From contig OZ020514.1 of assembly GCA_963971425.1 (NCBI GenBank), positions 39,841,158 through 39,905,157 on the forward strand: DNA of 64,000 nt, in the 5' to 3' direction. The position numbers and the translations under genes are program-made. The DNA is from Bryoerythrophyllum caledonicum (taxonomy: Eukaryota > Streptophyta > Bryopsida > Pottiales > Pottiaceae). Of the stretch, positions 1 to 64,000 are shown piece by piece. A model generated the notes under the pieces. That model made no database searches and was not told where the DNA came from. It was given only the letters and a program-made list of their open reading frames with translations. Positions within the stretch are counted from its first letter, which is position 1. Every line of letters starts with the position of its first letter.

Positions 1-244
1 TAATCGCATGAAATTTTATACTTGTCATATAATACCGCATGAGTTTACTTTGAGTCGAGCTAAATTTGCCTAGTCTACAATGTCAACTCACTTGAATCAT
101 AGTTATTTTCAAGCGCCAGACCTTACCTCGATTCGAGATTAATAACACTCTTCCTATGCTTCTTCATTGATGTCTATTCCTACAAGGTATTTATCCATTC
201 TTATATGTCAGGGTTATTTAATATTTATTTCATTGGAATGGAGG

Positions 245-3076
245 ATGTCGTCTTCGGAGGGCAACGATGTTCATGTTGACGCTCCCGTGAACCCAGACCT
301 TCCTAAGTTTGATGTTATTCCTCGCCGTCTCTGGGTCGGAATGACTGTTTTGCTTCACAATGGTTCGGGTGCTTGCGTTGCGGAGGAGTTGGTTCGCAAT
401 GTCCGGTCTAGTGCACTTATAGGTTCCTGTGGTCCTCTTGGGGATTCAAATGTTGTAGTACAGTAGTCCAGTACTTTTGTTCTAGAGGAAGCTCCTGATG
501 AGTGGAGGTACTCGTTTAAGTCCTGGCCTATTGAACAAGTCTTCTTAAACGGTGTGAGTCTCTTCCATCATTGCCTTAGGGACGTTTACAATGTCTGGTT
601 GGTTGAGCGTAACAGACCTCTAGGTGGGAGCTCCCGTTTGTACGACAATTCCTCAAGGAATACACGTCCAACACTGTCCAGGAATTCTGAATTCCTCATG
701 ACTCCTCTTTCCATTACCGCTGTTGCGAGCAATAGTTGTTGCAGTCAAAATTGTGTTCAACACTACCTTAGAGATAAAATTAAAGCCCTCCGGACGCGCT
801 TGTATAGTGAGATCATCGTGCAGTTCAGAAATCATATCAAACTCGACGTTCACAGACAGTTTCATAGAAACTCTGCGGGTAGGAAGGTTGTGACCCTAGA
901 GGGTGTGGACGTTTGTGCCCATGCCTGGATGAAAATCATGGGTGTAAGTTCGAGTACTTTCTAGCGGAATGCGAAGGACGCTGCCGCTGGTCATGCTGCT
1001 CAAGACCATGGGAATACCGGTTTGCGCAAGCCTAGAGGTCATACGGTTGTGGCTACTGCCGCTCTTGGAGCCATTCTCGATAGACATGCGGACCACATGC
1101 CTCACAAGTCTCGTGTTCTCCCATCTAGCAAGAAGGCTGAGGCAAAGGTCCTTCCTGCAAGTTTTAAGTGGAAGGATCAAATACCGCTTCTTGATGATCA
1201 TCTTGCAAATTGTGGATTGCCGCCAATCTCAACCTCAAGCTTGAGTAAGATTCGGCGAGTGAGCTTCCCTGAGTACTATGCCAAGAAAGGTGGAGTCAAC
1301 TTTGCCCAATGTTCTACTTGTGACAAATACCAGGATCAGAAGAAGCTTACTCCACCTGGAACACAAGCATCACTGCTATGGCAGAAGAAGATGCAGGCTC
1401 ATATTGATTCTGCTTTCGCACATCGGGACTTAAACTACCTGAACCGATTTCGATCAAAGTCGTCGTCCCAAGAGGTTCCAACCATCATGCATGATAAGAT
1501 GGATCACTCAAAGACCGCCTCCCCGGTTTTTTCACATAAAACAAAGCACTTAGATGGGCTTATGAAGTTGCCTCTTGCAATCACAGGCATGCTTGCCCAT
1601 GGTCATGTGGACCAGCGTTACACCCATTACGGCCTTGATTTATACTCCCATGATGCCAATTACACGGCCGGGTCGTTTGCAATACTATTGCGTGACCTGG
1701 AGGCGCCTCCGAAGTCATCGTCCCGGCAACTCTTTCCAAAATCTAGTTCTCATCCATTGTATGGGGCGGTATTACGGGGTGCGGAGATGTGTTTGGATCC
1801 ATTAGGGCCGATTCCAGATATCCCAATTCCAGGGAGGTCTTTGCCACCAATATTGAACATGCAAATGGACCATGCAGTTGGTGATAACAAAAATCGATTT
1901 GTTTTCTTTTTTTGGTCTCTCCTTGTGGCAAAACGCATGTTCCGCGAGGTATATGTTAATTTTATGCTAGTTGGTCATACACATGATGATATAGATCCAT
2001 TATTTGGACGTTGGAGTATGACACTGAGGAAGGAGAGTTTTCCAACCATTCCTTTGCTCATGAGGTCGTTCATGAAAAATGAGAGTGTTTTCACAATCCC
2101 ACATCTCATCCAATAGGTTCCTGACTTTAAGAAGTTCATTGGGGATATGATTGCGGACGGTGATGAAGCTTTGCAGGGTCATACGAAGGCTCATCAGTTC
2201 AAGTTTTATGTGGATTCTAGTGGTTGTCCGGTTATGAAATATAAAATCCTTTGTCATGATGAAGATTGGCTTCCTAAGGGAGGAAAAGGTAGTGGCATCA
2301 AATTGTGGAAGGAGGATTCTGAAGGAAGGTCTTTATGGCCTCGCGGAGAACCTAATGCATTGGAGCCTTCTACGATGCGGCATCTCCATGAGGTGGTGAA
2401 GGGGCTTTCAGGATTCATCGATCACTGGGAGCAATCATCGCGGGAGTCTGTTGAAGCCAGATCACGTTATGAGCCGCTATCGTATAATTGGCGCGATGTT
2501 AGAGATGCTCTGATAATTCCAATGGATACACCGATATCATTGGAAGACGGCTTTCGGGCAACAACGCAAATTGCCCATGCTATTAAAGATGAGTTCTCAG
2601 CGGAGGGTGAGGTTCGCGAGGAGTACCGTGAAGATGAGCATTTTGTTGGCTAGAGACGCGATCGTCCACCTCCTTCTTTTAGAGTTGGTCGTGATCTTTT
2701 TGCTGGCTATTTTGTTGCATTGCGGCCTTGTGATGGGGACGAGCGCCCATTTTAGATTGCTCAAGCAATTTCAGATCCTAATTCTAACCCGGATATGCCA
2801 AACACCGTGCGTATCCAATTCTTCCGCCCTATATCGCGCGATCGAGATGTTCTGAAGTTCTATAAAGATTGGGATACAGATTGCAACCTTTGCTGGACAA
2901 TTGAAAATGGGATAGCCATAACATGGGAGAGTACCGATTCAATCTTGCCAGCATGGAAACCTAGGTCTTCAAAGAGGGATGGAGGTCATGTGCAAGATTC
3001 AACTACAAAAATTCCAAATGGACAAGTAGCAATTATCAAGGCCTCCTTAGAAGCACTTGCGAGGTCCGATTCGTAA
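245..3076 (+). pseudogene. DUF7869-type transposase-like gene, copy A, interrupted by five in-frame TAG codons
   Basis: One reading frame runs from the ATG at 245 to TAA at 3074-3076 without any frameshift. It is broken by TAG at 464, 962, 2114, 2651 and 2753 only. Order of parts: an N-terminal region with WVG and WPI blocks, a cysteine cluster near 736-752 (NSCCSQNC), a block reading GVDVCAHAW near 900-930, a second cysteine pair CSTCDK near 1312, then the DUF7869 core with HDKMD (about 1490), QMDHAVGDNKNR (about 1860) and GHTHDDID (about 1972-1995), and a roughly 300-residue C-terminal tail. The acidic residues in HDKMD, QMD and HDDID are spaced like a DDE/RNase H-like transposase core; that reading is inference. 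Copy B (19.1-21.9 kb) aligns along the whole length and shows Q, E or W where A has TAG. The upstream promoter may lie before the window. Confidence 0.72.
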
Positions 3077-3392
3077 TAGACTTAGATAAATGGACTTTCC
3101 TTTTCCTGAATTTTAGATTCTGATGCGTAATACTTCATGTAGTATGGTTAGATCCATTAGTGCTGAGATTATAGATATTTGTATTTGATTATTTTACACT
3201 CTGTATGACTATAATATGTGATGCCAATGATTGCTATGAAATATTCTCTCCATTGCTTTTGCGTATCGGTGATAATTTGCAGTATGTTTTATTTTCTTTT
3301 TAAAATAACAATGTGGTAAATTGCTTCTAGTCTTGAAACCAATAATACCAGTAATTGCCTTCATGGTGAATGATAGAAAGTAAATGTTGGGT

Positions 3393-3752
3393 CGCACTTT
3401 AGCTCTAGTGGAGCTAAAGTGTGAGCAAATCTTCTTATTTAGTTCAGTGTGCTTAGTAATGGTGCGCACTTTAGGTCAAGTGGAGCTAAAGTGTGTGGAA
3501 TTGCCTTTTTGAGTTCATTGCACCTCTAAGTGATGGGGACATTTTAGTTCGAAGAGAGGTAGTGTGTGCAATTTTTTTTCCACTTGTGAGCACCATCATT
3601 TGAAACTCGTTATATATATTTTTTGCCAATGTGTATTCCACAAGGAGAATTGAAAATCTTTTAAATCAAAAAGGGCTCATCAAAATGTGTTTAGCTAATT
3701 CTCTTTCAAGTGGATATTTGTCCGTCATTTAGCTCACTTTTAGCTAAATTGG
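3393..3752. repeat. Palindromes CACTTTAGCTC...GAGCTAAAGTG downstream of copy A
   Basis: Inverted repeats with arms CACTTTAGCTC / GAGCTAAAGTG occur at 3393-3423 (5-nt loop) and 3464-3496 (one arm reads TTTAGGTC). Weaker relatives lie at 3536-3562, 3728-3752 and about 3970-3985. Another copy with the arms closed by CGACTCG is at 22671-22692, and a half copy (GAGTCGAGCTAAA) is at about 53-65. The motif differs in its outer arms from the one used around copy B but shares the CTCGA/TCGAG core. Confidence 0.6.
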
Positions 3753-4600
3753 AGCATGGTGTTAATCCGGGTTAATAGGATCGAGTGTGAATATTTAGCT
3801 ATTCATATTCAATGAACACATGTGGTATAAAAGAAGTGTCAACTAATGTGTTCTTCTTTTCAATATTATAGTTAGATTGATAATATAATGTTATCCGTAG
3901 TACTTATTTTTCTAGGGATTTTTGTAGAAAACATTACCTCCCAATTTAATTAAAACTCATATCCCTCCATATTGTAGAGTTTAGATGTGCACTTTAGCTC
4001 TTATGATCTACATGTGTTAATTTGGGAGTCGCTAAATCTCCCAATATAACAAATATGGTGTTGTGGACAAATAAGCAGTCCATTGTGAGTTATGCGCAGT
4101 AAGCCTCATAGCAGCAGAGACTGTATCCGTCACGCATAGAATGCCATTCAAATCCATGACAAGATTCAGCCACTTCGCTGGTGTGAACAACAACGGACAC
4201 AATTCTAAGAACAAAGATTTAAGACAAGACCAACACACAATATAGTCAATGGTAGCAATAAGTGGAAGTTACTTGATAAAATGCAGATTGAGTAATATGC
4301 AATGGAATTGCCATTGATTGCACAAATTCGCTCCCACATAGCGACTGAGATACAACTATCCCATTTGGAGGCTTCAATGCAAGACGACAGTGAACAATGT
4401 CATCCAATCCAATCTAAGAAACAACTAAAGAAAATGAATTGTTAAACAATTCTTTAAATTATGATAACTGTGTATATACAGAAATATACACCCCTCGTAA
4501 AGTACATCAAAAAGCATATGGATCCGACTCATGCATGCAAACACATCCAAATAAAACCTACTGAGTCTGTGGCTAAGCACAGTCATTTCAAAAAAACCAC
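3560..4600. other. A+T-rich spacer, no supported gene
   Basis: No domain was recognised in either strand. A 68-codon minus-strand frame at 4032-4238 shows no family signature; it could be the last remnant of the minus-strand gene at 4.6-11.5 kb. Several TTTAGCT half-sites are scattered here. Confidence 0.5.
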
Positions 4601-4642
4601 GGCTGCACTTCGTGATAAAACAAACAAAAATGTAATAATAAG

Positions 4643-6870
4643 CTAGCCAACCTTATCCACCTCAGATGGTTGTAGTTCGCGAGGCTCTGGAGACGGCTCG
4701 TAGTCGACGTGCTCCTCCATGCACACTTCCTCTTCCTCCACCGCAGTCTTTGAACAAGACGGCCCTTCTACAAATTGAGCGGGGACCGATGGAGTCGAAC
4801 CGCTAGGAAAAAAAGCACCACTTGCATGGACATCACGCTCACAAACAGCAGTGCCAGCGCCTTCTGCCAAATGTGAAATTGGAGTTCGATTGGAAGGCTG
4901 AGTATCCTTGGGTCGAGGATACTCTGAAGGCTCGGACGATGTAGAAGGAGTATCCTCGGGAAGAATTGGCGCCTCAGATACAAGGTCCGACGCAAGTCTC
5001 TGTGCAACCACAATGGAGACTTCTCCAACTGGGTGAGAAGAAGAACCTGTTTGTAATCTAGTCAAAGGAGGCTGAGGCTCAACCACAGACTTATCCTTGG
5101 TGAGAGGATAAGTGGAGGGATGAGGCACGACGGATTCCAATGGAGTAGTGGGGACTGGAACCGATATTTGAGCTTGCCGAGCAAGAGGTTGGTTGAGTTC
5201 CACCATCATTTACGGTTGGATCTCCGTGTGGATTGATGCCGCCAGCCTCTCCTTCTTCTACTCAGACTCCGCCCGCTGCTTCTCAAAAGAAGATTCCATC
5301 TCAGCCTATTTCTTCTAGGCAGCCTCCAATTGGGCCATGATAGCCTGCTTCTCCTTCAGCTCTTGGAGGCATTGGTTGTGTTCGTGCTGGTAAAAGTCAG
5401 CACCGGGTTTGTACTTCACAGGCTCCTTAGGGGCCGAAGCATGCCCCGCTGCATTGAAAAAGGCAGCATCAAAGTCGGAAGCGCCCTCCAATCCCAACTC
5501 AACCAACATTCCCACCACGGTCGGATCCACCACATGCTGAGATGAAGTGGGACGATCCCCACCTTCATCATCACTCGAGTTAGACGGCAGGATGATAGTC
5601 ATCTGTCTCAAAGGTACCAGCGACGTGAACCTCCGATGCGGAAGTAGTTTCAACCATAAGAGATTTGTCCGGACCGCGTTGAACTTCGAAATGAACGACT
5701 TCATCAAACACCAAAAAGTCATCGTCCGCGAGCAGAGGAGATCGGTGCATTGGCGATCTACTACGAGAACGCCAAGACGGCTGACCAACATCCAAGCTAA
5801 GGCTTGTAAGGTCGACGCTGTCAATGCTTCCATATAGATTGACGAGCAATGGGGTGGCATCATGGGGAGGCTGCTGCATCGGTGCACCGCGACTAGATGC
5901 CTTCTGGGTCTTGGGGGAGTCCTACCGCGATCTAGCACCAGAGCGTTGAGCACGCTGACAAACACGTTTAGCCCTCTTTGGCAAGGTTTGGGCCCTTGGA
6001 ACGCGTTCCTCAGGTGTTGCATGCGGCGTTGATGTAAAGGCACCTCCAACGTTGGATGGCATAGGCCCAACGTAAGCACAATCCTTGTGGATGAAATCAT
6101 TCATGTCCAACTGAAAAATCCGTACTTCACTTGATTCTTGTACTGAAGCTAGAAGGAGTTATCAATGAGACCTTAGAAAGATGATCTAAACATCTGCAAG
6201 AGACAAGAGAATACAAGTTTAGAAATCGGATAAGAGAAACGATGTAAACAAACTGAAATGAAATCAATAGTCTATCCTTGACTCGAGGATAAACGACATT
6301 GTTACCAATGACCACATACCTGATTGGCCAGCATGAACTTGGAGCCGCAAAATACTCCAAATACCTTCTCCTTTGGATTGTAGAAGTTTTGGAGTAACTC
6401 AAAGTAGAACTCCATCTGCAATTCCGAACCGTAGAGGCAAAGTTTGCCTCAAGATACTTATTCTTCTCCTTGTAGAAGAATGTATCCGGTAGAGAGTAAA
6501 ATTGCTTCACTTTCTCAATGAACACGGGAGCCTGAGGATGACTCTTTTTCAATGAGAAGAGAAGGTTGACATCCGCAACCTTTGCCCTGGAGGTCCCGTA
6601 ATATAGGCGTTCATTGGCCGACGATAAGTATGCCGAGGAGACGGGCAAATACCTTCACATCCTCTTCTCGGCAAACTTTGCAGCTTGCATCGCATGGTTA
6701 GCGGAGGAGGTGATCCGGATCCAAATATGAGGAGAGCTCATGTTTGGGGTACTCTTTTGCAACTTCATGGCTTTCATGAAGTCTGCAAAGTATGGCTCGT
6801 CCTAGAAGTCGTCCTTGGACAGCCAGCCAGGTACGTCACAGAGGTCGAGAAGTCCCACTGAAAACCGAGG
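4643..6870 (-). pseudogene. ParB/MTase-like gene copy I, C-terminal half (methyltransferase-like fold and low-complexity tail)
   Basis: Read from the minus strand. Coding-like sequence begins around 6870 (VPGWLSKDDF, then TAG at about 6812, then DEPYFADFMKAM) and continues with frameshifts through SLPDTFFYKEKNKYLEANF. An exon then ends ENFYNPKEKV-like: NPKEKVFGVFCGSKFM with donor GTATGTGG (exon end about 6320). This last stretch aligns with the motif X to motif I region of a beta-class amino-methyltransferase, and FCGS is reminiscent of the FxGxG AdoMet loop. The intron after it contains the palindrome TATCCTTGACTCGAGGATA (6273-6291 on the plus strand). Downstream pieces at 5922-6110, 5580-5879, 5315-5590 and 4643-5209 are rich in Ser, Pro, Glu and coiled-coil-like sequence and resemble the charged tails of copies II and III. 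Frameshifts and stops make it a pseudogene; exon joins are uncertain. Confidence 0.5.
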
Positions 6871-7682
6871 TGCCACCATCCAGAGCACCACCGGCCGAAC
6901 TCTACAGCTCCGAAGTAGAGCCGGGATCAACTTTTGCCCCGACAATGACCGGCCCCATTCTGGAAGACGTTGCCGAGCTCTGTCAACATGTGGTCTGGCG
7001 GGCAAGGATCCAGGAAGGTGAGATTAGGGAGCGGACAACCATGATCATGGCTATAATGGAAGAGGTGGGGACGAACAACTTTGTGGATCTCATCCCACGA
7101 CTCCATAAGTTGAAGGTCAAGGAGGTCTTGGTCCAGGAGCTGGAGCAGCAGCAAACCACCCTCACCCAAACCAATGTCCGGCTCTGGAAGCGTGTGGAGC
7201 AGGTGGAAGCTCCTCAAGACGAGGCCCAGCAAGCAAAAGCCGAGGCGGAAGCAAAGGTCCGGGCCACCACCCAAGCCTTGACGGAGGTTCGCGCCTCCCT
7301 CGACTTTCTGGTAGACACAGTCAACAGGGCTCTCCTCTACATTGAGAGCGTAGAGAAGGATGAGAAACTCAACAGGGGGCAGATCATCCAGTTTCTCTTG
7401 GACCACAGTTGGAAGATAGAGGAGGCCTGTAGCAAGATGTAGGAGTTGGTGAAGAACCTAACCCCCGCAACTCCAAAGGCACCGGACGTTCCAGTTCCAG
7501 AGGCAATATTTGCGACACCGATTAGAGCCAGGCCATCCGGAACTCCACCCGGACCTGCAGCCAGAACACCACAGACGTCAGCCGGAGGTTTCAATGACCT
7601 CATTGGGACTCCAGATTTAGTCTCTCCGATGAGCTGGAGCGGGGTGCCCTTCCCAAGCACGGAGACCCTCCAGAAGTGGTAG
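6792..7682 (+). pseudogene. Coiled-coil retroelement-type open frame inserted in ParB/MTase-like copy I
   Basis: An open frame of 216 codons (6792-7442) is followed after one TAG (7440-7442) by a further 80 codons in the same frame, ending at 7682. The product begins with Arg/Pro-rich sequence. It then has a long Glu/Gln/Ala-rich coiled coil (about residues 85-175, with VQELEQQQTTLTQTNVRLW) and a Pro/Thr/Ala-rich tail. No protease or reverse transcriptase is visible. It lies directly upstream of the dispersed repeat at 7.99-9.17 kb and has the orientation expected of the 3' part of a gag-only or truncated LTR element. It interrupts the minus-strand ParB/MTase-like gene, whose two halves lie on either side. 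The true start may be slightly downstream, because the first codons overlap minus-strand coding sequence. Confidence 0.45.
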
Positions 7683-7989
7683 AGTTTCATGCCGGAAGGC
7701 CTCTCACATGAAACCCCTCTATCCTTCCGAATTTTGTCAAAGTCTTCTTCTCCAATTTAATTGCGGGCGACCCCTCCCCTTCCTAGCCAAGCACCAAATG
7801 ACATGGATGTCAGTCCCAGCGGGAGTTTTCGAGACCTACCCAATCCTCGAGTCCAGTCACCATCACCTCAAACAAGCGCACCAACAACGAAGGATCCGGA
7901 AACTCCTTCCGGACAGAAGGACAAGTAGCCCAAGTCTACGCCGGAGCCGCGAGTGTCCACTCCAGAGCAGCCACATGCCAATGCGTTCG

Positions 7990-9169
7990 TAGAAGAGGTA
8001 ACCCCTAGGCATAAGAGTCTTTGGAAGAAAAACCAGATTATTCCGTTGTTAGGGTCTTTAGTCAGCTAGGTTTAGTAGCGATTAACGATGGGGCTTAGGC
8101 TTGCACCTAGCTACCAAACCGTAGGCTAAACAATACCCCAAACTAGTTTATAAGTTAGAAGCGGAAAAACTGGATCTCAGATCCATAAATTCCGGATCTG
8201 AGATTTGAAATCCGGATTTTTAGGAATACGATCTTTTTACTTTTAAGATAAGATTTCCCGGATTTCAAGCGGATAAGGTAGGTTTTTAGATTCAAGAGTT
8301 TAGTTAGTACTTAATAGATGAGTTATAGTCAGCTCATCATCTTGTTTTCTCTCATGAAGAGTATTTTCCATCTATCACATTTTCTCTTCTTGAACTTGTG
8401 GTGATTAAGTTTTCTTTCTTGTAAGGGAACAGATCCATTGTGGTTGGTGTATTGTAATTCAAGTTCTAGTGTAAGAGTGTTAGAAGGGTTGCATTTAGAA
8501 CGACCGGTGGAGCTTGCATTGGGAGACCTCCGGGAAGAGCTGTAGAGAGAGATTACGTAGAGACCTGACAGAAGCCCGATTTGTATGTCTAGAAGGAAGT
8601 CTATTTACAAAACAATAACACTCATTCAATAGAACCACTATAGTACCAACCAGAATACTGTTCTAGTCCGGATCAACCTCTGTTTGACCATATCTGGATG
8701 GCCATCCGGATGATGTGAGAGTGTAGGTCAAGCTGTAACAACTATTCACCGGTTAGCGGAGTAGGAGAGTAGGTGTCTAGCCACTATAAGTCACGAGGCA
8801 GTGGGTGTCTAGCCACTTTAAGTCACAAGACAGTGGGGAATCCGGCCACTTATACAAAATAGGATTAGTGGATCCCAACCACGAGTTAAAAAACTCCGGA
8901 AGAAACTCCTTCGGAGGTCATCCGGGATCCGGAAGGATCCGGAAACTATTGTAAGACCTCCAGAATCCGGGAGGATGCGAATGGTAGATTAGCGGATGAA
9001 TAGGAAAGTTGACCAAGAAAGTAGTGTTTGGTAGTTAGTTAGTTTTTACTTATCGGTTAGGAAAGAAACAATAGGTCTTTGTGGGAACGAATTTAGAGCA
9101 GATACTTTGGGTACATTTAGCTACAACTAAGTGCTATCCGGAGGAGTACCTACTCTACAAACTACAACA
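7990..9169 (+). mobile_element. LTR-like dispersed repeat (3' end of a retroelement), rich in TCCGGATCC motifs
   Basis: This stretch matches, in opposite orientation, 45249-46680. Shared landmarks are CTAGGCATA near the start, TAGCGATTAACGATGGGGCTT, the block about cells of 'gtgtctagccactataagtcac' type near 8770-8820, TGTGGGAACGAA near 9082, and the end CTACAAACTACAACA. Many partly palindromic TCCGGATCCGGA-like words occur inside. The right end coincides with the point where minus-strand coding of copy I resumes (about 9170). This supports an insertion. The partner LTR and target duplication were not identified, so the exact element type is open. Confidence 0.55.
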
Positions 9170-9170
9170 A

Positions 9171-11462
9171 GGGTGAACAGGTTCTTCATGTACAAAAACT
9201 TCTTGAAAAACGGAAGAACGTTTGGGAACTTCTCAACCAAATGAGAAGCTCATTTTAGCTTCCCCGCATAGGTTAACTTCATCGACCAAAAATCCTTGTC
9301 GGGTTGACAGAGAAGCATGTTGTAAGTAGTTGAAGACACACGATGTGTCTCCTTCCACTCCTTCCACATAGCGTTGTCGATCGACCCATCAAGAAGTAAA
9401 AACAACAAAGATGGGTCGATGTGCACTAGCTCTTGGATGACGACGGGCTTCTTCTTTCTCTGATCAGCCTACTCTTTCTAATGGTAGCGCGATCCATGAA
9501 CCACGTTCGTCTTACAAAGCGTGATCTTTGAATAATTGTGCCCGCGTTCACTGCCGACTAGGTAAGTGAACAAATCTCTTAAATCCTGGTCGGACAGATG
9601 ATCCAATCTCTTAAAAAAATTGCGGTCGATTGTCGAAGGCATGAAATCCCTAGCATCCTTGTATGGACAAGTTGTGTTGGGATTTACAATGTCTCCGCGG
9701 TTGTGCTGATCGAGAAATGCTTCCCTGAGCTGGAAAATGTCATCGGGAAGTGTAATGACCTTGATCTCGTTCGTAAGGTCCGATGACTTGTTCACTTGCT
9801 TCCCTTCCCTCGTGGGGTTGATGTCCTGGAAGCGCGTAACAATCAGCTTTGCAAACAACTGCAAAACATCATAAACAACATTAGTCAACTTAATCAAGCA
9901 CTAGATAACAGACAATGCCAAAGGAGGATATTGCATAAGAGAGTATCCTCGACTCAAGGATACTTTGATAACTGGCGCAGATACTTAAATAAATTAATCA
10001 AGCACAAGATAAAATACAATGTACAAGGAATGACAAGAGAAATGGCATAGAGAGTATCCTGGACTCGAGGATAGCTAAAGAACTTGATCCTTATCAAGTA
10101 CGTCTCCTGATCGAAGTTGGCACCATTCAATTGGATGTTGCCCTCGTCATGTTGGTAGCTGGGTCTGCCAAAGTTAAGCCAGATTCTCCTGCAGATTGAA
10201 ATCTAGTTTCTCCATGTAGGCTGGGCATGATCAAGGTAGTTGGTGTGGTTGTAGAACTTTAAAATCCTCTGCAACTTTAGAGGATCCGTTGTCCAAACAA
10301 CATATGCATCCCAACAACACAAGTCCCGTTTGCGCTGCTCCCTACATTGGTCGACACGTTGAAGTCTTTTGGAAGCTTTGACACTGTATTGCCCGTTGAT
10401 AAGCATAAACTTCCCATCCTTGATTTCGTTTCAAGAATTGCGCTTCCGCGTGATCGGTTCTCTAGCGTCATCAATTGGGCAAACACAAATCTTCTGCCGC
10501 TCGTTCATTTCTCCAAGTTTGACCAGGAAGTCCATCAAGTTGCGGACTATGCCCTCCTCCATCCCGCAAACTACGAACTATGCTTTGGCGGGCACACATT
10601 ATTCGATTCCCACGGAGAATGTGGACTCAAATGGGAAGCAAGTCTTGCACTCCTCCCAGAAACAATCTTTGCGACCCCGTTACCTTCTCAAAGTCCACTT
10701 GAGGGCCGTTGCAAGATTTAACTAGAGTAGAAGCCCTCGTAACAGTTGAGGTTGAGCTCCCACCGGCATTGGCAATCATCTTCCACTTTGAGGTTTGCCG
10801 AGATTGGATCCCCTCTTAGAAGCCCTCTGTGGAGCTCCGTGACTCGTGCTTTGAGGCGCATCCCCCGCTTCTGTGGTATCGTCGCCGGTTGTTGCGCTCT
10901 TTGACTACAGTCGACGTCGTGGAGGTGGAGCGACCAGAGCCAGTCGGGTCTCAAAGTTCGACAAGAGCTAGTGAATGCAAACCAGTCTTGTGTTTACCAT
11001 CTCAGCGTCGTCGTTTGACCATGGACTGTACTTCTTGAACGCCTGTCTCAACAACCCTTGCCCATTTCTATCGGCACTCTCAAGCAATTCGTTGAAGTCA
11101 AATTGTCTGAAAGTGTCATCCACTTTCACAATAATCGAGTGAAGGTGAGGTAGGTCTTCTCTAGCATCGTTCACGGCCTGGACACCTAAAACAATGTAAT
11201 TGCGTCGACGCTGCTCCACGAACGTCACTCTCTCATTTCTGTTCAAAGGAATGTATGGAATTTCCTCTTTTGATTTGAAAGAAAGGAGAACGCATCTCTC
11301 CGACTTGAAGAAGGACCAGCCAATGATATCGTTGGTGAACGACCACAACCTTCTGTAGTTCTCGACAACTTCGTCGATGAAAGGCAACGGGGCAACGGGA
11401 TTTTCAAATTCCTTGATGAAGTACGCTGACCCCAAATACTCGTAGTCATCGGCAGGATCCAT
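9171..11462 (-). pseudogene. ParB/MTase-like gene copy I, N-terminal half with ParB-like domain
   Basis: Minus strand. The first exon-like frame starts at ATG 11462 (MDPADDYEYLGSAYF) and runs about 155 residues; a GTAAAC donor fits at about 10993, just before the stop at 10968. A Thr/Ser-rich linker follows (about 10750-10880). The ParB-like segment lies at 10203-10420: KFMLINGQYSVKASKRLQ aligns with the G-x-H-R-x2-A signature strand-helix of ParB domains and with copies II and III. Next comes 9478-9897 (139 codons, FFKRLDHLSDQDLRDLFTY). A further frame at about 9230-9460 (PVVIQELVHIDPSLLFLLLD) ends at the inserted repeat. The plus strand carries the TATCCTC palindromes at 9943-9963 and 10055-10073, between coding segments where introns are expected. 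Frameshifts and the insertion show it is dead. Confidence 0.55.
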
Positions 11463-11571
11463 CGGGAAGTGGTAATTTGTGTGGAGACATTTGGAGTACG
11501 AGTAAGATGTTTACCACTATCATCAATAGATATCAGTTGTTTTCAAGTTAGATAGTTTGATACCGAATAAC

Positions 11572-12220
11572 CATCCTCGGCTCAAAGATACAGGCGTTCT
11601 TTGAATTGTATTTTAAGATGTAATATCATTACAGAGACCAAAATCATTGACTTTCATGCATTTTTTATGGTTGTAAAGACATAGGTTGAATTGTATCCTC
11701 AACTCGAGGATATTGTGAATTGATGAGAGGGTGATGCCATCTAATTTACTTCTTGCATCAACTTAAAATATATCTTTTTTATTCTGATTTTTGAATAGTT
11801 TGGTAATATCCTCGATTTGAAGATGGACCAAATACCTATGGATTGACTAGTATCCTCAACTCGAGGATACTTTGATCTAATATGAAGGTGTTTTTAGTCA
11901 AAATACATCATGATCAATATAAAAAAATTCATCATGGTAACTTTTCTGTTGAGTTGAATTATCTTTGATTTAAGAATGAGTTGTATGCTTTAAATTGACA
12001 CTTATCCTCGACTCAAGGACACTCTGGACTCCTATGAAGAGATCATTAGTAAATTCACTTCATGCGGCAGTAAAAATAGTTCTTGCTTATTCAGAATTTT
12101 TTATAACTTACTTTTATCCTCGATTCGAGGATGAACTATAAGCTTAAGATTGACTCTTATCCTCCACTCGAGGATAAGCTACTAGTCCAAGGTCTATCTC
12201 GTATCCTCAACTCGAGGATA
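11572..12220. repeat. Cluster of TATCCTCGANTCGAGGATA palindromes upstream of copy I
   Basis: Clear copies are at 11694-11712, 11851-11869, 12003-12021, 12115-12133, 12158-12178 and 12201-12220. Degenerate copies are at 11572-11591, 11806-11826 and about 11950. Each is a near-perfect 19-bp inverted repeat centred on the TCGA core, and the sequence between copies is not repeated. The same motif lies inside copy I (4902-4922, 6273-6291, 9943-9963, 10055-10073) and upstream of DUF7869 copy B (18.4-18.95 kb), and I found no convincing copy elsewhere in the window. They look like dispersed binding sites rather than a tandem satellite. Confidence 0.8.
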
Positions 12221-12239
12221 AATTGTGATCTCTGTTGAA

Positions 12240-13250
12240 TCCCAAACCCTAATCCCAGAAATGACGGATTATATTATTGAGATGAGATTAAACTTAGACT
12301 TCTGCATTGCAACCCACATGATATGAAAAATTAGTACCTTTTGAAAGAAGTTGGAGTTCGCTGTGTGTTTGTGCGATGCAATTGCACACAGTGGACTTGA
12401 GAAATAGTTTAATGTGCACAAAAGTAATCAACACAGAATGATACACAATGAAACACAAAACACATGGAAATGTGAACTTAGCAAACTCTACAGTCAAATG
12501 TTACTACTCAAATGCAATCCAATGTCTTCTACACCTTCAAAATCGCTCACTAATGAACTAAAATTTATCACAAAAATGACAATGCGTTGTAGAAACCCTA
12601 AACCCTCATTGAATCTTGAACTATGTTTCATGGAAAAATAGTCACGAAATGAAACTCTGAACACACTATATATGTAACCCTTAATGCACCTAAACAATCA
12701 CATTAACTAACCCCTCGCAAGAGAACAAAGTTAAATAAAACCCTAACCAAACCAAACAAAACTAAAAGAAAAACGAACTAAACCTCACGATCATAGGACA
12801 TACACCTCACAAAATCTAAACACACACCTCACACCTCACACTACACACACAACACAAAACACACCTCACACCTTACAACACACACACCTCACAACATACA
12901 CTACAACACACACCTGACAACACGAAACCACAGTACACACCTCACAACTCACAACGTACACCTAACCGAAATTGATACACAGAGGAGGTTGCGCAAAAAC
13001 ATTCACGCGAAGAGTGCGCATCAGAAACAAGTTAAGAGAAAAGGAAGAGAGAATGGGGAGAGAAGTGAGGAAGTTGCAGTGGTTCACCACGCCGCCATAT
13101 GCCGTTTCGGGAAGCGGGCAGCGGGTAGGAGAAGAGGGCAGCGGGCAGCAAGAAAACGGGCAGCGCTCAAGAAAAACAAGTTTTTAGTTTTTAGATTTTG
13201 TTCTTTTTGGAAACAAGCAAAGGGGACCTTTACTTCAAAGGAGACTTTTT
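12240..13250. other. Non-coding stretch with CA-rich simple sequence
   Basis: 12780-12960 is a degenerate run of ACACACCTCACA-type words. Short open frames at 12.9-13.25 kb have no recognisable signature. The stretch lies between the 5' end of copy I and the foldback region. Confidence 0.5.
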
Positions 13251-13352
13251 AATCCCAAAGGTTTACACCACGTATTGTAATAGAAAAATATAAAGTAAAA
13301 AAATAAGTCTCAAATATATGTGGAGAAGAATATTTTTTCGTGGTTCTTTGGC

Positions 13353-14092
13353 CAACTACACTAACGATGGCTTTTAGTGTAGTAGACACCAAATACAAAC
13401 CCATACACTAATTATAAAGTTAACAATTAATGTAGTGACAATACTATACACTAAATGTCAACTACTACACTGAATGTCAATTCTATAAATAGTGCGACAC
13501 AAGGTTTTTTACTTGTGTACATCAAGAGTATGAAACCTAGAAATTGATAATATGTACATTTTGAGCATCAAAGTAAAGAATATTTTGAGTGCATGTAGAA
13601 AAACAAAAATTTGCACGAGGAATGTTTAAAAAAAATAGAACCTAGAAATGGCACAAATGGAAAGTCCCCAAATATGGACATCAAAAAACATTCATATAGA
13701 GAGAAAATGAAACTAGAACTACAAGACTAAAAAAATAAGAACTTTGATTTAGAAGAGAAGAGGGAAAAGAAAGGAAAATTGGAAAATAAATCAAACATAA
13801 ATATCTAATAAAAATAGAAATTTCCATTATATACTCACTAGACGGGTAGAATAAATGTATGGCGGCCAGTAGGCGGTTGATTGGGGACTCACACTATTTA
13901 TCAACTTGTTAACAAATTTTGGTGGGTGGTTGATTGAGGCAAATACAACGGGTACTAGGGTAGGTGGACAATTGAAGGATAATATTCATGACAATGGCAG
14001 CTAACACTAATTTGTAACTTGTTAACAAACAATGTACTAGGGTAAATACACAATTTGTACTATTACACTAAAAGCCATCTTTAGTATAGTTG
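13353..14092. mobile_element. 740-bp TIR element nested in the left foldback arm
   Basis: Termini 13353-13385 and 14058-14092 are inverted repeats of about 33 bp beginning CAACTACACTAACGATGG. A possible TGGC duplication flanks them. The other arms of the foldback lack this insert: the corresponding junction near 16370-16395 shows only a few extra bases. No coding sequence inside. Internal TACACTA words repeat the terminal motif. Confidence 0.6.
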
Positions 14093-15579
14093 TGGCAATG
14101 TAAAAATATTTTACTATGGATAAAATGCATTTTTTTGCTACAGACAATAAATATTTATGGAAAATATAAAAGAAAATGTATACACTTATTAGTATTCAAA
14201 ATCTCAAATATAGTAGTGTGTCCTAGCAAAAGTTTTTGGAGTTGCTAGAAGTGCCCCCAAATAAACGAATTTTTAGAAATGGAATATACTCTTTCATTGA
14301 AATCCAAATTGATATAGAATGATAAGGTTCAAAAACTTATTTTCAAACTGTGTAGAGTATTTTGAGCCAGTTTAGAAAACTAGTGTAAAGTAAAAAAATA
14401 CAATGGAGAAATCAATATTCAAATCATTGGGAAAATTTGAAAAAGGAGAAATAAAACAAACTTTATTGCAGCAAAAAAAACCCCTCATATCAAAAAAATA
14501 TTAAAAAAGCATACAAAGTGGATTTAAATTCTTTATAACACCCAAGGAATTGAAGTAAATGTACAATATAGGTCTAATTGATTATTCTAAATGGTATTGA
14601 ATTCAAAACTTAAAAATGAATTTGTTCACTTAATAAAAAAATTAATGCTATCCATAAATAATGTTCACATAGTACTAAGAAGTTTTATTTAAAAGTGTTG
14701 TTGATTGTAATGTAGCTTCATGGATAATTCTGATACTTTAGAATACACAATTACAACTTCAGTTCAATAAAAATCTATAATTTGTACTTATGCACTAAAA
14801 TGTATGTATGTATATATATATGTATAGTCATGGGCAGAAGAGGGAAATGGGACCCTTAAGGTGCGCATTGTGATCAAATTATTTGTCCATAGGATTGCAA
14901 ATAGAAAACCGTGCAAAATAATTCAAGAAATAAAGAAACTGTGTTCCCTCATGACTTTTATTCAAGATAACAAATATGATATTCCATTTGCGAATAAATG
15001 CATGAAAATAAAAATGTACTTTGACATTTATACCATAAAGATATATATAAATAATAACATATATAAATTCACATGTAGAAGCCGAACATTGGTTTTCCCA
15101 TGGAATCCATGATCAAATATAAATGTTAACATTTCTTATCTTTTCTTGGAAAGCAAAAGTAACATCGAGAGGAATTTAAATTGCAAGCAACTAGGTTGAT
15201 CATACACCACATAGCAATTTATAATATCCAAAGCTCCAAATGTTTTTGTAAATTACTAAAATTAATAAATCTTTAAAACCACTTTCTTAAAACCGAACTA
15301 TTAAAATTCAATTTATAGTAAAATGTGTGTCTAAGACACACATACATTGACTCACACATAATACACACACACTCACACACATAGAGTTAAAGTTGACAAA
15401 TGAGAAGAAGAATAGGTATCAATTAAAGTAAATTTGTCAATTTCTACATAAAAGATTGTAACTTTGATTTTGTTTGACCAAAGAATGCCACTTTTAAAAG
15501 TAACTTCTCTAGTACTATGTGAATAATATTTATGGATAGCATTTGGATAACACCAAGTGCAATATATTCACCAATGTGG

Positions 15580-15645
15580 ATTCAAGTAGAACATATTCAC
15601 CAATGTGGATTCAATGTGGATTCAAGTGGAATTCAAGTGGATATA
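15580..15645. repeat. Short tandem repeat of ATTCACCAATGTGGATTCAA units
   Basis: Two full and several partial copies of CACCAATGTGGATTCAAGT lie in the loop-side part of the foldback right arm. Confidence 0.6.
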
Positions 15646-16049
15646 AATCTTTATAACAATAAGTGAATTTGGATTTCAATGAAAGAGTTTATTCCATTTC
15701 TAAAAATTTCTTTATTGCGGGCAATTCTAGCAACTCCAATAACTTTTGCTAGGACATACTACCATATTTGAGATTTTCAATACTAGTGAGTGTATACAAT
15801 TTTGTTTATATTGTCCACTAGGGTTGGTACCCGTCATCCCCACGAGGAGAGCGAAGGGCGGTATGTTAAATTTACGTTTGTGTGTTTTGTATTTTAAAAC
15901 CTATAAGCTCAAATCGAATCTAAATGGAAAAGTACTTATATTTTTGGAGTGCATGTAAACGTTACCCTAGTTTAAATCCACTCCAAAACTAAAGTACTTT
16001 TGCTTTACATTTGCATTTGGATCGACCCTTTGTATACATAAGTGTCACT

Positions 16050-16250
16050 TACCTAATAGAAGAGGAGAAAATCCTTCACATCAAGAGGTCGAAATGAAGA
16101 GTCATTAGGTTACTACCTAATATAGGAGGTGAAAACCCTTCACATCAACAGGTCAAAATCAAGAGTCATTAGGTTACTACCTAATATCAAGAGTCAAGAA
16201 GAGTGCATCACCGTGCCTCACCCTTCACATCAGGAGGTCAAAATTAAGAA
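16050..16250. repeat. Tandem repeat, about 64-bp unit, about three copies
   Basis: The unit contains CCTTCACATCAAGAGGTC and GAGTCATTAGGTTACTACC. Copies start near 16070, 16135 and 16220, the last one incomplete. It lies within the right arm of the first foldback and has no counterpart in the left arm, so it expanded after the arms formed. Confidence 0.65.
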
Positions 16251-16299
16251 AGAGAGGTCACGGCAACGGTAGATAGATAGAATAACGCCTTTTATTTAG

Positions 16300-17760
16300 G
16301 TAATCAATCATTTATTTTCTGTAGTGAAAAAATGCATTTTATCCCAAGTCAAATATTTTCACAAATTGCCACAAATAGTCAGCCAAGGATGTAGAAAAAC
16401 ATAAGTCTTTTCTACATATAATTTTGACACTTTAAATTTTTTACTATTTATTAGTTCTATTACAAGACGTGGTGTAAACCTTCTTAGTGACCGTGGAGAT
16501 TTTCATTCTAAAGCATACTTTGTTCCCAAAACATTAAGACATGAATTGGCATTATTCCAACCTACACTCCTTGCACAATTTTTTTGAACATGCTACACCC
16601 CTTCTTTACCTCTTAAAAATGTGTAACAAGAATCAATATCATGCTTATTACCATGATGTTAATGGCCGTAGACCTTGTGTAGTGTAAAAATGGGACACCA
16701 AATGAGGTCAAAGTTCGCTAATCCACTAAACGTCGAGATGGAAATGAACCATTTTTTCTACTTCAAACATTGTAATCTTCCAATACGTGCGGTCAAAGTT
16801 CATGAAATTTCGTGAGCATGTTATTCCTTAAGTATTGATTGAGATCCTTCGGTTGGAACTAGATATACAAATCTTTGTTTCCTTCCTTAATTATCGCACT
16901 AGATTTTACAACTTTGAAGTATTTTTGGAGTGAAATTGATAAGAAAATATAGGTTCTAGATTTAAAATAATAATTGCCGTAAATTGCGAAGAAAATGTAA
17001 TTTAACCCCTAGTGTACGGCCACAGTTTTACACCAAAAACACTTCAAACGTGTTGGATTCTAGTGTAATGAACAAAGAAAGAAACAAAAACTTTGATTTT
17101 TAGTCCTAACTGTAGGATCTCAAATAAGACATATAAAGTAACATACTCTCATTATTTCATAAACATTGACCGCACGGATTGAAAGATTATAGTATTCAAA
17201 GTCATGCAATTGGTTCATTTCCTCCATGCGTTCAGTGGATCAGTAGACTTTGACTTCACTTGGTGTCAATTTTTTTCACTACACAAGGTCTAAGTTCGTT
17301 ACCATCTTCTTAACATGATGTTAGTTCCTTACAACTAATTTTTAGAGGTACAGGACGAGTGTAGCAAATTCAAAACAACTGTGCAAGGAGTGGAGGCTCA
17401 AAATTTATTAATTCACACTTTAATTTTTTTTGTGAACTTAATATGTTTTAGATTGATAATCCAAATGGTCAATAAGAAGGTTTACACTACATATTGTTGT
17501 GGAAAAACAAAAAGTAAAAAATATAAAGATATTTAGGTTTTGTGTGGAAAAGAAGAAGTTTTTTTGGTACCTTGCCCGACAATGAGTGACAATGTGTGAA
17601 AATGTTTGACTTGGGTTGGTATGCTATTTTTTACTATAGACAAGAACTATTTATCAACAATATAAAGGGAAATAATATTACTTGCAAGTATTGAGAATCT
17701 CACATGCAATAGAGTGTCCTAGCAAAAGTTTTTGGAAGTGCCTGAGGTCCCGTCCACCCT
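16300..17760. mobile_element. Second foldback sharing arms with the first
   Basis: 16390-16950 is repeated inverted at about 17020-17570. Examples are GTTTACACCACG with the complement at 17480, CTTGCACAA with TTGTGCAAG near 17380, and TTTGTTTCCTTCCTT with AAGAAAGAAACAAA near 17085. The hairpin turns near 16985. The outer right end (17580-17760, GTGTCCTAGCAAAAG) again matches the left arm of the first foldback. The region therefore has arm order +, -, +, as in nested or serially duplicated foldback elements. Confidence 0.65.
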
Positions 17761-17769
17761 ATTTGAAAT

Positions 17770-18430
17770 TCAAAATCCTATAATTAGTTCGTCGAATGTC
17801 GAGTTTAGGAAAACATTGTTTTTCCATTAAAGTCTTGGTAACATCTTTTAATGGGAAAAAATTTCAAAGAAGAAAGTTGGAAATTTACACCATAGGAACC
17901 TGACCGAATTCGCAAAATCCTAGAGCCGTTGGAAAGGAGTTTTCCCGCCGAGCGCCGATTTTGTCCTCCGCTTCATAGAAGACTACCGTATGCTCATTTT
18001 CAAAAGTTCATTTCCTACTCTTGCACCTGCTGGACCCTCTCTTCTCTCTCAACTGCGCTCAGTTTCTTGCTTATTTTAGAACCCCACAGTAGTCGTCAAT
18101 AGTATGTCTGAGGTTATGTGAAGTACGTTTGAATTTCTTTTTGTTTTGCGCATCCTTGTGGAGAGCTCAATTTCTTCTCAGAGGTACTTCTCCATTAAGA
18201 GGTTGTTCTTGAGCATTTGAGGGCTACCTAACCCAAGCTCTTAGGCCGTTCGCATCACCGCAGTTTGTTCACAGTATGCGTACTATTTATTTTGTTGTCG
18301 AAGTCATAGTTCTCGGTGTAGTACTTCTAATTCACTATAGAATTTGCATGCAATTAGAAGGAAGTGTGCTGTGAATGCTCCAACACTATTCAGAATCACT
18401 GTAGCATTTCATTCAACTATTTCCAAACTA
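17770..18430. other. Spacer upstream of DUF7869 copy B, no supported gene
   Basis: No coding signature. It probably forms the distal 5' flank of copy B. Confidence 0.4.
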
Positions 18431-18435
18431 AGCAT

Positions 18436-18933
18436 TTATCCTTGAGTTGAGGATAACACTAACTCTTGCTAGTTCAGCAGTCGATCAATGTATCCTGTGA
18501 ATGAGATCCTCTTTAAAAGACTGAAAATTTTATTTATTTGGTTCAGATTCACTATAAAGTACTTAAAATTAAAATTAATTGATTTATCCTCGATTCAAGG
18601 ATAAACCCAAGTTATACAAAAAAGACAATGCCAATTTGAAATTGAATTATTTGTGTTTGATCACTAGAAAAGAGATATTGTCTACACTCCTTTTATCCGC
18701 GAGTCGAGAATAAGCTTATAATCATCGATAATCAACCTCCTTGATTTTACTTTGACTTCAATGTATCTTATCGAGTACTCTGTAGTCTGATGATTTTTTT
18801 CGAAACAATGCACAGGTGTCGCTCTTTCCGTTGGATTCATACTATTAGTATTCTCGACACGAGGATGTTGTTTGGAATAAATTTTCATGTGTATAACTAG
18901 TTTCTCTCATTCATATCCTTGAGCCGAGGATAC
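18436..18933. repeat. TATCCTCGANTCGAGGATA palindromes upstream of DUF7869 copy B
   Basis: Copies at 18436-18455, 18584-18603, 18692-18713 (degenerate), 18847-18868 (degenerate) and 18913-18933. They end about 150 bp before the start codon of copy B. They are the same motif as in and upstream of the minus-strand ParB/MTase-like copy I, so the two divergent genes share sites. Confidence 0.75.
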
Positions 18934-19080
18934 TCGGTGGAGTTTTTGGATATTGTCTTTGTGCTGGAATATTCTTCTCCAAATTTATATTGCTTTGGAC
19001 ATATATGGTGCTCACTAATTTACATATTTCAATGAACTTCATACCATAACTAATGTCGCTTCAAATGTGGTATTTTGTAG

Positions 19081-21864
19081 ATGGAAGGAGACTCATTTGA
19101 TGTCAGAGATCGAGTTCCACCAACCTTGCCTCCCCGTGCTGCTCTTTGTGAGGATATTCCTCGCGCTGCCTGGTTTTCGAAGCGCATTATCCTTCGAAAC
19201 ACATCTAGGAATAACGTCGGAATCAGATTATGTCAGAGTATTGATTCTAGTTTAATTCCTGAAACTGGAGGCCGACCTCTTGGAGATGACCATGTTGTGG
19301 TTCTGATTGTTAAATCCTTAAATAAGGATGATATTCCTTTGAATTGGATGATTGCTCCCTGAGCATGGCCAATTCGACAGGTCTTTCTTTGTAATATGAG
19401 TTTATACGACCAAGAGCAAACAAACATTTACAATGCCACTCTTAAGGTATTCGGTCAGGGTCCAAGAATTGGTCTTCCACAGTATGAGAGAAATCGTCAT
19501 AGGCAAGTGCTGCCTTCCCCACCAGAGAAGGAAGTACTCCTTTCTGTACAATCGATCAACCTTGTTGTGAGCGTTGTTTATTGTCCAAGAAATTGTACTC
19601 AACGCTTTCCATGCAGTTCAATTTTTGTTCTTTGAACGCAAGTTCACAATGACATTGGAGGTGTATACTTTTGGAAACATGTTTACTTGATGTGCATAGG
19701 CAAATTCACATTGATTCCAATGGCAACCATGTGGTGACGCTCAATGGAATTGATGTATGCCAAGATGCATGGTATACAATCATGGAGATAGCCGAGCCAT
19801 ATTCTACCAATACAAAAGTGATGCGAAGGATGAAGTGCGAGCGATGGCACACGACAATCCTGGTACTAAAAAACCTCGCACCCATATCCTCCAAGCAATT
19901 GCTACATTGCTCATAATAGTCCTAACAAGACTACTACACTTGGCACTGGGGGAAGGTTGTTTTGAAACATCCTCCTTCCTCCTTTCAATTGAGTTCACTA
20001 TTGCCCAAAGTGAATGAGGTGAATTCAAGATTTGGCCTCAAACCAATATCTTTGTCTGGTCTTAGTCAAATTCAGAGCTCTGAATTTGAACATTTTTCCA
20101 CTAAGGAATTGGGTGACAATTTTGCTCGTTGCAGTAAATGCGACCAATTGAAGCAATTGAAGAAGGCTAGTACGCGAGGGTCCTCCGCATTCAATATGTG
20201 GGATACCAAATTGAAGTTGCATCAAGCCTCCCAATAGACTCATCGTATTTTATATTATGGGAATCGAAAGAATTGGAAGGATAGACCAGATGACGTTGTT
20301 TGCATCATCCACGATAAAATGGATCACAACAAAACAACATCTCTCCATTTTCTAACAAGAATAAGGCGACGAAGTCCTTCATGAAACTCTTTGTAGCTGT
20401 GACTGGAATGATTGCTCATGGACATGGAGATGTCCGTTATGCGCATTATAGTTTGACATTTACTCCACCGACTCGAATCACACTATTGGATCCGTTGCTA
20501 AGTTACTTCGGGACTTAGAGAGTCCACCGATGTATTCTTCTTGTGAATTATTTGCAAGGAGAGCTTTTCCTCTGTCTGAGGCTGTGCGTGCGGATGCCAA
20601 TGTGTGCCTTGGATCCTTTGCGGCTCCACCGGTTGAACCTATTCCTACAAAACAATTACCACCAATTCTCCAAATGCAATTGGATAATGCCGCAAGAGAC
20701 AATAAGAATAGATTTGTGTTTGCTTTCTACTCCCTACTTGTTCATTTGGGTATTTTCCGGGAAGTATGCGTGAACTTCTTACTTGTTCGTCATACTCACA
20801 AGGATATTGATGCAATGTTTGGGAGATGGCGTACCAAACTTAAGTCAAATAGCTATCCAACGATTCCACTCTTGATGAAGTCATTCATGGATGCTGAAGG
20901 AAAGCCAATTATTCCACATCTCATTGAAGAGGTGCCCGACTTCAAGGGCTTTCTTGATGGATATTTGTGCATCAACAATGAGGCCCTTACGGGTCATACA
21001 AAGGGCCAACAGTTCAAGTTTTACAAGGACTCTCATGGTTTGCCAAAGATGCAATACAAAATTCTTTGTACAGACAGGGATTGGTTGCCCGAGGAGAATG
21101 GAGGAATTCAGTTGTAGAAAATGATGGCAGATGGTAGACCAATATTGCCTCATGGGCAGCCGCTTCCTCACATTCTGCATCGTCATGAGAATTATGACGA
21201 GGTTATAAAGGATATTTCTGGGTTTCTAAGACTTTGGGAATCTATGGCAAATGAGGATATCTCAGGTGAATACAGGAGGAAGAATGAACATATAATGTCC
21301 TATGAAAGAGGTGTAAAGGCTACTCTTGAGGTGCCATTGGAAGAATTGACTTCCCTACGAGAGGGATTTTTGCCACTATCTAGATATGCTCCATCTATAA
21401 TGGATGAATACGATATAGATGGTACATTCAGGGAGGAGTATGCAAAAGACCCTCCATTCATTGGACAACAACGTCATTGTCCGCCTCCATCGTCCCAAGT
21501 GGGTAGAGATGTATACCAGGGCTATGTACTTGCGGTGCGCTTTGCTGATGGGGATTTGTGCCCATTTTGGATTGCCTTGGCATTGACTGATCAACATCCA
21601 GATCGTAAACATTCTCATAAGATTAAAGTGCAATATTACAAACCTGCATCCCAACGTCATGTGGACTTAGAAACGTACCAAGGGTGGGATTCTAGTCATG
21701 GGAATAATTGGGTAGAAGAATCTGAATTTGAACCAATCTAGGTATATATAGATAGCATTATAACTGCTTGGAAGCCTAGGGTCCTTGGGAACACGAGATC
21801 TTCTAGGCTCAAAATTTTGAAATCACAAATAGAAATAATCCAGACATCTTTAGCTAAATATTAG
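19081..21864 (+). pseudogene. DUF7869-type transposase-like gene, copy B
   Basis: Starts MEGDSFDVRDRVPP at 19081. An in-frame TGA is at 19360, after which the frame continues with AWPIRQVFLCNMSLYD. Frameshifts follow near 19.56 and 19.66 kb, 20.0 kb, 20.33 kb (after HDKMDHNKTTS) and 20.47 kb. TAG codons lie at 20235, 21115 (a W position in the other copies) and 21739. The conserved order is WPI block, cysteine cluster PCCERC (about 19560), GIDVCQDAWYTI (about 19755), CSKCDQ (about 20136), HDKMD (about 20308), QLDNAARDNKNRFVFAF (about 20683), HTHKDID (about 20792) and a C-terminal tail to TAG at 21862. The glutamate of HEDID is lysine here, so a DDE-type site would be lost. Its partner upstream is copy I of the ParB/MTase-like family in the opposite orientation. 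Confidence 0.7.
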
Positions 21865-23325
21865 GTTTCAAGAGGTTTTGTGGTTTTTTATGACAAGAGT
21901 TATCCTACTCATTCGAAATAGGTGGGGGTGCATGTTCTTATTTGAACTTGTGTTGTTTTGGACTAGATATTGTACTAAGTATGTACTGAACATGGGGGTC
22001 TGTCGTAGAATTGAGACTTTGAATGTTTGCGTAGCATACATGTAGACAAAATTAGATTAGAATTTGTAGATTCATATAGTGATGTTTTGTGTTGCTTCAA
22101 TATCATTAAACGTTGTCGTTTGTTTGTTTAATTATTGATGGATAAATTGTGGTAAATATTTTGTGTTTGATTAATTGTGCATTTATCCTTGATGCATTGA
22201 TACTTTCTATTCAAATAAGAGATTGAATTTATTTCTACAATATGTGCTAACTTTTTAGTGATTGGTATTTCAATGACCTTGTTGTTTGAAACACTTACCA
22301 CATCCTGAAATTCGTAATTTTTATATCCCTTTAAATTGAGAAGACATGCGTTTTGGGTGGCTTGTAAAGTATTGAATATGTCTTATTTTAGTCCAATTTT
22401 GAGCCTTGCTAGGGATGCTCAAATTCATTGCCGCTTAAATTTTCATGGAATATTTTTATTTTTGTTATGATCATTTTTTTGGACGTATTAGTTGGCAATT
22501 TTAATCGAGCTTATGTCTCAATTTAATAAATAGTCTCAATTTAATAATTAGTCTCAAATTAATGAAAGAAAAAATTGACTATAATTAGACACCATGATGA
22601 ATTGAGACTCTGAAATGTCTCATTTTAATGAATATGGCGTTCATGGATGTATGTTAGCTGATGCTTCATCTTTAGCTCGACTCGAGCTAAAGTGTGCGCA
22701 AATACAAAGTATGTCAGTACACTTCTGCTAAGTTATATAGTCATTCAAAGAACATCCATAGACCCTAATATGAATCATCTTGCGTCTACTAACGAGCACC
22801 TCCCCAATCCGTGGAAAAGCTTACTAACTGTTTCAATCACTTAGGAACCTCGCGCTTCGAGGTTCTCAAGTGGTTGGAACGGGATTGAAGCGCATGCACG
22901 GTTTATAAAGTTGCACGAGAAGTAGACATGAGGTGAGATACCTGACAATGATTCACGACAGTAATATTATCGGAAGCAATCGATGACAAGCATAGTGAAA
23001 TAGCTAGAGTGTGGCAAAATTTACACAAAAGCATTTTACTTTTGATACAATAGAAAGTCGACCGAGACGAGCATCGATAAACCCAATGATTATACTTGCA
23101 TCTAATCCCATGCAATCTTATAAACGAAGCAACAACATATTACCTGATCCAAGCACTTACAAACCTTTAATAGTATGGTTCTTAAGTGGTTGGATCCAGA
23201 AGCAAGTTATTAAACAATTATTGAAATTGCACAAGGAGACACGAGCAGAAATCATAGTGCCACCGGTACAACTCGAAGAACTTTATGAGCTATTATCGGC
23301 GAATTTAGTTTTTGAACTGTTTAAA
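21865..23325. other. Spacer with two isolated palindromes
   Basis: A TTTAGCTCGACTCGAGCTAA palindrome lies at 22671-22692 and GAACCTCG...CGAGGTTC at 22845-22865. An open frame of 106 codons at 23011-23331 on the plus strand has no recognisable domain, and its end runs into the LTR, so it is not supported as a gene. Confidence 0.45.
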
Positions 23326-23528
23326 TGTTAGGGATCCATTCATGTCGACGCTCTTACATCATGAACCAAGGTTTCTTACAGGATATTCTTTAGTAATATT
23401 CATAAGTAAACAAGATGACAAGTGAGAGGGAAGGCCTCCTCTCACTTGCTATAAGGAAGACACCACAACCGTTCTAACTACCTCTTTGCTAAGCACTAGT
23501 AAGTCCAGACGAGTGTCTACTCGTAACA
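23326..23528 (-). repeat. 3' LTR of Ty3/gypsy element
   Basis: A 203-bp direct repeat, about 98% identical by eye to 29129-29331. On the minus strand it begins TGTTACGAG and ends CCTAACA, giving TG...CA ends. The adjacent GGGGGGGTAA (plus-strand 23529-23540) is the expected polypurine tract. The flanking 5 bp (TTAAA) do not match those at the other end (AATCT), so no target duplication is seen. Confidence 0.88.
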
Positions 23529-25626
23529 TTACCCCCCCGTAAGGTCGAAGGTTGCAGGCCCTCCTCCTAAGCGGGGTTGATCCTACCGCATCCGGGTGCC
23601 AGCGGTGGAAATCCCGAATCGCGTCAGCCGCATTCTGCAGATTCTCCACTGGTTCCCAAGAGTTTTCCTCGGGCCCATATCCTTCCCAACTGATTAAATA
23701 CTGTAGCTTCCGCCACCGGCTGTGCAGCCGAGAGTCCAAGACAGCATGAACCTCCCACTGAACATCCCCGTCGGGCGTAATAATCGGCGGAGGAGGTTGT
23801 CGACGCCGCCCCTTGATGGTGTCCTCGTGGTGCCACTGTAGAAGATTGACGTGAAACACATCATGAATTCGGAGGGTCTTGGGGAGCTTAAGCTTGTGAA
23901 CCAAGTCAGAAAGCCTGGCAATAATTGGAAATGGGCCAAGGAATCGTGATGCCAATTTCTTGGAAGGAGCTGTCGTTGAAATATTCTCATGTCGTAGGAA
24001 TACCTTCTCACCAACTTGGAATGTGGATTGAACCTGCACTCCTTGGTTGTAATAGTGTCGGGCTCGCACACCTGCAAGGTCAGTCATAGTCTTCACCTCG
24101 TTGTGTACGTCTTGAAGGTGCCTTATGCGGTCCTCTGCTGCTGGAACGGTGGTCGAGGTCGGAGTAGTGAAAGATAATACAGGATGATACCCGTATGTTG
24201 CATAAAACGAGGAGAAGCCGGTCGATGAATGAGTGGAGTTATTATATGCAAATTCTGCTAATGGAAGCAAGTCGGCCCAGTCATCTTGAGGTCGAGTAGT
24301 GAACATACGCAAATATTGTTCCAAGATCTAGTTTATTCTTTCTGTTTGCCCGTTGGATTGAGGATGGAACGCCGTAGTTGTAGAAGGATTAATACATAGG
24401 AGTTGACATAAGCGGCGCATGAACTTTGAGATAAAAACAGTCCCCCTGTCAGAAATAATGTCTTGGGGAGTACCGTGAAGTTTCCATATGTGTTGTAAAT
24501 ATAGTGACGCCGTGCCATTAGCACCAATGGTTTCTGTCGTAGGAATAAAGTGAGCCAGCTTGGTATTTTTGTCCACCACCACTAATATAGAATCATAACC
24601 ACTGCTCATAGGAAGTTTAACAATAAAATCCACTGTTACTTTTTTCCAAGGAGCGTCGCCGGCGGGAATAGGTTGCAAAAGCCCGTAGCGAGCATGGTGG
24701 GTGGGCTTGGAACGTTGGCAGGTGTCACAGCCATCGACGTAGCGGTGAACATAACGGCACAGTGTTGGCCGATAAAAATCCCGAGACACGTAGCGGTGAA
24801 CATAACGCACGCATCTTTACTCGAGGGTCTTGGCACGTCCTTGGTGGCCTGCAGCAGGGGCGTCGTGGCGCGAGCGCAAAATCTGACGGCGGAGTTCCTC
24901 GTGGTCGGGAACAAAAACCGCCCCTTCGAATCGGAGAAGGCCGTCCTCCCATGTGTAAGCCTGGAACCGACGGCGAATGTCTGCAGGTGCTGCCTCCAGA
25001 TTGCTTTCAAAGAACGCCAATATTGGCCTAAGCTTGGAGTCCTCTCTCAGGCTTGCCTTTATCTGAGTAAAGATGCGCGCGTTGGTCCACACCGGTTCAA
25101 GTCTTTCCAAGTAAGCTAGGCGCAAGAAAGGCCAAGGCTCCTCATCTGTCCCATCCGTGACATCTAGGCGTCGAGATAATACATCTGCCCTTCCATTCAA
25201 AGAGCCTGGCCGGTGGTGGATGGCCAAATCAAAGGCCAAAAGCATCTCAGACCAACGAGCTTGACGCCTATTGAGATGTTTTGTAAATAGAAATTGTTCT
25301 AAGTTTTTATCATCGGAAATGACAGGAACCTGGTGGGGGGAGCCCTCTAGGTAAACGCGCCAATCGTGGAATGCTAGCACAATGCTCAAAAGTTCCTTGT
25401 CGTAAATGTCATAGTTTTTTTCAGCTAGGTTCATCTTAGAACTCCGATATGCACATGGATGAAGATGTCCATCATCACCCCTTTGAGGCAAGATGCCCCC
25501 GGTGGCTGTGTCGGAAGCGTCTGTCTCTACCACAAATGGTTGCTCGAAGTTGGGGTGGATTAATACCGGGGCCTTGACGAACCGGGACCGAAGATCTGTG
25601 AAAGCAACATCGGCCGTAGGGGTCCA
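23449..25626 (-). pseudogene. Ty3/gypsy pol, RNase H - integrase - chromodomain part
   Basis: Continues the upstream pol frame after a TAG at about 25624 (CF then W). RNase H lies at 25533-25100 (VETDASDTATGGIL, DKELLSIVLAFHDWRVYLEG). Integrase lies at 24810-24250, with a DGCDTCQRSKP zinc-binding end, VDFIVKLPMS, SDRGTVFISKF and FHPQSNGQTER. A TAG at about 24325 sits where gypsy integrases have Q. After GEKVFLRHEN comes a C-terminal chromodomain (LQYLISWEGYGPEENSWEP, about 23700-23640), which marks a chromovirus. A TAA near 24815 is associated with a short duplication (RYVHRYV appears twice around 24735-24810). The reading frames are otherwise intact. The last codons overlap the LTR. Confidence 0.88.
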
Positions 25627-27096
25627 CTAAAAGCACTGGCCTTTTTGTGTTAAGTTTGTCAGGGGAACTGCAACGTGTGAATAGTCCACTATAAAGCGTC
25701 TGTAAAAATTTGTAAAACCAAGAAAAGATTGGAGTTCTTTCACCGTTGGTGGAGTCGGCCAATCCTTAATAACTTGAACTTTGTCTTGACACATCTGAAG
25801 GCTGCTAGCAGATACTGTCATGCCCAGAAATTCGACTGAGTCTTTATGAAATTCACACTTGGCGGCCTTTGCATAATGGCCATGCTTGTGTAATCTCTTC
25901 AAGACCTCGCGAACCACGGCTTGATGAGCCTCTAAATTGGTAGAAAAAATAAGTATATCATCCAAGTAAACCACCATTGAGATGTCTAATAGGACACTGA
26001 AAATATTTTGCATGTGAGCTTGGAATTGTGCCGGGGCATTGGTTAACCCAAATGGCATGACCAAATACTCATATAGCCCATAAGGAGTTTTAAAAGCCGT
26101 CTTGAATTCATGCCCAGGAGCCATGCGGATTCTATGATAAGCTTGGCAAACATCCAACTTTGAAAATATTTTTGCACCAGTTAGGCGGTCTGTGAGCTCG
26201 GGAATCAAGGGCAATGGATAACGGTTTCGCACCGTGACATTGTTGAGGTCGCGATAATCTACGCAAAATCGAATAGAGCCGTCTTTCTTCCTGGCGAAAA
26301 CAATAGGGGCTGAAACGGGGGACTTGGACCGCCGGATCCACCCTTTGCCCAAGTTTTCCTCAAGATAGCGTCGAAGCTCCTCCAACTCAATCGGGGACAT
26401 AGGGCGCAATCCCGTATTACGAGGTTCCTTGCCTTCCTTGAAGTCTATCTTCATGTCCACGGGGCCATGGTTTGGAAGCTCGTTAGCCGCCTCTTCACTG
26501 AAAGCATCGCTTAAGTCTGCATACACCGCCGGAATAGGTGCGGGCTCGACAGAGGTCACCTCAGAAATCTCCAGGCAATAAATTGTTGCTTCCCGTGTTA
26601 TCTGATGGAATACTGTCGCCCACACCCGGGTGGGGGCGGTCGTTCGTGGTCGATAATTTGTTGGTTTCTCCTCGTGGCCTTCCTCCTGGAGTAAGCCATC
26701 GAAACACATATGTTGGCAATAGAGAGAGTCGAACAACACCTTTTGCTGAGACCACCGGATGGTTGGATCATGGCGGACAAGCCAAGGGGTGCGAAGGATA
26801 CAGTCGTAGCGCCTCGTGTTGGTAATGTCCGCAAGTAGCTTCTCCTGATGACCTCCCACGGTCAAGTCCACGGTTGTTTTGTGAGTGATGAGTCCAGAAC
26901 TGATAATTCGGCCGTCAATGACGCGGACCTCCCGCGGGGTAGCTTTCAACCTGATGGTAGCATTACATCGCTTGGCAAAGTCGGGGTGCATGAACACTCC
27001 CGTTGCACCGGAGTCCACAAGCGCCACAGCCGACACATTGTTCATATGCACATTCATTGTTAGATGTTCTCCATATCTATGGTAGCATGGACACAT
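25627..27096 (-). CDS. Ty3/gypsy pol, protease and reverse transcriptase part
   Basis: A 489-codon open frame. The aspartic protease motif ALVDSGATGVFM lies near residue 27. Reverse transcriptase follows with SPVSAPIVFARKKDGSIRFC, VDYRDLNNVTVRNRYPLPLI, LDVCQAYHRIRM, MPFGLTNAPAQFQ and catalytic YLDD (VVYLDDILIF), then the connection region FLGFTNFYRRFI. It stops at a TAG in the linker to RNase H. Together with flanking LTRs 203 bp long, the order PR-RT-RH-IN-chromodomain places it in Ty3/gypsy. It is probably defective because of downstream stops. Confidence 0.92.
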   Translation of the reverse strand: MCPCYHRYGEHLTMNVHMNNVSAVALVDSGATGVFMHPDFAKRCNATIRLKATPREVRVIDGRIISSGLITHKTTVDLTVGGHQEKLLADITNTRRYDCILRTPWLVRHDPTIRWSQQKVLFDSLYCQHMCFDGLLQEEGHEEKPTNYRPRTTAPTRVWATVFHQITREATIYCLEISEVTSVEPAPIPAVYADLSDAFSEEAANELPNHGPVDMKIDFKEGKEPRNTGLRPMSPIELEELRRYLEENLGKGWIRRSKSPVSAPIVFARKKDGSIRFCVDYRDLNNVTVRNRYPLPLIPELTDRLTGAKIFSKLDVCQAYHRIRMAPGHEFKTAFKTPYGLYEYLVMPFGLTNAPAQFQAHMQNIFSVLLDISMVVYLDDILIFSTNLEAHQAVVREVLKRLHKHGHYAKAAKCEFHKDSVEFLGMTVSASSLQMCQDKVQVIKDWPTPPTVKELQSFLGFTNFYRRFIVDYSHVAVPLTNLTQKGQCF

Positions 27097-27228
27097 AAAG
27101 CCAAAATATAATTTTCTATATTTATATAAGAGTAGTTACATGTAGTAGAGTCATTTGAATTTGGGCATAGAGGTGTATTATGTGCCTCCTTATTAGTGCC
27201 CGGGTACTGCCTCCAAGTGTTTAGTCCC

Positions 27229-28273
27229 GGGCTGCTCCTTTTCCCAAGCCTTCATCGCCAGTAGCAGCCAACGTAAGGGGCTTGGAAGGATTAGTAGGAC
27301 ACCGTGAACGTATGTGGCCCATCTTCCCGCACCCCCAACACCTTCCTTGACGTTGATACTCCAATCTGTCGGCCGCTGTTTTAGCAAGAGCCGTGGATGC
27401 GGTGTACGTGGCATCTTATTCCATGGGAGTGGGACCGGTTGACATCGAAGGTGGCCGGGATCGTGCAGCATATTCTCGTGGTGCCAAAGTAGACCCCAGA
27501 GGTCGCCAATGTTGTTGTCGCATCCATAGTCGATCGTCAATTCATGAAGCCATAGACATCCATTTGTGGAGAGTGCGAGGTTGAGTCTCGGCGGTTGCTA
27601 TGGAGTCGAGAAGGTTGTCCTTTAAACCAGCGCGAAACCGAGCCACGAGACTTGGCTCATTCCACTCCACTTGGGCCGCATGTTTGTTGAATGTTGAGAT
27701 ATAAGTAGCCACGGCGCTAGTCTGTCGAATGTTTGCAAGGCGGTCCTCAGCATTGCCTCGTCGGTCTATCTCGCCGTAAACAACCACAATAGCTCCCCGG
27801 AAGGCCTCGTAATTGTGCAATAAATCATGAGGTCTTCCTTCATCCAAGGCTTGAAGGATGGGCATAGCCCAGTTCTGGGCCGCCCGTGTTAAGTAGGAGA
27901 GAGCATACGCTACTTTGTCTTCGTCAGAATTATAAGTGCCAGGGTTGCCTCGAAAAACCAGACGAAGTTGGGCAAACCACTTGTACACCTCTCCTCCCTT
28001 TTTGCCGGTGAACTTATCCGGTTTCGCCACCTTGAGTTCTTTGCCGCGGTGGTATTCCCCTCGATACATGTTGGGAGTTGATACCGCGGTTTCTCCACCA
28101 TGCAATAGTGTAGAAAGAGGAGGAGTTGCTCGCTCAGAAATTTGTTGCACCATATGAAGAATCGCCGCTTGGAAGACGTTCTGAATCTGTTGTTGTATAA
28201 ACATAGCCCAGTCGGGCCCTACTCCATCCGGCACAGGCGGGGCACCTTTCGTGTTAAGTCTTTCTTGATCCAT
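27229..28273 (-). pseudogene. Ty3/gypsy gag with CCHC zinc knuckle
   Basis: The 243-codon frame 27542-28273 begins MDQERLNTKGAPP and contains a capsid-type region (KPDKFTGKKGGEVYKWFAQL, ALSYLTRAAQNWA, FRAGLKDNLLDSI). A frameshift near 27540-27500 separates it from the nucleocapsid part, where CWGCGKMGHIRSRC (about 27345-27300) is a canonical CX2CX4HX4C knuckle, followed by a stop near 27229. Gag therefore spans two frames and is broken or relies on an unseen variant. Confidence 0.8.
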
Positions 28274-29128
28274 GGTTACTGGTCCTTATTTTCTGTAATA
28301 CATTGCGTCAATATTGCACTTGAATAATTTTTAAACGAAGAGAGCAAAAATTCGGTGTGCTGATCCATAAATTCGGCGATACCTAAAATGCACCATCACG
28401 ATACATAAAATTCGGCGTGAATTACATAAATTGATCGTGCATACCTAAAATTCGGTGATACTTCACAGTCGAATTACTGCGTTTCTGGCTCATAGCAATC
28501 CCGATGACCTTCCCATAAAATTCTGATATAATCCTGCATAAAATTCTGCATAAAATTCTGATAAAATTCTGATATAAAATTCCAATATAAAATTCCGCTA
28601 TAAAATTCCAATATAAAATTCCGATATGAAATTCCAATATAAAACTCCGATATAAAATTCCAATATAAAATTTTGATATAAAATTCCGATATAAAATTCT
28701 GGTGCATAAAATTTTCAACACAAGGATGTCCGTTCTTGAGAGCGTTGTTGTAACATGAACCACAACGATCACAATGGAAATAGTTGCCTCGGCCACCAAT
28801 TGTGCTTCACATCTTGCTCATAATCACACAGCGAACAAATAACCTTCTCAACACGGTGCCGCGGAATCTCGTGGCGCTTTGAATCGTCAACCTCGTCAGA
28901 GTTCTTCGCTTCATTGTGACAGTGACGACAATCGAAGACCTCATTGCAGCATGGCGCTTGAATCCGACATCTCCTTCTATAATGTTTGCAGCCTGCGAGC
29001 ACTCCTTAAATCCCGACATTGATACTCATGGAATTTCGAACCCTAATTTTCTTTTCCTGCCGTCTCATCCTCTTGCCTTCATGTCTTGCATGATTCCTAA
29101 GAGCGTGAACACTCGTGACTTGATATAA
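28274..29128 (-). other. Leader of the gypsy element, with a tandem repeat
   Basis: Untranslated region between 5' LTR and gag. It contains about a dozen copies of a 15-16 bp unit ATAAAATTCCGATAT (28516-28720), and looser ATAAAATTCGG words from 28360. No convincing tRNA primer site was recognised next to the LTR at 29128. Confidence 0.6.
28516..28720. repeat. Tandem ATAAAATTCCGATAT array
   Basis: The unit is 15-16 bp with alternating ATTCCA / ATTCCG variants, each unit being weakly palindromic. It lies inside the gypsy leader. Confidence 0.8.
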
Positions 29129-29331
29129 TGTTAGGTATCCATTCATGTCGACGTTCTTACATCATGAACCAAGGTTTCTTACAGGATATTTTTTAGTAAT
29201 ATTCATAAGTAAACAAGATGACAAGTGAGAGGGAAGGCCTCCTCTCACTTGCTATAAGGAAGACACCACAACAGTTCTAACTACCTCTTTGCTAAGCACT
29301 AGTAAGTCCAGACGAGTGTCTACTCGTAACA
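29129..29331 (-). repeat. 5' LTR of Ty3/gypsy element
   Basis: A 203-bp direct repeat of 23326-23528 with about four differences seen by eye. It is the 5' LTR because the coding strand is minus. Confidence 0.88.
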
Positions 29332-29346
29332 AATCTCCACGCCATC

Positions 29347-31710
29347 TCAGGAAGAAGTCCGAGCTTGAGGAGTTGGAGAAGACGTGGAGCAATCGGTAGC
29401 AAGAAGCCTGGCAAGTGTATCTGCAGCCGAGTGTTGCTCACGATCGGAGATAGCCCCCAATGCAGTGTTGGTACTAGGCTGAGATGATGCATCTACCTCC
29501 ATTGGCATCGCGCCGGACATAGAACGCTGAACATCGTCTGATGGAACTTTCGGTGGAGATAAACGTACAATCGGACAAGTCAATCTCGTCCTAGAGCCAG
29601 ATTTTTCCGGAGGATATACTCCGTCGTGTATATAAATACTGGCTTCTTATATTTTGAAACAGACGGTTTTGGCAACGGCGCAACAACTGCCTCGATGTCC
29701 AATGGCAACTTTTCAACAAGGGCCTCAACAGAGTTGTCCTCAATACCTTCATCGGCCGTTCGACTCACATCTCCATGCTCGATGTCGCACAACGACGCCA
29801 CTCCATCCATCGCCTCCGTATGAGCAGCTTGACGTACCACCACGTCTTCACCAGTGCATGCACTCACGTCCTGGATATTAGGCCACCGTCGAGCATTCCC
29901 AATGGAGGGATCCTCCTTCGTACATAACCCCGACAGCATAGATTTAGGATAGAGAATTAGAATATGATAGAATTAGGGTGCTCAAATTTTTGTATTAAAA
30001 ACGGGCAAAGGTAAGACCAATGTGGATCGAAAGATCTTCCTATCCTCCAGTACTCACTGAGGAATGAAGGATCCTCTAATCCACAAAGACTAACCGAGGA
30101 ACTTCTAAAACAAAAGATTTACAATAATAAACAAAAAAAATTACAATAGTAAACCCAAAAAATTCCATACTAGATTACTGAGCATCTAAATAATTGTTAT
30201 AAACCGTCAGAAGATTAGTTGTTTTGGTGATTGAGTTTGGAGTTAGCCACTGCATCATACTTGAGAACTATGCAGAGAGGAGCCTTTTCCTACAGGAGCC
30301 TGAGACGGTATAAACTCGTCATGCTGATGGGATAGCGGCTCCTTTGAGGCTTTCTTCTTTAAGATCTTATTCTTTTGAGGCTGGCTAACTTGGACCTCCT
30401 CCTCGTCCTCCGGCTCGTCCTCTTGCTCGTCCTCCCGCTCGTCCTCCCCCTCGTCCTCCGTGCTCAATTCTTCATCAGATGGCTCTTGCCGACGTTTCAT
30501 CCGCATCTCCGGGTTGATGTCCTCCTCCTCATCTTCGTTCTCCTGCTCTTCTTCCTCGTCCTCATTTGCCTCCTCCCTGTGCGTTTGCCTAGACACCACA
30601 ATCACCTCTTGCTCGTCGGCAGAGACCAAATTCTTACGATCGTGCCCTCTCTTGGAGGCCCGCTCCTTCTTCTTGGGTTGTCTGTCCCTGGGCTCTATCA
30701 TCATGGGCTCCTTCATCTTGGGCTGCTTCTTCCTGGTTCGTTTCTCTTGTTCAGGAACTGTTACTGCAGCCACTTTTCGAGAGTCCCAGATACCTGTGGC
30801 CGTCCTTGTGGCAGCCAGACGTTCGTCCTTCGAATAGACGACCTCGATGACTTGCGCGCCCTTTCTCTGCAAGCAAAATCGAGCGACATAAATGAAAACT
30901 TGGAATGCCAACAATCACAATGCAACAACGAAAATCACACACATCATAGCATACCGCGGGGAGATCGAAATATATTCCTATCCACATACCAAACCAAGCC
31001 AGGTTATTACAGGGCCTCCACCGATGTTCACAATGACATTCTTGGGCGCCGCAAGTGTCCCAATAATATCATCAACCGCGTCGATATTGAAATTCGCCCA
31101 CCTGAGCTGATTCCACTGCGTTGTCGCATTCTTGAAATCCGATGCGGATACTACAGACTTGAATGGCATGTCGTTCCCAAAAAATCGACGAAAGGATGCC
31201 GTAGGCTGGCAACCCTGTTCATTCCCATAGACAAAATTGAAGTAGAGAGGAAGTGTCAATTCAAGAGTTGGAGGTCTCTTGAAGCCCTCAATACCCTCCG
31301 TGATATATAAAGTCAATGAAAAATTCCATGGTTTGATCTCGTGAACCGTCAAACCCTTCTCCGCAATAGCATTGGCAACCTCCAGCATACCATCTTGGTC
31401 GGTGATAAACACGCCAGGATTACAAGCCCTCCAAAATTGATGCTCATCCTTGTACTCCATGGCTTGCAAAGTTTTCACGACCCGCTCATAGATATCGTTG
31501 AAAATGGATTCACGGCCAGTATCTCGATCATTGAAGAAGGAAACAAACACCACTTTTGCATCCATCGCCAACCATCCCTTCTCCAATAATGTGGACAAGC
31601 GGGTAGACTTCTCAACATCCCTAGTAAGCCTATCCATGGTGTTGCACCTATAATAGGCGGAAAACAACTCAACGGCAGTCGACGGCTCTAGCAGACGTTC
31701 CTGCGATGAA
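29347..31710 (-). pseudogene. ParB/MTase-like gene copy II, methyltransferase-like C-terminal half
   Basis: Minus strand. A 229-codon frame from 31667 contains GWLAMDAKVVFVSFF and DQDGMLEVANAIAEKGLTV. It ends PKNVIVNIGGGPVITWLGL at a GTATGT donor (exon end 30990). The next exon begins at 30866 with RKGAQVIEVVYSKDERL. Across this intron the sequence aligns with motif I and the following strand (GDIVLD...GRHIVAFEDD) of copy III and of bacterial beta-class DNA methyltransferases (VLDPFxGSGT...G.E.D). GGG is kept but the Asp-Pro-Phe is not. The tail is highly charged: basic (EKRTRKKQPKMKEP) then long Glu/Asp runs to 30255. Further frames at 29580-29939 and 29347-29583 lie downstream with a frameshift between them; their link to this gene is uncertain. 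The gypsy LTR abuts the 3' side. Confidence 0.55.
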
Positions 31711-31729
31711 ATTTGCCTCTACTTGTGGG

Positions 31730-32560
31730 CTATCTCAATGTAGCGGTTTCGGGCACCGACTCCCTCTGCACCGACCGACTCCTCTTTTGGGGCTGGGGAA
31801 CTGGCTCCGGTGCTAAAACTTCTATGACCTCCATGCCTTCTTTGTCGGATGTTAGCTTTGGCCCTCTGTAGGTCTGGATGCTCAGTAGCTCTTTGTACTC
31901 GTCATGCTCTCCCGGAGTAAGGACGTCGTGCTGGGCATAGAAATGAATGAGGTAAGAGGGTAGGGAGGTTCCAGCCTTCTTTACCTTTTGGAGGTCCTTT
32001 ACCATCCGGGTGATCATCTCGCTCATAAGCGATGCCCAATCTACTCTCAACTTCCCTCTCATGGACTCTAGAATGGTGGTTGCCCATTTAGACACTACCC
32101 GTTTTGGTTTCTCCGGGTGGAAAATGGAGTTTAAAAATCTTACCACAATTTGTGCGTCTTGGTGCCGCAAGTCGTGAGTGCTATATCCTTCCTTTGGGTC
32201 GGCTTGCTTCGTGAACTCGTCTCCAAGATCTCGTCATTCCGCTATGCCGTCTTCACGTCCCCACTCGCGAATGCGTAGGTGTGCCGTCATTCCGGTACCC
32301 CCCAGGTTTCAAGATGAGCGCAAATTGTGCCGTCGTATTGGTTGTCCGGAGTTCCGAAGAGCTCCACCACCAACTTCATGTCCTTCACGCCCCATGCAAC
32401 TTTGAGCAGTCTGTGGCACCCCATATTGCCGAGGTAGAGGTCGAAGACCGCTAGCTCCTCCAGATCTGTCGGTATTACTGGCGATACCCGCTGCACCAAC
32501 ATGGGGTTGTAGTCCCCCTAGTTGCCCGGGAAGGTCCCTCATCCGCCATACCTACAGAAC
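31730..32560 (-). pseudogene. Unrecognised coding region within locus II
   Basis: Minus-strand frames 32287-32502 (LAVFDLYLGNMGCHRLLKVA, ELFGTPDNQYDGTI) and 31730-32170 (IVVRFLNSIFHPEKPKRVVS, WASLMSEMITRMVKDLQKV, YLIHFYAQHDVLTPGEHDEY) have amino-acid composition and predicted helices of a real protein but no family I can name. A frameshift and a stop separate them. The region lies between the ParB-like and MTase-like parts of copy II. It may be its middle domain, or a separate gene starting MADEGPSRATRG near 32553. Confidence 0.4.
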
Positions 32561-32769
32561 AACTATTTTCTCCCTCATAGTCTCTCTTGTCAGAGCTGCA
32601 CGCAGCGACCTCACCAAAAATCCTCTCTACCAGAAACACTTTTGACCTAAATCGATCAAGAAGATAAGAATGCAGGGAAGAGGAAGAGAAAGAGATAGAC
32701 AGAGAGCAAAGAAGTGGAAGATGACAAAAAACGCCTCCTACTCTTATACCTCTGTTGGTGTACAAATGG

Positions 32770-33088
32770 TTGAGGTCATGATGGCATTTCTGGTTTCCAG
32801 ATTTCTCCCGGTTTTGGATGCTTCCGGTTCGGGAATGTTCCGGTCGTGACGGTTTCTGCCGGATCCGGTTGTATCGGAACTTCTAGATTAAGCATTCCGT
32901 TAGAGCTTAAAAGAAACTTGCCCACCCCCTATAAATCTTATTTGCTGATTCTACTTTCCTACCGTACTAATCTATCTTTTTATTTTCTAGTACTAATTTT
33001 TTATTTTTTTTGCCCGATTTTTAGGTTAACTTCCGAAACCTTGAAGAAACAAATTCCCACAATATAATTTTGGGGGAGGTTTCCGATC
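32770..33088. other. Spacer with CCGGTTCCGG-like words
   Basis: 32790-32885 is rich in TTCCGGTT/GGATCCGG words; the rest is A+T rich. It may be an intron or insertion within locus II. No gene is supported. Confidence 0.35.
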
Positions 33089-34345
33089 TCATACCACTTC
33101 ACTCTGCATGTTTGCAGCTGCTGAATGAAACTCTGCTTCTTCCGCAGACCCGTCAAATCTTGGTTGAAAGCGCGAGAGTTGTAGTAGGGTCATGTCTTTG
33201 GGGTCCGATTTGGTCCAAACCGGGATGACTGAGAAGTAGGAGATCTCTTCAAGCGACCACGTAGATGGCAATTCGTGTGACAAAATTTTGTACGCCTCCA
33301 TGGTAAGGTGACCACCAATTATGTAGAATTGCGTTGAGTCCCTAAAGCAATCCTCCTTCCTTGGCTTGGTCTCGAAGAACTCCACCTTATTTCCTTCACG
33401 TTTTTCCTTCATTGACAGGTCTCGAATGTGAATCTCAGGTGCCGTTGCCTTCGAGGATGCGCGAACTACGTTGATGATTCCTTCAAGCCATTCTTTCTAG
33501 ATGTCTATGTATACTAGTCTTCCAGGGGGGCCTTATGCACGTTGTTGAAATGAACAAGCTTCTAGACATCCTTCTTTGAGATAGGGTCTTCTACTGTCAA
33601 TGGCTTATTCTTGTGTATGTAAACATTTTTGAACGCGTCATCGAGGACCTTGCTAATAGCTTCCACTTCAATCCGTTTCATTCTGGTGAAGTCAGCCTGT
33701 GTGAAGTTCAGGCACTTTTTGATCGTGAGGCTTGGCTCATCGGCCTTCGCTTTCATTCCCTTCTCCGCCCGCGACAAGGAACCTGGAGTCGAAGTCTTTA
33801 AGGTGGTCTTGTGTTTTCTTCCCAGAGCCGATGTTGGTGTCAGAGACAGTATGGAAGTAAGGGCCAGAACGGGCTTTCGCGCATTTGCTTGTGCTTCTGC
33901 CATCCACTTCCGCAGCTCCATAATGTACTCCGGCGTCCAAATATCACCCGTGGGAGGGGGGAATAGAAAGTTCTCATTCTGGCAGGTCTCTACCAATGTT
34001 TTCGATATCTTAGATGTGTCTAGGATCAAGCCGTATATGAGAGCATCGGTGGAAGAGTCCTTGTTCTCTTAGATGACAATGAGACAGACCTCGTCATCAA
34101 GACTGTGCATCTCTAGAACCTGGAGACCAATGTCGGGGTGTGCTCGTCTACCAAGCCTAAGCTGAGGGACGAATTCCCAAGCTCATTCAGGGATTTTTAT
34201 TAGCTTGATGCTAGACTTGGTCATGCTCAGACGACATTCGTATACGTAGCCAACATTGTGTACCCCTCTGTAGACAAACTCGGGAAGCCAATACTCCACT
34301 AATGCCTCAAGTTTCCCAGGAGGACTTTCCATCAGAAGTGTGGTT
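33089..34345 (-). pseudogene. ParB/MTase-like gene copy II, N-terminal half with ParB-like domain
   Basis: Minus strand. It begins MESPPGKLEALVEYWLPEF near 34334 and reads in one frame through an in-frame TGA (about 34187) and a TAA (about 34070) into the frame 33562-34029 (ENFLFPPPTGDIWTPEYIME, then Lys/Ser-rich linker, then FTRMKRIEVEAISKVLDDAF). A second segment, 33089-33412, contains FYIIGGHLTMEAYKIL (about 33283-33330) followed by YFSVIPVWTKSDPK. This aligns with FYVWDGNHRFSAWW of copy III and with the G-x-H signature of ParB/sulfiredoxin-like domains. The N-terminal region aligns with copy I (VVENYRRLW...). The two stops show that it is not expressed as a full protein. Confidence 0.58.
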
Positions 34346-34429
34346 GACCATGAATCCGTGCAAGAAGGTTATGAAACAACACACCGGTAATTAGCATTCA
34401 GTAAAAGCATCTGATTATCTTTGTAGTGC

Positions 34430-35057
34430 CCGGAGATCTCCGACTATATTCCTAGAGAGGGAATACATGGAAGGCGCTTCCACTTCCATGACACAGTGAC
34501 AACAGCCGGAGATCTCCGGCTGATTTGTGAATCTTCAAAAAATCATGCAACTAATAATCTCTAATCACCTAAAATATCTAGCTCGCCCTACAGCCGAAGA
34601 TCTCTTGTTTGGCAGCCAAGTTCTCACATCATCATTAGGCAGTATCGCAACTTACTCGAGATGTCCGGAGATCTCCGACTACTTGTCGAAATCAGAACAA
34701 CAAGGAAGGGTCTTTTAGTTCCAGGCGATAGCAAAAGTATCCAAAGATCTCCGGCTGATTAGTGCAACTCGATAAAGTCGTCCTAATAAGTACCTCTACC
34801 GATCAAAAGGATCCATTTCAGGCAACAACCGGAGATCTCCGGTTCATGGCCCCAAAACTGAGGTTCATGAATCTTCACATCTTCATCAGGGCGTGTCTCC
34901 ACTCCTTTGTATCGTTCGGAGATCTCCGGCTAAAAGCCAGAATAACCATATCATGAATGGGGCTTTCATGATCCATGAGACCGCAAAATCATCCGGAGAT
35001 CTCCGGCGGATTACTGGAATTCCGGATCCAGTTTGAGCAGCAACCGGAGATTTCCAA
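34430..35057. repeat. Regularly spaced CCGGAGATCTCCGG palindrome array
   Basis: Nine copies or half-copies start near 34430, 34506, 34594, 34664, 34741, 34829, 34916, 34993 and 35044, i.e. every 50-90 bp and mostly 70-88 bp. Perfect 14-mers are at 34506-34519, 34829-34842 and 34993-35006. Some are followed by CTGATT and poorly conserved sequence, so this may be a decayed tandem repeat with about an 80-bp period in which the palindrome was kept. It lies immediately upstream of ParB/MTase-like copy II. Confidence 0.8.
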
Positions 35058-35059
35058 GT

Positions 35060-37020
35060 GCAGCGCGACCGGCTTTTAATTGCAACAATCGCATAAGACC
35101 ATCAAGCGTATATTCAGAACCATTCACAGAAAACTTCGACATATGACTCAGAAAAAACCCCTAATGGAATGACTCTTCATGGATTACTCAACTAATGCAG
35201 TGAGTAAAGGTCTATCATCGAAGGCTTCAAGATCCAGTTCTCTACTACAAAATTCAGGAAGAATCATCATACTATCAAGCAAAAATTCATTACGGTCTTC
35301 AGTATACGTGGACAAATGATTCAATGAAACGCCAAAATGCAACGATTCTACATGGATTACTCTTTTCACATTCACAGTGGATTGGACTCAAAGGACTCAG
35401 TATGTAGAAATTCATTCCAACCTTCCGGAAAAAACAAAAATCAAACGCCTGTACATGGATAGATATATAAAATGTTTACGGGACAATATAAAACCAATCG
35501 ACCGTAGACAAACACACTTCTGTATTCTAGTTCAATATTTCTGAGGTTTCTCATATTCTTGCAAGTGTTCAACATTGTCTTACACCTTGTCGGTAACAAA
35601 AGAACCAATTCTAAACAGACAAAACACCAGAAACCCCACAAGGCTACATAGAATGAGCATAAATAGTTGTAAATGGACGACGTACCGGTTACCCTGCCAC
35701 GACGTCCCACTCGACATCCCTGCCAAAGTAGCCATTTCCCCACCGCCTCCAGCAACTACTTTGCAACAATGCCCAAGTAGCTCTGCATTACATCAAAATT
35801 CCACAATTCAGCACTACAATTTCTATAGTAACTCAGACGCCCTAGAATTTGAGCTCCAAATCTGGTTGATAGGAATTCCTCGGAATAAATCACAAGACAC
35901 CATAAAATGCTCATATACAGCCCTTATGAATTGAATATAGAGAACACCAAAACCTTATCCCCATTACCCTACAAATCCGATCAAACTACTAACAACATCA
36001 TTACTACTCGAGTCTATCGAATCCTAATAGAGCCCACCAAACCCTACACCCTCTCTCGTGGCTTTTCTAAGTAGTCCAGAGCAAACGCAAAGTCCGGTGA
36101 CACTAAACCCTGCAATTTTGCTTATCATAGACGTTACTTACCTCCTCACTTGCTGATACGTTGTACCCCTACGTCGTGTTCGTTTAGCGTCGTCCTCTCT
36201 CTTCTAGTGAATCAACCGCGTTCTTCCAAATTCTTCCAAGTTCAAACGCTCTCTTCCTGTCGTGCACTTTGACAATTGGACGCTGTCCAATAAATACCTC
36301 CACTCACGAGTACTGCTAGCGCTTCTTTGAACTCTCTCTCAACTCACCACAACAATCTCTCAACGGTAAGCTCAATGTTGGCACTTGTAACAACCCTCAC
36401 CGCTCACACCGACAGCCTCTCCCACCGCATACAGCCTGACCTCAAAGCCTCGTCGGTGATTCCGCAAACCGCGCAAAAAGAACCACTCTTTTACTTCCGC
36501 TCACTAGCTACGACAATATAAAGACACAAAACCACAAAAAATGAGAAGAGATGATGCTCTAGAGTTTCCTAAGCCAAAGTGGACAAGCTGGCTTGCTCAA
36601 GGGTGTGACGGCTCATGATGCGGGACAAGACGTATTGATACGTGGCTTCAGACTTATTACAAATGACTAGAGTAGATACTCGTGTTCACCGGGTAATAAA
36701 AGTAATCACTACATTTGAATCTAATACAACACAAGTGAAAAAGCTATCCTAACTCGAATTAAACGACATAAGTGATAATTTAAGTACATCATCACTATCA
36801 TTTGTAATTCTATTCCATGTGGATTATTATTCATCCATATATTTCATCCATCTCTAACATATCTATTTATGAAGCCGTCCATCTTATTCAACCACAATAG
36901 ATGTATTCAACACGAATTCTCATTTTATGCCATATAATTTACCATATACTTTAATCGATTGTCCGTGACAACCTCATCGTTTTTATTCATCATCCAAGAA
37001 TCAAAGATCTCCTATTATAA
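35060..37020. other. Intergenic between divergent copy II and copy D
   Basis: No recognised domain. Open frames of 60-120 codons are scattered on both strands without family signatures. Presumably promoter-proximal and spacer sequence. Confidence 0.4.
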
Positions 37021-37024
37021 TTGA

Positions 37025-37400
37025 TCCCACATTCTCCCTCTCTTACTCTCCTCTCTCCCTTACTCTCCCTCACTTCCTTACTCTCCCTCTTCCCTACTCT
37101 CCCTCTTCATTTCTCTCCCTCTCTTCCTTACTCTCCTTCTACCTAACTCTCCTTCTTCCTTACTCTCTCTCTCATCCTTACTCTCCGTCTCCACTCTTTT
37201 TTATTTTAAATTTTTTTTTTTTGAGATTGCCCCTAATTTCAATAATTACACATTCTAAAAATATATAGTACTCTTAAAAAAAATCCCTCACTCTCCCTCT
37301 CTTACTTTCCCGCTCTTCCTTACTCTCCCTCTCCCTTACTCTCCCTTCCTTACTCTCCCTCCCTTACTCTCCCTCCCTTACTCTCCCTCTCACTTGTTTT
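37025..37400. repeat. Pyrimidine-rich low-complexity tract (CTTACTCTCCCT)
   Basis: Two blocks (37030-37195, 37285-37400) of CTTACTCTCCCT-type repeats, strand-asymmetric (C/T on plus). Confidence 0.8.
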
Positions 37401-37519
37401 TATTTTATTTTTATTTTACTCTTTCCTCCTCCTCCCTCTCTATCTCATATTTAATTTTGAATTTATAAATTTTAGATTGCCCAACTTTAATAAGAGTGTA
37501 TTCAGGAATGTCTACATAG

Positions 37520-37765
37520 ACGGATAGGGGCCCAAAGACAGCGGACGGAGGGACAGTCGAACAGTCGGACAGGAGTAACAGTACCCTTACCGGACAGATG
37601 CCTGGAATATTCCAGAGAATATGTCCCTAATCTATAAGAATATTCCAGAATATACCCGAATATTCTAGAATATTTTCTACCGGACGGACAATAGCCTCTA
37701 TCGGACAGACAAGCGGACGGACGGACACTACCGGACGGACGGACACTACCAGACGGACGGACGCC
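37520..37765. repeat. ACGGACGG repeats flanking GAATATTC palindromes
   Basis: CGGACGGACGGACACTACC-type repeats at 37530-37600 and 37680-37765 flank a run of GAATATTCCAGAATATT words (37598-37672). Confidence 0.7.
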
Positions 37766-38014
37766 GGAACAACCCTAAGTGTACTCTACAAATGATAATC
37801 TACTCTAAAAATAAATCCCTTGCCCTCCATCTCTTCCTTATTCTCCCTCTAAGTAAATTATAATGTATCAAGTTTTATTAGTTTGATCAATTCTAGCTCT
37901 ATTTCTTTATACTCTATGGTATCAAGTTTATTTTTACAGTTATGGTTATCGATAAATTTAAGGTTATAGTCCATAGTTATGAAATAAATTTAATTTATAG
38001 ATTTATAGGTGATA

Positions 38015-38320
38015 TAAGCCCTGGACCTTCAACCATGAACCCAAAACCTTCAACGGTGAACCGTGAACTCTGAACCTTCAACGGTGAACCGTGAACCGTG
38101 AACCTTCAACCGTGAATTGTGAACTATGAACTCTTAACCCTGAACTAGAAACCCTGATTTCTAAATCCTAAATCGGAAACCCTGCATCCTAAACCCGAAA
38201 TCCTAAACCTGAACCTTGGCCTGTAAACCTTAATCCGTGAACCGGGAACTGTAAATCCTAGACCTTGATCCCTAAACCCTAAACGTGAAATCCTAAACCA
38301 TACACCATGATGCATAATCC
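38015..38320. repeat. GTGAACC / CCTAAACC short-word repeat
   Basis: Starts with CTTCAACCGTGAACCGTGAA words and drifts into AACCCTAAAC-like words. The CCCTAAA (plant telomere-type) words are too few and irregular to call an interstitial telomere. Confidence 0.55.
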
Positions 38321-39339
38321 AACCTTAACACGAAAGCTGAACCCAAAGTCATTATAGTACCAACTTGTTGTAGTTTTAAAAGCATCTACTCAGTAATTTG
38401 TGCCCGTATCTTCTCAAGCATCTTTATTACTACTGTCAAACTAGGGAATGTTGACAAATATTCTATTTAGTGACGAATGTCCACATTCTACTTGTATTGC
38501 CAGATGAACATGATTAGTGGGCAACAGAGGGCCGACTCCTTTTCTTAGGGTATGGTATAATTTCATTCACGAAGGTGAATACTAGAAGCCCAATACGATT
38601 ACATTATACTGTGTTATAGTCTAAGACGTGTTACGGCCCTAGTCTATACAAAAATACATCATGGAGCATACTTTATCTTCCGTTTTCCAATATGTAGTAC
38701 TCTCGGAACTAGATCGTTTCCTTATGATACGGTCATCCCAAGAGTAGGAGCCTTTCATTATCATGAATACAATGTGGCCACGGTCGTGGGTATGTCGAAG
38801 AATGCGCACTATCATGATGGTGTACAACAGTGAGTTTGAATGAGCATGCATGCCCAAGATCCGTTTCAAATTTGAGCGCCTAAATTTTCCCTCTAGGAGG
38901 TGTTGGGAAGGGTTGATAAGAGTATCCTACAACTCAACCCTCATCATTTTTTGCTCTGGAGGTTTGGGATACTGTGGGAGCTGAGCGAGTTAGTGAGAGT
39001 GTTTGCGTGTGCGACTTCGTGCTAGTAAAGTATTGGGAAATAATTTGACATTATTCCAGGAATGCTACGTATGATTCCTCGTATGATTTTGTATCCGTTG
39101 TCTTTTTGTGAGGATTGGTGAAGAATGTGTTGCTTTCTAAACTTTAAGTCGTTTGGCATTTGTCGTATGTTGCTTCTATAACTAAATTGTCTTTGGAGAT
39201 ACTGTCATAGCTTGGAAGCCGATATTTTTTTTTGACTCCGAAATTAAGATGATGTGATTGCTTGGCGTGTACATCCGTTCTGTTGTCCGGCATTTGCAAC
39301 AGAATCTCACTGCCTATTCCGCAAATATTTTGTACGGTA

Positions 39340-41076
39340 GGTGCTTTATTTAAGAGAACAGAAGCCAAATGGAGATCTCCGGCTATTCAAGCCATGCAAG
39401 TCTGACTTCTTCCTAGGTCGTTTGCTTACCACGGCAGCTCCCTCGGAAACCTGTGGCTGTCATTTTGGTCCCACGCATAATAGCCGAAGATCTCCGGCTA
39501 CTGTAGTGTGGAATATTCTGCGAGAGTTGGCTCGACAGCCTGATTCTGATTGACTAGAGATCTCCAGTTAGATACGGCAGGAACTTTAAGCTCCACCCTA
39601 CTCTGTCCTCGTCAAACAACAAGGCGTGGTTGTTAATCATTCTCCGGTCAGTCGGAGATCTCTTGCTAGTCTAGCCTTCGAAACTGAGCTTGATCATCCA
39701 GCTCGTATCTACATCCACTCATACTCCTCCTGAGGGCATCTGCCACCAGCCGAACATTCACCGATGCAACACAGAAGTATGTTCGACTTTGAGTCGTGGG
39801 AGCATGACCCGGACGACTTTGCCATGGTTGCAGCTCAGTGCCCCGATTTTGGACATGTGAATTACACGGAAGACGATGAACCATCCGAAGAGTCTACAGG
39901 AAGTTCGGAGCTTCTGCGGTCAGGAATGTCCGTGAACCTTGTGAGGCCGGGTTCTGGCAAAATTGGAGAAGCGTCCATTGTTGAAGTTCACCTAGTAGGA
40001 CAATGGCTTGTGGTCGACATAGCAGTTGGTTTGAGGGAGTTCATATTACTTAGACCAACGGCCATAATATCCACGGCGAAAGAATTACCACTCATTGTCT
40101 TGCAACGTGGGTACGATTCACTTGTTCATACACTCCAGCGGACCGTCTTGTAGAGAAGGGCAGATGTCATAATTCCATCCGGAGATCTCCAGTCTGAAAA
40201 TTCCCCATTTGTACCACAAGAGCGTTGGGTTGGACTTGAAGTGCAGCAGTTGGACAGAAATGGGTTGTTGTTCTACTCTGGGAGAATCATGGCCGCGTTA
40301 CCAACAGATCATTCAATAGTGGTTGGTTGGGAGACAATAATATTGGTGTAACGGTCCTCGACGTATTTTTTGGGGACATAAACAATTATGAGTCATGAAT
40401 CGTAGCCCATTTTGGAATGTTGTTTTCCTTCCGGGCGGTCTTTGAAAAGAACGAATGTCATTTTGCATCCCGACCTTTACAACGTGATTAGAATCACGTT
40501 GCTCATTTGGGGGTCCTCTGAAGGAGGCATACCGCTTCATTTTTCGACAGCAGGACCTAAACAAGAAGGAATCCTACTACACCAAGAGCACAACCGACGA
40601 TGAAATTCGAAAGGTCAGCTCGGAAAGTTGCTATCCAAAATGTTGTTGCCAATATTTTCAACAATCTTGCACTCTTTCTATGAGGCAAAAATTCTATGAC
40701 AAATCCTTTGAAGAAAAAAAAGAGTATGCGATCTCAGTAGGCGGGCAGTTTCACTCCATTGATGGGGATTGGAAGAGAAGATACGTCACGCTCTTGGAAA
40801 CGAAGGTCTGCTCCGTTGCATGGTACACGATCTATGGAATACGGAAATCCACGTTTCACATGTATATGTGACAGTTTGTAGAGGAATTATCTATGCTATC
40901 CACGGTAACAAGGGCATCAAGCGCACACGGCTCGCCACTATACAAGCCATGGGGTCAATGACGTCCATTATTAATAACAACGCGGATCAAATGCCTCACC
41001 AATTGCGAAGTGTCAGGAATGGTCGGATTGACACTCTCAAGTATCTTCCTGCGGAAAATAACTAGAAGAAAATAGG
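39340..41076 (+). pseudogene. DUF7869-type gene copy D, 5' part only
   Basis: Aligns with copy C from the upstream region (39.08 kb with 47.25 kb, GTGAGGATTGGTGAAGA) through the coding start (MQHRSMFDFESWEHD at 39764) to KYLPAENN (41065), where similarity stops at about 41076, before the DUF7869 core. TAG at 40151 replaces the TGG of copy C (RTVL then W). At least one frameshift lies between 40160 and 40680. CCGGAGATCTCCGG relatives occupy the same positions as in copy C: about 39370, 39484, 39554, 39650 and 40177. It faces away from ParB/MTase-like copy II, whose upstream array has the same motif. Confidence 0.72.
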
Positions 41077-41289
41077 ATTGTTCACGGGACCTCTCCGTTC
41101 GAAAGACCAAGAGGTCCGCTCGTTTGTTTATTAAGGATCAAGGGAGGTCCGTTAGGATCAACTCACGATTGACCACTCGGAAGGTTTGAACGGATTTACC
41201 TCGTCCGCCAAGCATGCCACGAGTCAGACACATCACCAAATTATTTGAAGAATAAAGCTGACATGGAGGGTTTAGGGTCTTCATGTTTA

Positions 41290-41490
41290 GGTTGCAGGCA
41301 ATTTGGGGCGTGAATGTCTCGGGGGAGGGGCGCGGACGTCTAGGGAAGGCACGAACGTTTGGGGGCGGAGCCTGGACGTCTCGGTGGGGGTGCGGACATC
41401 TTTGGAGGGGCGTGGACGACTTGGGGGGAGGGGAGGCCCGGACGTCTTCGGAAGGAGGAGGGCGCTCACACCTAGGGGGGCAAAACACAT
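41290..41490. repeat. G-rich GCGGACGTCTCGGGGG repeat, left of hAT
   Basis: About seven units of roughly 27-30 bp, each with a GGACGTCT word and a G run. The same repeat, same orientation, lies at 45110-45250 on the other side of the hAT genes. Confidence 0.75.
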
Positions 41491-41700
41491 TACAAAATTT
41501 CCAACGTAAAGGGGGGTAGACCTACATGGTGTAAAACCAAATTTTTATACATAGAACTGCAAAATACATTCAATAACCTTAGTTAATGTTTAATGGACAT
41601 TGACTATGGTAAAAATAATATATATATCTGTATATATGTTACTATTTATCTATAGCTCTATGTCTACTTAACTTCTATATGTAATATGTTGACTTCCTTA

Positions 41701-44700
41701 TCAATCTATTTTCATTCCCGAGGCGTGCCGTCTTGGATTCAAACGAGTACCGCCTATGTCCAATGGTGCTCTCACAACAACATCTTTGTCATTGGGTGCC
41801 TCTGTACAACTATCATCCGATCCATCTAACGGCTCATCATCTCCACAAACTTCAACCTCATCACCATAAGCATTAGGCGCATATTCCTCCACTATTGAAT
41901 TAATATTGCGCACTTCGTTATCGATTGTACCATCTACCATTGTAGTGACAATTCTCTTCACCTTCCTTCTTTTGTTTTTGTCGGTGATCCCATCCTCATT
42001 GATTCCACGTGTACCCACCATAGGTGATGAAGACATGGAAGTCCCTCCGATATTTAGTGAACAAAATGGGAGAACAATCTTTGGACCTACTGTCAATTGA
42101 TTTACACCGCAATTTGGAATAGAAGGTCCAACTTTAGAAACCGTTTTAGAAGATGTGACCGGAGCTCTTGATTTTGATGTTGGAGTGAATGTGTCCATTG
42201 AATCATGGCCAAGAGGTGTATATGATGGAGAACGACGACCTCTCTCAATTCCCGCAAGTATTGCACCTACTGAAGGTGTGCTTTTTGCCAACGATATTGT
42301 AAAGAATTGGCCAATAGGAACATTGTCCTCTAGCGGAGCGTTAGGACCCCCTAAACCAACATTTCTTGGAACGGTCTCATTTGATTCTTCACAACGGATA
42401 CTTTCTATTCAAATGCTTTGTGGAGTTGATGAACTTCATCTCTGTTGGGAACTTCTTCTTCATTTGGAATTTGCACCCCACCATTGTTATCTCCACCATC
42501 GTCATCGTTGTCATCACTTGAATGGAATAGTCGTCATCATTATGGCAACAATTACCACTCTGATGCTCATCAGATCCTCTTTCATCGTCTACATCATCAT
42601 CAGCACGGTCGTATGCAACAATGCCTTCATCTTGCAAATCATTAACCACATGGTTAGTGCCCACAGGTGACTCCCTGTCAAGTTCCAACCAATCAAAAAC
42701 ACCATTCGGTTGGTTTAGGGGTTCATCGTGCGGCATATTGGCACCTGCATTGTCCATTGGGATTTCCCATGATGGGTCATCTGCATCATCATCACCAACA
42801 TCAACACCACCATCGCGTGCACTGCCATCATTACCTTCATGACCATCAAACAATCTGCCATCACCATCGTCATCATTTTCTTCCTGGACGTCCATTGGTT
42901 CAAACTCAGTATCGGAGTCCTCAGAAAACGATTGGTTGTCGTACCACATAACAGGGTTTGCTCCACGTCGTTTTCGAAGAAGCTTACTATTGGTGTAAAT
43001 GTACACCAATTCCTCTGCCTTCTTTACGCCTAACCTTGTTGTGAACGAACAAATACATGCTCCAATTCCGCTCACACGATGATGCCGAGCATATTAACAA
43101 ATGAATATGTTTCGCTATCACAGGTAGCGCATCGCCCCCTACCCTTTGCCACCATTGATGAGGTAGCATCCGTATCTCTCGAATGTCTGGGGCCTCCAGA
43201 GGGCCGTAAGGTCCTGTTTGCTCCTCAAAGTATGTTAGTTCGTCCATCACTATGTTGTGGTTTAATCCAAGGCACCCACTTAAATGCCTTAACCCTCTAT
43301 TGCATGCACGCTTTGCAGTTCCATCCCTTTGAAGTTCTCTGCACTCCGTCAAATATGGATTCAATAGAACAGCTGAATGTTGAAGATCTGTCAACATCAT
43401 CTTCCACCTTCGCTTGAATTGCATCGCGAAGCGAGTTGCTATAATAGGGTCAAGTAAAAATGGTGCATTATGTAGACCAAACACATGCTTCCTAAAATTA
43501 TTCATGGCCAACCATGCCCTCCCCATCGCCGGAGTTTTCTTATCAAAGGTCTTGAGAGTCATAATAGTTGGCTCCACGAGATGCACAAAATTCTCACAAC
43601 ACACCTAGAACGTCTCGTCAAGAATAGTATTCCTGACCAAACCCGCTAGTGCGTCAACACGATGTCCGTTTTGGCGATTGAATAAAGTACTCACGTATTC
43701 CTCCCATTTGTCATGGACTACCACTTGGAATAGTCTTGCTTTCACCCTCAGCAATCGACTAATCATCAAAAAATGGCAGGCAAATATTGTCTGTGTTGGC
43801 AAGAGTAGAGACAATTTTAAGCTGAACTGGCGAAACAAAGCCATCATCACATGATGAGTCCTTATGTAAGCGGATATGCGTTTGGCCGAAATAATCAAGT
43901 CCTTGAAGATTTCTTCGTTGCTCCAATCTTCCAAGAGGAGATCAATGATGTGAGCTGCACAACCTTGCTCATAGATGTGTGGAAAATCCTCTACCACCAT
44001 GTCCATAGCTCCCAACATTGCACTGGCATTGTCTGAGCAAATTTGCGCCATGATCTGCGGTCCCACAGCTTCAATGTATTCCTTCAACTTCCTAGCTATA
44101 TATCCTTTGCCTTTTTTGTTCCCCGTTGTATCAATGGAACCAAGGAATATATCTCCAACAGGACACACAAGCATGGCATTCATCAATGGACGATGAACAA
44201 CATTGTCCCATCCGTCTGTGCAAATTGTTGCCCATATAGGTTTATACAATGCTTTGTTTTCTCTTCTATTTGAACTTCACATTGTTCCTCCTCGGCTCAA
44301 TGTGACTTGTGCGTACCACATTATAGCTTGGTGGATGATAGTCAAAACCCGCTTTTGAGGTTGCTTCCACTACGTCGACAAAGGTTGGATGTCTTATCAC
44401 ATTGAATGGCACATTTGCTTCGTAGAAGAATGTTGCCCATTTTTCATCCAATTCATTGCGCTTTGCAATTAGACAAGCCTCCGCCATGCTTTGTTGCCGC
44501 ATAGTTCTTGGGGTACAAGAATCAACTCCACTAGGACCCGCGTTGATTGGGATCATTTGATCTGGGATATTCTTTTGTCATTTGTAGCGTCCGGCACTTC
44601 AATAAATTCTCCACCGTGCATAGACTGACTAGAACACGGTGCGACGGTGGCAACAGATGACGTACCATTTAAATCATAGATTTTTGCATCCGTCATTCTT

Positions 44701-44901
44701 TTTGGTATTACACCACCGCAATTAGCAAAGTGTCTAAATACCAGTTCCGGAGCCTTCGGGCAATGACACTTGTCTGAACCTAGACCTCTGTCGTTTGTAA
44801 CAAAAAATCTCATTGCACCACACACATTTTACATGGTCTTTGTCTATGAACGTCCACTACAAGGCCCATTTTTTTGTCGGTTGGCGCTGTGGACCCGCCA
44901 T
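41701..44901 (-). pseudogene. hAT-superfamily transposase, decayed
   Basis: Minus strand, read in order. A BED-type zinc-finger region (44901-44553) starts MAGPQRQPTKKWAL, has TAG at 44857-44859, then KCVWCNEIF and RHFANCGGV. 44266-44556 has the linker typical of plant hATs (FFYEANVPFNVIRHPTFVDV, YHPPSYNVVRTSHI). 43605-44249 is the DUF659-like catalytic part (ATICTDGWDNVVHRPLMNAM, CSDNASAMLGAM, GCAAHIIDLLLEDW). 42987-43604 includes the dimerisation block (HQWWQRVGGDALPVIAKHIH, SSCERNWS). The frame then shifts into LGVKKAEELVYIYTNSKLLR (43075 on), an acidic region, and a last frame at 41701-42291 with a basic NKRRKVKRIV stretch. At least three frameshifts and one stop make it defective. Terminal inverted repeats were not located. 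Confidence 0.82.
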
Positions 44902-45109
44902 GTTTCATACCACTATAGAAGCTAGATGGAAATCCTTAATCTGCAACTGTTAGTATGTCACATAAAAAACAATTGATGGTATGTGTGGACATCAACCAAA
45001 GGCCAATGTGATCCACTAGTCTCAAACAAGGAGCCCACATGGAGTTCTAGGACAAGAGGCTAACACTAGAAATAATGATGATTGCCCATCTTCGGATATA
45101 TATGTACTA

Positions 45110-45248
45110 GACAAGGGGGTGCGGACGTCCCCGGGGGGGGGCGCAAACGTCTCCAAGGGGGGGGCGGACGTCTTGTGGGGGGCCCGAACGTCTCCGGGGG
45201 AGGAGTGTGGACGTCTCCAAGGGGGGGCAGGACGTCTCGTGAGGGGGG
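45110..45248. repeat. G-rich GCGGACGTCTCC repeat, right of hAT
   Basis: About five units of GGGGGGGCGGACGTCTCCAA type, 25-28 bp apart, ending exactly where the LTR-like repeat begins (45249). Confidence 0.75.
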
Positions 45249-46680
45249 GTGTTGCAGTTCGTAGGATCAGTATTCCTCCGGAACACACTTAATCGTCACA
45301 AAATGTTTTCAAAGTAAACCGCTCCAAGTTCGTTCCCACAGAGACTTGTTGTTTCTTCTAGAATCACTAAATAATCCACAAGCATTAAGCACCAATCCAC
45401 TGGATCCTCATTCTCACTCATTCTACAACTATTTCCACATCCTTCCGGTTTCCGGATTCTAATAGTAGTTTTTGGATCCTTCCAGATTCCGGATTTTAAT
45501 GATAGTTTCCGGATCTTTCCGAATTCCGGACTTGTGACTCTAGTTTTCGGATCCTTCCGGATTCTGGATAACTCTAGACGAAGCCTCGTCCGGAGTTTTT
45601 AAGCAAGTGGCCGGGTGCCACTAATCATGTTTTGTGTAAGTGGCCGGATTCCCTACTCTCTTGTGACTTAAAGCGGCTAGACACCGACTGTCCCAAAAGT
45701 TATAGTGGTTGGACACCCACTCTCCCTACTCCGCTAACCGGTGGTTGATTGGTGCTGCTAGACCCACGCTCTAACAACATCCGGCTGGCCATCCGAACGT
45801 GGCCACGCTGAGGTTGATCCGAGCTACAACGACATTCGGGCAAGAGTTGTCGTGATTCTATCGAGGGAGTATTATGGTTTGCAACGAGGACTCTTTCTAA
45901 ACACACACATCAGGCTTTTTCCTATTGCACGGATAGATTCCGGCCTCAACTGGAATCCGGATTCATACGGATCTTCTGTGCCCTAGAGACTACCAAGAAC
46001 ACCTCTGCAATACATTTCTTCCCCTCCTGCCTTCTTCCGGACCCTGGAGACCACCACACACACCTCTGCAATACGTCTCCGGCTTTCCCGGGTGCTCTCC
46101 TAATGCAAGTCCCAACCGGTTACCTCAAGTTACAAACACAAGAACGCTCACTCCAATAGAACCTATCCACAACAACACAAACCGCAATGGCTCCGTTCCT
46201 CACAAAAACGCTCAACACTAGGATATAGTGAAATATATTCAAAGGCTCACACATCTTCAGCAAGAGGAAACAAGATGATGAGCCTCCTCACACTCATCCT
46301 TTAAGTACTAACTAAACTCCTGAATCTAAAGTCTACCTTATCCGCTAGGAATCGAGAAAATCTTATCCTAACAGTAAAAAGGCCTTATCCCTAAAAATCC
46401 GGAATTCAACTCTCAGATCCAAAACTTATGGATCTCATATCCGGATTCCGGATTCCGGATTCCGACTTCTGGAAGTCCAGAAATTCCGTGAAATTCGGAA
46501 ATGCTTTTAGACTCACAGTTTTCTAGACTTAGGCATTCCGGATGCAAACTTCCCTTAGTCTCTTTTGTTATTAGTTGAGTGCAATCAAAAGCCCCATCGT
46601 TAATCGCTACTAATTTAAAAGGGGCTAGGAATTTCCTAATACTTCTCCTAACTATGGTGTCTTCTTATTCCTATGCCTAG
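45249..46680 (-). mobile_element. LTR-like dispersed repeat, second copy
   Basis: The reverse complement matches 7990-9169. On the minus strand it starts CCTAGGCATA, includes TAGTAGCGATTAACGATGGG (46590-46610) and ends ACGAACTGCAACA. Divergence is substantial, with insertions, so the copies are old. TCCGGATTCCGG words are abundant (45440-45560, 46440-46500). Confidence 0.6.
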
Positions 46681-46985
46681 GTGATTCGTCTATCTTCTTC
46701 TCGGCGTCTGTCTTCTTCGGAGTCTCCTCCTGCTGCTGAAGTCTGGACCTGGAAATCACTGCTGGAGATTCTTTTGCTGGTGGTGTTATTGCCGACCTCC
46801 CTACCGACCAGATCTACTTCCCCATGAGGTACCGGAAGCTCCCTGTCGGACTGGCAGCTTCCTCGATACACCGTCTTGAGGCCAGCGAAGTCGACCTCCG
46901 GAGGATAGTTGATGGCGGTGTAGATGAGCGCCGGAACACCGAAGGGGTTTCCCGCATGAGGATCTCATCTTAGAATTGTCCTGAA
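46677..46985 (-). pseudogene. Open frame upstream of the LTR-like repeat
   Basis: The minus-strand frame reads PHAGNPFGVPALIYTAINYP and ends in a charged EEDRRREEDRR stretch with TAG at 46677. Its position relative to the repeat mirrors the coiled-coil frame at 6.8-7.7 kb, suggesting the terminal coding part of the same retroelement class, though the two proteins are not clearly alignable. Confidence 0.35.
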
Positions 46986-47534
46986 GAACAAACGGCCGCA
47001 GGATGAGGTCCATTTCATTATGACAGTTCCGGATTCCGGATCATCCCTGAAATAGTCCGGATTTCTCCAGACGTTCGCACTAATAATGAGTACTCTAATA
47101 GCACAGTTTAAAGATTTTGGTTGGACCTAGATTCCTTATTTCCTATTTCTACCAATTTGCGTCCTACTATAATATTCTATTTACTAATCTTTTTGTAATT
47201 TTTATATCCAGCCGGATTTTAAAATTTTTATATCCAGCTGGATGTTCCCTCGTACAATTCCGTATTCGCTGTCTGTCTGTGAGGATTGGTGAAGATTGTG
47301 TTGCATTCTGTCCTCTGAGTCGATCGGGAGCTCTCGTGTAGAGATTTTTAAACTAACTCGTCTCCGAAGATACAGTCATAGCCCTGAAGAAGTAAATTTA
47401 TTCAACTCGAGTATATAGATGACGTAATTGCTTGGCGTGTGAATCCGAACTGTCAACCGGGTTTTGCAACTGTATTACACCGCCATACCCGTGAATATTC
47501 CGTACGGCTGTTGATTCGATCAAGGCCAAAAAAC

Positions 47535-47750
47535 TCAACCGGAGATCTCCGGCTGTTCATGCCGTGCTATTCTGGATTCTGCCAATCTCGCCCGGTAACC
47601 ACGGTTTCATCCCTTGATTCCAGTGGCTGTCAGAATCATCGAAAGCAGGATTCCCGGAGATCTCCGGCTTCTTCTGTTTTGTTCTCTCGCTTAATCAAAC
47701 AAGAAGTCGTCGTTGTTGATCATTCTCCACTCTACCGGAGATCTCCGGCT
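47535..47750. repeat. Three CCGGAGATCTCCGG sites in the leader of copy C
   Basis: Perfect 14-mers at 47539-47552, 47654-47667 and 47735-47748, 100-300 bp before the start codon. Related sites sit at the same positions in copy D. Two more lie inside the gene, at 48262-48275 (as CCGAAGATCTTCGG) and 49252-49265 (in the intron). Confidence 0.85.
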
Positions 47751-47846
47751 ATCCCTGCCGATGATATTGAGGTTGGTCATCCAAATCGACTCTACATACA
47801 CACAACTTCTCATTCAGGACATCAGCCACCAACCGAGCATCCACCG

Positions 47847-50580
47847 ATGCAGCACGGGACTATGTCTGACTCAGATTGGTGGGAGAGTGACTCGGAAGAC
47901 CTTGCCATGGTCGCAGCTCAGTGCTCCGATTCTGGACATGTGAATTTCACGGAAGAAGATGATCCATCCCAGGAGTCTACTGGGAGATCGGAGGTCCCGT
48001 GGTCAGGAATGTCCGTGAACCTTATGAGGCCAGGTTCAGGCAAAATTGGAGAAGCGTCCATTGTTGAGGTTCACCCCATGGGTCAATGGCTTGGAGTTGA
48101 CATACCAGTCGGATCTAGTGAGTTCGTATTACTTAGACCAACGGCCATATGCCCCGCGGCGGAAGAATTATCACTCATTCCTTTGCAACGCGGATACGAT
48201 TCACTTATTCACACACTCCGGCGGACCGTTTTATGGAGAAGGGCGGATGTCATGATTCCAACCGAAGATCTTCGGTCCGACGAGTCCCCATTCGTACCAC
48301 GAGAGCGATGGGTTGGACTTGAAGTGCAGCGGTTGGACGGAGATGGGTTGGTGCTCTGCTCTGGGAGAATCATGGCCGCTTTCCCAGCAGATCATTTCCG
48401 AAGTGGATGTTTGGGAGAAGATAATATTGGTGTAACTGTCCTTGATGTTTTTGTGGGAGACACGGAGAGAATTATGAGTCATGAGTCGTGGCCCATTCTT
48501 GAATGTTGTTTTCCTTCCGGTCGTTCTTTGAAAAGCACAATTGATCATTTCGCATCCTTGCCTTTACAACCAGATTCTGGCGCTCATTTGGGGGGTCGTG
48601 CGAAGGAGCCATACCGCTTTATTACCCGACAGCAAGACCTTAACAAGAAGGAATCCTTGTACACGAAGAGGACTACCGACGACGAAATTCGCAAAGTCAG
48701 CTCGGAAAGGTGTTGTCCCAAACGATGCTGCCAGTATTTTCAACAATCCCAGACTCTTTCTGTTAGACAGAAATTCTATGACAAATCCTTTGAAGATAGA
48801 AAGGAGTATGCGATCTCGGTAGGCGGGCAGTTCCACTCCATTGATGGGAACCGGAAGAGAAAGTACGTCACGCTCTTGGGAACGGAGGTCTGCTCCGTTG
48901 CATGGTACACAATCCATGGAATTCGGAAGTCCACGTTTCACACGTACATCGCACATTTCAGTAGAGGAATCATTAATGCAACTCACGGTAACAAGGGCAT
49001 CAAGCGCCCACGGCTTGCCACTATAGAGGCGATGGGCTCAATGACATCGATTATTAATGACAACGCGGATCAAATGCCTCACCAAATGCGGAGTGTCGGG
49101 AATGGTCGGATTGACACTCTCAAGTATCTTCCTGCGGGAAACAACTGGAAGCAAATTCGAGCCAGCGTCAATGATGTACGTTATCAGTCCCCTCATATTG
49201 CAATGGATTTGTACTCTCCTTCCTCCGTCGACCGATGTCCAAGTATCTTAACCGGAGATCTCCGGCTGGGTCATCGTTGTTCAGCATTGGCCTTCAATTG
49301 ATTAACTCTGTACTTCGCACCGTCTGTTGTATTGTACTTCTAAATTTTTCCTCTCACTAGGTTAATTTTTCATTTTGCAGACAAACGACTCCTACGGTCT
49401 CCCTCCTGTAAGTCAGTCCACAGTTAGTAGGGTAAGGAAGGAATTCTTCGGGAATGTTGCTATTAAGCCGTCTGGAAGCACCTTCGCAAAATGCAGTACT
49501 TGCGATGAGTTCAATCAGTTCTTACTGACAACTCCAAATGGTACGCCTGCATACGAGCTCTTCTATAGCAACAGGCAAGCTCACTTGAATCACCAACAAT
49601 CATGCCGGAAGCTTTACGCGACATGGAGGGAGGAGTCGAAGGCGAAGCCACTGACCTTTCTCTGTGTCATTCACGACAAGATGGACACTGCGAAGACGGC
49701 CCTTCCACGCATGTGGAGGACTACTAAGGCGACATCTGGTCTCGGACAGCTTCCCATGAATGTCACCGGAATGGTGGCTAACGGTCATCTCGACGGAGCG
49801 TATGCTCACTATGCTCCTGCTTTATGGCCGGGAGATTCGAACGCCACCATATCCTCTCTGGCAAAACTTTTTAGGCGGCTTGAGGGAGCACCATTACATG
49901 AGACGCGCGCGCTCTTCGAGCACCCTCCTCCAAACTCGATGTTCGCGGCGCTCATGAGGGGAAAGAGCAGGTGTGTCGACGCTTTAGAGCCCGTGGAGCC
50001 CAGTGCTTTTAAGGGACCAAAACCGTTGCCACCGAAATTGTTTCTACAGCTCGACAACTCAGCGAAGGACAACAAGAACCAGTACTTGATGGCATTCTTA
50101 TCACTGCTAACTGCTCGAGGTGTTTTCAAGGAGATACAGGTTGGCTTCTTGGTTGTCGGACATACGCATGAAGATATTGATGCTTACTTTAGTCATCTAT
50201 CGAAAGAACTGAAGAAAAGCAGTACATATATTCTAGCGGATTTGATGAAGGCATTCATGAAGTCACAGAAACTAGCTTTCATGCCGGAAGTTATCCAAGA
50301 GGTGGCTGACCTTAAATCTTACGTCGATGGCTTCTTATGCAGTGGGGCGGCACGTCTGGTGGGACTTAGTGATATGCATCTTTTCAAGTTCTACGTTGAC
50401 AATGATGGTGTTCCGGTCATGAAGTTCAAGAAGTCTGCCGTTGATGTAGAGTGGTTGCCGATGAACAAAGAGCCGATAAAACTCTGGAAGGTAGATGACA
50501 GCGGACGTCCCATGCTTCCAACAGGCTCTCCGAAGCCCGTCCCTTTCAAGCGCATATGGGGGAGCGACGCTATTTTGTGA
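47847..50580 (+). CDS. DUF7869-type transposase-like gene, copy C, two exons
   Basis: Exon 1 is 47847-49175 (donor GTACGT) and exon 2 is 49381-50580 (acceptor TTTTGCAG), phase 0, giving about 842 residues. The start was chosen at MQHGTMSDSD because copy D keeps it; the frame is open further upstream to 47439 but that part contains the leader palindromes. Parts: N-terminal WVGLEVQRLDGDG and SWPILECCF, cysteine cluster ERCCPKRCCQYF (about residue 287), GTEVCSVAWYTIHGI, NADQMPHQMRS, CSTCDEF, then the core with HDKMD (about 541), QLDNSAKDNKNQ (about 668) and HTHEDID (about 704). These D...D...E residues suggest an RNase H-like transposase (inference). Compared with copies A and B it lacks about 230 C-terminal residues. 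No internal stop. The gene converges on the SWIM gene 390 bp downstream. Confidence 0.75.
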
Positions 50581-50972
50581 GCCTAGAGTAGTGAGCGGTG
50601 AGCAGAGAGCAGAAAAAATATACTCATTTTAGGAAAAATGATTATTTTATTATAATTTTATTATAAAATTTCCATTTCTATTTATATTTAGTAAATAAAT
50701 AGCCCTATTACCGTGTAAGTTTTACATAATAAAAAATAATATACGTCCATTAAAATAGGTTTAGGGTCAAAAAACTTGAATTACATTAATCATTATACAT
50801 AATCAGTAATAGATGAACATAATTGCCAAAAAACAAAATAGGAATTTGTACAATCAAGACATTACACCACTGAAGAGATAAAACTTTGTAGTGGCCCTTT
50901 TAGTCTCACTACATTTTTACTGCTCATTGAATATTGATTGCAGTACAAGGATGCCAAACGACATAAGAAACC
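50581..50972. other. Convergent intergenic, A+T-rich 3' ends
   Basis: Short 392-bp region between two converging genes. It contains A+T-rich sequence suited to 3' ends on both strands; no other feature seen. Confidence 0.5.
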
Positions 50973-53900
50973 TTAAGGAATAGGATGCCTAAGTAGACCA
51001 CTCTCAAGAATATGCTTGATCTCGTTAAAGCTGAGACTTGGAGCATGTATAAACACATTAGTTTCGGAGTCTAATCCACATATCACAATAAAAATGTAAT
51101 ACAAGTGTTTACAATTTGTCCACTGACCTCGCTTACCTAGAGATTTCCTCATCATCTCTTGGAAAAATGGACATGAACAAGTGGGAAACTGTCCAACAGT
51201 GATAGAGTATTGTTCAATTTTTGGAGGAGTTCCGGAATCAAACGTAACAACGCAGCCAAGAGCTGGAATAGGTATCATGGTCAACCGGCGAAGACGGCCT
51301 GTGACCAATAGGGCTGATGCACAAACATTGGCTTGTTTCGATGATGGTGCTTTTGCATTCCTACGAATGTTTTTTCCAAATCTCCGCTTGGGATGATCAT
51401 CAGGAAATTCCGGAGAAATATATCCGGACAAATCGACTGGAATTTGCTGACCTTCAAATAATCTCCGTGGCGATATTGCAGCACGAGGCTGAAGATGAAA
51501 TCCTGCATTCTCCAAAGCAAGAATCTCAGAGATGGTTAGATTAGTGCCCATCTTCACTGGCCAAGTCTCTGGCACAGCTGGTCTTGACACCACCCACTTG
51601 CGCTTTGTACCCTTCACGCATCTTTCAATATCATCGTTGCAGAAGAAGAACTGCATACGCTCCATCCGGTTCCTCTGGTAATTGTCCATCATTCCAGTGT
51701 ATGTTGGAGCCGCCGTGTTCTTACCATCTTGGACAATCTTCGCAACACACTTTTTCTTCGTAATTGCCTGTTGGGCAAAACATGCTTTCGCTGAGGTCTT
51801 AGGTAATCTTGCAATGTGCCACTCAGTCACATCGCATGCAGTTTCTTGGACAGAAGTCACATGCACTTTCGAAGGTGCAACAATAGTTGTCTCCACATCT
51901 TCACGTGCATTTTGTTGATCTTCATTTGTCTCTTCTTGAACTCCAGCTCTTGGTGATGCATCCTCTCCGGAAGTTGATGATCCGCGCCTAGTTTGAACAC
52001 GAGGCCGAGAGAAGTTGACCTTGTCGGGTCTGTGGGAGTCGCCGTCGCAACCGGGAGGAAGATCTAACTTCCGTTTTAAAGAACCAAATACCTCCTCACC
52101 TTCAAGATGTGGTTCTCGAGTACAAATATAGGAAGCTCCAGGTAGTTTGGCCATTGCAGCATGGAGTGCTTTAGGATTACCTGATTGTTGAGTTGTACGC
52201 TGAGCCACTCGTAAGAGGAGTTCCTCCTTGTTAGGACCGGTGCCTGGTCGATCACCATTCAAATATTGGAAGTAGGCGACCACTTGCATGAAGGCTCGAA
52301 CATAATCATCCACAGTTGCAACATAGAGATCATTGCCACGATTCCCAGACTGTTGTAACCACTTGTTATGTACGGTCTCCGCAAGATTGCAAGAAGGCAT
52401 TTCAGCCAACTCAGGTTCGGAGAGAGGCTGTCAAAAATCAAGCATTATACAAAATATTAGAGTAAAACAAAATAATGGATTTAGAACCATCGATTAAAAT
52501 TTGACAAATTCAACATTGACGTGGATATCATAAAGAGGATGGGTCAAAATATACCATTTGCATGAACCCGCCCCATTGGCGGTAGCGAAAATGCCAAAAG
52601 GCTAACCAAAGATCTAGATGGACGATCTCCTCATTTGTTGTTGCTCCAGAAGACAACCACCAAGATCGGATGGCATGGTATCTAGCCTCCGCCTCGTCAA
52701 TGGTTTTTGCATCCTTGTATTGCTTGCACATTTGGCGATGTTGTGCTTGGAGATCCGGCCGAATACTTGCTTTTGTGTGTTTCTCCAAAGATTGGGTCCA
52801 ATGGAAGAGACATGTCCTCTCTTGATTCTCCATAGGCACCGATGCATCTCCAGTACCGTAGATGATGCGAATAGCATTCCAATTTGCTTGTGCACTATCC
52901 GCCATAAATCCTTTAAATTTTGGGTTTGAAATGCCATGCCTGGCCATGATGATGTTGAGATTCTTCCAAAATAATATTTGGGCAGTAGCATCTTCTGACT
53001 GCATATCACAGACGGCAATAGTCATGACTCGACAGTATTGAGCGTCATAAACATGGCAAGCCATGGTAGTCCATCCTTTGACACGCTTGACGTGGTCATA
53101 CATGATCCATGCGTTCTCCAAGTCCCCTCCAGACTGCATCCGCTTTACAAGATCTACTCCACTTCCGGGGCCAACTTCAGACATTTTGAAAACGAAGACT
53201 TTATCGGAGTCCGATCCTTGGCCAGGAAACTTGTTTTCTTGAACAAACGCCCACTTGCTAGATCCGCGAAGCTTAGTAATACTATCCATAACTCCAAATC
53301 GACGCAAGTACCGAAAGGTGGTGACCTTGTTGCGAATGCTTGGCGAAGTCATGTGCTTGCAAGTATTAAGCACGAGTATAAGTTCCTTGAATGTGAGAGT
53401 AGTTTGAGGTGCATCGTCAGAGTGAAGCAATAACTCTCCGACTAAATCCTTGCTTGCCTCCATTATAATGGCAGAATTGGTGGCTGAAGGTGTCCTCTCT
53501 ACTTGCTCTCCTAGAATACTATCTGCCCTATCTGCAAATTCCCTATCAACTCCAATCTTCACAGGATGTGCATGTGAACCAAGGTGGATACAAGCACGAG
53601 TCATATGATCTTTAGTAAGAACATAATAGATTTTTGCAGGACAGATGGCTAAGCAAGAGGGAGGAACTTTACATACCTTACAGACGACAGACGAACCTTT
53701 GGGATGCTCAGATCCTACGTCAAAGGTGATAGAGCTGAACCCATCCCATTCAACTTCATTTGCCGCTGAGGTTCGGTGAACTCGTGTCACATAATCACAG
53801 TTGACATTAAAACATTTGAGATGCCCCAAACAGGATGATGATCTGAATGTCAGCCCCATGTCGTTCTTAATATTGGATGTGATGGTTCGTGTCCACGCAT

Positions 53901-54693
53901 GTCCGTCGTGTCGTTTGTCCATCCCACGGAGGAGTCGAGCTTGAGAGTGCGTTGTTGAGGCGCCAATAGGGGGAAGTTCAAACACAATGTCTCCATCAAA
54001 AGTGGGTGGCAAGAATTCGACCTTCTCTACTCTGATACGGTTGTAATCAATCTTGGTAACTACAAACTTCGACCCTTTCCTAGCTGATAACGTTTTAAGA
54101 CAATCAACGACACTCAACGAATTTGAGGCACGTTGAGGAAGTGGAGGTTTGCCAATAGAACCCCGAAATGATTGAGAGGGTTGAGAGAGTGGAGAAGAGA
54201 CAGGTTGGTCAACAGGACGAGGATGAGGAGGTACAGGAGCTGGAGAGTCATCATCGGAGTCATCACTAAGAAGATGGATAGGTTCAAGCCCAGGCTCTAT
54301 CTTTACTGACCGGACAAGAGGTGTGTTGTGCGTGGAAGTAGATGACTGCCTTGGCGTGAGAAATTCAGCAGACCCATTAAGGAGAGAGTCAGAGAGACCA
54401 TACAGTCTAAACCTCCCTGGCGTAAGGCGCCAGAACTTTACACCATCATTCATATAGGACAGTTGACCGATAGTATGTGTGAGCTCACCGGAGGCATTGT
54501 CAAAAATCTCTTGATCGATGTGAATGGTCTCCTCCTGTAACTGAAACCTAAGACTCAATCGAGAAGCTGTAACAATACAAAACCCTTCATCTCCAATAGG
54601 AAATGAGACAGGGATTCCGTGCCCATTCGCATGAATGAAGGCCATCATCAGAAGAAGAATTGTGCAATCTAGTACTTGACAAAGAAGAGGCAA
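50973..54693 (-). CDS. SWIM zinc-finger Mutator-like (MULE) transposase-type protein, two exons
   Basis: Exon 1 is 54693-52555 (donor GTATAT) and exon 2 is 52427-50973 (acceptor GACAG), phase 0, about 1,197 residues and no internal stop. The N-terminus (after M at 54693, or MMAFIHANGHG slightly later) precedes a Ser/Pro-rich acidic linker (LLSDDSDDDSPAPVPPHPRP). A middle region has cysteines (CLGHLKCFNVNCDYV, VCKVCKVPPSC) resembling a WRKY/FLYWCH-type DNA-binding part. The catalytic-like part has WTTMACHVYDAQYC, AVCDMQSEDATAQILFW and KFKGFMADSAQANWNAI, consistent with MULE DDE domains. A C-terminal SWIM finger reads CSCPFF...CKHLYYI (about 51195-51095). A domesticated or autonomous MULE protein are both possible. 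It starts 1 kb from the candidate plus-strand exon at 55711. Confidence 0.72.
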
Positions 54694-54699
54694 ATTATG

Positions 54700-55690
54700 G
54701 TGCTTGAAAACCAGTTGGAGTCATTATATATGCCAAGCAGGGTACATTCAAGTCAACGCTGTAAAAGGTGGAGTAAATTGAACATAATTATTCATTGTAA
54801 TAAAAATGCATTTAACAAAAGCAAACAGCGGTGCAAATAAATATATATAGCATATGGAAGACGGCGGAATTCAAGAATAACAAAAAAAATTGTATCTTAT
54901 TGAAGGAGACAACAGAATGCCAAGATAAGTAAAATGTTATTGATCAAAAGAATAAAGAGATCTTTAGCATAGGATAAATATTGCCCCTATTGGGCAGCAA
55001 ATAACACATTACATTGTGATACTCGGACAATGCTCGGCGAAGTAGTTTTTGAAATATACATGAATCACTGGCTCAAGCATTTAATAGACTAGAATCACAA
55101 CTATACGATCCAATAAAATTAGTAAGAACCAGACAAGCAAAAAGTGGCATGACAATGCATGTAATTAAGTAATGACTAAAGGTCACCAAAATAATGGAGA
55201 TGGTAGGTGATACGATAATTTTTGAACTATCGAATTATAGTTGTTCAAAAAGTCGAGGAATGGCAATCCTCTCTGTTACATAAAATTCTGTAAATAAGTC
55301 GTCCACCTGAAAATAAGGTGGGCGATCAATAATAATAGAATGGGAGGGTGAATGTAATTTGTTTTGGATTTGAAATAGAGCCAAGGAAGGAGGGGCAAAG
55401 ATAAAGCAAATGAGGGATTTAGGCGCATTACACATGGGTACTTGACTGCGGATTTAGCCACAAAGCAAGAGAGCTTGACTCCACATTACATCTCATGTCG
55501 GCACAATTCATGTGAGTTGATGCGGCGTGATTAACTTACCTCAATGTAAATTTTTCGACTAAATCTTACCCTCTCGATTATTTGGATTCAAGATAGGTAT
55601 CCCCAGATTTGTGCTTGACAAACACTATCGACTAGACTCAACATAGCCATCCTTTCTTCCTTCAACTTGCAGGAATACTCAAAGGTGAGA
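54700..55690. other. Divergent spacer upstream of the SWIM gene
   Basis: A+T-rich, no recognised gene. Presumably the promoter region of the minus-strand SWIM gene. Confidence 0.4.
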
Positions 55691-55710
55691 GTTTTGATGT
55701 CATTTGAGAG

Positions 55711-56187
55711 TTGCAGATCCAGATGCCAGAGGAGAGAGAGGAGTTGTTATGTTTGGCAACTGCACAGAAGAAGAAACGTAGGAGGCGTGGTTTACGCTTC
55801 TCTAGTACGAAGCAACTAAAGAGGTATAGGATGAGCAAGAGAGTTGCTCCGAGGGTAGACAGTGATGTGGGGGACACTGCACGCGTGCTATCATTTGACA
55901 CTGAGAATTGCAGAATCAAGGGCAGTTTAAAAACTGTTATCGAAGTGCAAGGAAGCCTGCCATCAGACCTTGTGCGGAGTGGTGGTGCTCGGAGCGGTAA
56001 TCCTGGAAGCGGTGACTCGGAGGGGCGGAGGCAAGGGATGAGTCGAGGAGCCGAGGTGGAGGCAAACGAGATGGAAGAAGAGCAACCACTTTTAGAGTTA
56101 GGTATAAGTGAAGCGCCTTCAAGTCAATCTGAGGAGCATGATGATTTATTGAACAGTCAAAGCAGTGAAGAACCAAAGAGGAGAAAG
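55711..56187 (+). CDS. Candidate upstream exon, basic then acidic low-complexity protein
   Basis: Open frame MQIQMPEEREELL, with a lysine/arginine-rich nuclear-localisation-like stretch (QKKKRRRRGLRF), a Gly/Ser region and an acidic end, terminating in a good donor AAG|GTAAGA at 56187/56188 in phase 0. A phase-compatible acceptor exists at 58248/58249 (GATAG|GAAG), which would read in frame into the first methionine of the ParB/MTase-like gene at 58267. Its pyrimidine tract is poor. It may be exon 1 of that gene or an unrelated gene. Confidence 0.4.
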
Positions 56188-56189
56188 GT

Positions 56190-58260
56190 AAGATTTGACT
56201 TGCTTTGCTTGGAACTTTTTGGACTTTTCATGTGTGTTTGAGAAAGTGAGTTTAAGATGCAAGTCTTCTCAGGTCAAATATTATTGATTAGGAATGCTCA
56301 TGGAATGGTGGCAAGGAATTGGAAGATATTGAGCTCGGTAGGCTTCGGGGCCGAAGCTTCATTTGGGCAACCATTAGGCCTTGTCTAAACATATTCTTTT
56401 TAGGGAAATTGACCAATATACTCTTTGAAAGTCAAAAATTTCTATCATCATGAAAGTATTTGATTGTAAATTACTTCCACTATCATTCATCCAACTCATC
56501 TCAACCAGACTAATCAAATATTTACCAACTTTGGCTTTCTGTTGGATGAAAAACTTCATTTAGTATACATTAGTATTAGAGAACAAATAAGAGTATAATA
56601 CCCTCAACATGTGGGTTACATTTTGATCAGGTATTGATGCCATTATCAACAACTTCAAATACATTTGGTCCTTTAGAAGGTAGAATAGTCACTGAGCTTC
56701 AGTGATTAGACTTCATACCACTATTTTTGACACAATTTGTCAAATGTCGAACCCATTTGTCAAAAGAGAGGGACAAACTGTTTGTCAGAAATTGAATGTC
56801 CGTGGGGCTAAATTATCATAATGAAGAATAATAGTTAATAAAAAATCAAGTCAAAATCATTCAATTATGTCTGTTCTATATATTACAATTTCGATGAGAG
56901 ACTTTAAAAAACAAGCAGTTCAGAAACAATAATGTATCTTCTTCCATCAATACATGTCTCCAAGTGTACATTTTCAGTGTACATTTCCAGAGATCAGATT
57001 CTAGACAAGGTCTAAGGAGTCCTGAGGAAAGCAAGTGTGTCACACAAGTTACACAAGATATATGGTATGGGAGGAGTCAGGACTGTGTACTGTATATGGT
57101 CGGTGAACGTGTGACGCTTGTCTCATGCATTTGTCCTCAAGTTCTTGTTTTTTACCGCTAACACTCAAAAAGAATTTTCAGAAACATCGCACTGGGAGCC
57201 AGCTTCTTCTGTCCTTGATATTCCACAGCTGTAATCTCACGTCGTCGTAATCCTCGATTCGCACTCCAAGATGGGATTTTAGCCTTGTGTACAATGAGAG
57301 ACATCAAGTACCTATTACCACTAATACATGTCTCTCATGTGTTGAATAAAGTATTTTGTAGATTTGAAGTCTAAAATGTCTCTGTTGTCTAGATATCTTC
57401 GCAACGATGTTCCTGTGAAGTGTAGATGATGACTATTCTGTGCACGATATTCCTGTGCATGTACCTTCACCTGCTCTAGATCTGGAGATCACAGATCCCA
57501 ACTCTGACGGAGTGCCGGCAGAAACGGATTCGCCGGTTCAGTCTTGCAGGATTCGTCACAGAAGTTTGCAGGATTCGTCACAGTCTTGGTGAGAAGTTTG
57601 CTGGATTTGTTGCTGGATTCGTCGCGTATGTGGTGATTGTCGTGTGTGTGCTGGATTCGTCGAAGTTGAAACTTGTGGTTGTTGGCGTACTCTGGTTGTG
57701 TCCTGGTGCGAACGCTAGATCGATTATGGGTCTCGTTAGGTCTCGAAGGTTTCCGTTAGGTCTTGTTAGGTCTCGAAGTGCGACGTTAGGTTCCAACAGC
57801 TTATTAGGTTCCAACAGCATATTTGTGAGCTGCTCCGAGGATGATTGAGCTTCGAGAGGAGGAGGCTTCGGCGCCGAAGCCTTCTCGATGCGCAGAACGC
57901 AGTATCTCCGCCGACTTCCTGGCGACAAGACCTCGACCTCTCAGCGCCGAATTTTAGGCACCACGGAACAGATTCCATCGTGACAGCCAGTGGCCAGACA
58001 CGCAGCGGGACTCTTCGCCGCGGAACACAGTGCCGGGACTGGCATCGAGACTCGCACCTGGACCTGCAGCGAGACTTGCACCTGGAAACTTCGCAGCCAG
58101 TGCCGGAATTGCAGGAGGACACTCAGGGAAACTTCGCAGCGGGACACCCAGGGCCGGGACTAGCACAATCTCACCAACAGTGTCGACTTCTTCCGTGTAG
58201 GTCGTTCAGTTTGATAATTGTGTTGTGGGGGACTTTGGCTGGTGATAGGAAGTTGACAGA
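56190..58260. other. Region with TTCGGNNCCGAA palindromes, no firm gene
   Basis: GCTTCGGGGCCGAAGC at 56342-56357 and the perfect 18-mer GGCTTCGGCGCCGAAGCC at 57864-57881. Two more copies are inside exons 1 and 2 of the downstream gene. Open frames around 57.6-58.3 kb on both strands have Arg/Ser composition typical of G+C-rich non-coding DNA. Confidence 0.5.
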
Positions 58261-58266
58261 AGAACG

Positions 58267-61200
58267 ATGGAGGCCCCTCTCGGAGAGAGTTCGGCACCGA
58301 ACCCTCCTGTTGTTACGAATGTAAGTCTTCCAGTTGATTACGGTTCTTTCAGTTGATAACTGTATTTGCGCTTGGTGCGCTCGATGCAAAATGTTTTGAA
58401 AACCTTACGGTTCTCTTGTTGGTCACAGGAGGGAGCCGAGATGACACAGGATGTAGAGCTGCTGGAGCCTTCGGCCCCGAACCCTTGCATGGCGACTGAG
58501 GTAAGCCTTAACCCCGAAATTCGAAATCGACCAGAATGTTGTCAATCTGACTCTGGTCAGGCTCTCAGTTACTAAATTAAGATCTTATGAAGTTACAATT
58601 TTGGAAGATTGTAGAGTTTTCCGAGACCTTTAAAATGACACCATTTATGCTTGAAAATTCCTCATACTTTAGGAGATATTCACGGTCAAAGGTCGAGATC
58701 TTCAAAGGTAGCAGGTCGAGCAGCATCAACGCGTCGATGGTCTGTGCATGCATATTCTTCACGTCAATGAAGCCCATGTAGGTCTTGATCTCGAAGTACT
58801 CCCATATGTCCTTGTTAACCCCTAAAGTCGAAATCGACTTCTGGAAGGTTGTAGAGTTTTCCCATACCTTTAAAATGACACCATTCATGCTTCAAAATTC
58901 CTCATACTTTAGGAGATAATCACGGTCAAAGTTTGAAAACACTGTTAGGGCATGCTGAAATCTGTCCAAAACTGCAGTGTATGCTCATTTGTTCTCAAAA
59001 TCTGCCCAAAATCAGATAGATCGCAGTAACTTCAAAAATTCACCAAAAATTGAGATTTTACATTTTTTCGAATTTTGTTTTTCGTTCATGTAAAAGGGGT
59101 AGTAAAGCATGATCTCACCGTTTGGATTTTCAATTCAATACTCTTTTTCATGCCTGTATTGTTGAAATTAAGCTTTTGTATTTGTATATCAGCATACCTC
59201 TATGTGAAAAATTAAGCATTTCTTAAGGTTTTATAGGTCCTGAGATGGTAAAAATCATATGGACATATACTCACATAGGAACAAGAATTTGAAGAGCCTC
59301 ATGTCAAATTTCCTGTCAAAAATTGTTTTTTGGCCCCCAATACATTAGTTTTCCATTCTACAACAAGGAAAAAATGGTTTGTTTCAACTTTGATCATTTC
59401 GATCTCACAAATGGTGAGAAATTTGAATCTAAGATTTGGTATGCATGTACATGTATAAGTTAGGTACTAGATCTTACGGTTACATACTCGAAAATTTGTC
59501 AAAAGATAAAGATTTTCACCTTGCATTGAAAGAGGGCAGTTTTGAGGGTTTTTGGCAGTTTAGAGGCCTTTCGACTTTAGGGGTTAATATTCTGCCTGAA
59601 TTGTGCACATTGTCTATACTATTATATGTTTATATGGACGTAAGTGTTGTGCTCCTGTTCGATTTGAAATAATGTCAATTTAATTGGACTTTTCATGGAA
59701 ATTATCCTGTGCTCATATTTCATGCCCCATGTTTAATGTGCCGCATGTGTTAACCCTGACTATTTTGAATGTATTGAGACCACTCTACTTTCATGATATG
59801 TGTGTTACCTTGATTTGTTTTTTTGAAAGCTTTGGCATTATCTAGTATTGCTATGATTTAGTGAATTCTTTAATATTTGGATACAGGTCTCTGATTCGGT
59901 GGATTCAGTTGCCGACTCCGACGACTGCACAACGGTGAAGTGTCCACCAGATTGCCACGATGCTAAAGAAGGGGAGCGATTGCGGCGCAAGTTGGAGAAG
60001 CGAGACTATCACTCCGTTTTAAATAGCATGCGATCTTTGGATTCAGGGTTACGAATCCCATTATGCAGGCTCTTACCTTTGCCACGAGTTAGACCAGTTC
60101 AAGAGGTGGATGTCCGACGCTTGGAGATTCTTTTTGAAGATTGTGATGGATATGATGATGCAGATCGTGCTCTATACGTGTCCATCTACAATGATAAGGA
60201 GACCACTACTGACGTTGGAGACGAGCATCGGATTTCTTGGGGTCATCATTGGCATGATGCAAATGACCGGTTTGACGCCCAGCTTGAGTCTTCACCTTTA
60301 TACGCTCATCTGAGAGGTAAGATGTTCTATGTTTGGGATGGCAATCACAGATTCTCCGCTTGGTGGCGCAAAATCAACAACGATCATTCTGAGGAGGCTC
60401 GCTGGCATTTCTCAGTCATCTGCATCGTCTTGGACCCCCGAGGCCGCATTGGACCTCTTCTGAATGCAATGAATGACGTTAACTGGTATGTCTTTGAAAT
60501 TTCTATTTATTCAAATTCCATTTTTTCATTTATTTTCTTTAACCACTCTCAAATTAGGTCCACTCAAAATGATCATGTCAAGACCAGTCTCCCTGCTCGA
60601 TTGACACGGTTGCGATATTTTGGAGCACTTTCATTGGAGGACTTTCGTGACTTGCTGACTCCCACTGAGTACAAAACTTGTGGAAAAATAAAAAAGAGTA
60701 GGCCGACGTGGTTCCCTCTCACGGTTGATGTCTTCATCTCCTTTTTGTATCGGGTGCGTTTTCTTTTATCACATTTGAGATTTCAAGATTATTTCACTCA
60801 ATATTTAATAAATACTCAGTTGCTGATAATAGAAACTTATCCCCAGGCGGACATATCCCGTGCTTCTGATGAGGCTGTCCGTGAGTACAATGATCGTACT
60901 CAGGAGAAGGATAGGACTGCGGAGGCCGTGTGGGGGGTCATGCAGGCTGCTTCAGAAAAAGCCATTAAAGTCATTAAGCAGAGGGACTTTCTAAAGTACT
61001 TGACTGTGGCGAATCCTAGAAATGGGGAGGATTTCTTCAATCAGGTTAGAGCATTTCATCTCTATTTCTTCTTTCATGTCATTTACATATACTGTCTTTC
61101 ATGACTTTTCATATTTTATTTATTCTCATATATCATAAATATTTTTTATGGGCAACAGATCAATTTGCACTATAGTACAAATTCCAAGCCGGAGATGACG

Positions 61201-63860
61201 ATTGAGAAGCTTCAAAAGATTGCAACATCTGTGGTGGAGCCAGAATTCAAAGCCAAATGGCTTCGGTGGTGGAATTCAGGCACTATGCGGCGAGCCGCCT
61301 ACCGCTTCCTTCCTACCAATTTTAAGGAGGCAGACCTTGATACTTGGCTCAACAAAGCCACATTTTGGGCTCAGGTAATGTGATTTCCTTGCATTCATTC
61401 TTCTTCTTCTGTAACTTCATTTATTTCCACTCCTTGATTATATATCTTCTTTGCAGATCGAAGACCGTGTTGTCAAGCAGTTCAATGAGATTTCTGGTGA
61501 TGAATTGGGTAATATTGATTGGAGTGCATCTGGAGGCATCAAAAAGCCCTCAGATTTTGTGGAGTCTTGGAGAATTTTACTTTGGGACAAAGCGTTCCAA
61601 ACTTTTCTCCACCCAAATGCTACCCCTCCTTTTATGAAGGGATCCATATTTGATGATCATCCTGGAGCTCAATTGGCAGAGAGACGGGTGTTATATCGGT
61701 AATATATGAACCTTATATATTTATAATTGTCTCCTTTTACTACATTGAATTTTTTGAGCTTACTAAATATTTTTCTTTTGGCAGATATATGATGCGGGAG
61801 CTTATTACTAAACATGCCATTCCATCTCAATCTCTCCCACCCTATGTTGAAGCTTGGATCAAGCTTTCCTCCGACCTTTGCATGTATACTCCAGTGCAAC
61901 AAAAGAGGTACGCAACCAATCACCTCCAAGCTGGGTGTTGGTACCTTGATTGTTCACCAAACTATACTCCGGACGATGAGGTACACATTAGGAATAGCCT
62001 TGATGCTGCTTCTGTGTCTCCTATTGGAGCTACCGACGTTGTCGACCTTCTTGAGGAAGACTCCATTCAACCAATTCATGTTCGTGGCGACGGTTCTTCT
62101 CAGAAGAAGAAACCTTTGACCAAAGCCCAGAAGGAGGCGGTAGACAAGGTTGCGCAAGTGAAGGAGGTAGGAGATGCCACTACTGCTGCGGCCTCTAGTC
62201 TTCCTACATTCTCAGTATTACCTAGCAATATCACTGCCCCAACAAGTGACCAACATGGTATGTTACCACACTCTTCATCTCAGTTCCCTACCACTTCAAG
62301 TGTTGCACAAGCCACGGAGGAGCTCCTTGGGCAACGGAAAGTCCGCCAGCTGCCCTCTGCTTCAACCTCTGTTGCACAGATACATCCTTTGGAGGTGATG
62401 TTGGAAAATGCATCCCTTTTTGCGGTAATGGAGACTCTTGGTAGGCCAACAGGCCCTGATCAATTATGGGAGAAGCTTCATCAATTTATTACCCAGGTAT
62501 TTTTTCATATTTATTACCTATTTTGGTTCTTTAGACTATTCATCAGATTATTCATCATTTCATCTCATTCCTTATTGTTTCATGCAGGTTGGTTCTGGTC
62601 GAACACGTCGTGTGTCTTCTCCACATTGTAAGAACACCGGTCTGGATCTCATCATCGCCGACATTCCAGAGAATCTGCCAGTGCCTGGCATTTCAATGCC
62701 GCCTTCGACAATTCCACAATGGAATTCACGACCTGAACGGTATGTAGAGTCCATTTTTGAGTTTGGTGATGCATATTTGCATGATGACGCCGCCATTCTT
62801 CTATTCCACTGCGATGATCGTGCACTCTGTTCCGAAGTTGAAGAAGTTGCGGAGCAGTATAGCTTCCACCTTTGTAAAGATTGGTGGGGAATTAATGATA
62901 TTGCCTTGGCATCACCAAAGTTCCCCTCGACCACGGTACGATATATTTTCCAATTCCATTGTCTCTTTTGGAATTTTTTTTATCATTTTTGATTTTTAAT
63001 GGATTGGGTCTATTGCAGTCGCATCGCTTTTGGATCCAGCTCTTTGTCCGTGATGAACCCATTCAATCACAGTTCTCTATCATAGAGAATCGCGAGCTTT
63101 CGGATGTGGGTCTCGAAGTTGAGCAGACTGACACTTTTTTCAATCTCACCACCGTCAAGAACCAGCTCATGCGAGGGAGTTTGCCCTGGCGTGGTGCACG
63201 GGAAAAAGATCCCCTTTTCATGCAAGTCTTGATTGAGTCCTTCACAAAACCTGGTGACATCGTGTTGGATTGGAAGGCCTCCACTGGTACCTTTCATGAA
63301 CTCTTTATTTATTTTTGCAATTTGATTTATTGTTAACCATTATCATATGATTATTTATATGTTTTCTAATTCTTGCAGGTGCCTCTATTCGTGCCTGCCA
63401 AGCCACTGGTAGGCACATTGTTGCATTTGAAGATGATCTGGATATCTTCACTACAATCCTACAGCCTTTGGTTGCTAAGCCTTCTCCTCCTCCGGCGGTT
63501 GCCAGGAAGGCTGTCAGGAAGGCTAGCCAGCCTCTTTTAGAGGAGCGCCCATCAAAGAAGCCAAAACGCAATCGATTTGCCTGTGCGTAAGTTTTTTTTT
63601 ATTTATCCATTCTAAAATATTTGTAATCCATATACTCTACTTGTTAGCGGATCACTAACTGTATGTTATGCAGAGCTTTTCGTTCGAGCCTTCTAGAGGC
63701 TTTCACGCTTCCAAGCTATGCCGAGGATATGGCTATTGCATATGCACACACTCCTTCTCCTGCTCCTTCTCCTCCCCGCCGCGCATTCCATTCAAGTGTG
63801 GAACAATTTATGGATGTTGAGGCTTCGGAAGGGGATGTTAGTGAGGGATATAGTAGTTAG
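58267..63860 (+). CDS. ParB-like / beta-class amino-methyltransferase-like fusion protein, 12 exons (copy III)
   Basis: Exons: 58267-58320, 58429-58500, 59887-60485, 60558-60753, 60847-61044, 61159-61374, 61457-61698, 61785-62496, 62588-62935, 63019-63286, 63379-63586, 63674-63860. All junctions are GT-AG, phases agree and the sum is 3,300 nt (1,099 residues, stop TAG). FYVWDGNHRFSAW (about residues 189-201) matches the G-x-H-R-x2-A core of ParB/sulfiredoxin-like domains. A helical middle follows, with RWWNSGTMRRAAYRF. After a Ser/Thr-rich linker, GLDLIIADIPENL (about 781-793) occupies the place of methyltransferase motif IV (DPPY) and DAAILLFHCDD the following strand. DPLFMQVLIESFTKPGDIVL (about 942-962) matches motif X plus the start of motif I, then DWKASTG and GRHIVAFEDD. 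The IV-before-I order defines the beta class. DPPY reads DIPE and the FxGxG loop reads KASTG, so catalysis is doubtful. A basic tail ends it. The start could be farther upstream. Confidence 0.8.
58289..58481. repeat. TTCGGNNCCGAA motifs in exons 1 and 2 of copy III
   Basis: GTTCGGCACCGAAC (58289-58302) and TTCGGCCCCGAA (58470-58481) fall inside the coding exons and encode the recurring SAPNP peptide. Together with 56342 and 57864 they make four sites within 2.1 kb around the gene's 5' end. Confidence 0.6.
58595..58932. repeat. Direct repeat of about 95 bp in intron 2 of copy III
   Basis: 58601-58700 and 58843-58932 share GTAGAGTTTTCC, CCTTTAAAATGACACCATT and CTCATACTTTAGGAGATA with few changes, 242 bp apart. 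Intron 2 is 1,386 bp while all other introns are 72-114 bp, so it has probably gained an insertion. Confidence 0.75.
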
Positions 63861-64000
63861 GAAGGGTCTTCACTTGTAGCCCGTGATTTTACTAGTATTT
63901 GTATTTTCAGTGTCATTGATTTGTGAGTCCGACATGCATATTTTTTATGTGCAATTTGGCTAACAATCATTACATGTGTTTCTAAATATTTATTTTATAT
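63861..64000 (+). other. 3' flank of copy III
   Basis: A+T-rich sequence following the TAG, consistent with a 3' UTR. The window ends here. Confidence 0.4.

Follow-up and report, generated by a model that had tools for sequence, protein, structure and literature searches.

Palindromes flanking both genes of a DNA transposon in Bryoerythrophyllum caledonicum are candidate sites for an element-encoded ParB-like protein

In plant VANDAL DNA transposons, which with VANC form an anti-silencing system of Arabidopsis, non-coding regions are described as holding many copies of a short motif, with the motif differing by family and reading YAGTATTAY in the VANDAL/VANC case (PMC5735166, PMC10398659). 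The motifs of VANC21 and VANC6 provide a precedent for family-specific motif reading (PMC5735166). In bacteria, VirB, a ParB-related protein, is described as an antisilencer, and long-range silencing is ascribed to KorB. KDZ/Plavaka elements are large eukaryotic DNA transposons carrying a transposase together with a chromatin- or DNA-modification gene, with TSDs of 7-8 bp for Kyakuja and Zisupton and of 2-3 bp for Plavaka (PMC12730594).

We analyzed 64,000 nucleotides of B. caledonicum DNA (the window), in which an earlier note had described a palindrome shared by a divergent pair of genes, ParB/methyltransferase-like gene I and DUF7869 gene B, with VANDAL/VANC as a precedent. The likeness to VANDAL lies in family-specific motif arrays in non-coding regions of a plant DNA transposon (present for the palindromes P1 and P6), in arrays grown partly by tandem duplication, and in an element-coded protein as the likely reader. 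By contrast, the element described here has a DUF7869 transposase-like gene, 26-bp terminal inverted repeats (TIRs), a TSD of 4 bp instead of the ~9 bp of VANDAL elements, and a ~19-bp palindrome whose candidate reader has predicted ParB and methyltransferase folds. Pfam scans of the element frames returned DUF7869 and no model of MULE, the superfamily of VANDAL elements, and a diverged relation is possible. VANDAL/VANC, in which an element-coded protein binds the motif and removes DNA methylation, is a good functional analogue, whereas membership in that group is unsupported, given the different transposase-like gene and the 4-bp TSD. With KDZ/Plavaka elements it has in common that a large eukaryotic DNA transposon combines a transposase-like gene with a gene resembling chromatin- or DNA-modification enzymes. 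The 4-bp TSD also differs from those of KDZ/Plavaka elements, and no TET/JBP match was found in Pfam scans of the frames tested. With ParB-parS, KorB, VirB, and Noc, the locus shares a predicted ParB/Srx-fold domain and palindromic sites upstream of genes; unlike bacterial ParB, this system resides on a eukaryotic transposon and has a predicted methyltransferase fold in the next exon.

The locus is one mobile element carrying both genes, as the earlier note had proposed. In blastn analysis, positions 4063-22641 aligned piecewise with other genomic copies, and these alignments took in the greater part of the AT-rich middle; 6866-9170 and a stretch at about 15.82-16.31 kb stayed unaligned. TIRs and 4-bp TSDs were found in all four genomic copies from which both ends were retrieved. 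Elements of this family are ~20 kb long, and palindromes flank both genes, with ~15-22 sites per element. The B-side end is intact; the I side is apparently cut by a neighboring element, apparently of the P3 family, whose terminus reads ...AATATGGTGTT at 4062. The AT-rich middle contains no P1 site and is still part of the element.

Table 1. Coordinates of the P1-family element, its genes and palindromes, and neighboring features in the window
Feature	Positions	Strand	Sites or basis
End of neighboring element	3395..4062	.	P3 palindromes 3395, 3467; degenerate 3540, 3725
P1-family DNA transposon (I/B element)	4063..22641	.	blastn against other genomic copies, in pieces; termini
NIF/FCP1-like phosphatase frame, remnant	4095..4181	-	tblastn with frame of copy H, E 5.5e-5
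Gene I downstream frames	4643..6100	-	Open frames; alignment to other copies
P1 site in gene I tail	4903..5110	.	4903; degenerate 5092
Gene I exon 2, predicted DNA-methyltransferase-fold region	6130..9900	-	Profile hits 9130-9900, 6130-6801
P1 site after exon 2 of gene I	6273..6291	.	
Nested insertion in gene I, splitting exon 2	6866..9170	.	Unaligned in copies A, C, F, G
P1 sites at gene I exon-1 end and after	9944..10073	.	10055, 9944
Gene I exon 1, N-terminal domain and predicted ParB/sulfiredoxin-fold domain	9957..11510	-	Profile hits
P1 array upstream of gene I	11572..12220	.	11694, 11807, 11851, 12003, 12115, 12158, 12202; degenerate 11572, 11960
AT-rich middle, between two divergent genes	12221..18436	.	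Composition; piecewise alignment with copies A, C, F, L025
P1 array upstream of gene B	18437..18932	.	18437, 18585, 18694, 18849, 18914
Gene B, DUF7869 protein (decayed)	19081..21861	+	PF25273 E 1.7e-37; profile hits 19081-21861
B-side TIR, inward AACGCCATATTCATTAAAATGAGACA	22616..22641	-	Matches termini of complete copies
P2 sites	34428..39667	.	7 at 34428-35008, upstream of minus-strand frames; 3 at 39367-39667
P2 sites	47537..49267	.	47537, 47652, 47733, 49250; 5' part of window DUF7869 copy D

Sixteen P1 sites with ≤3 mismatches were detected at 4903-12220 and 18437-18932, compared with a mean of 0.02 in 100 dinucleotide shuffles. All motif positions given previously held, and no further site at this threshold was found in the 64 kb, as had also been claimed. 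A symmetrised weight matrix added sites at 11572 (score 20.4), 5092 (13.9), and 11960 (12.4) and weaker P1-like sites at 123 and 22184. Exact palindromes with 7-bp arms that recur at least three times in the window formed only three families, and none were found in five shuffles; besides P1 these are P2 (AGCCGGAGATCTCCGGCT; 14 sites with ≤3 mismatches in the window) and P3 (CACTTTAGCTCNANTNGAGCTAAAGTG). Genome-wide, the counts against reversed controls were 6106 versus 175 for P1, 3128 versus 5 for P2, 11700 versus 0 for P3, 412 versus 0 for P4, and 8404 versus 2 for P6. The shuffles and reversed controls rule out a satellite or chance origin of P1.

Rather than the equal density in unrelated DNA that the earlier note had named as a refutation, no P1 site (≤3 mismatches) occurred in DNA lying outside elements, a total of about 54.7 kb to which the window contributed 45.4 kb (54,894 positions, 150 of them N joints, with stretches B, F, and L025 used whole and untrimmed to element ends). 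Also, all seven other genomic P1 sites examined (L005, L006, and L045-L049, the latter being five of ten selected isolated sites) were located inside element-derived DNA. These results support the description of the palindrome as element-specific and make a host promoter motif unlikely. Binding by a host factor, possibly a methyl-CpG-sensitive one, with the element borrowing host regulation, is quite improbable: symmetrical CpGs are visible in the palindrome sequences, but P1 was absent outside elements, several abundant and different palindromes would require several host factors, and the P1 or P6 type follows the element's own protein. CpG decay was rejected as the main cause of site variation, since CpG transitions, which fall at 4 of 18 positions, account for no more than 56 of the 188 mismatches.

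Masking the sites left the upstream regions of genomic copies A and D with no blastn similarity to each other; between subfamilies, similarity was confined to the sites, and the spacers had turned over. The identities of sites and spacers were 91.0% versus 78.8% (5 of 819 slid placements equally good), 89.7% versus 86.1% (46 of 812), and 96.5% versus 94.2% (88 of 1362) in three sets, with the in-site values biased upward by the choice of near-consensus sites. The earlier view that spacers are unique and the arrays are not a satellite is broadly true of the window, but the B-upstream arrays of sister copies contain local duplications, one with an 83-bp step and one whose copies lie about 605 bp apart, so the P1 arrays expand in part through tandem duplication. 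Such duplications would fit a neutral by-product, in which local duplication or replication slippage spreads palindromes that no protein binds. However, this is very improbable, considering the persistence of similarity at sites alone between subfamilies, the higher site than spacer identity within families (partly biased by the near-consensus picks), and a related family in which another palindrome is retained at the corresponding places in the gene.

Exon 1 of gene I is decayed here into several frames (profile hits W_10971_11510, 10630_10815, 10434_10577, 10206_10430, and 9957_10202). Its fold was modelled on relative P0122, and the structural matches ranked 1-12 were all ParB/Noc/KorB, predicting a ParB N-terminal (sulfiredoxin-like) fold in gene I relatives; the absence of other folds from the VIA lists excludes nothing. 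The exon-2 model, made on relative P0124, predicts a β-class DNA methyltransferase fold like that of the N6-adenine methyltransferases M.BceJIV, CcrM, and RsrI. Unlike in those enzymes, the DPPY and FxGxG (motif I) equivalents, assigned by eye as DLRxxPG and GxYxGSK, look degenerate, and the module is possibly non-catalytic or altered. The first ~240 residues of this model, mostly below pLDDT 50, include the place expected for a helix-turn-helix between the ParB and methyltransferase folds, and in contrast to bacterial ParB none was resolved. The CTP-contacting motif of ParB is GxxR. This motif was absent here, and in the 14 aligned sequences the position invariably reads G357-Q358-H359-S360, so the ParB-like clamp chemistry may differ. 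Pfam gave no ParB or methyltransferase match, PHROGs a single weak ParB match (E 0.048), and IMG/VR no relative. The downstream frames at 4643-5209 and 5315-6100 had no match in the Pfam scan, and genome copy A16262 holds an NIF/FCP1-like phosphatase frame (PF03031, E 1.8e-7). P1 sites 10055 and 9944 have counterparts at the same place in the gene in L026 (site 5984) and L050 (site 3397), and the P1 type and the P6 type both have sites where exons 1 and 2 of gene I end.

The ParB type and the palindrome type go together for two types, P1 and P6. Among the matches listed for contig C1 between 4.77 and 27.87 Mb, counting exact sites only, a P1 site lay within 2 kb of 7 of 10 P1-type exons (one being the query's own locus) and a P6 site within 2 kb of 6 of 10 P6-type exons; crosswise, the counts were 0 of 10 in both directions. 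The three P1-type exons without a site carried 4-8 stops, and of the four such P6-type exons, three carried 2-4 stops and one carried 1. Four P6-type rows in this span with <45% identity (22.88, 23.14, 26.17, and 26.18 Mb) were left out; those at 22.88 and 23.14 Mb, members of a group with 42-44% identity, had no exact P1, P3, or P6 site within 2 kb among the matches listed. A given palindrome thus tends to be paired with one particular version of the ParB-like protein, an association suggesting that every family has a DNA-addressed control system to itself.

The retention of sites across turned-over spacers, the agreement of ParB type with palindrome type, and the predicted ParB fold of gene I relatives strongly suggest that the palindromes are dispersed candidate sites for a dimeric DNA-binding protein. 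They are probably the cognate sites of the element's own gene I protein, controlling that element family only. A gene I dimer would recognize the palindrome where it occurs in the 5' region of each divergent gene and within the gene I introns, load there, and control transcription or chromatin of that family alone. By analogy with VANC, VirB, and KorB, such control could amount to anti-silencing or autoregulation specific to the element, the protein spreading outward from where it loads. More tentatively, and with somewhat less than an even chance, transposons may carry a eukaryotic counterpart of ParB-parS, in which each family's ParB-fold/methyltransferase-fold protein and its own palindrome co-evolve as a private address, the protein loading on promoters and introns and spreading to keep chromatin open or dose in check.

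We infer that the gene I product, rather than the DUF7869 protein, binds the palindrome, although linkage within one element cannot alone separate the two. Gene B, presumed to encode the transposase, scored 129.3 bits against PF25273 (cut-off 26), compared with 155 bits in genome copy A16262, and the alignment shows conserved HDKMDH, DN, and GHTHDDIDA motifs, which could hold the acidic triad expected of a DDE/D transposase with an RNase-H-like fold. Binding by this protein, either regulating its own gene or assembling a transposition complex, is unlikely but would be in keeping with sites in both upstream regions and with DUF7869 frames adjoining P1, P2, P3, P4, and, by position, the L043 palindrome, a wider association than was detected for the ParB protein. 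On the other hand, in four complete copies the sites lie ~3-8 kb from the termini and outside the TIRs, and the intron-position sites belong to the ParB gene; both points are indecisive. Four DUF7869 loci were picked by domain alone, and two (L041 and L043) had a recurring palindrome, whereas L042 and L044 had none in the stretch seen (L043 and L044 each with a 200-base run of N). In open-licence literature, no paper containing "DUF7869" and no title or abstract start describing such a system was found.

If gene I has this role, transposons with a sequence-addressed regulator of their own would be represented by two apparently unrelated cases, VANDAL/VANC and this one, in which the regulator uses a fold familiar from bacterial chromosome and plasmid partition. 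Since families with different palindromes share one genome, they allow a direct test of how binding specificity changes jointly with a large set of sites. The protein/palindrome pairs might serve as orthogonal means of targeting plant chromatin, and because sites of each palindrome number in the hundreds to thousands, they may affect the chromatin of this genome.

The P2 sites at 39367-39667 are located in the 5' part of the DUF7869-related copy C of the window. In the profile search, the minus-strand frames beside P2 had no similarity to ParB or methyltransferase profiles and the same partner was not found for P2, so the partner protein varies from place to place. Symmetrical CpGs are present in P1, P2, P4, P6, the L043 palindrome, and many P3 sites; some P3 sites, such as that at window position 3395, are without them.

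In the window, P1, a palindrome of ~19 bp, was searched with up to three mismatches. Sixteen sites were detected, and all lay at 4.9-12.2 or 18.4-18.9 kb; shuffled windows (n = 100) held 0.02 on average. The earlier claim that P1 is restricted to gene I (ParB-fold exon 1 and methyltransferase-fold exon 2), its upstream region, and the region upstream of gene B (a DUF7869 protein, presumed transposase) was borne out. A few extra degenerate sites were picked up with a symmetrised matrix. Across 13 stretches, the window among them and the other 12 fetched, the centre base was C or G in 175 of 198 sites, giving the consensus TATCCTCGASTCGAGGATA. When exact palindromes with 7-bp arms and at least three recurrences were collected, just three families (P1, P2, and P3) were found in the window and none in five shuffles.

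The genome-wide scan called for by the earlier note was run on 437 Mb in 894 contigs, including the 65-Mb contig that holds the window, with each pattern read backwards as a control. P1 gave 6,106 sites versus 175 backwards (≤3 mismatches), P2 gave 3,128 versus 5 (≤2 mismatches), and P3 gave 11,700 versus 0 (≤3 mismatches), the highest count among the palindromes tested. Another palindrome, P6, first spotted in the fetched contigs L051 and L052, gave 8,404 versus 2. For DUF7869, a first look yielded 3,608 candidates in the genome, and all 150 that were scored exceeded the Pfam cut-off; no match was found in 14 control genomes. Among 120 listed relatives of gene B, seven carry organism names, Ceratodon purpureus for three and Physcomitrium patens for the other four, which makes a moss the most likely host.

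We compared twenty 10-kb stretches around genomic P1 clusters and four flanking pieces. In all eight stretches with arrays seen on both sides (the window and copies A-F and H), the two genes were divergent with a P1 array 5' of each. The arrays were ~6.0-9.6 kb apart, with a single stray site between them in copy B. Window positions 4063-22641, with most of the AT-rich middle, could be aligned piecewise to other copies, no alignment to them being obtained at ~15.82-16.31 kb; a nested insertion lies within gene I. The four copies with both ends fetched were 20,239, 21,230, 19,468, and 19,441 bp long, with termini reading AACRCCATATTCATTAAAATGAGACA inward and the two ends agreeing at 21-25 of 26 positions. 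Each was flanked by a perfect 4-bp target duplication (TGAA, AGTA, CCTT, and AATA). Copy D was inserted at CCTT inside a DUF7869-family gene, and the uninterrupted form of that stretch is present in the window near 1633. These results support the proposal of one mobile element with both genes. The window copy still has its B-side end, at 22641; on the I side it seems to have been truncated by a P3-family element with one visible terminus, at 4062.

The claim that P1 sites are element-specific was also supported: non-element DNA totalling ~54.7 kb, to which the window contributed 45.4 kb, held none (≤3 mismatches), and seven of seven further sites (L005, L006, and L045-L049) lay in DNA that matched element copies even after site masking. 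When copy A was aligned with copy D, identity was 84% for gene B and ~67-73% for gene I. In both upstream regions, masking the P1 sites removed all blastn matches (E ≤ 0.01), indicating that the sites were maintained as the sequence between them was replaced. Within subfamilies, identities of sites versus spacers were 91.0 versus 78.8, 89.7 versus 86.1, and 96.5 versus 94.2%, and slid placements equalled the real site conservation in 5 of 819, 46 of 812, and 88 of 1362 cases, respectively, the site values being biased upward by the way the sites were chosen.

Relatives of the ParB exon were encoded on three contigs binned with the uncultured cyanobacterium AVDCRST_MAG81, which we infer to be plant contamination. 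L050, which carries P1 five times, encodes P0122, 74% identical to L026. The ParB exons of L051 and L052 were 27 and 26% identical to P0122; P1 was absent from both contigs, and each had eight sites of P6 (TCAGCTCGASTCGAGCTGA), at the ends of exons 1 and 2 and, in L051, also upstream (this part is mostly missing from L052). P6 occupies the same gene positions as P1. On contig C1 of the window's genome (4.77-27.87 Mb; exact sites within 2 kb of a ParB exon), P1 was found near 7 of 10 P1-type exons (6 of 9 without the query's own locus) and 0 of 10 P6-type exons; P6 was found near none of the 10 P1-type exons and near 6 of the 10 P6-type exons. Random shifts gave ~0.1 each, with a maximum of 2. 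The core CTCGASTCGAG is common to P1, P6, and many P3 sites, and the outer arms differ. A further group of ParB exons (e.g., C1:52520869-52521987) is 42-44% identical to the P6-type query and includes many with 502-aa open frames.

Palindromes also accompany some other DUF7869 loci. P2 (AGCCGGAGATCTCCGGCT) has 14 sites in the window, and the divergent layout recurs with it around DUF7869 copies C and D. The third palindrome, P3 (CACTTTAGCTC...GAGCTAAAGTG), occurs where DUF7869 copy A ends and again immediately beyond the P1 element; its arm TTTAGC...GCTAAA is presumably similar to the KorB operator half-site. Four DUF7869 loci were selected by domain alone. L041 has its own palindrome, GAGGGGTCGAGGCCTCGACCCCTC, in three exact and two near copies (genome count, 412 versus 0), and L043 has two copies of GGGGTGTGCGCGCGCACACCCC (1355-1376 and 1946-1967), ~2.4-3 kb upstream of its frame at 4344.

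Among proteins with the ParB fold are some that load on palindromes and exert their effects at a distance. The simplest account is that the gene I product is the predicted reader of its family's palindrome, which it would bind at both promoters and in the introns of gene I. Against this, the GxxR motif is replaced by GQHS and a helix-turn-helix is not resolved in the gene I protein. Furthermore, the minus-strand frames beside P2 (30.2-34.1 kb) are no detectable relatives of gene I: none matched the ParB or methyltransferase profiles, and the two scanned had no Pfam match. L042 and L044, two of the four domain-chosen loci, in which no palindrome was found, also count against it. In the leading alternative, the palindromes are bound by DUF7869, and linkage of both genes in one element cannot tell their roles apart. 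However, the location of P1 sites in the ParB gene, their distance from the element ends, and the ParB fold itself favour gene I. The output of gene I would be anti-silencing or autoregulation, the former somewhat ahead. Two relatives of ParB offer examples of each direction: VirB is described as counteracting silencing and KorB as imposing it at long range (PMC10770331 and PMC11790492).

VANC proteins of Arabidopsis VANDALs, offered earlier as a precedent, are retained as a functional parallel of the proposed gene I role (PMC5735166 and PMC10398659). A transposon carrying its own sequence-addressed regulator is already known from VANDAL; the P1 element differs in its transposase-like gene, its 4-bp duplication, and its ParB/methyltransferase-fold protein. 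The palindrome system was not described in the open-licence papers searched.

Features of the window and their coordinates
Feature	Coordinates	Detail
P3 palindromes, tail of DUF7869 copy A	3395-4062	
Nested insertion in P1 element	6866-9170	inside gene I
P3 palindrome outside P1 element	22668	
LTR retrotransposon	23313-29331	216-bp repeats, 96% alike
Reverse transcriptase frame	25627-27135	within LTR retrotransposon
Tandem repeat array	28535-28725	13-bp AT-rich unit
P2 sites	34428-35008, 39367-39667, 47537-47750, 49250	
DUF659 match	43605-44276	E 2.8e-26
Segments in common with nested insertion	45510-46613	inverted, 73-86% alike
Two long open frames	50973-54720	minus strand, 485 and 730 aa

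DUF659 occurs in hAT-like transposases. The 485- and 730-aa frames, convergent with DUF7869 copy D, had no match in a Pfam scan. The inverted segments shared with the insertion inside gene I indicate that the window holds two copies of another repeat.
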